A DNA stretch of 38,268 nucleotides from a virus. This document shows positions 1 to 38,268 of this stretch, piece by piece. A program made the position numbers and the translations under genes. Numbering within the stretch: position 1 is the first letter of the stretch; the number at the start of each line of letters is the position of its first letter. The notes under the pieces were generated by a model that was not told where the DNA came from, did no database searches, and saw only the letters and a list, made by a program, of their open reading frames with translations. The stretch covers positions 1 through 38,268 of IMG/VR virus record IMGVR_UViG_3300037137_001040. The stretch is one strand, 5' to 3'.

Positions 1-169
1 AGCCAAGCTTGCTCGTGCTACTTGCTCCTCTACTTACTGGAGCACGTCAGCGATTGTGACCCTTCCGGCTACTGGGGCTGCGGCTGACCAAGCATTTCCT
101 AATGTAGTGATTCCCACGGCCGCCAATGGTGGTATTCCAACAGGAGCTACGGTTCTGTCAGTATTTGGT
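1..169. repeat. Terminal direct repeat (left copy)
   Basis: Bases 1-169 match 38100-38268 base for base except position 42 (g) against 38141 (a). The match runs to the very end of the window, so it is the overlap expected when a circular (or circularly permuted) genome is assembled as a linear contig. The mismatch changes Ser to Asn in the spike protein and may be strain variation. A true short terminal repeat of the virion DNA is possible but less likely, because the repeat sits inside a coding region. Confidence 0.9.
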
Positions 170-496
170 ATCTTGATGATTGGTAGTCGACACAATAGCA
201 ATGCTGCGGCCAACAAAACTACCAATGCCCAAAACCTACAGGTACAGAAAAGCGCGGCGGGCACGTACACTACCTTTCATGTGATGCCTGATGACTCACT
301 ACCCACCGCCGCAGGGGGAACCTCCCCCACCGGTGATGGTCCTGGGCAGGTGGTTATGGGATCTGTCGATGTCAAAGCTGAGGTATCAGCTAATGGCACA
401 TACAATTTGAGGTGGGCGAGTGCTGGGGTTGATGTGGCTAGCTTGATTCTATACGATGTGCAGGTCGGGTTAGTGGTAACGTACAGTTTGGGCTAG
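2..496 (+). CDS. Tail spike, C-terminal part (continues from 36310-38268)
   Basis: This reading frame has no start of its own. It is the continuation of the spike gene that begins at 36310 and is cut by the contig ends; joining 38268 to base 170 keeps the frame and gives a protein of about 761 residues. This part follows the beta-helix and is Ala/Thr/Gly/Val-rich with alternating hydrophobic residues (AAGTYTTFHVMPDD, SLILYDVQVGLVV), which suggests a terminal beta-sandwich or trimerisation domain. The GTG at 56 has no ribosome binding site and is an internal valine codon. The stop is followed at once by the SD of the next gene. Confidence 0.85.
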   Translation, partial: AKLARATCSSTYWSTSAIVTLPATGAAADQAFPNVVIPTAANGGIPTGATVLSVFGILMIGSRHNSNAAANKTTNAQNLQVQKSAAGTYTTFHVMPDDSLPTAAGGTSPTGDGPGQVVMGSVDVKAEVSANGTYNLRWASAGVDVASLILYDVQVGLVVTYSLG

Positions 497-505
497 GAGT
501 TATGA

Positions 506-1813
506 ATGTCAACATACAGAACATACAATCTTACGGGGATTGATAATCTGTTTGCAATAGATGCTAGTGATGCTACATATCTATATATAGGCGGATACTT
601 GAATGGTGGTGCAGATGGCGCAGTAATGTTAAAGTTGGCTAAGTCTGACCTGTCAGTTAATACACAAACACGAGTATCGTCTACTAGTTCTGTACAGTGG
701 AACACCGCTCTTTTGGACGGATCTAATCTATTCTTGTCGGGTTTTACCTCTGCGGGAGTTGGTGTAGTTAGTGGTCTGATAGGAGACTATACTACAGTAT
801 TTGCACAAAATGACCAGCATGATTTTGGTATTGTGTCTGGTCGGCACTATTTTAACGGAGCTTGCCAAGATGATGATTATATCTACGCGGCTGGATGGAC
901 TTCTACTGAAACTGTTTCTAAGGCGGCGATCCTAGTACAGATATCTAAAGCTGATTTATCCATAGTTGCTACATCACGGATTAATGACGTGGCTGATGCC
1001 AATGCTGACGAGTTTCAAGATTGTTGTATTTCTGGTGGTTATGTGTATGCCGTGGGTCAGTATAACAGCGCGGACGCTATGATAGTAAAGTTCGATATTG
1101 CTGACCTTAGTGTGTCTGCGAACTACCGATACTACAAAGCAGCTAAAACATACCTTATGAATGGATGTTGTACAGACGGCACTTCTGTATACGCATGTGG
1201 AACTAATACCACAGATTTACTAGGAACTCTCCTTAAGGTAGCGTGTGCTGATCTGTCTCTTAGTTCCGCCGTGGACTCTAGTACGGTAGGAGCTTTCAAG
1301 AGGTGCGTGGTAAGTGGGGGAAATGTGTATGTGATAGGATCTACTACTGCTGAGGGAGCAGGTGGTTCTGATATTTGGATGTTTAAGGCAAGTGCAGCTG
1401 ACCTATCAAAGAGTGTAGGTAAAGTATTTGGGGGAGCTAATGCTGATTATGGGTTTTCTGTCGCGTGTGACGGAACCAATGTATACTGGGGTGGAAGGTT
1501 GCGTGAGTCTGATACTGGGTCGGCGTTCGTAATCAAAACTGGTCTGAGTCTTGATGTTGCCGCAGGACTAACTTCTTATCCATGTGTTAACTCAGCTGCC
1601 ACATTTGATGCCGGAGGTCTAACTGGCGCATCAATTTCCCCTACCGTTGCAACTTCAGCTCTTGTGTCAGGAACTCAGGCGATGACAGTAGCAGCCATTA
1701 CCTTTACTGTATCGGGCGAGACTGCCCTAACAAATAACACAGAACCTCCCGTTGGTGGGGGAGGTGGCTCTGGGAATGCAGGAATACTGATATCTCGTAA
1801 AGTAATGAGATAG
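506..1813 (+). CDS. Beta-propeller-like virion/tail protein
   Basis: A 435-residue protein starting at ATG 506 behind TAGGAG. At least five repeats of 45-60 residues each carry a Y.AG or Y.CG strand followed by a K..(K/A)DLS signature: KLAKSDLSV, QISKADLSI, KFDIADLSV, KVACADLSL and KASAADLSK. Each repeat then has a short polar strand. This fits a beta-propeller with one blade per repeat. The C-terminus is a Gly-rich linker (VGGGGGSG) and a basic tail ending RKVMR, as seen in some phage surface proteins. Its place directly after the spike suggests a tail-tip or receptor-binding accessory protein. No enzyme motif was seen, so the role is inferred from repeats and position. Confidence 0.75.
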   Translation: MSTYRTYNLTGIDNLFAIDASDATYLYIGGYLNGGADGAVMLKLAKSDLSVNTQTRVSSTSSVQWNTALLDGSNLFLSGFTSAGVGVVSGLIGDYTTVFAQNDQHDFGIVSGRHYFNGACQDDDYIYAAGWTSTETVSKAAILVQISKADLSIVATSRINDVADANADEFQDCCISGGYVYAVGQYNSADAMIVKFDIADLSVSANYRYYKAAKTYLMNGCCTDGTSVYACGTNTTDLLGTLLKVACADLSLSSAVDSSTVGAFKRCVVSGGNVYVIGSTTAEGAGGSDIWMFKASAADLSKSVGKVFGGANADYGFSVACDGTNVYWGGRLRESDTGSAFVIKTGLSLDVAAGLTSYPCVNSAATFDAGGLTGASISPTVATSALVSGTQAMTVAAITFTVSGETALTNNTEPPVGGGGGSGNAGILISRKVMR

Positions 1814-1843
1814 TTATGATCTCAAGGACGGGGGTGTTGTAGA

Positions 1844-2116
1844 GTGCGATATATACCTGGATTTTGGCCAGCGCAAAAGACGATATTGGCAAACCATGCG
1901 TGTCGGGTGCTTCCGCCGTATGGCACAGCAATCACCGTGATTGCCTATAGTGATACAGGAGTGTTCAAGGGTGCATTTGTTCTGGATGAGTGTAATGGCG
2001 CCATTGTTATCCGCTTGGTTGGTTGTGTCGATGACACTTCACGATCTAAGATACTTGCGCGCGCACAGACCGTCCTAGAGAGGTTAGAATGCGTAGATCC
2101 TCAGGTGGTTGGGTAG
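1844..2116 (+). CDS. Small protein of unknown function
   Basis: 90 residues from GTG 1844; AAGGA lies about 15 bases upstream, so the start is only moderately supported, but no other usable start is in frame. The protein is mixed alpha/beta with a hydrophobic middle (CNGAIVIRLVGCV) and a helical end (SKILARAQTVLERLE). It has no recognised family. It lies between the propeller protein and a two-TM protein, in what may be the lysis or tail-accessory segment. Confidence 0.55.
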   Translation: MRYIPGFWPAQKTILANHACRVLPPYGTAITVIAYSDTGVFKGAFVLDECNGAIVIRLVGCVDDTSRSKILARAQTVLERLECVDPQVVG

Positions 2117-2131
2117 AGATGGGGGAGGGGC

Positions 2132-2389
2132 ATGTGGAAGAAACTGACAAGCCTCCCTCACAACTATCACTCGTTAAAATGGGCGACCATCCTGCTCGGA
2201 GCAGTCAGCATCCCATGGGGGACCTTCATCGGCTTCCAGTTTGGGGTAGGAAACTACCCAGCGGCTTTCCTGGCCCTAGGTGTTGAGGTTGGGGTCTATA
2301 TTATCGACTCCTTTATTTGGTGGCGATGCTACGAACTCATAGAGAGAGGAGATCATGCCAAGACTAAACTGGATTCAGAAGGCAATTGA
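2132..2389 (+). CDS. Two-TM small membrane protein, holin candidate
   Basis: 85 residues from ATG 2132, preceded by a strong GGGGGAGGGG ribosome binding site. Two hydrophobic segments, about residues 17-36 and 42-63, are separated by a short turn (VGNYPAA). A charged, hydrophilic C-terminus follows (ERGDHAKTKLDSEGN). Size and topology match class II holins, and it lies in the late structural region. A second two-TM candidate is at 35903-36100. No endolysin was recognised beside either, so the holin call is inference. Confidence 0.6.
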   Translation: MWKKLTSLPHNYHSLKWATILLGAVSIPWGTFIGFQFGVGNYPAAFLALGVEVGVYIIDSFIWWRCYELIERGDHAKTKLDSEGN

Positions 2390-2558
2390 AGAGCCGAGGT
2401 CCTTTACAGCCCAGGCCGAGGCCGCCGGGGGGAGGGGCGTTCAGGAGTATGCAACTAAGGTGCTGAAGAAGAAAAGCAAAGCCTCCCCCAAGACAAAGAA
2501 GCGGGCGCAGCTCACCAAAACCCTTAAGAAACTGAGCACAAAAAAGAAAAGGTCATAA
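2355..2558 (+). CDS. Small lysine-rich protein
   Basis: 67 residues from ATG 2355 with AGAGGAGA just upstream; it overlaps the preceding gene by 35 bases. It begins PRLNWIQKAIEEPRSF, then has a helical FTAQAEAAGG..VQEYATKVLKK segment. The tail is Lys-rich (KKKSKASPKTKKRAQLTKTL). The layout resembles small phage proteins with an sFt.qA...g.svqeyA..Vl core followed by RA.l..tL. It may bind nucleic acid or be a virion accessory; the function is unknown. The 36111-36296 protein is similar in size and basicity. Confidence 0.65.
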   Translation: MPRLNWIQKAIEEPRSFTAQAEAAGGRGVQEYATKVLKKKSKASPKTKKRAQLTKTLKKLSTKKKRS

Positions 2559-2569
2559 TCCATGTCCTC

Positions 2570-2591
2570 GGGCCGCAAGGCCCTAATTTTT
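2570..2591 (+). terminator. Intrinsic terminator
   Basis: A GGGCC stem, GCAA tetraloop and GGCCC, followed by TAATTTTT. It lies between the Lys-rich protein and the gene at 2612, in the direction of transcription. The stem is short but GC-only, with a stable GNRA loop. It probably reduces read-through into the last two late genes. Confidence 0.6.
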
Positions 2592-2611
2592 GAAGATTTG
2601 ATAGGGAAGTT

Positions 2612-3049
2612 ATGGGTATGCTAGGAAAAGTCGGCACTGCTGTCAAGCTCCAGTGGTCTCTGCGAATGCGGTGCGACTGGATGACCAAGATCTCGGGACA
2701 GGCCGCTAATTACACCTGTACTATTTGGTGCGATGGGGTGGTGTCGGCAGTGGTGGGGGTAGTCTCGGAGATCGGGGTGTCTGGGGAGTACCTAGTAACT
2801 TTCACACCCACCGCAGAAGGACACTGGGTGGTTGAGTGTACCAACATAGTGGTAGGCGATGTGTTAGACTGGGATGTGCAGGTATACTCAGCCACAATCT
2901 CAGAGGTTGGGGTATCAACTACAACTATCACTAATACCTGTTCTGATATTAGGGCCAATACTGAAATCTCCTTTAAGCAGACCGGCAAGTATGACGAACG
3001 AGCGAGGAAATCATGGACCAATCGCGCGACATCTACCTTAGAAAAGTAA
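2612..3049 (+). CDS. Ig-like/beta-sandwich small structural protein
   Basis: 145 residues from ATG 2612 (AGGGAAG upstream). Residues 30-110 alternate hydrophobic and polar residues in strand-like fashion (ANYTCTIWCDGVVSAVVGV, SGEYLVTFTPTAEGHWVVE), like an immunoglobulin or fibronectin-type beta-sandwich. The C-terminus is polar and charged. It overlaps the start of the next gene by 37 bases, implying coupled translation, so the two probably form one tail substructure. No family is recognised. Confidence 0.65.
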   Translation: MGMLGKVGTAVKLQWSLRMRCDWMTKISGQAANYTCTIWCDGVVSAVVGVVSEIGVSGEYLVTFTPTAEGHWVVECTNIVVGDVLDWDVQVYSATISEVGVSTTTITNTCSDIRANTEISFKQTGKYDERARKSWTNRATSTLEK

Positions 3050-4836
3050 GCGACAACAGCATCTACGGCTACTATCTCCAACAGAGTGGCGCGCAGAAAC
3101 ACTGGAGTCGCCGCCCAGCAGTGACTGGTCCGACGGAGAAGATCCAGTGGAAGATCAACACATGGAATCGTGGGGGAGGTTATGACCGGCTGGAAGACGA
3201 GGCTAGATACAACACAGCAGTAGGCATTGACCCCCGACGGTATCACGAATTGCAACTAATGAGTGCGGCTGAGGATATCAATACGTCTAATAACATGGAG
3301 ACGGCCAGCCCCCACACCAAACGATATTTTGCCTGGTTTGCAAGTAACTGGTGGTGTGCTTACGAGAAGAACATCTACGCCTATTCTGGGGGAGCTTGGG
3401 TTTTATGTACAACAACTACTGAGTTTATCACGTCGCTTGTTGTTTACAAGACCTGGCTCTGTGTAGGGCAGCTCAGCGGCGGGTATTACTACTCACTTAA
3501 CGGGACTTCCTATACCCAATCGGCCACAGCCATGGTGAAATTCTTTACAGAGCGTCACTTACTCTGGGGTAGCGCGGCTGGGAAGATCTACAACTGTGAG
3601 GACCCGACAAATGGGGCTGATCCTTTACTTACTTGGAGTACAGCTGTGGACATTGGAAATGCCAGTAGTGATGTCGAGGGATTTGCCCTGTTAAATCAAC
3701 AGTTACTGATTCGCAAAAAAGAAGGTCTTTACCACTATCATTGGGATGGTGATGTGACACAGGTATGGACCCAAGCTCAGGATGTCAATGCGGAGTGGGA
3801 CATCTACACCGAGGCAATGGTCAACTGGACGGGGTACCTCGTCATGGGGGATGAGCGTAATCGCAGCGTGTGGCTCTTCACCCCCGACGGGGACATCATT
3901 GACATCCACCCGCGAAACTGGGTAGATGCTGCCTTCTGCTCCCCCACCGCAATACCTGGCGATATGTGCGTCGTTGCTAACTACCTGATCATGGAGCTGG
4001 GCGGAGATATTTACGGTTGTTGGTTAGAGTTGAGTGACTCACACCTCTCACCGAGATTCTTCAAAATCCTGGCGTTAGGGCCGTATACGTTTGAACATGT
4101 CAGCTGCTCCCCCGCCCAAGGAATCGGCTGGCTTGATGGTTATCTATACTACCCGCGCCGGGCGTTTACAGGCATATTGTCAGATGCCTCAACCGACCGT
4201 GTTCCTTTTCTGGGGACCCCAGCAAGTACCGGAGACTTTGTGGCAGCGGCATCTCTACAATCGTCTGGCTATGATCAGTACCCTGATAAGTACAAGGTCT
4301 TTCAGCGACTGTGGTACCGAGCGACGAGTCTACCAGATAACTCAACTGTAACAATAAGCTGTACTCCAGAGTCCGGAACAGAGAGCGAGGCTCTAGACGT
4401 TGACACCGAAGATGCCTGGACCTCAGTAGATTTTGTAGTTCCTGTGGTGGGTAAGCTGGTGTATCTGAATATCACAGTGGTAGCTGACGGGGAGGACACC
4501 CCAAATACAGAACAGTTAACCATAACGGACTTGATTCTTGAGGGGTATGTAGTGCAGGACATTGATAGCGTCTTTGAGTTTGATGTCCTGTGTATGGCAG
4601 ACGCTGATGGTACCACAGGGCCGGAGCTGGAGGACTTCCTTTTCAGTGCAGCAACCGACACCCTACCATTGAATCTAACAGCTCCTAATGGGGGAGTGTA
4701 CACTGTGCGGATTTTGCCGGGCTATCCACAGTCTGCAATAGTCGCCGACCAAAATGGAAAACAGCAACATATGTGTCGTGTGGTTGCACAGCAAGTGCCC
4801 GCAGCCACCTTCGTCCCGCCTGACTTGCCTGACTAG
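3013..4836 (+). CDS. Large tail-associated beta-rich protein
   Basis: 607 residues from ATG 3013 (GAGGAAATC upstream), overlapping the previous gene. The protein is Trp/Tyr/Gly-rich with repeated short strands (KNIYAYSGGAWVL, KIYNCEDPTNG, GYLVMGDERNRSVWLF), compatible with a propeller-like fold over roughly residues 110-400. A beta-sandwich-like region at about 430-520 follows (STVTISCTPESGTESE). Proteins like this occur as tail or host-contact proteins of podovirus-like environmental phages. It is the last late gene before the convergent terminator region. I see no lytic motif. The structural assignment is by composition and context. Confidence 0.7.
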   Translation: MDQSRDIYLRKVSDNSIYGYYLQQSGAQKHWSRRPAVTGPTEKIQWKINTWNRGGGYDRLEDEARYNTAVGIDPRRYHELQLMSAAEDINTSNNMETASPHTKRYFAWFASNWWCAYEKNIYAYSGGAWVLCTTTTEFITSLVVYKTWLCVGQLSGGYYYSLNGTSYTQSATAMVKFFTERHLLWGSAAGKIYNCEDPTNGADPLLTWSTAVDIGNASSDVEGFALLNQQLLIRKKEGLYHYHWDGDVTQVWTQAQDVNAEWDIYTEAMVNWTGYLVMGDERNRSVWLFTPDGDIIDIHPRNWVDAAFCSPTAIPGDMCVVANYLIMELGGDIYGCWLELSDSHLSPRFFKILALGPYTFEHVSCSPAQGIGWLDGYLYYPRRAFTGILSDASTDRVPFLGTPASTGDFVAAASLQSSGYDQYPDKYKVFQRLWYRATSLPDNSTVTISCTPESGTESEALDVDTEDAWTSVDFVVPVVGKLVYLNITVVADGEDTPNTEQLTITDLILEGYVVQDIDSVFEFDVLCMADADGTTGPELEDFLFSAATDTLPLNLTAPNGGVYTVRILPGYPQSAIVADQNGKQQHMCRVVAQQVPAATFVPPDLPD

Positions 4837-4869
4837 TGTGCCCAAGATTTCTTGTTGTATGATATCCAT

Positions 4870-4903
4870 AATAAAAGGGGACTCTACTGTTTGCAGAGTC
4901 CCC
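4870..4903 (-). terminator. Strong leftward intrinsic terminator
   Basis: Read on the minus strand, a perfect 9-bp stem (GGGGACTCT pairing with AGAGTCCCC, loop GCAAACAGT) is followed by TTTTATT. On the plus strand the stem is not followed by a T tract, so it mainly serves leftward transcription. It may also act as a stem-only stop for the late transcripts that arrive from 4836. Confidence 0.8.
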
Positions 4904-4914
4904 TCATTCCTCAC

Positions 4915-4937
4915 GCATGTCCTCCCCCAGGACATGC
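4915..4937 (-). other. Perfect hairpin inside the small RNA
   Basis: GCATGTCCT and AGGACATGC form a 9-bp stem around a five-base loop, CCCCC on the plus strand and GGGGG in the transcript. It may present the G-rich loop for RNA or protein contact. Confidence 0.75.
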
Positions 4938-5022
4938 TAGCAATGGGACTTATCCTCTTCGCCGATGGAGTAGTGACCCCACCAAGTGTTGCCCGTTGTT
5001 TCTAATTTGACTTTACCCCTAT

Positions 5023-5063
5023 ATTATACCACAATCGGAGCTATTTGTCAAGATTCGCATACG
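5023..5063 (-). promoter_or_regulatory. Leftward promoter P1 (small RNA), dyad class
   Basis: On the minus strand: TCG-TATG-CGA dyad, ATC, then TTGACA (5051-5046), a 17-bp spacer and TATAAT (5028-5023) preceded by TGG. It has the same architecture as five other promoters in this genome. Confidence 0.85.
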
Positions 5064-5068
5064 ATCTA

Positions 5069-5404
5069 TCAACACTCCAAGTAGCAAAGCTTCCTGGCAC
5101 TCCGGGCCCTGGTAAACTCCCCCAAATGCCCCGGCTCATCAGTCAGGCCCTCACACCGCAGCACCAACAGCCGCAGTAAACACACGACCAAACTCCCCCA
5201 GCGAAGCCCGTACTCCACAACATCCACGAGGGTAACATAATAGGCCAGCCCCCTGCTTGTCCAACGATCCCCTAGACGAATTTCCATGGTCATGCCGCCG
5301 ACCGAGCGAATCATCAACAGCATATTCTTACCAAGGTGATACGCAACAGCCTGCTCTGAGACGGTCATTGTAGCTTGTCGCCATGGCTCAATCCAAGTGC
5401 TCAC
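5069..5404 (-). CDS. Protein of unknown function, end of leftward operon
   Basis: 111 residues from GTG 5404, which directly follows the stop of the zinc-ribbon gene upstream (TAAGTG); AGAGGG lies about 10 bases before. The middle is hydrophobic (ITLVDVVEY, SLVVCLLRLLVLRC at about residues 71-86), so a membrane association is possible. It is the last gene of the leftward operon before the small-RNA promoter. No family is recognised. Confidence 0.55.
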   Translation of the reverse strand: MSTWIEPWRQATMTVSEQAVAYHLGKNMLLMIRSVGGMTMEIRLGDRWTSRGLAYYVTLVDVVEYGLRWGSLVVCLLRLLVLRCEGLTDEPGHLGEFTRARSARKLCYLEC

Positions 5405-5539
5405 TTATTCAACCCTCTCGACTTTCCCCCCGCACCGATCGCAGGGCAACGCCTCGCAGTCCTCCCCAGGACTAAGGTAAGTCCACCACTGGTGCCCACA
5501 ATCAAGACAAATGAAAGTAGCTTTATTGCCTCTCATCAT
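5405..5539 (-). CDS. Zinc-ribbon micro-protein
   Basis: 44 residues: MMRGNKATFICLDCGHQWW, then a loop and CDRCGG. Two CxxC pairs (CLDC and CDRC) about 20 residues apart form a classic zinc ribbon. The start (ATG 5539 or 5536) overlaps the end of the upstream gene (CATGATGAG), and the next gene starts right at its stop. Such ribbons in phages act as adaptors or bind nucleic acid. It is one of several small Cys-pair proteins in this operon. Confidence 0.7.
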   Translation of the reverse strand: MMRGNKATFICLDCGHQWWTYLSPGEDCEALPCDRCGGKVERVE

Positions 5540-5675
5540 GCCACTTATAGTTCACCAATTTAGCAGCGCAATCTCGGTCCGCAGACAGACTCTGAGTAGT
5601 GCCGTATCTAGCCGCTACTTCAACCAGTTCGATAATCTTCTCGATCTCTGCGCTAGCCATGCCCAACTCCCCCAT
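5523..5675 (-). CDS. Small helical protein
   Basis: 50 residues from ATG 5675 (ATGGGGGAGTTGGGCATG), with a second ATG five codons in. It is predicted largely helical: ASAEIEKIIELVEVAARYG, then SADRDCAAKLVNYKWHDERQ. A HTH-like or small-terminase-like helix pattern (aarYGttqSLsadrdcA) is suggestive but not diagnostic. It overlaps the upstream gene by 23 bases and the downstream zinc-ribbon gene by 17. Function unknown. Confidence 0.55.
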   Translation of the reverse strand: MGELGMASAEIEKIIELVEVAARYGTTQSLSADRDCAAKLVNYKWHDERQ

Positions 5676-5997
5676 GGATTTTTGCACTGGCGGCCACTCT
5701 GCCTTTGGGGTGGACCATCCCCATGTCTTTGGGGATTGCCCCCAAAATCTGAGCTCTCCGCACCACAAAATTACGCTGCCCACCGCTGGGCCAACATCCA
5801 ATTGACACCCAGGCCGAGCCGCCCTCGGTCTTTCCTGCCTGAAGAACCTCAACCTCCATTGTTGGGGGAGGTCCCGATGTGATTCGAGACGCCGGGGTAA
5901 ACATCTTGATTTGTCGTTTATGGTAGTCTCGAAACGTAACTCGGCACCAACCCTCCTGTGGAGGGAAGGCTTCCTCTAACACCAAATGTACGATCAC
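5653..5997 (-). CDS. Conserved-looking protein of unknown function
   Basis: 114 residues from GTG 5997, whose GTGA overlaps the TGA of the metallopeptidase gene upstream, so translation is probably coupled. The protein is mixed, with basic patches (FRDYHKRQIKMF) and a beta-rich centre (TMEVEVLQAGKTEGGSAWVSI). No motif is recognised. A competing frame over 5523-5852 was not used because only its last 50 codons have a good start. Confidence 0.55.
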   Translation of the reverse strand: MIVHLVLEEAFPPQEGWCRVTFRDYHKRQIKMFTPASRITSGPPPTMEVEVLQAGKTEGGSAWVSIGCWPSGGQRNFVVRRAQILGAIPKDMGMVHPKGRVAASAKIHGGVGHG

Positions 5998-6383
5998 TTG
6001 CCGTCCTCCACCGGGTAGAGCGGGCGGATCGCTATGTCAAAATCAACGCAGTCCGTTCGCATCAAAGGAATATCAGACCAGTCTAGTTCAATACCAAGCA
6101 GATCACAAAGCTGGGAAAAACCATGTGCCACCCGGTCGATTCCCTGCTCGTCAGTACCCTCAGCGAAGACTCTGTACTCATGATCTACAATATGCAGGCA
6201 CTCATGAATCAGAGTATCTCTCATGTTCTTGGGGGAGCTGATTGGGTCGACGCAGATACATGCCTCCCCCAGACTGATGCAGCCCTGATCCCCTGACTTG
6301 GCAATCAGATCTCGAATTAGGTAAATCTGAATACTCTTATAGCTACCAACCGAGATTTCTTTGGGAACCTTGATAGTAATCAT
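5994..6383 (-). CDS. Small HExxH metallopeptidase-like protein
   Basis: 129 residues from ATG 6383, chosen because this ATGA overlaps the stop of the preceding gene and lies behind GAGGAGG; a longer frame from 6482 merely runs through that gene. Residues 58-66 read LIHECLHIV, an HExxH zinc-protease signature (H60, E61, H64), followed by DHEY. The size and lack of a signal peptide suggest a SprT/ImmA-like intracellular minimal metallopeptidase. In phages such proteins may cleave a host regulator or may be degenerate folds. Catalytic residues are seen; the substrate is unknown. Confidence 0.7.
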   Translation of the reverse strand: MITIKVPKEISVGSYKSIQIYLIRDLIAKSGDQGCISLGEACICVDPISSPKNMRDTLIHECLHIVDHEYRVFAEGTDEQGIDRVAHGFSQLCDLLGIELDWSDIPLMRTDCVDFDIAIRPLYPVEDGK

Positions 6384-6484
6384 TTCCCCAGCCTCCTCGT
6401 CATCCTGCGAAAGAGACCCATGATCTTCTTGCGGAAGATCACCACCGCCGCCGGGATCCACACAAACCAACAAATAGGACACAT
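6380..6484 (-). CDS. CxxC micro-protein with one hydrophobic segment
   Basis: 34 residues from ATG 6484 behind an excellent AAGGAG SD. It has CPIC at the N-terminus, a hydrophobic run WFVWIPAAVVIF and a very basic tail (RKKIMGLFRRMTRRLGK). It is probably inserted in or peripheral to the membrane. The same frame is open back to ATG 6562, which overlaps the MazG stop (ATGA), so a 60-residue form is possible. The stronger SD favours 6484. Its last codons overlap the metallopeptidase start. Confidence 0.6.
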   Translation of the reverse strand: MCPICWFVWIPAAVVIFRKKIMGLFRRMTRRLGK

Positions 6485-6558
6485 CTTAGTTCTCCTTTTT
6501 GCACTGAGAGTGCAGCCGACCCCGCTGTGGGACAGGGTGGCAACTTGTATGTTGACAG

Positions 6559-6843
6559 TCATGAAAGTCTCTTCTGCAACCGTGAAAGTTTTTCGTTCCG
6601 ATGTACCTGAACGTGGGAATACAGGTTGTATATCTGCTCTAGTTGTTCAAGCATAATCCGCACATCTGCAATCTCCTCAGCCAAATGATCAAGAGTCGTT
6701 GGGTTATATTGTCGAGAGATGTGATTGACCGCACTGATACACTCCCCCATCTCCTCCATTGCCATCCCAAGCTGAGCACGACTCCCCCACTTCTCCGCTG
6801 CGCACCCATAGATCGCGCACAACGACCTACATGGTTTGCACAC
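6559..6843 (-). CDS. MazG-like nucleotide pyrophosphohydrolase
   Basis: 94 residues from GTG 6843 with AGGAGG six bases upstream; GTG overlaps the stop of the previous gene by one base. Residues 24-60 carry the all-alpha NTP pyrophosphatase signature: MAMEEMGE (E30, E31, E34) and HLAEEIADV (E56, E57, D60), the magnesium-binding EExxE and ExxD pairs of the MazG family. It would hydrolyse (d)NTPs to monophosphate and pyrophosphate. With the dATP/dGTP diphosphohydrolase at 7214-7777 it gives two pool-modifying enzymes in one operon. The N-terminus adds a CKPC pair. Confidence 0.8.
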   Translation of the reverse strand: MCKPCRSLCAIYGCAAEKWGSRAQLGMAMEEMGECISAVNHISRQYNPTTLDHLAEEIADVRIMLEQLEQIYNLYSHVQVHRNEKLSRLQKRLS

Positions 6844-7214
6844 TATAATCCTCCTCGCCCGTACAGATCCGCACACATCGTCTCACCAAACCGATGAGCA
6901 TACTTTCCCTGAGCAATCTTCACCAACGGAGCAAACGGCTCCGACCTGTGGCAAAAGAAGCATTGTACCGTCTGAGATTGCGATTTCTCCGTGGCTTGGT
7001 CTAGTCCGGCATAGGGATTCCACTGAGGATTCCAGGCTTGGTAATCGACCGGCATCTTTCGATGACCCATGGCCCGGCGCATATTCCTCAGTTTGTCCTT
7101 CTGACTTCGAGTCTGCCGAGCTAATACCTCAGCACGTATTAGAGCCATCCTAACCAGCCGGTATTCTGAGGTACCAAAAAGCTCATCTTCCTCTTCAAAG
7201 ATCAGGTCTTCCAT
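6843..7214 (-). CDS. Charged protein with CxxC motif, unknown function
   Basis: 123 residues from ATG 7214, which overlaps the TAA of the upstream gene (TAATG), with GAGGAG a short way upstream. It has an acidic start (MEDLIFEEEDELFG), a basic helical segment (QTRSQKDKLRNMRRAMGHRK) and a CFFC pair near residue 98 that could bind metal. No family is recognised. Tight coupling on both sides places it in the nucleotide-metabolism operon. Confidence 0.6.
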   Translation of the reverse strand: MEDLIFEEEDELFGTSEYRLVRMALIRAEVLARQTRSQKDKLRNMRRAMGHRKMPVDYQAWNPQWNPYAGLDQATEKSQSQTVQCFFCHRSEPFAPLVKIAQGKYAHRFGETMCADLYGRGGL

Positions 7215-7777
7215 TACTTGCACAGCTCCTCGCAAAGCGCCATAAATTGCGCACACCCATATGAGCACTCAGCAGATGAGCAAAGTATTCCCCCATCCTC
7301 AAGCTGTATTCCCACACACTCAAGAAAATCCAGAGCTGTCTCAGAAAGCTGATTCAACCGATCCGTCAGTAGCTCCTGTTCAATACTCGCTCCAGTTAGT
7401 GCTGTCTGCGGCACTGGTACGGGCTGGGGGAGGGTATCAAGTTCTTGGGGTAATCTACCCTCCGCAATCCTGTGCTCCGTCTCGATCAAACCCAGTGCGT
7501 TCCAGGCCGCTGCTGCTATATGATCCTCAGAACGATCCCCACCTAGATACTGAAATAGATGCCGCAGTGCTGAGTCCATAAATCGAGAGGTCGGTATGCC
7601 CTTCTCCCAATTACGGTCGGTGTACTTCTGTGCACCGTTTTCGTAATGAGCAGCCAGGCGGTACATCGCATAGGCGGGAAGCAGATCGTATCTTCCCTTG
7701 CCCTTGGCGGTATCCCGGACGGCCCCGCCCGCATACTGCAAACGCTTACCACTATCCTTGACCATATCGTATTTCAT
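7214..7777 (-). CDS. dATP/dGTP diphosphohydrolase-like protein (DUF5664/MazZ-type)
   Basis: 187 residues from ATG 7777 (TAAGGAGA upstream). Residues 25-110 match the phage dATP/dGTP diphosphohydrolase domain: GKGRYDLLPAYAMYRLA, then GAQKYTDRNWEKGIP, SALRHLFQYLGGD and EDHIAAAAWNALGLIETEHR. The His/Asp/Glu cluster is the expected metal site. Relatives called MazZ supply precursors for 2-aminoadenine genomes; here no PurZ or DatZ partner is seen, so a general pool-control role is safer. The C-terminus (residues 115-187) is extra, helical and Cys-containing. Confidence 0.75.
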   Translation of the reverse strand: MKYDMVKDSGKRLQYAGGAVRDTAKGKGRYDLLPAYAMYRLAAHYENGAQKYTDRNWEKGIPTSRFMDSALRHLFQYLGGDRSEDHIAAAAWNALGLIETEHRIAEGRLPQELDTLPQPVPVPQTALTGASIEQELLTDRLNQLSETALDFLECVGIQLEDGGILCSSAECSYGCAQFMALCEELCK

Positions 7778-7785
7778 AGCTCTCC

Positions 7786-7947
7786 TTAATCAGTCGTATG
7801 ATCTACCCGGACCATACCAGGTGCTGTTGGCATTCGTACCACCCCTCCCCCACATCGGGGGCAGTCCTGAGGTCCCAGTGCGGACATCGAATGAATCACA
7901 AGGAATTTGAAGCCACACTTGTAGCATTTGTACTCATAAATGGGCAA
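7786..7947 (-). CDS. FmdB-like zinc-ribbon protein
   Basis: 53 residues starting at TTG 7947, six bases after AGGAG. The N-terminus MPIYEYKCYKCGFKF is the hallmark of the FmdB/YwlC-type zinc ribbon, and CPRCGG at residues 29-34 supplies the second Cys pair. It lies between the DNA polymerase and the diphosphohydrolase genes in the leftward operon. The family's biochemical role is poorly known; regulatory or nucleic-acid-adaptor roles are proposed. The TTG start explains why it is easy to miss. Confidence 0.75.
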   Translation of the reverse strand: MPIYEYKCYKCGFKFLVIHSMSALGPQDCPRCGGGVVRMPTAPGMVRVDHTTD

Positions 7948-8001
7948 ATCACTCTCCTGTATCTCGCCACAGTGGCTGGATTATTGGCGAGATTACTAAG
8001 C

Positions 8002-9500
8002 CTACTCTATCCACACTCCCCTACTATGGTCCTTGAGTAGGGATTCTCCCCAACTATCAAACACTCCCCCGGCCACTTTGATCCCGAAAGCATTGGCCTC
8101 CATTTGTTTCTTAATTTCATGGGCCGCCTCGACGGCATACCGTTCTTCTTCTTCCCAGATATACTCGTCATGCTCATTATGAACACCGTTAAATTCTCGG
8201 TTGCGTATTGCCCCGCCCTTGCCGATCTCCGCCAGTCCACCCTGAACTGCCTCAGTGATCCCCTCACTGGGTTTGGTGTAGACCCTAGTACGACCCAGCG
8301 GACTAGACGAGAAACCCTCTTCCTGTCCCTTGGCAATGGTCTCTCGTGCCCAGGTAACAAGCGGGTAGGTACTAAGAAAGTCTGTGGCCTGTTCCGGGGT
8401 CATCCCGCAGTTCCGAACCAACGTATCAGCACCGCCCATATTCAGCGCGGCGAAATTCGCCGTCTTTCCCTGAGCATATGTGATGCCGTACCGCTCGGCA
8501 ACATACGCATGAGGACTTTGCGTCTTCAGTCTCTCGATCATCTCTTGATTCCCCGAAAGGAACGCGGCTGTGACATATTCACCAGCAGAAAAATCGAAGA
8601 CAATCAACTTGTAGCCTGGGGTTGCCCGGAAAACACCCCGCATCTCGGGTGTCTTTGCCGTTGAGTGCAGTGGTGGTCTAGCACAACTTAGCCGTCCTGT
8701 GATAGTTCCACCCAGGTCATAATGGGCATGGATACGGCCATCAGGACCAGCTGCCTCCAGAAACTGGCGTAGGTAATCAATCTTCTTGTCTAAGTGCTTC
8801 CACTCGATAGTAGCGTGAGCCTCCTGTGAAGCCAGCTCCCCTAAAGCTGCCATCTCTTGCTCCATAGTCTTCATCTGCCCATCAGGAAGGCCAAAGTACG
8901 CCGCCACCTGTGCGGGGGAGGCTGGGTTAAATGGCAACTCGATCTTTCTAAGTTGCCTCTCGTACCGTTTCCGAAGCTTCGTCGCTGCTTGCACATCAAT
9001 CCGAAAGCCTCGGTCGATCATCTCCGCCAACACCGGTGTGAAGCACATATCCAGATCAAAAGCCGGAGGGTAGGAGAACTTCTTGAAGTAGTTGTAGAGC
9101 ATTTCTGTGGCCAGCACATCTGTGCTGTTGTGTGCCTTCAGGAGCTGAGAGGGAAACTCCCCCTCAAGCATGGGCATACTAAACTCGCTGATCTCTTTGT
9201 GGAAGATCTCCGCCACCAGAACCTTCAAACTCTTGTCTGCATACCCCAGGAAGTGAGCACAGATGTATGTGTCAAAACAGGTTACCTCCCTAGGCAAAGC
9301 ACCGCAAGCCCACAGTTCGGGCAGATCAGCAACGAGATTGTGTCCAACTACGCGACGGGTGTCTATTGTAACATCTCCAAAAAGTTCTTTAGGTGATCCT
9401 GGGCAAGAACTAGTTCAGCCTCCTCAGCCGGTGCTAAGTCAGCAAACCCTTGGTCATCATAAATCCAAGCATCCAACTCATTTATTATAGCATGTATGCT
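8002..9500 (-). CDS. Family A DNA polymerase with Exo II/III, N-terminal frame break
   Basis: The main frame runs from about 9415 to 8002. It has Exo II (GHNLVADL, His at 9342), an Exo III-like NSTDVLATEML, a TGRLSC region, motif A VFDFSAGEYV, motif B GKTANFAALNMGG and motif C HNEHDE. Motif A has AG where DYSQIELR polymerases have QI. Motif B has N in place of the usual Tyr. So it is a divergent phage PolA. No start codon lies between the in-frame TGA at 9418 and Exo II. Instead ATG 9500, coupled to the upstream stop (TAATG), opens a 46-codon frame that would join the polymerase frame by -1 shift, or by one extra base in the A5 run at 9379-9383. Exo I is missing here and seems to lie at the end of the UDG gene (10714-11412). 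Confidence 0.85.
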
Positions 9501-9502
9501 CA

Positions 9503-9886
9503 TTAGTTCTCCTCCTCTGAAAGATCAGGGATCTCGTCCAGATCATAGTAGATTTTCTTGCCTAATCGTTGAGCCTCAGCCAGCTCAATATCACACCCTT
9601 TGCTCTTGCCTGCGTACAGCAGGGAGTCACACCGGGCAAGGATCACTAAATCCCACTTCATATAAAAATCAGCCCCAGCAACCACCCCCCGATCCTTTGC
9701 CCACTCCGACCAGAAATAATTAAGCTGGGGGAGGAATGGGATGTGCCCCTTCTCCAGAATAACAGCACCAACACGACACCCCTTATACACATTGTCCCGT
9801 ATCACATACGGATTAGCAATTTCACTACCATCCGGGTATGTGGTCATTGGATGAGCAACGTAAATCAGTTCACTTTTCTTGTTCAT
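9503..9886 (-). CDS. Nucleoside 2-deoxyribosyltransferase-like protein
   Basis: 127 residues from ATG 9886 (GGGAGA upstream). It begins with a strand ELIYVAHPMTTY, then RDNVYKGCRVGAVILEKGH. WDLVILARCDSLLYAGKSKG follows, then CDIELAEAQRLGKKIYYDLD. This is the Rossmann-like order of the nucleoside 2-deoxyribosyltransferase / DUF4406-type family: a conserved D..L.rC....yagKS.G.~iE...A..lGk.i~~d. Such proteins transfer or hydrolyse the base of deoxynucleosides. Its position between a phosphoesterase and the polymerase suggests nucleotide salvage. It may be part of a block inserted into an ancestral UDG-exonuclease-polymerase gene. Confidence 0.7.
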   Translation of the reverse strand: MNKKSELIYVAHPMTTYPDGSEIANPYVIRDNVYKGCRVGAVILEKGHIPFLPQLNYFWSEWAKDRGVVAGADFYMKWDLVILARCDSLLYAGKSKGCDIELAEAQRLGKKIYYDLDEIPDLSEEEN

Positions 9887-9898
9887 AATACAGTCTCC

Positions 9899-10717
9899 CT
9901 AGTAACTCACGTGCAGATCCCTCTTAACCCCGCTCAGCCTCAGCCGAGGAGCCCCTACATTCGGGAGCCGCAACACATGTCCCTTTTGAAAACTAGACCA
10001 AGCACAGAAACAACCTCCCCCAACACACACCCTCCGCATTCGAGTGGTGTGCTTGCCGGTGGCTGGGATTACCAAGGCGTCGGGCCGTGAGTATGTTAGA
10101 CTATGCTCATGCCCGAAGACATAGGCATCACAGTTAGGGATCGGCAAGGCTCCATACTCAATCTTATTGACCTGGCCACCTACGAATCGCGAGCCTCCAT
10201 AGCCGTGGGTCAAGAACAGATTATAGCAGATCGCCCGAGGACTCTTCGCTGTACTGTGCGGGGACTGGCCTACATGTGCCCGCACCACGATTGCATATGG
10301 GTCGTAGATCTCCCTGATCTGTACCTTGCCCATGCCTAGAGCCTGAAGCAACTGTTTACTTAGATGCAGGCCGCTGGTGCGGCGTACCCTATTTTCGTGA
10401 TTACCCTCCACCACCGCAATGATCCGATCCTTGATCGGAGCTAGTAGATCTACTGCCAGATCCAACGCCTCATCTGGGTTCATAGAGTCAAACACATCGC
10501 TGGTCTTTCCCCCGCTAATAGGCGTCTCTAGCATGTCCCCCATCAAGGCGACCACAGCGTTGGGCGTCTTCAGAACCCAATCAATGTAGCCTTGCAAAAC
10601 CTCTTGGGCAAAGGCTGGGTTACCAATCTGGCAATCACAGATCGGTATGAAGAACAGGCTCTCGGTATCTTTGCCAGCCTCGTAATCAGTTATCTTGATC
10701 TCATTGGGAAGATTCAT
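9899..10717 (-). CDS. Calcineurin-like metallophosphoesterase
   Basis: 272 residues from ATG 10717, whose ATGA overlaps the UDG stop. Dimetal phosphoesterase motifs are in order: DCQIG (residues 28-32, DxQ where DxH is usual), LMGDMLE (D61), EGNHENR (N106, H107), LTHGYGG and FGHEHS. This fits the phage SbcD/Mre11-like or small DNA-repair phosphoesterase group. It probably processes DNA ends or nucleotides. The His-to-Gln change in motif I also occurs in active family members, so activity is plausible. The gene lies inside the apparent split of the polymerase exonuclease. Confidence 0.8.
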   Translation of the reverse strand: MNLPNEIKITDYEAGKDTESLFFIPICDCQIGNPAFAQEVLQGYIDWVLKTPNAVVALMGDMLETPISGGKTSDVFDSMNPDEALDLAVDLLAPIKDRIIAVVEGNHENRVRRTSGLHLSKQLLQALGMGKVQIREIYDPYAIVVRAHVGQSPHSTAKSPRAICYNLFLTHGYGGSRFVGGQVNKIEYGALPIPNCDAYVFGHEHSLTYSRPDALVIPATGKHTTRMRRVCVGGGCFCAWSSFQKGHVLRLPNVGAPRLRLSGVKRDLHVSY

Positions 10718-11412
10718 TCTACTCCTTGTCCCGGACGTGCCGGGAATGGTACTTTCCGGTACCGTCGACAGTGCTGATAGACCCCCCCTTCAGTAGCAAT
10801 CCCTATCAATACGTTTCCCCTGCCATCCCACTCCGCGTCCACAATCAATAGATCGGGGCGAGCAACAACAAAGCCGTCTGGATATGACGCATACTTGGGC
10901 TCTAACTTCTCAATCCCTACTGACCCTTTCTGTAGATAGTCATCGTACACCGCACGATACTGACGCTCGACTGTGGGACGAATATCGGGTTTGTGCAGCA
11001 TTGCTGCGGGATGGGTAAGAACGTAATACCGCCTACCATCACGCTGAATGCTACTCCCCTTGCTCGTCTTAAAGTCCACATCAGGGAGCACCGCCTTCAC
11101 TGCCGTTGCCCCCAGCAAGAATATCACATTATACTCCCCCAACAAAGTTACTAGATGCGCCCGGCAATGCGGGAGAGCTCTCTGAGGAAGCTTGTTCTTC
11201 GGGGGCCAGCACAAAACCGTATTTGTTATCGTTGCCTCCTCCATCAGAGGCAGCAGCCTACGTGCATCTTGACCAGCTGGACCCAGAAAAGGCTTATGAT
11301 ATTTGGCTTCGGTTGCCCCAGGAGCGTCCCCAACCACTAGAACCTTCGCCCCCGCACGCCGCAGTGTGGGGACCTTCGGTCTACCCCGAAGAATACACTC
11401 ACTACATGACAT
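10714..11412 (-). CDS. Family 4 uracil-DNA glycosylase with a C-terminal Exo I fragment
   Basis: 232 residues from ATG 11412 (a TTG at 11430 is also open); the start overlaps the XPF-like gene. Cys3, Cys6, Cys68 and Cys83 are spaced as in [4Fe-4S] family 4 UDGs. The active-site region is VVGDAPGATEAKYHKPFLGP, with TNTVLCWPPKN and YVLTHPAAML following. Residues 185-213 then read RPDLLIVDAEW...GNVLIGIATEGG, which is not UDG but looks like Exo I of a DnaQ/PolA-type proofreading exonuclease (D192, E194). UDG-exonuclease-polymerase fusions are known in some phages. Here the fusion seems broken after Exo I, followed by two other genes and then Exo II plus polymerase at 9350. Confidence 0.8.
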   Translation of the reverse strand: MSCSECILRGRPKVPTLRRAGAKVLVVGDAPGATEAKYHKPFLGPAGQDARRLLPLMEEATITNTVLCWPPKNKLPQRALPHCRAHLVTLLGEYNVIFLLGATAVKAVLPDVDFKTSKGSSIQRDGRRYYVLTHPAAMLHKPDIRPTVERQYRAVYDDYLQKGSVGIEKLEPKYASYPDGFVVARPDLLIVDAEWDGRGNVLIGIATEGGVYQHCRRYRKVPFPARPGQGVE

Positions 11413-12106
11413 CCATCGGCCCCCAAGCAAAAGACTCGCGCAATTTTGCTACCGTCTTTGGGCCAAAACCCGGCCATGTGCTAACTACATTGGCTGTGCC
11501 CGTGACCATATGTGCAAACGCCGTCATGTCGGTCGAGTTTGCAAATACATACGTTCGCTGTCTTGTATTCAACACCGGGGCCAAGACCTGGTCTCGAAGC
11601 GGCATCTTCTTGGCACAGGATTTGATCTGTCGAACCATCGGATCGGTGTGTTTACCCCGCTTCACTGAGGTATACTGTCGGACTAACATCTCCGCCCCGT
11701 CCTCGCCCCAGATCACCTCAAGCCCGCATCGTTGGTAGGTCAGAAGTCTAGACTGGATCTCCCCCACAATATAGGAGCCAATGATCATCAGCCGCACTCG
11801 AATCGTCTTGTCTGGAAAGCTAGCAGTACGAGCTACTGCCCAGTTTAGCATCTTCGCAACCTCGGAATCCAGACGACGGTTTGAAAAGCTACTGTACAGG
11901 TCCGCAAGATTCTTAGACTCGATCAGAACCTCCTCCGACTCGCCAACAATCCAATAATCCCCCGCTGCCAAAGCCCTGTAGACCACATGGGCATCGGTAT
12001 TCTCAAATGCCCTGGCCCGGTGCTTCCGCACCTCCTCTTGTTCCCGCGTATCAAAGACAACAGTCTTGGGGGAGAGTACCAGTGTTTCTTGCGCCCTAAC
12101 CTTCAC
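11402..12106 (-). CDS. XPF/ERCC4-type nuclease
   Basis: 234 residues from ATG 12106, overlapping the stop of the previous gene by one base. Residues 15-82 form an ERCC4 nuclease core: VVFDTREQ (D19, E22), LAAGDYWIV (G49, D50), VLIESKNLADLYSSFSNRRL. In the last, ESK stands in for the usual ERK. The C-terminus has a helix-hairpin-helix (TWPGFGPKTVAKLRESF). It would cut branched or flap DNA in phage recombination or replication. Its neighbours are a Sak4-like ATPase and a UDG, consistent with a recombination/repair cassette. Confidence 0.85.
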   Translation of the reverse strand: MKVRAQETLVLSPKTVVFDTREQEEVRKHRARAFENTDAHVVYRALAAGDYWIVGESEEVLIESKNLADLYSSFSNRRLDSEVAKMLNWAVARTASFPDKTIRVRLMIIGSYIVGEIQSRLLTYQRCGLEVIWGEDGAEMLVRQYTSVKRGKHTDPMVRQIKSCAKKMPLRDQVLAPVLNTRQRTYVFANSTDMTAFAHMVTGTANVVSTWPGFGPKTVAKLRESFAWGPMDVM

Positions 12107-12846
12107 TACTTACTCACCTTTGCTACATGCTTACCCTGGCTCAGCTCCGTGATCGTCTGCCAGCTACAGGACAGTGCTGACGAAGTGGCCGACCTAGCAA
12201 ACCCGTTCTTCTTCACCAGCAACTTCACATCATCCCCGATCCTAACAGCCTCTACCTCAATATCACAAGCCCCGGTCTGTCCACCCCAGGAGTCGGCCTC
12301 GAACTCCCCCGTCTCCTTGCCCTCGGCATCATAGATAGGCCGGGAGTGTGAGACCAACACCAAGATCTTACCCCTATCCTTAACGTAGCTGTACGCTGCC
12401 AGCATGTAGGATGAGATAGGGCCGTACTCGAACTTGTTTAGAGCTGTTCTCTTTTCCCCTTTACCACTAGCTTCCTGTGCGATCTGCTCCAACCGGGCTT
12501 CGCGCACGATCTGATAGAATATAGTAGAGGTGTCGATCACCACTACCTCTACAGAAGGACTATCAGCAGCCTTCTTGAGTAATTGCCCACAACTCCTGAA
12601 GACCTTTAACCACCCACCGGGCTTCACCACCGCGTCAATATCATCCAACCCCAAGGTCTGCGGCAGAGCAGGACGATCCACAGTAATCCGCTTTGCCTGC
12701 TCCTTGAAATGGGGGAGGACCGCATCTAATCGGCGGTCTAGATCAACTATAGCCACCCCGCCCTTGACGTGCTCCACTGAGCTAATAGCCAGGTGACTCT
12801 TGAAAGTCCAAGGCACACCCCATATGTTTACGATTGCTCCATTCAT
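12106..12846 (-). CDS. Sak4-like RecA-fold ATPase
   Basis: 246 residues from ATG 12846, overlapping the upstream stop. Residues 1-20 hold a modified Walker A (GVPWTFKSHLA: K and S kept, the second Gly replaced by Phe). A GGVAIVDLDRRLD strand and a Walker B VEVVVIDTSTI follow. Near residue 160 is ILVLVSHSRPIYD. This is the layout of the phage AAA_24/Sak4 single-strand annealing ATPases. With the Cas4-like nuclease and XPF-like nuclease it forms a recombination module. The Phe in the P-loop may lower ATPase activity. Confidence 0.75.
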   Translation of the reverse strand: MNGAIVNIWGVPWTFKSHLAISSVEHVKGGVAIVDLDRRLDAVLPHFKEQAKRITVDRPALPQTLGLDDIDAVVKPGGWLKVFRSCGQLLKKAADSPSVEVVVIDTSTIFYQIVREARLEQIAQEASGKGEKRTALNKFEYGPISSYMLAAYSYVKDRGKILVLVSHSRPIYDAEGKETGEFEADSWGGQTGACDIEVEAVRIGDDVKLLVKKNGFARSATSSALSCSWQTITELSQGKHVAKVSK

Positions 12847-13082
12847 TAGTATACATCTCCATTTTCACGACACTTTTGATCTTCATACCCTGCAACCCGA
12901 CGCCGGTATAGTTCCAGTTTTGTGCACTCTAAAGCGCCGATTACCTGTTCGTAATCCCCAAATCGTAGCGTCTGGGGGAGGTAATTGAGGCAGCACTGGG
13001 TTAGTTGGTAAACCAACTCCCCCACACCCTCAGGACCGTCGGCCATGACAGAAGGGCGATCTTTTTGTCTAATATAAGGCAT
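12846..13082 (-). CDS. Small conserved phage protein (GELxY...YRRxxxxYED family)
   Basis: 78 residues from ATG 13082 with GGAGA five bases upstream; an upstream extension to 13148 lacks an SD. It starts MPYIRQKDRP, then GELVYQLTQCCLNYL, a GALECTKLELYRRRVAGY segment, and ends ENGDVY. This pattern (GEL.Y, GALE, YRR....YE..K...NGDVY) is a widespread small phage protein of unknown function, usually found among replication genes, as here. I infer the family from the pattern only. Confidence 0.75.
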   Translation of the reverse strand: MPYIRQKDRPSVMADGPEGVGELVYQLTQCCLNYLPQTLRFGDYEQVIGALECTKLELYRRRVAGYEDQKCRENGDVY

Positions 13083-13104
13083 ATGGTTCTCCGGTTGAAG
13101 GGGC

Positions 13105-13797
13105 CTAAGATTCCAACTCACACACAAACTTGTGTGGACACTCATCACAATACCAAGCAGGTTCTTTAGTTGGTAAGCACATCACAACCACACGCTTGCT
13201 CTTAACAATCTCGGAGCGCCGCAGGTATTGTTGCAGCAGCTCGGCCCTATCCAGGACCTTTGCCACCACCTCCTCAATCTCTGTCTCTGTGTAATTTAGT
13301 CTGTAGCTATGCTCCGTGTTAGACTTCACCTCGTCTGGCTCCCGAGGAGCCCAGTACGGGATATCATTCTTGCGGGGATATGAGGCCCCGATGTGCAGGA
13401 TATCAAAGATCCACCAGGTTTGACCATGAAGCCAGGCATAGAATGCGCCCTGCTCTGCAAACCCCTCAAGTAGATCTGGTGATTGGACTGCCTTGCCAGT
13501 AGTCTTGAAGTCGGATCTATCATGGGGGTTGTCGGGGGAGGCCACAATCTCTCCCCCGCCAATAGGCGTCACGATACTCTTCCCTGAGTTATGTCGCCCA
13601 TAATACTTGCGCTGAAAGATTGTGCCCCGCACATTGTACACTTTCATCCGGGCGGTAGGAGGAAGCGGGTCTACCTGTCGGTAGTATGCCCTCCTCAAAC
13701 ACCCCAGCAAGTCAGTAAGATGGACCCCCTCCAATTCCTTTACATCCAGACCCTCGGAAAGCTTACGCTCTCGGGCCAGCAGCCGCGTAATTTGCAT
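13105..13797 (-). CDS. Cas4/RecB-like PD-(D/E)XK exonuclease
   Basis: 230 residues from ATG 13797. Order: HLTDLLGCLRRAYYRQ (His26, Cys33), GTIFQRKYYGRH, SDFKTTGKA (D96, K98 as the DxK catalytic pair), EQGAFYAWL (Q116, Y120, the RecB QxxxY motif) and a C-terminal CDECPHKFVC. Cys33, 217, 220 and 226 match the four-cysteine iron-sulfur cluster of Cas4-type nucleases. It should resect DNA ends for the neighbouring Sak4-like ATPase. There is no CRISPR locus, so this is a stand-alone phage Cas4-like enzyme. Confidence 0.85.
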   Translation of the reverse strand: MQITRLLARERKLSEGLDVKELEGVHLTDLLGCLRRAYYRQVDPLPPTARMKVYNVRGTIFQRKYYGRHNSGKSIVTPIGGGEIVASPDNPHDRSDFKTTGKAVQSPDLLEGFAEQGAFYAWLHGQTWWIFDILHIGASYPRKNDIPYWAPREPDEVKSNTEHSYRLNYTETEIEEVVAKVLDRAELLQQYLRRSEIVKSKRVVVMCLPTKEPAWYCDECPHKFVCELES

Positions 13798-14420
13798 TAA
13801 CCAAGTCCCTCAATAGACGTGATCACCATCATCGGGACGATAAACGATCGCTCGTTCTTGGCTTTGGGTTTGGTTATTGTGAGCGTGTCATTGTCATAGT
13901 CCGCATACCGCAGCTCGAAGATACAAACCTTCCCTACGATATCCTTTGCTGTCCGCGCTCCGGCGTCCCGCGCAGCCTGTAGCCCATAAGTCCAGCCGCA
14001 CTTGCCGCCCTCAACCTTATAGTTGTAGTCAAGGAAATGATTCTTGATCTTCAGAGGAGCGTCCTTGTCCCCCTCAAGTACCTTAATGTTCTTTAGCCCA
14101 AAACGATACGCTCTAGCCTTGCCCTGGTTCTTCGTTGTGGGTACGATCCCCACCACCAAAGCCTGGAACTTAGGACACAGAGTGGCAAATGACGGACGGG
14201 CAAAATAGGCCGGATCCCACATAGTATCAGTGCTTAGGGAGCCCTCCCCCATATCCATCTCTGCGTCTAACTCCGCAGCGGGCTCCACATCATCAGCTAC
14301 CCTTCCAAACCCAGAGCCCTCCTGCTCCGCAGCGTCAGCGGCCAGATTCATCTCGTCTGTTTCTGCTACTGTCTCTGGCATCTTTGAGGCTGTCATTTTC
14401 GTCGTGCGTTTTCCTGCCAA
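13797..14420 (-). CDS. Unknown protein in recombination operon, ssDNA-binding candidate
   Basis: 207 residues from TTG 14420 with GGAGGAGA five to eight bases before. Residues 1-60 are acidic and Ala/Glu-rich, probably disordered. Residues 75-207 are beta-rich and basic/aromatic: FQALVVGIVPTTK, RAYRFGLKNIKVL, NHFLDYNYKV and GKVCIFELRYADYDNDTLT. The gene abuts the Cas4-like nuclease, where phages often encode a single-strand-binding protein or annealing partner. An OB-fold SSB with a reversed (N-terminal) acidic tail is a reasonable guess only. No family is recognised. Confidence 0.6.
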   Translation of the reverse strand: MAGKRTTKMTASKMPETVAETDEMNLAADAAEQEGSGFGRVADDVEPAAELDAEMDMGEGSLSTDTMWDPAYFARPSFATLCPKFQALVVGIVPTTKNQGKARAYRFGLKNIKVLEGDKDAPLKIKNHFLDYNYKVEGGKCGWTYGLQAARDAGARTAKDIVGKVCIFELRYADYDNDTLTITKPKAKNERSFIVPMMVITSIEGLG

Positions 14421-14469
14421 TTCTATCTCCTCCTATAATTTACTATCAATCCGAATCTTCTCTAGAAAC

Positions 14470-14697
14470 CTAGCCCTTTGATCTAACGTCATCTTCATCC
14501 GCAGCCCTACGCCCCAGCTCTCCCCCTATTTCCGATTCGATCTCTCGAATCTTCTTTCTCATTGCTGGACGGTATCTCAAAAGGAATGCTTCAAAGTCCT
14601 TTGTAGTATACTCCCCCAGCTTACTCTTCAGCAATACCCGGATCTTGACCAGATCATGTCTGTGTACCTTGACAGTCTGGCCACGATAGACACGCAT
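14470..14697 (-). CDS. Small charged helical protein
   Basis: 75 residues from ATG 14697, coupled to the upstream gene (TAATG overlap). The first 25 residues are basic (MRVYRGQTVKVHRHDLVKIR), followed by helices rich in Arg, Lys and Glu (MRKKIREIESEIGGELGRRA). It may bind nucleic acid. No family is recognised. Confidence 0.6.
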   Translation of the reverse strand: MRVYRGQTVKVHRHDLVKIRVLLKSKLGEYTTKDFEAFLLRYRPAMRKKIREIESEIGGELGRRAADEDDVRSKG

Positions 14698-14969
14698 TAC
14701 TTCCGAATCACAAGGCTCGTGCCAAACTTAAGCACACGAGCCTCAGCCACCACCCCAGTACCCTCGGCTAGTCGGTCTACCATCATAGCGCATATGGTTG
14801 TCCGCGGCAAAACCGTCACCTGCCCAGACACAAAATGCAGATTGAACCCGCATATAGCTTTCGGCTCTAGCATCTTGTTTACCTGCCGGATCACCGAATC
14901 CAACATGAACTCGGTAGAGACCTCTAACCATAGCACCCCATCCCAAATCTTACCCAGAATCTTAAACAC
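14697..14969 (-). CDS. Small protein of unknown function, first gene after promoter P2
   Basis: 90 residues from GTG 14969, five bases after AGGAGG. Amphipathic N-terminus (MFKILGKIWDGVLWLE), a helical region and a Val-rich end (GVVAEARVLKFGTSLVI). It is the first gene downstream of the P2 promoter and so heads the long leftward operon. No family is recognised. Confidence 0.65.
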   Translation of the reverse strand: MFKILGKIWDGVLWLEVSTEFMLDSVIRQVNKMLEPKAICGFNLHFVSGQVTVLPRTTICAMMVDRLAEGTGVVAEARVLKFGTSLVIRK

Positions 14970-14999
14970 CCATACCTCCTACACCAGCATGATCCCCAT

Positions 15000-15040
15000 A
15001 TTATATCAGATTTTGCAGTTGTCGTCAAGACTCGTCCGCG
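15000..15040 (-). promoter_or_regulatory. Leftward promoter P2 (main replication operon), dyad class
   Basis: Minus strand: TCG-CGGA-CGA dyad, GTC, TTGACG (15028-15023), 17-bp spacer, TGA-TATAAT (15005-15000). It drives the 14969-to-5069 operon. The -35 overlaps the last codons of the gene at 15025-15354. Confidence 0.85.
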
Positions 15041-15354
15041 ACCCCGACAGATTCTGATGATTGTGAATACTTGGTAACAGGCCCAGCACCACACTTAGGA
15101 CACCGCCACTTGCCATCAGAATGTACAAAAGCGATGCTGTGATCGCATACTTGCCTATCCGCCTTCAGCGATTGGTTAGCACGCTCTTGCATAATTTCTG
15201 CCCTGAAACGGAATGCCATCGCTACCTCACTTTGTATTGATTGGGCAATTATCCCAGTTTCACATGCTCGACCACTGAGTAGGAAATCAAACCGCTCAAA
15301 ATCAGTTTCACAATCGTCCCATAGTGCATCCATTAACCGTCTTCTGTATTTCAC
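15025..15354 (-). CDS. Helical protein with C-terminal zinc ribbon
   Basis: 109 residues from GTG 15354, seven bases after GGAGGT; longer starts overlapping the helicase gene have no SD. The N-terminal 75 residues are helical and charged (MKYRRRLMDALWDDCETDF). The C-terminus has CDHSIAFVHSDGKWRCPKCG, a zinc-ribbon with C..H..C..C ligands. It may be a DNA-binding accessory of the helicase encoded just upstream. The gene's end contains the P2 promoter. Confidence 0.6.
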   Translation of the reverse strand: MKYRRRLMDALWDDCETDFERFDFLLSGRACETGIIAQSIQSEVAMAFRFRAEIMQERANQSLKADRQVCDHSIAFVHSDGKWRCPKCGAGPVTKYSQSSESVGVADES

Positions 15355-15373
15355 TCTGTTTACCTCCAGTGCA

Positions 15374-16102
15374 CTAACGCTCCTCATCATATGGAGGTAC
15401 AAGTTCCTTTGCCCTGAAGCACAGATCCGTTGCACTCCATGACATTAGAATCTTAGAGAACGTGCGTCTCCCCCTGAACTTAGACGTAGTTCCCAATACC
15501 CTGGCCCCCTCATGTTTGTAGAGCGTAAGAAGAAAATCACAACTGTCCTTGATACCATGAGACCCGGCCAATCGCTCTTCTGTTGTCTCAAAGCCATCTC
15601 GGGAGGGTTTGCGTAAGTGGTGAATTAGCAACACCGCCAAATAATTCTTTACTGCGATCTCCCGAAGGGACCGGATAGCCGTTCGCACGGCCTGAGAATT
15701 GTTTGCATCTACGTCCAGCGCCTCAAGACTATCCACCACTAAGAGAGCATACCCCTGTGATGCCTCCCCCAGCTGTTCCATAGACTGTAGGGATTGAGGG
15801 TAGAACGCAGTAGGGTAATACTCCAGCTCGTTCAGGGTAGAACACCGGCCTAACATAGATTTGATCTTGTCATGCACCGCTGCTGGTGACTCATCCTGCT
15901 CTACAAACAATACCTTTCCCTGTTTCACAGGTTGCTTCATAAACGGGACCCCAGCCTGTACGCAATGAGCCAACTGCAAAGCAAAGCTTGTCTTTCCCAA
16001 GCCACTGTCTCCTATCAACACCGTAATACTTCCTTTGGCTAGTATACCCCCGACCAGCCAGGATAGGGGTTTAGTATCTGTAAACTTACGATTCTTATTC
16101 AT
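15374..16102 (-). CDS. RepA/DnaB-like RecA-fold replicative helicase
   Basis: 242 residues from ATG 16102. Walker A IGDSGLGKTS (residues 30-39, K37), VLFVEQDES, Walker B YALLVVDSLEAL (D124), LLIHHLRKPS, and RLAGSHGIKDSCDFLL. This is the AAA_25/RepA hexameric helicase order. It has only the ATPase core, with no primase or N-terminal domain. It is the only helicase found and is likely the replicative one, acting with the family A polymerase. The SD is weak; translation may be coupled to the gene ending eight bases upstream. Confidence 0.85.
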   Translation of the reverse strand: MNKNRKFTDTKPLSWLVGGILAKGSITVLIGDSGLGKTSFALQLAHCVQAGVPFMKQPVKQGKVLFVEQDESPAAVHDKIKSMLGRCSTLNELEYYPTAFYPQSLQSMEQLGEASQGYALLVVDSLEALDVDANNSQAVRTAIRSLREIAVKNYLAVLLIHHLRKPSRDGFETTEERLAGSHGIKDSCDFLLTLYKHEGARVLGTTSKFRGRRTFSKILMSWSATDLCFRAKELVPPYDEER

Positions 16103-16109
16103 AGCAGAG

Positions 16110-16313
16110 CTAAACTATCCTGGGTCTTGGGGGCCACCCATTCACCCACACATCATCAGCAACACCCCAGACAAACCAACCCATCCCACCCTTAGTTCTT
16201 TGCCCCCACGACAGAGCGTAGAATTGACCTAGGTATCGTATCGTTGCCCATTTAAGCCCACCATGATTGCCTCTGGTAATAATCATAATCTTTGGACCAT
16301 CAGGGAAAACCAT
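16110..16313 (-). CDS. Small Trp/Gly-rich protein, first gene after promoter P3
   Basis: 67 residues from ATG 16313 (AAGGTTCTCCTTA upstream). Rich in Trp and aromatic residues (GHHGG-like GNHGGLKWATIRYLG, GMGWFVWGVADDVWVNGW). It heads the P3 transcript that also carries the helicase. The leader from about 16401 to 16313 is purine-rich on the minus strand, with no clear hairpin. No family is recognised. Confidence 0.6.
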   Translation of the reverse strand: MVFPDGPKIMIITRGNHGGLKWATIRYLGQFYALSWGQRTKGGMGWFVWGVADDVWVNGWPPRPRIV

Positions 16314-16407
16314 TAAGGAGAACCTTATAGGAGAGAATAAAGGATAGGGTTAAGGAGTCCTCTTCTTCTCCTCTTATTGGGGGAGGTTATCTATTACTAG
16401 TTCTCTT

Positions 16408-16448
16408 ATTATACCACAAATCTCCCCCAAAGTCAAGCCTCGTATCCG
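16408..16448 (-). promoter_or_regulatory. Leftward promoter P3 (helicase transcript), dyad class
   Basis: Minus strand: TCG-GATA-CGA, GGC, TTGACT (16436-16431), 17-bp spacer, TGG-TATAAT (16413-16408). The spacer contains one GGGGGAG heptamer. It drives 16313 and the helicase. Confidence 0.85.
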
Positions 16449-16449
16449 A

Positions 16450-16734
16450 CTACTTGGGCTCGTTTTTGCCAAGTCTTATACCCAGCATGATACCAAAATA
16501 CAACAACGCCTCTACAGCAGCCCGAGTCTCCTCAGTCGGTCGCCACCCGGCCCCGTTTAGAGCTAGCGTAGCCATAGCATTCATGTCTTGACAGTCGGAG
16601 TCTGTTAGCTGTGGTCGTACCTTTGCGCTCAAGGGTATGAGCTGTTCTACCAGCGCATGACCCCGAGCAAGTAGTGCCTCTGTCTTTGTGGTCTCTGTGA
16701 ATGGTCTCCCCCAATGCAGTTTATCATTTTCCAT
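16450..16734 (-). CDS. Small helical protein of unknown function
   Basis: 94 residues from ATG 16734 with GGAGGAA upstream. Largely helical with an Ala/Leu-rich C-terminus (AAVEALLYFGIMLGIRLGKN) that could be a TM or amphipathic helix. It ends just upstream of P3, so it is the last gene of the 19474-to-16450 leftward cluster. No family is recognised. Confidence 0.6.
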   Translation of the reverse strand: MENDKLHWGRPFTETTKTEALLARGHALVEQLIPLSAKVRPQLTDSDCQDMNAMATLALNGAGWRPTEETRAAVEALLYFGIMLGIRLGKNEPK

Positions 16735-16942
16735 GTCTATTCCTCCACCAAGTGATCAGGGCTTCAGTGCCCATGATCACAATAATACCCCAAAGCACGA
16801 TCAATACAAACAGTAGCGAGTGATGGCATAGCTCCGTCTCGTCTGGAATAGGGCCGTTGGTTAGTTCCCAAGCTATACGGTGTGCTCCCCGCATATGACC
16901 ACCGATAATCATCCGGCCATAACCCCGACAGTGATTTCCTGT
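16724..16942 (-). pseudogene. HNH homing endonuclease relic (central part) fused to a hydrophobic tail
   Basis: After a TAG at 16945-16943 the frame reads CRGYGRMIIGG, then GAHRIAWELTNGPIPDETEL and CHH. This matches the middle of HNH_3-type homing endonucleases (GYGr....aHR.aWel.nGpIP....lCHhC). It lacks the usual N-terminal CW.W segment, and after CHH the expected CDNP.C.NP.Hl is replaced by a hydrophobic run (SLLFVLIVLWGIIVIMGTEALITWW). An ATG at 16912 could still give a 62-residue one-TM protein. The missing N-terminal half is of the type at 20426-20587 on the other strand. Confidence 0.65.
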
Positions 16943-16972
16943 CTACTCCCAATAAGTATTGGGACCCCCCGA

Positions 16973-17164
16973 TCAGCGGAAGATCACATCAAACTGCTCT
17001 TCTAGGCAACGTGAGCAAAGCCGATCACCACACTCCCCCACGAAACATCCCGACTGCCCACACTCTGCGCAGGTCTCCTCTTTTACATATTGCCACTCAT
17101 CTCCGTCCGTATCAAGATACCGATCAGGACCGATATATCGTAGGGTCAGGCGTAAAGTCTCCAC
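16973..17164 (-). CDS. Cys-rich zinc-binding small protein
   Basis: 63 residues from GTG 17164, five bases after GGAGGT. CAECGQSGCFVGECGDRLCSRC holds six to seven cysteines with CxxC pairs at both ends, a zinc-ribbon or treble-clef-like arrangement (quoted here in parts: CAECGQSGC, then GECGDRLCSRC). The N-terminus is strand-rich. It overlaps the preceding gene by 41 bases. Function unknown. Confidence 0.65.
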   Translation of the reverse strand: METLRLTLRYIGPDRYLDTDGDEWQYVKEETCAECGQSGCFVGECGDRLCSRCLEEQFDVIFR

Positions 17165-17414
17165 ACGACACCTCCCTATATTGCCACTCGGCTACTAACC
17201 TCTCGACCATCGTTAGCCATTGAAGGATCAGGTTTGCTAGGGAACCACTCTCAGATGGTGGATTCTCGTAGGAAATCACAATAGTAATTGTCGGATTGGT
17301 ACGTTGAAGATTGTTGCTTGTGTCACGAACAGTTCGCGATATCTCCATAAACTCCAACCCGAGTGCAGCCAGCATGACCAGACATGTGGTTAAACAAATC
17401 CACTCTATTCGCAT
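17124..17414 (-). CDS. Membrane-anchored small protein (Rz/spanin-like topology)
   Basis: 96 residues from ATG 17414, directly after the stop of the gene upstream. N-terminal hydrophobic segment at about residues 4-23 (EWICLTTCLVMLAALGLEFM), then a polar, partly helical domain (ISRTVRDTSNNLQRTNP, ANLILQWLTMVERLV). A single N-terminal anchor with a soluble domain could be a spanin or an envelope protein, but it is in the early cluster, so lysis is not favoured. No family is recognised. Confidence 0.6.
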   Translation of the reverse strand: MRIEWICLTTCLVMLAALGLEFMEISRTVRDTSNNLQRTNPTITIVISYENPPSESGSLANLILQWLTMVERLVAEWQYREVSCGDFTPDPTIYRS

Positions 17415-17588
17415 CTACTTGCCCCATATCCTGGGTTGCCAATGGTGTACCCGTTTTCGGTGTGAATGATAGGACACAAGTACCCAGTTACCGATGGCTC
17501 CGCCTATCGTCCCGAAAACACCAAAGCACAGACCCATCACAGCAGCTAGTATAGCCCATCCTAGGACATCGTTGAACATATTACTCAT
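17415..17588 (-). CDS. Small Gly-rich membrane protein
   Basis: 57 residues from ATG 17588, six bases after AAGG (AGGAAGGTTAGAT). One long or two short hydrophobic segments at residues 8-38 (WAILAAVMGLCFGVFGTIGG, then IGNWVLVSY), and a basic tail (HSHRKRVHHW). GxxxG-like spacing suggests TM helix packing. It abuts 17414. Function unknown. Confidence 0.6.
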   Translation of the reverse strand: MSNMFNDVLGWAILAAVMGLCFGVFGTIGGAIGNWVLVSYHSHRKRVHHWQPRIWGK

Positions 17589-17664
17589 ATCTAACCTTCC
17601 TAATGTAAACATACGCAGCGGCACCTATGACGATAGCTTCTGTCGCATATACAGCTAACCACAA
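17581..17664 (-). CDS. Possible 27-residue TM micro-protein
   Basis: TTG 17664 opens a frame MWLAVYATEAIVIGAAAYVY followed by IRKVRYE. This is one TM segment plus a basic end, and its stop overlaps the next gene's start (ATGAGTAA). It lies in an otherwise empty gap between two coupled genes, which supports it. There is no clear SD, so it stays tentative. Confidence 0.35.
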   Translation of the reverse strand: MWLAVYATEAIVIGAAAYVYIRKVRYE

Positions 17665-17676
17665 CTCGAATGTTAT

Positions 17677-17877
17677 CTACCCCCACTCGAATGGGTCTGC
17701 TTCCCTGCGTTTATTGGCATAAACTTGATATGCTGGGCAAGCTTTCATGCCCTCCCAGGTACATTCATTGACAACATGTCTATCAAGTCCACACAGATAG
17801 TGTCCGGTTTTCCCTTTACGTTTAAGACAACTTCCTTTAGGATTTGGTATCTCTTGCCCGCATTTATCACATTTCAT
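17677..17877 (-). CDS. Zinc-ribbon small protein
   Basis: 66 residues from ATG 17877 (AGGTG six bases upstream). MKCDKCGQEIPNPKGSC opens with CDKC, followed by HYLCGLDRHVVNEC and MKACPAY. The Cys/His placement suggests one or two zinc sites. It lies in the early cluster among other small Cys-pair proteins. Function unknown. Confidence 0.6.
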   Translation of the reverse strand: MKCDKCGQEIPNPKGSCLKRKGKTGHYLCGLDRHVVNECTWEGMKACPAYQVYANKRREADPFEWG

Positions 17878-17950
17878 TATAACACCTAGGTCTAGCAACT
17901 GCTAGACATCTCTGCAACTTAATCCAAGAAACAAATTCGCATCTAATCAT
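17867..17950 (-). pseudogene. Duplicated start of the coiled-coil gene (relic)
   Basis: ATG 17950 begins a 27-codon frame whose residues CEFVSWIKL copy the start of the 250-residue protein (CEFVSWIQL at 18710-18684). Its upstream GGAGATCAAAT also resembles the SD there. The match fades after about ten codons. It looks like the leftover of a tandem duplication of that gene's 5' end. Confidence 0.5.
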
Positions 17951-17960
17951 ATTTGATCTC

Positions 17961-18713
17961 CTATCTCCACACCGCTTTGCGGTTTTTGGGATCAGCAAAT
18001 ACTCCCCAGAAGCACTCAGCAAGGGCCTCGTAGTACTCAGCCCCGGCCTTGTCGTACTCAGCACGGGCCTTGTTGTACTCAGCCCCGGCCTTGTCGTACT
18101 CAGCACGGGCCTTGTTGTACTCAGCCTCGGTCTTGTCGTACTCAGCACGGGCCTTGTTGTACTCAGCCTCGGCGTAGTGCTCAGTCCCGGCCTTCTTGTA
18201 GTACTCAGCCTCGGCCTTGTAGTATTCAACACGGGCCTCGTAGTACTCAGCCCCGGCCTTGTCGTACTCAGCACGGGCCTTGTCGCGCTTAGCACGGGCT
18301 TTGTTGTACTTAACAGGCCATAATGCTCTTGTTAACAGTAACTGACCAGGCACTTCTGGTACGCCAATATGGCCAAACCTACCATCCTTGATCGCTTGGG
18401 CTATCTCAGATGGAAAGTTATCAGGAGAGCTGAAGTCAGTACACTCCTTTGGTACGTCAATATGGCCAAACCTACCATCCTTGATCGCTTGGGCTATCTC
18501 AGATGGAAAGTTATCAGGAGAGCTGAAGTCAGTACACTCCTTGTGGACACCTTCGCACCTATGGTATCTTGCGATAGCTCCATGCCCTTTCAGGTCTTCT
18601 CGGTCACCACAGAATAGGATCAGTTCTAGCCCTCTGGGAGTAGCTAGATCCTCGTTGGTCAGGTACTTGATCGTACCATCTGCTAATTGAATCCAAGAAA
18701 CAAATTCACACAT
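17961..18713 (-). CDS. Repeat protein: tandem 31-residue repeat plus heptad coiled coil
   Basis: 250 residues from ATG 18713, with AGGAGG six bases upstream. Residues 1-55 form a globular start (DGTIKYLTNEDLATPRGLEL ... GHGAIARYH). Then a 31-residue unit (KECTDFSSPDNFPSEIAQAI ...) occurs twice. From about residue 134 to 235, some 14 heptads of the type KARAEYD / KAGAEYY / KTEAEYN form an alanine/tyrosine coiled coil. A short end FADPKNRKAVWR closes it. The repeats are near identical in DNA and could vary in number by slippage. Function unknown. Confidence 0.7.
   Translation of the reverse strand: MCEFVSWIQLADGTIKYLTNEDLATPRGLELILFCGDREDLKGHGAIARYHRCEGVHKECTDFSSPDNFPSEIAQAIKDGRFGHIDVPKECTDFSSPDNFPSEIAQAIKDGRFGHIGVPEVPGQLLLTRALWPVKYNKARAKRDKARAEYDKAGAEYYEARVEYYKAEAEYYKKAGTEHYAEAEYNKARAEYDKTEAEYNKARAEYDKAGAEYNKARAEYDKAGAEYYEALAECFWGVFADPKNRKAVWR
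18000..18310 (-). repeat. 21/42-bp coding repeats (heptad coiled coil)
   Basis: On the plus strand the words cagcacgggccttgt and cagccccggcctt alternate, with gtactcag between, giving 21-bp units grouped as 42-bp pairs. Each 21 bp encodes one heptad. They look like an array but contain no spacers, so this is not CRISPR. Likely length-variable. Confidence 0.85.
18361..18546 (-). repeat. 93-bp tandem duplication
   Basis: Copies at 18361-18453 and 18454-18546 are identical except one base near the start (c 18364 / t 18457) and the last few bases. They encode the two 31-residue repeats. The identity implies a recent duplication. Confidence 0.9.
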
Positions 18714-18731
18714 ATCTAACCTCCTATCAGG

Positions 18732-18755
18732 TAGCTACGGCTGTGACCGTAGCTA
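18732..18755. other. Perfect inverted repeat before the coiled-coil gene
   Basis: TAGCTACGG, six-base loop, CCGTAGCTA: a 9-bp stem in the 61-base gap between 18775 and 18713. There is no T tract on either side, so it is a leader hairpin, processing site or operator rather than a terminator. Confidence 0.7.
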
Positions 18756-18774
18756 TCTAATAGAAGCTGTGTTG

Positions 18775-19104
18775 TTACACAGACTGTTTGTTGCTCTGGT
18801 AAGCGGCAATACTGGGGGAGACACGGCCGTACACACCCTCCCCGACCCTGTCATGGGCTGTGGGCTTAGGGTGGCGCGCACTGTGGACACCATGACCGTA
18901 ACAGTCGCGTTTCTTGGCGTACCACCCCGGTATTTGCCTTGGTGTAAGTACTCGTTTGTGTAAGATTGGCATTGCGCCGCCAACTTGTGTCAGTGACCAG
19001 TTTGTACCTATTCTATTTATGGTTGTTCTCCCATTCAAAGTCTTACCAGTGTAGCTAAGAGTGTTTCTCCTAGCTACAAGGATAAGCAGATCGAATCGAA
19101 TCAT
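18775..19104 (-). CDS. Basic protein of unknown function
   Basis: 109 residues from ATG 19104, which lies two bases after the stop of the TM micro-gene (TAGTATG) and is probably coupled to it. Basic throughout, with a His/Gly/Arg-rich segment (WYAKKRDCYGHGVHSARHPK). Other frames are open here too (plus strand 18769-18963). I prefer this one for its coupling and strand, but it is not certain. Confidence 0.5.
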   Translation of the reverse strand: MIRFDLLILVARRNTLSYTGKTLNGRTTINRIGTNWSLTQVGGAMPILHKRVLTPRQIPGWYAKKRDCYGHGVHSARHPKPTAHDRVGEGVYGRVSPSIAAYQSNKQSV

Positions 19105-19105
19105 A

Positions 19106-19189
19106 CTACCCAAGGGCCAAGTATACTAGGATTGATAATACAAACCCCACCCCAAACCAAAGCCACCAAGACAGTTTGATATCCCACAT
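19106..19189 (-). CDS. 27-residue TM micro-protein
   Basis: ATG 19189 with a near-perfect TAGGAGGAAAC SD. MWDIKLSWWLWFGVGFVLSI then LVYLALG: a single hydrophobic helix with aromatic residues at one interface. It is followed directly by the 19104 gene. The gap upstream (19190-19306) holds a further short hydrophobic frame without a good start. It may be a small regulatory or stress-type membrane peptide. Confidence 0.6.
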   Translation of the reverse strand: MWDIKLSWWLWFGVGFVLSILVYLALG

Positions 19190-19306
19190 ATGTTTCCTCC
19201 TATCTATCAATGTACCAAGTCACAAAATGGTCTATCAGAACGCTACCTATGTTGTAGGCCAGCTTACCTGTCACTGTCTCTATAAAGGCACCTATTACAA
19301 CAAGTA

Positions 19307-19474
19307 CTATTGATCGTCAAGCAGCTGCGCCCTGAACATAGCTTGCTTCTCTACGAGTGCCGCGATCCGTTCCAGCCTGCTCTGTATCTCATGCCATCGC
19401 TCTAGGTTAGGTATGGGGGAGGTTATATGGTCCCCCATCCACTCGGGCAGATTAGGATTCTTGTGCTTGTTCAT
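19307..19474 (-). CDS. Small helical protein, first gene of the leftward cluster
   Basis: 55 residues from ATG 19474 (AAGGAG eight bases upstream). Polar start MNKHKNPNLPEWMGDHI, then an amphipathic helix (WHEIQSRLERIAALVEKQAM). It is the first leftward gene from the divergent control region. Its promoter is not obvious and does not match the dyad class. Function unknown. Confidence 0.6.
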   Translation of the reverse strand: MNKHKNPNLPEWMGDHITSPIPNLERWHEIQSRLERIAALVEKQAMFRAQLLDDQ

Positions 19475-19581
19475 TACTGTGACTCCTTTTTTGTTTGATG
19501 GCAATACTGTAACACAGAAAAGTAAAGGATTGGGTAAACAAGATGAATAGGTGTGTGAATGGGGCGTGACAATTGTGTGCA

Positions 19582-19593
19582 GGGGGGGGGGGG
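19582..19593 (+). repeat. G12 homopolymer
   Basis: Twelve consecutive G in the control region. Its length may vary by slippage or be misassembled. It is not in a gene. Confidence 0.85.
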
Positions 19594-19658
19594 ATTACTG
19601 GTTTGGTTTACACGGTACTGTGTAGGTAAAACGTCGGTTCGTATCTGTGCTGTATCTA

Positions 19659-19676
19659 TGTGTGGAATTTCACACA
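19659..19676. promoter_or_regulatory. Palindromic operator candidate (lac-operator-like)
   Basis: TGTGTGGAATTTCACACA: arms TGTGTG/CACACA around an AATT centre. It resembles the region around the E. coli lac operator (TGTGTGGAATT...CACACA) and is a plausible site for a dimeric repressor or CRP-like protein in the divergent control region. Confidence 0.5.
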
Positions 19677-19796
19677 CTATAGCTACATCAACGCCACCAT
19701 TCATTCACCCTGCTCGTCATAACTACTTATAGCTTCTTGCCATGACTAATTGATCTATGCGCAATGAACACTTGTCCAGGTCGTGTGTGGGTTTGG

Positions 19797-19900
19797 CTCG
19801 TTGGATCTCGCTGGATCTCGCTGGATCATGGGCCGTAAACGTCCAGTGTTTACTTTGGCTCGCTGGATCTCGTGTGCGTAAAGCTGGCACCTCGCTGGAT
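19797..19900 (+). repeat. Iterons CTCGYTGGAT x5
   Basis: The 10-bp word CTCGCTGGAT (first copy CTCGTTGGAT) lies at 19797, 19807, 19817, 19859 and 19891. The first three abut with exactly 10-bp spacing, about one helical turn. The copies at 19797 and 19859 are also preceded by TTTGG and followed by CTCG, so a longer 18-19-base unit is repeated. All point the same way, and AT-rich DNA follows. Likely initiator binding sites. Confidence 0.75.
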
Positions 19901-19948
19901 CTCACTTTATATCTAGGAAATGTTTATTATGTTGGGTATATGGGTCGT

Positions 19949-20047
19949 CTATGATGGACAGGAAAGCTGGGGCGGTTGACTTGCCAGTAGTATAGACACT
20001 GTGTGCAGATCTCTTTCCCCCTGCGCCGTAAAAACGCAATCTAGCAT
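19949..20047 (-). CDS. Short ORF with strong SD in control region
   Basis: ATG 20047 has TTTAGGAGGAAAA directly upstream, an ideal SD. It encodes 32 residues (MLDCVFTAQGERDLHTVSIL...). The same frame is open to TTG 20170 with a signal-like start, but without an SD. It could be a leader peptide for leftward transcription. No promoter is evident. Confidence 0.35.
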   Translation of the reverse strand: MLDCVFTAQGERDLHTVSILLASQPPQLSCPS

Positions 20048-20202
20048 TTTTCCTCCTAAAACGATTAAACTTTCAACAATCCCTCCGGGCGCAAACCAGA
20101 TACGCAGCTGGGTCCTAGGGAACTTTGAAGCTGCGGCGCACAAAAACACAGATACGAAAATCAGGCCCAAAGCTAGGGTAGTATTAACTAGTATTACTAT
20201 TG

Positions 20203-20233
20203 GACCATTATGTCTCTTACGAGACTAATGGTC
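20203..20233. other. Inverted repeat/hairpin
   Basis: GACCATTA-T-GTCTC, loop TTAC, GAGAC-TAATGGTC: 13 paired bases with one bulged T. There is no T tract, so it is an operator or structured origin element rather than a terminator. Confidence 0.65.
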
Positions 20234-20350
20234 TATACTGGTTTAAGACCCTTCTCCTCACCCCTTCTCCTCACCCCCTCTCTATAGTCTCCCCCCCCCT
20301 AGGTTCTTACCCTAAGTCCCTCCCTGCTCCCCCACTAGATTCAAATAACT

Positions 20351-20391
20351 CGTATGCGAGTCTTGACAACCTGGGAGAAATATGGTATAAT
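20351..20391 (+). promoter_or_regulatory. Rightward promoter P4 (early genes and terminase), dyad class
   Basis: TCG-TATG-CGA, GTC, TTGACA (20363-20368), 17-bp spacer, TGG-TATAAT (20386-20391). It drives the HNH-like, zinc-motif and terminase genes. Confidence 0.9.
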
Positions 20392-20425
20392 AGGGGTCTC
20401 AGAATTTCAGCTGGGAGAAAAACAA

Positions 20426-20587
20426 GTGGACTACAATCTATGGCTTGACCGTTACATAGAAAACTTTCTGGCTAAGACAGAACAGGGAACTGATTCGTGC
20501 TGGATTTGGAAAGGTTGTAGAAATACACAAGGTTATGGGGGAGTTGAGTTTCGGGGGAGTGCGCTTGTACATCTCAAACAGAGGTAG
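20426..20587 (+). CDS. Truncated HNH homing endonuclease (N-terminal part)
   Basis: 53 residues from GTG 20426, eight bases after GGAGA and just downstream of P4. It reads DYNLWLDRYIENFLAKTEQG, then CWIWKGCRNTQGYGGVEFRG. This is the N-terminal part of HNH_3-type homing endonucleases (CW.W.G....GYG...). The frame stops where aHR..yel..G.IP and the catalytic HNH should follow, so it cannot be an active nuclease. The following gene starts six bases later. It is complementary in content to the HNH relic at 16724-16942 on the other strand. Confidence 0.65.
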   Translation: MDYNLWLDRYIENFLAKTEQGTDSCWIWKGCRNTQGYGGVEFRGSALVHLKQR

Positions 20588-20592
20588 TAGTC

Positions 20593-20727
20593 ATGATAGA
20601 ATGCCCTAGATGCGAGGGTACGGGTCAGGTCTACACTGAGGATCGGGATGTCTCTACGACTTGCCTACTCTGCAAAGGATCAGGTAAACTTCCAGATAAG
20701 AAAGGAGGAAGTAATGGGTGTATGTAA
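20593..20727 (+). CDS. DnaJ-like CxxCxGxG zinc protein A
   Basis: 44 residues from ATG 20593. Two motifs, CPRCEGTG and CLLCKGSG, 16 residues apart, form one complete zinc site of the DnaJ cysteine-rich type. The C-terminus is Lys/Gly-rich. It overlaps the next gene, which carries the same pair of motifs. Small free-standing CxxCxGxG proteins are common in phages and plants; the role is unknown but chaperone or adaptor functions are suggested. Confidence 0.75.
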   Translation: MIECPRCEGTGQVYTEDRDVSTTCLLCKGSGKLPDKKGGSNGCM

Positions 20728-20839
20728 GTGTTGCGGCGGAACAGGCAAGGGCAAAATAGACCAACCAAACCTGAACCAAGAACCCTGCTGCCTGTACTGT
20801 CATGGAACTGGCTACGCTGTAGATGGTGGGAACTCATGA
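20714..20839 (+). CDS. DnaJ-like CxxCxGxG zinc protein B
   Basis: 41 residues from ATG 20714, with an ideal AAAGGAGGAAGTA SD inside the previous gene. Motifs CKCCGGTG and CLYCHGTG are separated by 16 residues (KGKIDQPNLNQEPC). It is a paralogue of the gene just upstream. Its TGA overlaps the next start (ATGA). Confidence 0.75.
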   Translation: MGVCKCCGGTGKGKIDQPNLNQEPCCLYCHGTGYAVDGGNS

Positions 20840-21057
20840 GGAGTCAGATCAGAGCTCAACTCTACATACAGATTGACCGGGTAGGAGATACCGCCTTTGA
20901 GTGCCGTATTGGGCCACTGGGCTACGGGACTGAGAAGTTGGTGGGCCGGGGAGGTTCACCGATCTCGGCTTGGAAAGCTTGGCTGGATGAGTTTGAGAAG
21001 GTAATCACTGCTCCTGACGAGGCTCGAATGACTGGCTTTGGGGCAGAGGAGGACTAG
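20836..21057 (+). CDS. Small protein of unknown function
   Basis: 73 residues from ATG 20836, coupled to the preceding stop. It begins MRSQIRAQLYIQIDRVGDTA, then a strand-rich middle (CRIGPLGYGTEKLVGRGGSP) and a helical end (AWKAWLDEFEKVITAPDEAR). A small alpha/beta fold; no family recognised. Confidence 0.6.
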   Translation: MRSQIRAQLYIQIDRVGDTAFECRIGPLGYGTEKLVGRGGSPISAWKAWLDEFEKVITAPDEARMTGFGAEED

Positions 21058-21060
21058 ACT

Positions 21061-21318
21061 GTGGAACTCTCTGTGATGTTTGATAAAGACCGCCATATGG
21101 TTCGTTTCCAACTTGGCGATACGATAGCCTACTTCCCACTTGATGACACAGAAAGCTTTCTTGAGAAGGTGAGTGTGGTCGTTGAGACTGCCAAGTATGA
21201 TGAGGGCGACCAAATAACCATGGCGCAGCATATTCAGCAATCACTTAATGCTTGGGAACGGATGTTAGCAGCGCCCTCCGTCGAGCCTCCCGTTAGATAC
21301 ACGGAAAAGGAGAACTAA
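21061..21318 (+). CDS. Small acidic protein of unknown function
   Basis: 85 residues from GTG 21061, with GAGGAGGAC upstream. Strand-rich first half (MELSVMFDKDRHMVRFQLGD) and a helical second half (QHIQQSLNAWERMLA). Acidic overall. It precedes the small gene before the terminase. No family recognised. Confidence 0.55.
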   Translation: MELSVMFDKDRHMVRFQLGDTIAYFPLDDTESFLEKVSVVVETAKYDEGDQITMAQHIQQSLNAWERMLAAPSVEPPVRYTEKEN

Positions 21319-21319
21319 G

Positions 21320-21484
21320 ATGCCCTTGTTACCAGGTCCAGGTGCGGATGTTCACCAGAAAAATGTCGAGGAGCTAATGCACAAGTTCCACAAAACTGGG
21401 CAGATCGGTCGGATCAAACCCCGCTCTGAGGCCCACGCCAGAAGAATTGCCAATGCTATTGCCTACAAAGAAAGTAGTGAGTAG
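21320..21484 (+). CDS. Small phage protein preceding terminase
   Basis: 54 residues from ATG 21320 behind AAAAGGAGAAC. It reads MPLLPGPGADVHQKNVEELM, HKFHKTGQIGR, then ARRIANAIAYKE. This matches a common small phage protein layout (GxxxxV..Ni.El......A..IAyAiA), usually next to terminase or structural genes. Function unknown. Its stop overlaps the next GTG. Confidence 0.65.
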   Translation: MPLLPGPGADVHQKNVEELMHKFHKTGQIGRIKPRSEAHARRIANAIAYKESSE

Positions 21485-22104
21485 TGGTCACTATCAACGA
21501 TGACCTCCCCCAACCAAAGCGAAAGGTAGGGCGTCCTAGAAAAGAGGGCATCAGCCCCACCATTTGCAAGAGAAAGGACGAGGGCCTGACAGCTCTGCAA
21601 GTTCAGTTTCTCTTAGATCCTGAGAGTGTGCATCCCAGTCCTAAGACCTGGGGGTGTTGGAAGTGTGATCCCAACTTCACTAACTTACTGGAGCTTGTGA
21701 AGCAGGCCAGAGCGATGAGTACTGCTACAATGGTTGAAAAAGCTAGAACGATTGTGGCAGATGCTCTTGCAGGTAAGATGGGGAGCGACGAGAATGACCG
21801 ACTTCGGGTTGATGTGGCATGGAAATTAGTACAGGCATATCCCGAGAAGTTAGTAAAGAAAGTCGTCTTCAAGGGCTGGCGGGACATGAATACACAGACG
21901 ATCCCCCAGCATAAGATGCGTCGAATTCTTGAGGAGATTGAAAACGACAAATCTGTTAAGAAGGACCTTCTCCCGATAGATTATATTGGGCACACAAAGC
22001 TGGGGTCCCCCACTAATCGGGAATCTGGTTCTGAGGAGCGGATGAGAGAAGCAGTCCTCCTAGAAGGCGAGTATGATACGTTTGAGGAGGAAGCAGCTCT
22101 ATGA
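21484..22104 (+). CDS. Terminase small subunit (putative)
   Basis: 206 residues from GTG 21484, which shares a base with the previous stop. Basic N-terminus (PKRKVGRPRKEG) and a central helical region (ICKRKDEGLTALQVQFLL ... LVKQARAMSTATMVEKARTI) suit a DNA-binding small terminase. It ends acidic and overlaps the large subunit start by four bases. Position and coupling are the main evidence. Its central ADALAGKMGSDENDRLRVDV segment resembles other small terminases. Confidence 0.65.
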   Translation: MVTINDDLPQPKRKVGRPRKEGISPTICKRKDEGLTALQVQFLLDPESVHPSPKTWGCWKCDPNFTNLLELVKQARAMSTATMVEKARTIVADALAGKMGSDENDRLRVDVAWKLVQAYPEKLVKKVVFKGWRDMNTQTIPQHKMRRILEEIENDKSVKKDLLPIDYIGHTKLGSPTNRESGSEERMREAVLLEGEYDTFEEEAAL

Positions 22105-23420
22105 CAGATCCTGTATTGTCTCTGGGGGACGAGGAGATCGTTGTTGATCTTAGTAGGTACTTCAAACCCCACCCAGTCCAGAGTTATATTCTCCGATGCC
22201 GAGCCAGGTGGGTACTTCTGGAATGTGGACGGCGCTTTGGCAAGGGCCGAGCCGCAATCTTCTGGATTCTCAAACACTATCTAGTCCTCATGTCAAAACC
22301 CCGCCCCGCGTCCTTGGTGCCCGTAGTGCATATTGGTGTCTTCGTTCCTTCTCTTAACTCGATCACTGTGCCCTGGTTGGAATTAAAGAAATTTGTGCCC
22401 CCGGAGTTGGTATTAAAGATTGATGAGGGAGCCCATACTATCGACCTCCTCGGGGGTGGTTTGATCGAGGTTCGATCTGCCGATATTCGAGCAATTCAAC
22501 AAGGAGTAGGATACGATATGATCTGGATTACTGAGGCTGACAAGATCGAGCGGTCAGTCTTCAATGACATTGTTCCCATGCTCAGATCTCCTTTCCGTGC
22601 TGGCCTAGCCTGGATTGAGTCTAAGCCGTACCAAGAGACTGGGTGGTTTCATGAGTTGTTTCAGATGGGACAGCACCCAACGAAACAGCTGGAGTCCTTC
22701 CACTTCAGTACCTTGACCAATCCTTTTGTGGACTGGGATGAGATTGAGTTTGATAGGCAGATCATGACCGATAGGGATTGGAGCCGTGAGTACCTGGCTG
22801 AGATCGAGTCAGGGTCTGAGGCGGCATTTCCTAGTTGGAAGGTGGGGCTGATGCCACTAGACTGGCAAGCTCCCTTCCCCAATAGTAGCCACTTTTATCA
22901 TGTTGGTGTAGACCTAGGAAAGCAGGTGGACTATACAGTGATCTCAGTATTTGACCTCTGTACACGCGAAATTGTCTACATCGACCGCTTCCAAACAGCA
23001 TGGGAGGAGGTGCGCCGCCGCGTGGCGGCTACCTCTAAGCTCTACAATACTCAGGGCTGCCCTGCTCCTGTTTATATTGATACTACAGGTAAAGGGGAGC
23101 CGGTGGTGGCGCAGCTCATTACAGAAGAGCCAGATCTGCCAATCTATGGTGTAGATATCAATCAGACGGTTCGATACCAGCTTTTTTCACGGATGGCGCT
23201 GGGGATTGAGAAGGGGGACCTACGGTATCCTAATTGGGAGCCACTATCAAAAGAACTTGCCTTGATGAAGCGTATCTCTAAGGCCCCTTGTGACCAATTC
23301 AAGATGACTGGAGGGCGGCAACATGATGATATTGTCTTTTCCATAGCCCTTGCCTACACACGAGAGCAGATATCTGATGTCACAGTTAGTTACACCAGAT
23401 CGAGGATGATAGAAAAATAG
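22101..23420 (+). CDS. terL: Terminase large subunit
   Basis: 439 residues from ATG 22101. ATPase: LLECGRRFGKGRAA (K48) as Walker A, YDMIWITEADKI as Walker B with catalytic Glu145. Nuclease (RNase H fold): HVGVDLGKQVDYTV (D271), VYIDTTGKGE (D327) and GGRQHDDIVFSIALA (D409/D410). It packages DNA into proheads as an ATP-driven motor and cuts the concatemer. Full length with all key residues. It is followed by the P5 promoter. The packaging mode (cos, pac or repeat) cannot be read from this sequence alone. Confidence 0.95.
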   Translation: MTDPVLSLGDEEIVVDLSRYFKPHPVQSYILRCRARWVLLECGRRFGKGRAAIFWILKHYLVLMSKPRPASLVPVVHIGVFVPSLNSITVPWLELKKFVPPELVLKIDEGAHTIDLLGGGLIEVRSADIRAIQQGVGYDMIWITEADKIERSVFNDIVPMLRSPFRAGLAWIESKPYQETGWFHELFQMGQHPTKQLESFHFSTLTNPFVDWDEIEFDRQIMTDRDWSREYLAEIESGSEAAFPSWKVGLMPLDWQAPFPNSSHFYHVGVDLGKQVDYTVISVFDLCTREIVYIDRFQTAWEEVRRRVAATSKLYNTQGCPAPVYIDTTGKGEPVVAQLITEEPDLPIYGVDINQTVRYQLFSRMALGIEKGDLRYPNWEPLSKELALMKRISKAPCDQFKMTGGRQHDDIVFSIALAYTREQISDVTVSYTRSRMIEK

Positions 23421-23427
23421 GATAGAT

Positions 23428-23468
23428 CGTAAACGAGTCTTGACAAAAGTGTGAAAATATGGTATAAT
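23428..23468 (+). promoter_or_regulatory. Rightward promoter P5 (portal operon), dyad class
   Basis: TCG-TAAA-CGA, GTC, TTGACA (23440-23445), 17-bp spacer, TGG-TATAAT (23463-23468). From the dyad through the -35 and the next two bases it is identical to P6. Confidence 0.9.
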
Positions 23469-23589
23469 TATGTTCAGGAAAACTATCATTGTGAAGAATC
23501 GGTTAACATGCCCAGTTTGGGTCCTGTTGGATGTGACTTGACAGGCCAATTTGGTGTAGGTAACCCCAAACTTGGTTAGGAGAGGTCCT
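23469..23589 (+). promoter_or_regulatory. Structured leader of the portal mRNA
   Basis: The 5' UTR of P5 can pair GTTTGGG (about 23514) with CCCAAAC (about 23566), extended by CCA/TGG. A 23-codon frame begins at ATG 23469 with no strong SD. A TTGACA near 23539 lacks a -10. It could fold over or delay the portal start. Only the pairing is seen; any regulation is inference. Confidence 0.4.
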
Positions 23590-25347
23590 ATGGTTATGGA
23601 TAGGCCCACAGGTGACGAGATTGACAAACTCTACGAGGCACTACTTGCCCACTACAAGAACTTTCATGGCCAGTGTGAGACTGAAGACACCTACTATCGC
23701 CGGGAATTTCCAGTTGAGTGTGATGAGAGTGCTACCCCGATCAAACTTCCCATTGCTAAGACCGCTATTGACGATGCTACTGCTCAGGTAGATACCACAA
23801 GTCTGAACATTTACGTTCCTGCTGCGACCTCAACCTATGGCGGGGATGTCGGAGCCAATAAACGGAGACGTTATCTTATTGGTTCGTGGCACATGTGCCG
23901 CACCTACAATGGGTTGGTACTTCATCACGCTGTAAAGCATGGGTTTCTGTATGGAATGAGTATCTTAAAGCTTATGGCCGACCCAGAGGCGCCGTTTCAG
24001 ATGCCGGTTGAGGCTATCAATCCTCAGTGTTTCTTTCCAGACCCAGCCCGCCGGTTTGTAATCGAAGCATACCAACGCAAGGGACTTGAGGTAAAGGCGG
24101 AGTTCTCTAGTTATTATACCGATGAGAATGATGACGAGGCTGTTGATGATCTCGTTGTTGATGATACTGCCGAGGCGCTCTGGATTGAGTATTGGGACGA
24201 CACCTACTGTACCTACCGCTACGGGGGGAAAACCGTTCTACGAATGCAACACAACTATGGCTTTCTTCCGTACTTTTGGGGGGATGCTGGTTTAGGTACT
24301 AAAGATCGTGACAATAAACCAGAATGCCTGTATGTAGGGCTGCTCAATCCGGTTCATAGTCTCCTGGAGGCTCAGAGTCGTCTGATGACGCAGGGGGAGT
24401 CTATTTCTAAACAATATGCTTGGCCCGAGCTAGATTTTGTCTCAGAGACAGTAGAGCGAGCTAAGAAGATTATTGCTGAGTGGGAGCTTGGACCTGGTCG
24501 GCATCATGCCCTGGATCGGTCCACGGAAGTGAAGCGTGTGACGCCGACTTCTGTCCCCCCTGAAATTATGTCTTTGATGCAGATAGTCGGTGATTTTGTT
24601 GAGAATGCTACTGTGCCTAGTATTGTGCGGGGAGAACGACCACAAGGCGCTAGTTCTGGGTATATGACAGCAGTTCTGGCCGGGCTTGCTCGGGTGAAGT
24701 TTGGTGGTGTGGTGGCTTTGATTGAGTCGTTAATCCAACAAGTCAATATGGGATACCTGAAGCTTGTTGAGAATGTGTTTGAAGAGATTACAGTATGGGG
24801 CCGGACTAGGGCTGGAGAAGAGATTTGTGACACAATCACCAAAGCTGATGTTGGTGGTAGTTACGTCAATTTTGTCGACGTGTCGGCCATCCCCCCAGAA
24901 GAGCAGGAACGCACGTTGATGGTGGGGTCTAGACTTCGACAGGCTAAACAGATTAGTCGTAGATATTGGGTAACAAACTTCCTAAAGCCAACAGACCCGG
25001 AGGCGGAGCTGGAGCAGCAGTATCTGGATATTTTTATGGAATCTGAGACGGGGCAGCAGTTAGTATCACAGCTAGCATTTAAGAACTATGAGGCAGCTCA
25101 GATGCTGACCAACGTAGGCGCGGATCAGGCTGCCAATATCATACGGGGTACTGCTGGGGCAGCCGTGCCCCCTATGGGTGGTGAGTACACAGAACAGGAC
25201 CGGGCCTACGGGCGGCCGCAGCAAGCCGGATCTGTTGGGGAGTTATCAGCGATTGGGAAGACCATAGGGGCACAAGGTGTCCTCCCCCATGTTACGAATG
25301 CACGACGCGAGGTGATTGATCAACTAAAACGGAGGGGGCAGGGATAA
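23590..25347 (+). CDS. Portal protein (putative)
   Basis: 585 residues from ATG 23590, seven bases after AGGAG. It follows terminase and precedes scaffold and capsid genes, the usual portal position. Helical and mixed, with segments typical of podovirus portals: PIKLPIAKTAIDDATAQVDT near the N-terminus, VKHGFLYGMSILKLM, PQCFFPDPA, and a long helical C-terminal region ending in Gln/Gly-rich linkers. It forms the ring through which DNA enters. The assignment is by size, composition and order; no strict motif exists. Confidence 0.75.
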   Translation: MVMDRPTGDEIDKLYEALLAHYKNFHGQCETEDTYYRREFPVECDESATPIKLPIAKTAIDDATAQVDTTSLNIYVPAATSTYGGDVGANKRRRYLIGSWHMCRTYNGLVLHHAVKHGFLYGMSILKLMADPEAPFQMPVEAINPQCFFPDPARRFVIEAYQRKGLEVKAEFSSYYTDENDDEAVDDLVVDDTAEALWIEYWDDTYCTYRYGGKTVLRMQHNYGFLPYFWGDAGLGTKDRDNKPECLYVGLLNPVHSLLEAQSRLMTQGESISKQYAWPELDFVSETVERAKKIIAEWELGPGRHHALDRSTEVKRVTPTSVPPEIMSLMQIVGDFVENATVPSIVRGERPQGASSGYMTAVLAGLARVKFGGVVALIESLIQQVNMGYLKLVENVFEEITVWGRTRAGEEICDTITKADVGGSYVNFVDVSAIPPEEQERTLMVGSRLRQAKQISRRYWVTNFLKPTDPEAELEQQYLDIFMESETGQQLVSQLAFKNYEAAQMLTNVGADQAANIIRGTAGAAVPPMGGEYTEQDRAYGRPQQAGSVGELSAIGKTIGAQGVLPHVTNARREVIDQLKRRGQG

Positions 25348-26273
25348 TGGCAGACATAACAAAGAATGAGGTTGTAAGTTTTCTTACAAGTAAAGGCTAC
25401 TCAAAGGACCTAGCCGAGAATCTGTGGGGTCTGGGGGAGAAGAAAACACGAGGCAGGTTTGGGTTGCGGGCCTGGGAGATTTGGGCGCAGTCTGCGCAGA
25501 CCCTACTTGATGCTGGTGTGACCGATCTTAGTCCATACGACGAGGACTTTCCTGGGTTGATGGCTGCCGCCAAGCAATTTACTACCAAAACCCGGACTTC
25601 GACCCTTGCTCAGCTAGGAGTTACAGAGGATGATGTAGTTAAGGCATCGACCATGGGAATTGATCTGGTCGCTGGTGGAGCTGGGGCCGTTTCTGCGTAC
25701 CAGGCTAAGCTTAACCAGCAAGCTCTTACCACCAGTAATGCTAATCTGCTGACAAGCCTCAAAGCCTCAGGCGGGTATACCGACTCACAGTTGGATATCC
25801 TTCAGGAGTTGATGGATGAGCAGGGAATGGATCTATCGGAGGCTCTGGCTGGGATGCAGGCTATCTCTGGTGCTGGGGGAGGTGATGTCTGGCAGAAACA
25901 ATATCAACTGTCAACTATGCCCCCGTTCTACTGGGCAAATCAGTGGGCTATGCAGAACCCGACTCAGGCCGCTGCTGGGCAGGGAGCCCCGGCCCCTGGT
26001 TGGTTATCGCAAATAGTACCAGGTCTGGGGACCGGCTCTTCTATTGGGGCCCAAGGGGCTGGCACACTCGCAGGTATGCCACGGGTATTGGCCACACAAG
26101 ACTGGGCCAACATGCCAGCTACCCAAAAAGAGGGCGTGGGTGGGTATCTGAATTGGATATATTCTAACCCGGAGGCTCTGGGTAACTACGCCACGGCGGT
26201 ACAACGACGGGCAGCCCCTGGCGGGGCTCCGACCGTGTCGCCCAAGTGGGGGTCTACGTCATGGGGCTTGTAG
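25347..26273 (+). CDS. Virion protein of unknown function
   Basis: 308 residues, start coupled to the portal stop (TAATG). Helical N-terminal half (LTSKGYSKDLAENLWGLGEK ... AWEIWAQSAQTLLDAG) and an Ala/Gly/Gln-rich second half (AAAGQGAPAPGWLSQIVPGL). The position between portal and the giant virion protein suggests an internal core or ejection protein. No motif identified. Confidence 0.6.
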   Translation: MADITKNEVVSFLTSKGYSKDLAENLWGLGEKKTRGRFGLRAWEIWAQSAQTLLDAGVTDLSPYDEDFPGLMAAAKQFTTKTRTSTLAQLGVTEDDVVKASTMGIDLVAGGAGAVSAYQAKLNQQALTTSNANLLTSLKASGGYTDSQLDILQELMDEQGMDLSEALAGMQAISGAGGGDVWQKQYQLSTMPPFYWANQWAMQNPTQAAAGQGAPAPGWLSQIVPGLGTGSSIGAQGAGTLAGMPRVLATQDWANMPATQKEGVGGYLNWIYSNPEALGNYATAVQRRAAPGGAPTVSPKWGSTSWGL

Positions 26274-29200
26274 GGAGCGCAACCGCCGCTCGGCAGGAAC
26301 GTCAGAGGACTCGGGCAGCTAAGACTTTAGCTAGGGCCGGGATATCCCCAACCTCCCCCACTACACCTATTGCTACGGCAGAGGCTGTGGAGAAGCCATA
26401 TGTCGATATTCCTGGGGACAACAGCTGGAAGAAGAAGAATTTTTGGAATAAGGCTGGTGCTGTTGTGTCCGCCCCGGTACGAGAAGTCAGCGAGAAACTA
26501 GAGAACTGGGTGGCAATGCCCTTTAGGGGTACTATTGCATCCACAGCATATGCTCTCTCGCCTGGAGATATAAAGGGGGAGGAAGAGTACCGAGAGAAAA
26601 TGTCCAAGCGTGGGGGAGCCGGGGGATGGGGAGCACTTAAGGCTGCCTCCGATAGTTTTAAGGAGTCCTACCCTGTCTACTCTACTTTTGTTGTCGATAC
26701 TGCGAATCCTGTGTGGTGGACAACACCCGGTGGTGTTGCTGGGGGAGCGTCAAAAGTAACGACTCGGGCTGCTTTTGCCACGAAGAGTGTTGAGGAGTTG
26801 GCTGGCGGGGGCGCGTTGGCGTCCCAGGCCCTTCGCGGGCTCAAGGCCACAGAGCGCGGAGCTACAGCCGCGCGATTGGGGCGGGCGGGAAAGGGTCTAA
26901 CCGAAGCAGAACAGTTAGTTTTGTCTCGTGGTGTGACTGCTGCTGAAGAAATCAAACAGGGTGTCCGTGCTGGTCTTGCGGGCCGCCGGGCTCAGTATGC
27001 TGTTAAGACTGCCGATGCGCTCGACGCTGTGCAACATGCTGAACAATGGACGATGAACTTGGCTCCTCGGGGAATCAAATATGTGGCTGAGATCGCTGGG
27101 AAGCGTACTCCACTTAAGTACCCAATTGGGAGGACCCAACAGTTTTGGTCCGAACTTTCAATGAAGACTGGTGGTAAGTGGGATAGTCGTTTCAACCCCT
27201 TTGCCTACGCTAAGATTGCTAGGGCAGGCGTGGCTGAGCAGCGAGCTTGGAATGCTGTGAAGTTTATTGGAGAGATCGTTCCCGAGGGAAGTCTTAGTAC
27301 CGCATCCCGGCCCACAGTCGCTGAGGCTGCGGAGAGAATCCGCCTCTTTACTTACGACTCCCCCAAGATCATGAGCAAGCTTAAGTTGATGAGCGAGACG
27401 TTCCCGGCACAGGTCAAAGAGGAGCGTAGGTTGCTGGCCGAGGCTGCTAATAGGTGGTCAGAAACAGCTGTTGAGGAGGGTGTAGACTTCTTTGATGAGC
27501 TTGCCCGCGTCGCTGGTGACGACCTGGATGACTTCTACCTAAAGATTGCGGATCAGGTACGTTATACAGAGTCTGTGCGTATAGGAGCAACCAAGTTTCG
27601 ATGGGTTGCGACTAAAGAGGGGACTCTGAGTCAGGGCTTAGAGGTTGGAAAAGATCTGAGGGGTCTTGACGAGGTGACTCTGAAACAATATGTAGAGAAG
27701 GGTTATATCTATCAGCAGAAGGTTGAATGGAGAGGGGATCGCTGGTTTCAGTGGAATCAGGTAGTTAAGTCTCAGATCCTTTACCCCACCGCACTGGTTG
27801 CCAGGCCGGGGTATACTGTCTATAACCAGATGTATAATCTGCACGCGATTTTGCTCGCTACGGGTCTTAAAGCATATGGGGGCATGACAGGACAGGGTGC
27901 TGGGACGTTAAATCGTTGGGTGAACCAAATGATTCTGCGGGAGGAGAAAGAGGTTGTGGTTGGGAGTGCTCGATCCAATCTCCTACGGCTTCTTCGCGGC
28001 AAAGGGTTTGAGCGTCGGGTTATTGTCGTTGAGACCGCAGTGCCCTCATTTCAGCGGGCTGGGTTGCAGTCAGGATTAACAACCGAGGCAATGAACTGGT
28101 CTAATCCAGCGAAGCGTGCCTTTTGGACAAAGCTTGGGGCCTTGAGTGAGTTTCCACGTGCGATGCAGGGTTTGAATCAGCGGGGGGAGACTTGGGCACA
28201 CCGAGTTTTATTTGACACGACATTTTCTAAGCACTTTACACCCTCGCTCCATGAGGCTCTGCTTCAACGAGTGGGGGAGGGGCGTCTTACACTGGAACAG
28301 GCCGATGCAATGAGCCATCTAACTGGGCTTCAACATGCTGATGAGGTCCTGTTGGCTGGGGGAACTCGTACTGGGGTTCTAAAAGATCAACTGGCGCTGG
28401 AGAATCTTAGTCCTGATGTTCAAGCACTAGCTCTAGAGATCCTAGACCGTGACTACAATCGTGTTTACGCTTCTCCTGAGTTGTTCCGTGAGGCGGGGGA
28501 TAAATTCTTTCTCGAACTTGATGCAGCAGTCAGAGACTACGCGCATGATCAGGCAATTGTGAATACAATAACAAAGGCAGATAATCTCGGGGCTGCTGAA
28601 CTCGACCAGGTTAAGGTTTTAGAGGATGTGGATACCGCGTTTGTAGAATGGAAGACTGTGTTTCCTGGGCGAGGTGATGAGATCGAAGAACTTCGCTCGC
28701 TAATGACGGAGGAGACCCGCCGCCGTACAGATGCGTGGTTGCAAAAGGTTCGGGAGTTTAACAAACAGAATGTGGATGATGTAAGAATCGAATTGATCAA
28801 TGCCGGGCAGACTGGAACTACTGAGGTACGGAATCGCGCTGTGAAATTACACAAGGCTTTTGAGACAAATACTGCAAAATCCTATCATCTCCGTTGTGCT
28901 GAGATCTCTCAGCTTACCCAGAATCGAAATGTGTCAGTCAGGATTCTTCGAGACCACCCCCCGAAAGACCTGGCAACGTTCATTGCCAAAGAGAAGAAGA
29001 TTGATGATATCTACTGGAAGCAGTATATGCAAGCGTGGGATCGACACAACAAACGAGTAGCTGCTTTTGCTAGAGAGACTCGGGGACGCCTCAAGCCTGG
29101 GCCTGAGATGTCCACACGGTTACAGTCACTAACATCAGACGAGGTGGCAAGTGAGATTTTTGATAGTATTGTGGGTCCTGATAGAAATCCTTATCGACGC

Positions 29201-31051
29201 CTCTCCACAGTGCAGGAGGTTAAGGCTGGTATGAGGCAGGACCTGGCCAAAATCCGTCGAGTTCGTGCTAAGTTCAAGGGGGAGGCTACACAGCCTAGAA
29301 CGGCTTTGTCCAAGGAGGGGGTTGAGGCTGTCTATGATTCTTACCGGGAGGCTATCGGGATTGCTCAGATCAAAGCAACCCAGGATACTCAAACCTTTCT
29401 GTTTGCCTATGGAAATGTTTCTAACCTTGATTATTGGTTGATGCACGTTTCCCCGTTCCCGTTTTTTGCCGACCGACACTTATTGTCAATGGCTACATAC
29501 GCCTTAGATCACCCACGTAAGTTGGCGATGTTTACTCATATGGTCAACAACTGGTATGAGATGAACAAGGACATGCCCCTGTCTCAACGATTGTCTATCG
29601 CTACGGAGGTTACTCTACCTGGAGGGAGTAGGGTTTTGTTTCGGCCTCTGGCCTGGTTTCAACCCACAAACTACGGGATCATGCAGATTATTGCGCTGGG
29701 ACAGGACGACAAAGAGAACAACACAGTTGTTGATGTCGTTAATACCTTCCAGGACTTTACTGGGGGCTTCATCTACCCCCAGTTAGAGATTGGGGGAGGC
29801 TATGCGGCGCAGGCCGTGGGTCTGGATCGTTTTGTCCAGAACAGATATGGGGTCTTTCGTACCCCCGAAGAGGCTCTCCGAAGCCTGGTCCCTCAGCAGG
29901 GGCTCCTAAAGAATACCATGGCCACTAATAAGGGTCAGGCCGAGTGGCTGATCAAGAGTACAGATCCATTCTTCTCGTTAGACGAGAGCCAGAAAGCTTC
30001 AGCGATCTACATGTTGGAGGAAATGATTGCGGCGGGGGAGATTGATGAGGTAACCGGCAAACAGTCGGCCTACAACCTAGTAAACCACGTGGCTGACAAG
30101 TATAACACTATTGCCGTAGAGCGGGCGTTGGGACGTGATCTGTGGCCGAAGTTGGTGCAGTACAATGGCCTACCCATCACAGCCTATACGCCTGGGTGGC
30201 AAAGAAGTCAGATGATCCAGGCCAAACTCCAAGAGGGCGTCCCCGAAGGAATGGAGCGGGTCTACGCACCTGGTTGGGTTACAGACTTCAGGAAGTCAAT
30301 GGGGGATTACGGGCTCTCTAAGTATATTCCACCCCGAGAACTGTCCCCGGCTAGAGCTAGTGAGTGGCGCTCGACTGTTGCCTACTGGCACGGCGTTGAC
30401 ATGGCTCGAGCGGAGCAGAAAGCATATCAGCTTCGGCTGGACGAGGCATACCAGTGCGGGGAGATTGATGGTCCGGCTTGGGTGGAGCTTCGTCAAGCAA
30501 GTTACCAGAACTACAACGGTGCAGTCGAGTTGTTAGCTAAGGAATATCCAGAGGCAAACACAACGACTGACGCATTGACAAGTTTCAATTCTGCGCTGGG
30601 AAGGACCATAGCCCCCGTTCATCCATACCGAGCTGTTGTTGAGGGGTATTTTGCGATTGAGTTAGACGAGGGATACCCACCGGATTACTCATCCCTGGCC
30701 GAACGACGGGCTCAGTACATGGCAAACCTCCCCCATGACCAGAAAGTATATTTGGAGTGGTATATCACCCGGACTCTTACCCCGGTGGAGCAAGCCTACA
30801 AACGGGCAGTGAGGACAATGCAGCCATACTGGAATATCGAGCGTGAGGTAATGGAGAAACGCGGATTGACAGCTTTGTGGTTGCAGGTGAGAAATGATCA
30901 GGACGCCGAGAATACTTTGCGGCAATCCAATCCGCAATACAATTCTGCTATGGCCGAGGTTGCGCGGCTACGCAAGGTGATCCGCCAGGCACATCCAGAC
31001 ATTGCCGAGGCCGGAACTCGCTATTGGGGGCTAAAGCCAATGTTGAAATAA
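26261..31051 (+). CDS. Giant internal virion/ejection-type protein
   Basis: About 1,596 residues from ATG 26261; GTG 26246 is also possible, and neither has a clear SD. It overlaps the previous gene. Mostly alpha-helical and charged, with an Ala/Gly-rich start (GGVAGGASKVTTRAAFATKS). Two segments resemble large phage internal or polyvalent proteins: ALVARPGYTVYNQMYNLHAI at about 510-530, and HVSPFPFFADRHLLSMATYA near 1065. No lysozyme, transglycosylase, protease or polymerase motif was found. In podoviruses one very large protein in this position usually forms the ejected core. Late part (from about 1290) is helix-rich. Stays without a named function. Confidence 0.7.
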   Translation: MGLVGSATAARQERQRTRAAKTLARAGISPTSPTTPIATAEAVEKPYVDIPGDNSWKKKNFWNKAGAVVSAPVREVSEKLENWVAMPFRGTIASTAYALSPGDIKGEEEYREKMSKRGGAGGWGALKAASDSFKESYPVYSTFVVDTANPVWWTTPGGVAGGASKVTTRAAFATKSVEELAGGGALASQALRGLKATERGATAARLGRAGKGLTEAEQLVLSRGVTAAEEIKQGVRAGLAGRRAQYAVKTADALDAVQHAEQWTMNLAPRGIKYVAEIAGKRTPLKYPIGRTQQFWSELSMKTGGKWDSRFNPFAYAKIARAGVAEQRAWNAVKFIGEIVPEGSLSTASRPTVAEAAERIRLFTYDSPKIMSKLKLMSETFPAQVKEERRLLAEAANRWSETAVEEGVDFFDELARVAGDDLDDFYLKIADQVRYTESVRIGATKFRWVATKEGTLSQGLEVGKDLRGLDEVTLKQYVEKGYIYQQKVEWRGDRWFQWNQVVKSQILYPTALVARPGYTVYNQMYNLHAILLATGLKAYGGMTGQGAGTLNRWVNQMILREEKEVVVGSARSNLLRLLRGKGFERRVIVVETAVPSFQRAGLQSGLTTEAMNWSNPAKRAFWTKLGALSEFPRAMQGLNQRGETWAHRVLFDTTFSKHFTPSLHEALLQRVGEGRLTLEQADAMSHLTGLQHADEVLLAGGTRTGVLKDQLALENLSPDVQALALEILDRDYNRVYASPELFREAGDKFFLELDAAVRDYAHDQAIVNTITKADNLGAAELDQVKVLEDVDTAFVEWKTVFPGRGDEIEELRSLMTEETRRRTDAWLQKVREFNKQNVDDVRIELINAGQTGTTEVRNRAVKLHKAFETNTAKSYHLRCAEISQLTQNRNVSVRILRDHPPKDLATFIAKEKKIDDIYWKQYMQAWDRHNKRVAAFARETRGRLKPGPEMSTRLQSLTSDEVASEIFDSIVGPDRNPYRRLSTVQEVKAGMRQDLAKIRRVRAKFKGEATQPRTALSKEGVEAVYDSYREAIGIAQIKATQDTQTFLFAYGNVSNLDYWLMHVSPFPFFADRHLLSMATYALDHPRKLAMFTHMVNNWYEMNKDMPLSQRLSIATEVTLPGGSRVLFRPLAWFQPTNYGIMQIIALGQDDKENNTVVDVVNTFQDFTGGFIYPQLEIGGGYAAQAVGLDRFVQNRYGVFRTPEEALRSLVPQQGLLKNTMATNKGQAEWLIKSTDPFFSLDESQKASAIYMLEEMIAAGEIDEVTGKQSAYNLVNHVADKYNTIAVERALGRDLWPKLVQYNGLPITAYTPGWQRSQMIQAKLQEGVPEGMERVYAPGWVTDFRKSMGDYGLSKYIPPRELSPARASEWRSTVAYWHGVDMARAEQKAYQLRLDEAYQCGEIDGPAWVELRQASYQNYNGAVELLAKEYPEANTTTDALTSFNSALGRTIAPVHPYRAVVEGYFAIELDEGYPPDYSSLAERRAQYMANLPHDQKVYLEWYITRTLTPVEQAYKRAVRTMQPYWNIEREVMEKRGLTALWLQVRNDQDAENTLRQSNPQYNSAMAEVARLRKVIRQAHPDIAEAGTRYWGLKPMLK

Positions 31052-31053
31052 GT

Positions 31054-31094
31054 CGTAAACGAGTCTTGACAAAACGCTGATTTTGTGGTATAAT
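31054..31094 (+). promoter_or_regulatory. Rightward promoter P6 (capsid operon), dyad class
   Basis: TCG-TAAA-CGA, GTC, TTGACA (31066-31071), 17-bp spacer, TGG-TATAAT (31089-31094). It starts right after the 1.6 kaa gene and drives scaffold, capsid and downstream genes. Confidence 0.9.
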
Positions 31095-31156
31095 AAGACA
31101 AGTGTGAAAAATGGGTAAATACCCATGAATTTACGTAAATGGAGGATGTAAACAAT

Positions 31157-31837
31157 ATGGTACAATCTGACGCCGAGAGAGCTGGGGTTTCTATCGAGGA
31201 GACGCCAGCAGTGATTGAGGAGTTAGAGCCGGTAGTTGAGGACCCAAAGGAAACTGAAGAGGGTATTGAGGAGACGGGTGCGGAGCCCGCGCAGGCGACT
31301 TCTAGTGAGGGTGGGCTTGATCCTGAAGCGCGTAAGTATATTGACGAGAAGTTTGACCTACTTGCTAGTGTACTTGCCAAAGGAAACCAGAGTCAAGCAG
31401 ACAAGCTACTAGATCGCATCTCTAAGGTGGTACAAAGGGTGATTCCTTCCGATTTCGATGACCCGGCGACGGAGGTCCTTGTGACCTACTGGGAGGCCAA
31501 GGGCGGGAAGCGGGAGAATATGCCTGATACCAGCAAAGCTGCAAACCCGAATGAGGCATTTACTATGCTAACCAAAGCAGCGCGGAGATTAGCAGTGACG
31601 AAGCCTGTTGTAGAGGCACCCACAGCGCCCTCAACCACAGTGGTGAATCCTGGTCCTGGGACTACACCCACGAAACCTATTGTAACTACCGCAACCAAGA
31701 CTGTACCGCCAAAGGCTGGGCGTGGGGTTCGGCCCGATACAAGAGAGATACTCCGCGATTTGATGGCCTCTGGAGGTATTGACTTTCAGCAGTATATGGA
31801 CCGAGCAAAGAAGATAGGATATGACCCGCTACACTAG
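31157..31837 (+). CDS. Scaffolding protein (putative)
   Basis: 226 residues from ATG 31157 (GGAGG 11 bases upstream; ATG 31139 is also in frame). N-terminus is strongly acidic and Glu/Pro-rich (IEELEPVVEDPKETEEGIEE), then a helical segment (KYIDEKFDLLASVLAKGNQS) and a Pro/Thr-rich linker. The C-terminus is basic and helical (REILRDLMASGGIDFQQYMD), as needed to bind the coat. Composition and position directly before the capsid gene fit a scaffold that is removed during maturation. Confidence 0.75.
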   Translation: MVQSDAERAGVSIEETPAVIEELEPVVEDPKETEEGIEETGAEPAQATSSEGGLDPEARKYIDEKFDLLASVLAKGNQSQADKLLDRISKVVQRVIPSDFDDPATEVLVTYWEAKGGKRENMPDTSKAANPNEAFTMLTKAARRLAVTKPVVEAPTAPSTTVVNPGPGTTPTKPIVTTATKTVPPKAGRGVRPDTREILRDLMASGGIDFQQYMDRAKKIGYDPLH

Positions 31838-31873
31838 ACTGAAAGAGGGTGGTCGGGTTGAGAAGGAGTTAAC

Positions 31874-32734
31874 GTGGCAACTAATGTAGCTGCAAGTTTT
31901 ACAAGTCAAGAGAAGACTATTATTGAGAGGTGTCGATTCTACGCGCAGTTCAATGCGCTGATGCCCTCACTGGTTACACAGTTCACCATGCCTGCTGGGA
32001 ATAGGCAGATTACGGTTAATAGGTACTCTGACCTTTCAGCGGATGCGCTGACTGACGGTGTCGATATGGCCATAGGAAAGGCCCTTGGTTTGGATACTGT
32101 GACACTGACCACCTCAGAGTATGGTCTAAAGGTCATTGTCACCAAGAAGATGGTTCGTGAGAATGTCGACAATGTGTTCGCAAATGCCGGCAAATTGGCT
32201 GGGGATGCGATGGCCAAGTACCGCGAGAAGCTTCTGTTAGCTTTGTTCTCTGGCGTATCAACATATACGGTCGGTTCCGCATCAACCGAACTTACCTTGG
32301 GGCATATTGCTGCTGCTGTGTCTACCCTGGACTCAGTCCCGGCGTCTGGAGAGTATGTGGGGGTGTTTCATCCCTTTAGCTTGAAGGATCTGTGGGATGA
32401 CCTAACGGCTCACGGCGCTAACGTACATGTACCTTGGTACGGACTGGCTGAGGACATGGCTCGGAAGTACATTCGTGGTCGGGACCGGATCTCCGGTATA
32501 CCTATCATGGTTGATGGGAACCTGGTTCCAGATGGTGCTGACGACGTTGTGAGTGGGGTATTCTGTCGAGAGGCATTTGGTCTGGTTACAGAAAAAACCT
32601 GGGATGTTGAGAAAGAAGTAGACGCATCTATGAGAGCCACGGAGCTGGTCTTTGTGGCGGATGAGGGCGTGGCGGAGTTGGTCGACAAGTATTGCGTGCA
32701 GATGACCTTCGATGCCGCGAGAGAAACTGCATAG
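31874..32734 (+). CDS. Major capsid protein (HK97-fold, putative)
   Basis: 286 residues from GTG 31874 behind AAGGAG. N-terminal helix (SQEKTIIERCRFYAQFNALM), then ITVNRYSDLSADALTDGVDM and LTTSEYGLKVIVTKKMVREN, and a P-domain-like region around residues 105-170. HPFSLKDLWDDLTAHG and GIPIMVDGNLVPDGADD follow, typical of HK97-type coats of podovirus-like phages. Position after the scaffold supports this. It is followed by a strong hairpin that may adjust expression. Confidence 0.85.
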   Translation: MATNVAASFTSQEKTIIERCRFYAQFNALMPSLVTQFTMPAGNRQITVNRYSDLSADALTDGVDMAIGKALGLDTVTLTTSEYGLKVIVTKKMVRENVDNVFANAGKLAGDAMAKYREKLLLALFSGVSTYTVGSASTELTLGHIAAAVSTLDSVPASGEYVGVFHPFSLKDLWDDLTAHGANVHVPWYGLAEDMARKYIRGRDRISGIPIMVDGNLVPDGADDVVSGVFCREAFGLVTEKTWDVEKEVDASMRATELVFVADEGVAELVDKYCVQMTFDAARETA

Positions 32735-32754
32735 TTAGGGTAGACCCCCTATAA

Positions 32755-32802
32755 GTGGGGGAGGGGTGTGGAGGCTGTGAGGCTGAAGTGAACCTCCCCC
32801 AC
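32755..32802 (+). other. Hairpin after the capsid gene
   Basis: GTGGGGGAGG (32755-32764) pairs perfectly with CCTCCCCCAC (32793-32802) around a 28-base loop. The arms are two copies of the iterated GGGGGAG motif in opposite orientation. There is no T tract, so it is a weak terminator, RNA stabiliser or processing site that could raise capsid mRNA relative to downstream genes. Confidence 0.75.
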
Positions 32803-32823
32803 AAATAAATGGAGGAATAAGAA

Positions 32824-33603
32824 ATGAGTTCGTTTCCTACGACTGTTGAATTGACAAATGATTCGGTACTGGCAACCCCATCTAGTAATCTCTGGGGCGT
32901 GCCGATTGGTACTATGGGCAAGACTGCTGATGGACGGTGTTTTCGACTGTGCAAGGCTGCTGGTGCACTGACTGGGCTGGCTAGATTAGCAATCAGCACG
33001 GCGCACTGCCCCGGAGCTACCGGGCACGAGGATCACCAGGGTTTTGAGGGCGTTCCGTATGCTAATGCCGCAGCAGGTGCTACAAAGGTAAAGATAGCTG
33101 ATACCACAGCTAGGGCGATTAATTATTACTCTGGTGGGTACTTGGCTATTTACCCAGCTGCTCCGTATTGTGCGCTTCCAATCCGCTCATCTGCTCTGGG
33201 GACCACAGCCTATGTAGAGTTGACTCTAGACTGCGAATTGCCCGTTGCGATAACTACCGCTACTGGTATAACGGCCTATGTCAGTCCCTACTCTATGGTG
33301 CAGGCTGCATCTTCTGTTGGTGCCGATTATGAAGCCTTTGTGTGCTTGCCGCTTGTTGCAGTGGCATCGGGTGATTACTTTTGGGGCCAGACAGGTGGTC
33401 CGGCAATTGTGACGCCGAATGGTGGGACCTGGCCGGGACAGGGTGCCCACTACCGTGACGTGTTTGCCTGGCAGGATGGCACTATTAACCCATCCTCTGT
33501 TGCAGACCCCACAGCTGGGTATCAGCGGGTAGGGTACTTGCTCATGGGCACAGTCAACGGGTATGGTGATCTGTTTATCATGCTGCAACTTGATGGTTGC
33601 TAG
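32824..33603 (+). CDS. Structural protein, head decoration or fibre candidate
   Basis: 259 residues from ATG 32824 behind GGAGGAATAAG. Ala/Gly/Thr-rich and strand-rich (AAAGATKVKIADTTARAINY, LGTTAYVELTLDCELPVAIT). It directly follows the capsid gene, where many phages encode a decoration or head-fibre protein. No motif. The next hairpin (33621-33646) ends its message segment. Confidence 0.65.
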   Translation: MSSFPTTVELTNDSVLATPSSNLWGVPIGTMGKTADGRCFRLCKAAGALTGLARLAISTAHCPGATGHEDHQGFEGVPYANAAAGATKVKIADTTARAINYYSGGYLAIYPAAPYCALPIRSSALGTTAYVELTLDCELPVAITTATGITAYVSPYSMVQAASSVGADYEAFVCLPLVAVASGDYFWGQTGGPAIVTPNGGTWPGQGAHYRDVFAWQDGTINPSSVADPTAGYQRVGYLLMGTVNGYGDLFIMLQLDGC

Positions 33604-33620
33604 TTACGGCTATACGATCA

Positions 33621-33646
33621 GGGGCCGGACGGGAAAATCCGGCCCC
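33621..33646 (+). other. GC-rich hairpin between structural genes
   Basis: GGGGCCGGA and TCCGGCCCC form a perfect 9-bp stem with an 8-base loop (CGGGAAAA). It is followed by ACAGAAAG, not a T tract. Probably an mRNA-processing or partial-termination hairpin. Confidence 0.75.
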
Positions 33647-33670
33647 ACAGAAAGAAGGGGGTCTAATCTA

Positions 33671-34153
33671 ATGGCTGGTTTAATGGAAGAGCTGGCTAGG
33701 GAAGCCACTCAACAGGCACATGGTTCGGGTCGTCTCGATGCTGTGGGGGGTCAGAATATCGTCTTTTGCCATATGATCCACCCAAAGACAGGGGCGATTC
33801 TTCAGCTGATTGCAGAGCCCCAGGTGATTTTGACATCACTGACTAAGGGGTTTGTGTTGGTGCTGAACAGTAAGACTGGTTTACGGTGTAAGCTAGTGGT
33901 CGGGTATGATCTATTACCGGAGGGTTTTGTTTATGAAGGACAGCGAGTTTGTCGCCAAAATCAAGACACTAAACTTCAACAGCCACGGACGAACGGAGAC
34001 GCAAGAACTCAAGAATCTGTCCGGGGCGAGGATTACGCCGACGAACAAGGACCCGAGGTTTCAGACAATACTCCCCCAAGGAGCAGCCGAAAGCCGAGCA
34101 CATCGAAACGAGCTGATCGAAAGTGCCAAAGAAAAACTAGATCTAAAGGTTAA
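33671..34153 (+). CDS. Small structural/assembly protein with overlapping tail
   Basis: 160 residues from ATG 33671 (AAGGGGG upstream). The first 95 residues look globular (MAGLMEELAREATQQAHGSG, NIVFCHMIHPKTGAILQL, TSLTKGFVLVLNSKTGLR). From about residue 88 the chain is basic and low in complexity (SRKPSTSKRADRKCQRKTRS). This tail overlaps the next gene out of frame for 221 bases. The tail may be an artefact of overprinting, or a real basic DNA-binding arm. No family recognised. Confidence 0.6.
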   Translation: MAGLMEELAREATQQAHGSGRLDAVGGQNIVFCHMIHPKTGAILQLIAEPQVILTSLTKGFVLVLNSKTGLRCKLVVGYDLLPEGFVYEGQRVCRQNQDTKLQQPRTNGDARTQESVRGEDYADEQGPEVSDNTPPRSSRKPSTSKRADRKCQRKTRSKG

Positions 34154-34226
34154 GAATACACCCCACAAAGCTAGACGGCTTCACGGTACCCGAACTCTGG
34201 GTGTGTACGAGGTAGAGAAACTGTGA
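33933..34226 (+). CDS. Small basic protein overlapping its upstream neighbour
   Basis: 97 residues from ATG 33933, eight bases after a good GGAGGG SD that lies inside the previous gene. Basic, helical (ESRAHRNELIESAKEKLDLK) with RITPTNKDPRF. It ends in a GTGA overlap with the next gene, so the coupling supports it. It is in frame 3 of the preceding frame's tail; the two share 221 bases. A +1 frameshift fusion of the two is an alternative. Confidence 0.65.
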   Translation: MKDSEFVAKIKTLNFNSHGRTETQELKNLSGARITPTNKDPRFQTILPQGAAESRAHRNELIESAKEKLDLKVKNTPHKARRLHGTRTLGVYEVEKL

Positions 34227-35893
34227 GTTACACTGAGGCGGACCTGCGTCAACTGCTGACAGAGGATATTGGAGCCTACATTCCAGGGACTGTCACTACA
34301 CCCTCTACGGACGGCGGCCTCACTACTACTGACGCCTCTCTCAAGTATCTGAAAGAGCATGAGCTTGATGGTCAGTGGTGTTATGTCGCGGACGGGGGAG
34401 GTAATGTAACGTGTGCGATTCAGGATGACACTGGCGAGTTGAGTGTCAGTCCGACAATTCTGGTTGATGGAACTAACACTATTACAGTAGCTACTGCCGG
34501 AACGTTCTTAGTGATAATCCCTGCCGGTAAAATCGGGGCTGCGGCTAGTGGTACATGTACGATTCTTCCCGACCCACTACCCTGCCTCGAAGGCGCCACT
34601 ATTCTTACCGCCGCAGACACAGGAGACTTTACCCTTGAGTTATCGGCGCTGAGTGACACAAACACGCTTACCGACAACACTGGAACAGCTGAGGGCAGTC
34701 CTATTACATTAGTAACCGGGAATAACATCATTACTGTAACTGTCCTAGGTACGTTTGATATAGTGGTTGGTAGTTTCGGTATTGCAATGGTCCAAGAGAT
34801 TGATGGCGGCTGTATAATGTCGGGGGATCTCACAATTGCCGGGAGCATAATAGGAGGGGGTGGTAGCGGTACAGTAGAGGCAGCGGATGCAACTGGCACG
34901 TTTAATGTACAACTACTGGTATTTGATCCGATAGTCCTAAAATGGTTTCTGGGAATGATGTATCTAATGCTGACTGGAGTGAACATTATTCCAGATGAGT
35001 CTGAGGCTGCGTTGATTGCAGGGATTCAGCAGGAATCCCGCCGGGTGGTGAGTTTCGCTCCAACGACTGGCCTCTTGACCTTTGCCACTTCCTTTCCGGT
35101 TGATCTCTCAGCAGATGACGCATTCGTGATTACTCCCTGGTCTCATCTGGAAATTGAACGGGCGTTGAATCGTGCTCGCCAACTGGCTGGGATTAGGGTT
35201 TCTGATGTCTTCGAGGCTTCTGATTTCGTATGGGTCAACAACACCTACAAGTATTCCCTCCCAACTGCGGTCTTGTCAGATAGTACAGGGACAACATCAG
35301 GAAGTCCCGTAGCTTTGGGTAACGGGACAAATACCATCACTGTCACTGGAGCCGGGGACTTTACGGTTGTTCTCCCAATGGGTTGGTCTGGGGCCGCCGC
35401 CAGCGGCGGGGCCGCAGTTACTGGAGCCCCAGTGGTGCTGGTTCCAGGGAGTCAAACTCTGTCAGTAACGGGCACAGGGACAATTGTGCTTACTCTTACA
35501 GAGGTGTCTCCTAAAGAGTGCTTCATCACCCGTATCCAGATCAACGACTCCCCCACAACTGTGTGGCTTAATCTAAGAGATTGGCACCGCCGAGGGGACG
35601 ACATCTACTTCTTGTATAACCATACCGCCGGGATGAAACTACGTCTCTGGTATGAGTACCCGTTGCCAGAACTAGATGACGATACGAGCACATGGGATAT
35701 TACGCATGATCAAGCACTGTTGCTGATTACCTATGCTCAGATCGAGCTATTTCGGGCACAGTTTCATCGTTCTAAGGTTGATATGAAGACGGAGATTGCA
35801 GAGCGCATTCGTGAACGACAGGAAGTTCTTCATGAGCGATACCTTGTTGCGGGGCCTGTGCCATCAACTGAGATTGCCAGGTACTCAATCTAG
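34223..35893 (+). CDS. Adaptor/neck-like structural protein with inserted beta repeats
   Basis: 556 residues from GTG 34223. N-terminus (EADLRQLLTEDIGAYIPGTV) and C-terminus (WDITHDQALLLITYAQIELF..., then EIAERIRERQEVLHERY) are helical, like head-tail adaptors. Three beta repeats are inserted: around residues 67-105, 140-180 and 350-385. Each has D.tG...gSP..L..GtNtITV followed by a strand and GaAaSG. These are Ig-like or decoration modules in tandem. Probably a neck or tail-completion protein carrying surface domains. Confidence 0.65.
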   Translation: MSYTEADLRQLLTEDIGAYIPGTVTTPSTDGGLTTTDASLKYLKEHELDGQWCYVADGGGNVTCAIQDDTGELSVSPTILVDGTNTITVATAGTFLVIIPAGKIGAAASGTCTILPDPLPCLEGATILTAADTGDFTLELSALSDTNTLTDNTGTAEGSPITLVTGNNIITVTVLGTFDIVVGSFGIAMVQEIDGGCIMSGDLTIAGSIIGGGGSGTVEAADATGTFNVQLLVFDPIVLKWFLGMMYLMLTGVNIIPDESEAALIAGIQQESRRVVSFAPTTGLLTFATSFPVDLSADDAFVITPWSHLEIERALNRARQLAGIRVSDVFEASDFVWVNNTYKYSLPTAVLSDSTGTTSGSPVALGNGTNTITVTGAGDFTVVLPMGWSGAAASGGAAVTGAPVVLVPGSQTLSVTGTGTIVLTLTEVSPKECFITRIQINDSPTTVWLNLRDWHRRGDDIYFLYNHTAGMKLRLWYEYPLPELDDDTSTWDITHDQALLLITYAQIELFRAQFHRSKVDMKTEIAERIRERQEVLHERYLVAGPVPSTEIARYSI

Positions 35894-35902
35894 GAGGCTA
35901 TG

Positions 35903-36100
35903 ATGGGCATACGAAAAATCAGTAGGAGTTGGCGCGGGGCTATGGTGTTGATGACTGGGATTTCTGGAGTTACGATGGTGACATGTTACGGCATGGCCTG
36001 TAGTGAAAATAGCGTGGTGGTCCTGGCCGCCGGGGCCGTGGCTGCGATCGTAGCTCTAGCTGCCGGATACTGCGGTTTTAGTATTGGAAAGCCGAGATAG
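35903..36100 (+). CDS. Two-TM small membrane protein, holin candidate
   Basis: 65 residues from ATG 35903 with AGGAGG five bases upstream (ATG 35900 is also in frame). Basic N-terminus (MGIRKISRSWRG), TM1 at about residues 13-32 (AMVLMTGISGVTMVTCYGMA) and TM2 at about 38-58 (VVVLAAGAVAAIVALAAGYC), basic end GKPR. A class II holin or a tail membrane protein. With 2132-2389 it gives two such candidates and no endolysin. Confidence 0.6.
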   Translation: MGIRKISRSWRGAMVLMTGISGVTMVTCYGMACSENSVVVLAAGAVAAIVALAAGYCGFSIGKPR

Positions 36101-36110
36101 TAGGAGTAAT

Positions 36111-36296
36111 ATGGTCAGACTAAACTTTCTCAAATCAACCAAGAAAGCAACCAAGAGGCTCAAGAAGACGACTGCCCCCTCGACCCCGACGTATACAGAA
36201 AGTCAGGATGAATTGGCAGGTAAACTTGGGGGAGCTGGTGGTACGACTGTGAAACGAATTCGCAATAGGTACAAGGATCTAGATCAATTTGCGTAG
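36111..36296 (+). CDS. Small basic protein
   Basis: 61 residues from ATG 36111 (AGGAGTAAT upstream). Lys/Arg/Thr-rich: MVRLNFLKSTKKATKRLKKT, then GGAGGTTVKRIRNRYKDLD. Similar in size and charge to 2355-2558. It lies directly before the spike gene. Function unknown; virion or nucleic-acid association is possible. Confidence 0.6.
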   Translation: MVRLNFLKSTKKATKRLKKTTAPSTPTYTESQDELAGKLGGAGGTTVKRIRNRYKDLDQFA

Positions 36297-36309
36297 AGGA
36301 AGGTAGAGG

Positions 36310-38268
36310 ATGGCTGGACATTATCGTTTTCTTTCGGAGGAAGCTCTTACCTTTAAGGGGAAATGCACAAATACTGTGGGAAGTACAACCTCGGTTGTGG
36401 TTCCTGCGCTGAGTGGGTATACTGATGACTTCTTTACTCCTGTGGGTGGGGGGGCCCAGTCATATTACATGATTGTCATGGTCAATGCCAACTCTGCGGG
36501 CAATGCACCTCAAGGGCAGATCCGGGCGATTACTGACTACGTGTCGGCGACAGGCACCTTTACAACCGCTGCTTTTGGCGCTACTGTAGAGGATGGGGAT
36601 ATCGTGATGGTGGTCTCCTCACTCATTTATGCTGCGGGTGGGGGAGACATTGCGGCGATTTTAGCCATGCTTACGGATGTACATAATACGGATCTCCCTG
36701 CCGTACTCGGCGTGGCGAATTCTATCAACGCGGATAAGCTTGCCTATTCTGGAACGGTCACGACAGCAACCAGCACTACAGAATTCGCAGCAACAGGGTT
36801 AGTGGGGACAACTGGCAATGACTACTTCCGTGGGTGGTATGTCTATGTCCTGTGGGATTCTGGTGGTCTTGGTGTGGCTCCCCAGGGAGAATGGAAGCCT
36901 GTCTCGGATTATGTGATGCTGACAGGTACCTTCACCCATGCGGCGTTTACTGCCCGGCTTGCAGTGGGGGATAGGGTCGTTCTTATCCACCCCAGCATCG
37001 CTAACAACATAGAGGCCCCTCTTTTCGCTACATTGGGGATTACTGGCCCAGTGATTTGGTGTGACTTTACCAACGGGGTTGACACCAATCCTGGCACCTT
37101 CGCAGCACCAGTGAAGTGGCCACACACAGCCATTAGTAAGCACACTGACAATAATAATGGAGCTGTGGTGTTTATGCCAGGCAACTACAACTTGAATGAG
37201 GCGGCGGCTGGGTATGGCGCGTTTGTCCAGACAATTCGCAACCTAACGCTAATCTTCATGGGCGGACCCTCCCCCAAAGATGGTGGGGAATTGTCTTGTT
37301 CATTCCGCCGATATACCACCACGCTAGGAACGCTGGTAGCTACTGGTCCTTGTCTTGACGTACAGGAAGCCACGCGTTTTGTGGGCCACTCGGAGTGGTT
37401 TACTGACCATGCTACTTATCCTGGAGTAAGACTTAACGACACCCCAGCCGGGGGAGAGGATGGGGGTTTTGGTGATGTTACCGGCTGTCGTTTTGTGGGT
37501 TGGGGATTGATGACAGTTGGGTTACAGGTTATGGGTGGGAACTACAATGCGGTGCATGGAAACATCTTTGAAGAGCTGACTAAGGGTGTTGAGTTTGTAG
37601 GGGGTGTGGGCAATCCTGCCTACAACCAGTTCTATGACAATGACTTTCGTGGTTGTACTTATGATTTCTACTGTAGTACGCAACCTACAAACAATGATAT
37701 CTATAATAATAGAGCTGTAAACAAGGCTGGTCGGAGTCACACGAATTTCTACCACGGTGGGGCTCTGTATGGTACTTCTAATAGTATCTATAACAACACA
37801 ATGGACTTGACCAGAGCGGGCATCTCCGATGTCTCTCTGGCAACACTGGCCGCAGCCAATAACTTAATCTGGGGGAATATATACTCAGACACGAGCGATG
37901 ATATCGCAACCGGGTTGGCACTAGATAATCTTGATCATTTACTCTTGTTGGATGGTGCCACACAGAAATATCCTGAGCAGTGTGCAACCGATTCTATTCT
38001 CGCGAAGCTAATAGCAAAAGGAGATCCGGCAGTACCATCTACATACGACTGTACTACCGATTCCCTAGAGGCACTATCCGATGCGGTGGCGGCGAACGCA
38101 GCCAAGCTTGCTCGTGCTACTTGCTCCTCTACTTACTGGAACACGTCAGCGATTGTGACCCTTCCGGCTACTGGGGCTGCGGCTGACCAAGCATTTCCTA
38201 ATGTAGTGATTCCCACGGCCGCCAATGGTGGTATTCCAACAGGAGCTACGGTTCTGTCAGTATTTGGT
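36310..38268 (+). CDS. Tail spike with right-handed beta-helix (continues at 2-496)
   Basis: 653 codons in the window from ATG 36310 (GGAAGG upstream); it joins 170-496 across the contig ends for about 761 residues. Two N-terminal repeats of about 85 residues each carry APQG....I.DYV..TGTFT.AAF.A.V..GD.V. The central part, residues about 370-520, has beta-helix rungs: NAVHGNIFEELTKGVEF, NQFYDNDFRG, NDIYNNRAVN, NSIYNNTMDL and NLIWGNIYSD. This is the fold of phage tailspikes that bind or cleave host polysaccharide. No catalytic motif is assigned. It would be the main host-range determinant. Confidence 0.85.
   Translation, partial: MAGHYRFLSEEALTFKGKCTNTVGSTTSVVVPALSGYTDDFFTPVGGGAQSYYMIVMVNANSAGNAPQGQIRAITDYVSATGTFTTAAFGATVEDGDIVMVVSSLIYAAGGGDIAAILAMLTDVHNTDLPAVLGVANSINADKLAYSGTVTTATSTTEFAATGLVGTTGNDYFRGWYVYVLWDSGGLGVAPQGEWKPVSDYVMLTGTFTHAAFTARLAVGDRVVLIHPSIANNIEAPLFATLGITGPVIWCDFTNGVDTNPGTFAAPVKWPHTAISKHTDNNNGAVVFMPGNYNLNEAAAGYGAFVQTIRNLTLIFMGGPSPKDGGELSCSFRRYTTTLGTLVATGPCLDVQEATRFVGHSEWFTDHATYPGVRLNDTPAGGEDGGFGDVTGCRFVGWGLMTVGLQVMGGNYNAVHGNIFEELTKGVEFVGGVGNPAYNQFYDNDFRGCTYDFYCSTQPTNNDIYNNRAVNKAGRSHTNFYHGGALYGTSNSIYNNTMDLTRAGISDVSLATLAAANNLIWGNIYSDTSDDIATGLALDNLDHLLLLDGATQKYPEQCATDSILAKLIAKGDPAVPSTYDCTTDSLEALSDAVAANAAKLARATCSSTYWNTSAIVTLPATGAAADQAFPNVVIPTAANGGIPTGATVLSVFG
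38100..38268. repeat. Terminal direct repeat (right copy)
   Basis: Same 169 bases as 1-169 apart from one base (38141 a against 42 g). It shows that the contig is circular and the spike gene continues at the left end. Confidence 0.9.

Follow-up and report, generated by a model that had tools for sequence, protein, structure and literature searches.

All six consensus promoters in the genome of this phage carry the same upstream tag, a TCG-N4-CGA dyad set three bases in front of the -35 box, and judging from its sequence and placement this tag most probably serves as the binding site for a protein that would control a large part of the phage genome together. The sequence studied was the 38,268-base virus record IMGVR_UViG_3300037137_001040, taken over its whole length (the window). 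A direct scan of the whole window for TCG-N4-CGA, N3, TTGAC, N18 and TATAAT returned exactly six matches, three per strand, with dyads starting at 5064(-), 15041(-), 16449(-), 20350(+), 23427(+) and 31053(+). The six promoters on both strands, and the grammar of dyad, -35, spacer and -10 given for them in the preliminary description, were thus recovered exactly (6/6); its coordinates placed the cassettes correctly but omitted the first T of each dyad, which falls one base outside. Allowing up to three mismatches to the full cassette still gave exactly six matches against 0.00 expected from 100 shuffles. In a weight-matrix scan the six sites scored 48-60 bits and the runner-up 8 bits, a score attained by 7% of shuffled genomes, and the upstream part of the cassette had no further near match in the genome. 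The chance probability of six or more invariant columns among the 13 upstream ones is 1.5e-15. The word TCG-N4-CGA alone occurs 11 times versus 4.9 expected, and its five non-promoter copies are at chance level.

The core that follows the dyad is that of a sigma-70/sigma-A promoter with an extended -10, a TTGACA-like -35, a 17-bp spacer, TGN and TATAAT being present at 6/6 sites. All six sites, and no other promoter in the genome, score 11-12/12 against the consensus with TG, and TTGAC-TATAAT pairs with a spacer of 16-18 are present at these six places only across the whole genome; every consensus promoter in the genome therefore bears the dyad.

On the minus strand, P1 (5023-5064; dyad TCGTATGCGA at 5064-5055, -35 from 5051, -10 ending at 5023; 12/12 with TG) begins 4 nt beyond the end of ORF 5069-5404, at the convergent end; the small genes referred to here are uncurated calls from a simple script. 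The -35 box of P2 (15000-15041; dyad TCGCGGACGA at 15041-15032; 11/12 with TG) contains the stop codon of ORF 15025-15435, and downstream of it lies the leftward recombination/replication block with its nuclease, UDG and polymerase genes. P3 (16408-16449; dyad TCGGATACGA at 16449-16440; 11/12 with TG) directly abuts the stop of ORF 16450-16734 and is followed by ORF 16110-16313 and then the AAA_25 ATPase gene 15374-16102. On the plus strand, P4 (20350-20391; dyad TCGTATGCGA at 20350-20359; 12/12 with TG) opens the rightward packaging/structural unit, with the large terminase gene (22101-23420) downstream. P5 (23427-23468; dyad TCGTAAACGA at 23427-23436; 12/12 with TG) sits 6 nt past the large terminase gene and upstream of ORF 23572/23590-25347, by position only the probable portal gene. 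P6 (31053-31094; dyad TCGTAAACGA at 31053-31062; 12/12 with TG) lies 1 nt past ORF 26246-31051; downstream of it come ORF 31139-31837, whose position suggests a probable scaffold gene, and then the capsid gene 31874-32734 (PF25209 match, E=1e-7). The identity of P5 and P6 from the dyad into the start of the spacer, pointed out earlier, extends over their first 22 bases.

Several other features of the genome were noted. A possible degenerate seventh cassette at 20207-20248(-), reading TCTTAAACCA..TAGACC..CATAAT and divergent from P4, was dismissed, its 8.0 bits not being significant (equalled in 7% of shuffled genomes). A long near-perfect palindrome, GGACCATTA-T-GTCTC-TTAC-GAGAC-TAATGGTC, occupies 20202-20233 between the divergent arms (DNA fold z-score -5), and a CTCGCTGGATCTCG unit recurs five times at 19797-19906, in the gene-poor region between the arms, with three copies arranged head to tail every 10 bases; these repeats are possible iterons or an origin. 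Gene 17961-18713(-) contains 21-base tandem repeats at 18033-18273, which encode a 7-residue repeat. The ends of the record form a direct terminal repeat (1-169 and 38100-38268; 169 bases, one mismatch), so that the record, though classed as linear, is probably a complete genome, circular or terminally redundant.

Comparison of the six cassettes with one another separates the tag from its surroundings. TCG, CGA, TTGAC and TATAAT are 100% identical across the six sites. Elsewhere the mean pairwise identity drops to 45% for the four bases at the dyad centre, 32% over the spacer's first ten bases, 25-26% for the flanks upstream and 26-28% downstream; because the flanks are random, the six cassettes are not recent copies of one another. 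The cassette begins 0-6 nt past a stop codon in four cases (P1, P3, P5 and P6), so that the dyad forms the outer border of a compact unit of 42 bp at gene junctions. Counted from a predicted transcription start, with the -10 box taken as -12 to -7, the dyad spans about -48 to -39 and is centred at about -43.5, and its spacing to the -35 box is exactly 3 bp in 6/6 cassettes. Fixed half-sites around a freer centre resemble the binding site of a protein dimer; we hold this reading with moderate confidence, since a 3+3-bp symmetry has a 1/64 chance of arising given six invariant bases. Both the dyad centre and the link to the -35 box lean somewhat towards asymmetric sequences, mainly TANR and RKC, which makes a monomer or an asymmetric site possible as well. 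The C directly before TTGAC is general for this promoter type (73% of 378 other promoters) and was therefore left outside the special element.

P1 probably drives a short structured non-coding RNA, as suggested by the sequence downstream of it: about 149 nt there are without a plausible gene, and the candidate transcript (4868-5016(-), from a predicted start) has a fold z-score of -4.84 and ends at a 13-pair terminator stem (4905-4875) with a U-rich tail. This candidate RNA has no Rfam match. It contains the hairpin GCATGTCC-TGGGGGA-GGACATGC, with an over-represented octamer word in its loop, followed by the strong terminator. The octamer TGGGGGAG has 57 copies over both strands, roughly one every 660 bases, where shuffles predict 2.2, and lies within and between genes (for example at 4929(-), 16429(-), 30735(-) and 36639(+)), and is nearly absent from the other loci compared; it could be a Chi-like, uptake, packaging or host word, and a literature search returned nothing relevant to it.

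The occurrence of the same core elsewhere shows which part of the cassette is particular to this phage. A scan of viral contigs for CTTGAC-N13-TGTGGTATAAT matched at least 120 stretches, and the matches listed contain at least 329 promoters with a TTGAC-N15-TGN-TATAAT core; among them the dyad was in place at 0 of 329. None of the other viral contigs scanned contains the strict grammar, and matches to the full motif or its parts there are scattered singles with a different link or -10 context, which look like chance and were set aside. Among 84,980 prokaryote species genomes the strict form matched once, at a Campylobacterales promoter in an unrelated context, probably by chance. The dyad is likewise absent from promoters of a phage from Manatee Spring, DSL-LC06, Microcystis phage Mae-JY09, Pelagibacter phage HTVC112P and the left half of phage tf. 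In 12 promoter-rich contigs (6-25 such promoters each) the best fixed 3+3-base word pair occurred in at most 45% of promoters, compared with 100% here. Some promoter-rich contigs do have a promoter sub-family with a common upstream sequence (for example TTAAC repeats in contig L164), so that phage-specific elements beside the -35 box are not unique to this phage; their universality is. As the same core occurs elsewhere without the dyad, for instance in Pseudomonas phage tf, the core is ordinary and the dyad seemingly private to this phage, and on these comparisons the dyad looks like a phage-specific addition to a common core. Among the interpretations offered previously, that of a phage-specific element, which could bring both arms under one factor, is thus the best supported: every consensus promoter here has the dyad, and promoters of the same type elsewhere lack it. 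The use of the core as a pointer to a particular host group was dropped, the same core being present in a Pseudomonas phage and many others. As separate observations, contigs L164, L085, L155 and L092 pack 15-25 consensus promoters into about 12 kb, and in many of these the -35 box lies within an inverted repeat such as GGGGC-TTGACAA-GCCCC, and L164 and L103 have TTAAC repeats just upstream of their promoters.

No candidate for the binding protein emerged from the gene content. Six-frame searches of the genome gave no match to HTH_3, RHH_1, Ogr_Delta (PF04606), an integrase or a resolvase; tyrosine recombinase PF00589 had no match at E<=1, a threshold that a very divergent member could escape. 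The earlier remark that no regulator gene was recognised agrees with these searches. Close relatives by terminase, DNA polymerase, capsid and ATPase were absent among the viral contigs searched, and DNA matches were found neither in phages (bases 20001-32000) nor in plasmids (bases 1-25000); protein relatives are distant ones only, with none for the probable portal. Single-sequence folds of two small unknown proteins at 14473-14697 and 16453-16734 reached mean pLDDT values of 59 and 72, and a PDB sequence search with 14473-14697 and 13800-14420 gave nothing useful.

Our preferred reading, which we consider fairly probable, is that the dyad is the operator of a phage-encoded regulator of a kind not recognised by these searches; it is favoured because the half-sites, -35 and -10 are fully conserved while flanks, centre and spacer vary. 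Each site would then be a self-contained 42-bp cassette made of a consensus host sigma-70/sigma-A core, an extended -10 and an operator in front; one phage-encoded DNA-binding protein would occupy all six operators, and its binding would switch the leftward and rightward units together. The analysis establishes the six sites, how uniform they are, their apparent restriction to this phage and the type of core; the binding of a protein, its encoding by the phage and the sign of its effect are inferred. For the sign, negative control by a phage-encoded repressor or gate is a serious possibility, though one that falls short of an even chance, in which the bound protein would cover or crowd the -35/sigma region 4 surface until removed or titrated. 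Negative control is favoured because near-perfect cores should fire unaided, and it gains from the fact that repeated operators at strong phage promoters are known (SPbeta MrpR and the cluster A repressors). On the other side, the position of a repressor site with respect to the -35 box can usually vary, whereas the spacing here is invariant, and the lack of any integrase, resolvase, HTH_3, RHH_1 or Ogr_Delta match leaves lysogeny without support and weakens the case for a repressor. A stronger form of the operator reading, possible but tentative, is that TCG-N4-CGA, at a fixed register by the -35 box, is read by a phage regulator whose fold is unrecognised and which is the sole switch of every strong promoter (both units and the non-coding RNA), as a private promoter code over ordinary host promoters.

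Positive control by the same kind of protein is somewhat unlikely. In that case a class II-type activator encoded by the phage would bind the dyad and contact sigma region 4 or the alpha subunit from -43.5; its role could, for example, be to sustain the activity of phage promoters after the host polymerase has been modified or become subject to competition. Exactly fixed spacing is typical of polymerase-contacting activators, class II sites are centred at -41.5, close to the predicted centre here, and the conserved link, RK ahead of the general C, hints that contacts reach as far as the -35 box. Well-known activator-dependent phage promoters, in contrast, usually have poor -35 boxes, the cores here score 11-12/12 with TG, and the searches gave no match to Ogr_Delta. 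The proposal that the dyad is typical of an activator site is thus only half supported: its fixed spacing and its -43.5 centre agree with an activator, but the cores fit a repressed promoter at least equally.

A host-encoded transcription factor exploited by the phage would accord with the failure to recognise a phage regulator but is improbable, given the single match among prokaryote genomes (the host may lie outside that set, and other spacings are possible) and the disuse of the dyad in viral contigs with the same core, among the matches listed. No more probable is an intrinsic promoter element read by host RNA polymerase through an UP-like alpha contact or an extended sigma-region-4 contact: the dyad sits at the position of the proximal UP subsite in constant register, yet an element read by the polymerase should recur in other phages and host genes, and it is missing from all 329 same-core promoters among the matches listed. 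UP elements are A-tract-rich at about -46 to -38, whereas the invariant bases there are TCG and CGA, which leaves an AT-rich UP element unsupported. A site for DNA processing (nicking, modification or protection) that coincides with promoters has a precedent in the site-specific nick consensus of phages such as tf (PMC3517423); we regard it as very improbable, since the nick sites of tf are confined to a single strand and mostly fall away from annotated promoters, whereas the sites here are on both strands and at promoters only, and there is no reason to expect a fixed distance to the -35 box. Least probable of all is a functionless tag on recently copied promoters; P5 and P6 do have their 22 bases in common, but the low identity of spacer start, dyad centre and flanks against invariant half-sites strongly disfavours copying.

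The arrangement was compared with known systems of phage regulation. P2-type late promoters are activated by Ogr/Delta through a dyad at about -55 and have poor -35 boxes; they share with this phage a dyad in front of the -35 box that tags several promoters, on either strand, for a single phage factor (a putative one here), but here the centre is at -43.5, the boxes are consensus and an Ogr_Delta match is lacking. In SPbeta the SPBRE motif is repeated in promoter regions genome-wide and is bound by the master repressor MrpR (PMC10516654). The likeness lies in one short motif repeated at promoters and in a single phage protein as its binder, putative in this phage, whose family is not obvious from sequence; SPBRE, however, is 15-bp long and MrpR has a tyrosine-recombinase fold (PMC10516654), to which no match was found in this phage, and SPbeta is temperate whereas this phage is without an integrase or resolvase match. 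Cluster A mycobacteriophages carry more than 20 asymmetric 13-bp repressor operators/stoperators, many of them away from promoters (PMC9283540); they resemble this phage in spreading many sites over the genome, some in promoters, but here there are six sites, all and only at promoters. Phage tf and its LUZ24-like relatives have the same core (for example CTTGACAAAAGCTCGAAAGTGTGGTATAAT), and the promoters of tf are reported to coincide in position with those mapped by experiment in LUZ24 (PMC3517423), but tf is without a common upstream TCG-N4-CGA.

The arrangement, a single regulatory site repeated along a phage genome, is real but of an already known kind. Should all six sites be bound by one protein, the gene for it would encode a new phage regulator that belongs to no recognisable family, and the tightness of the grammar would make it an exact probe for finding that gene. 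The cassette itself would be a compact, strong and regulatable promoter, and the sign of control would tell whether near-consensus phage promoters get silenced or are lifted above host competition.
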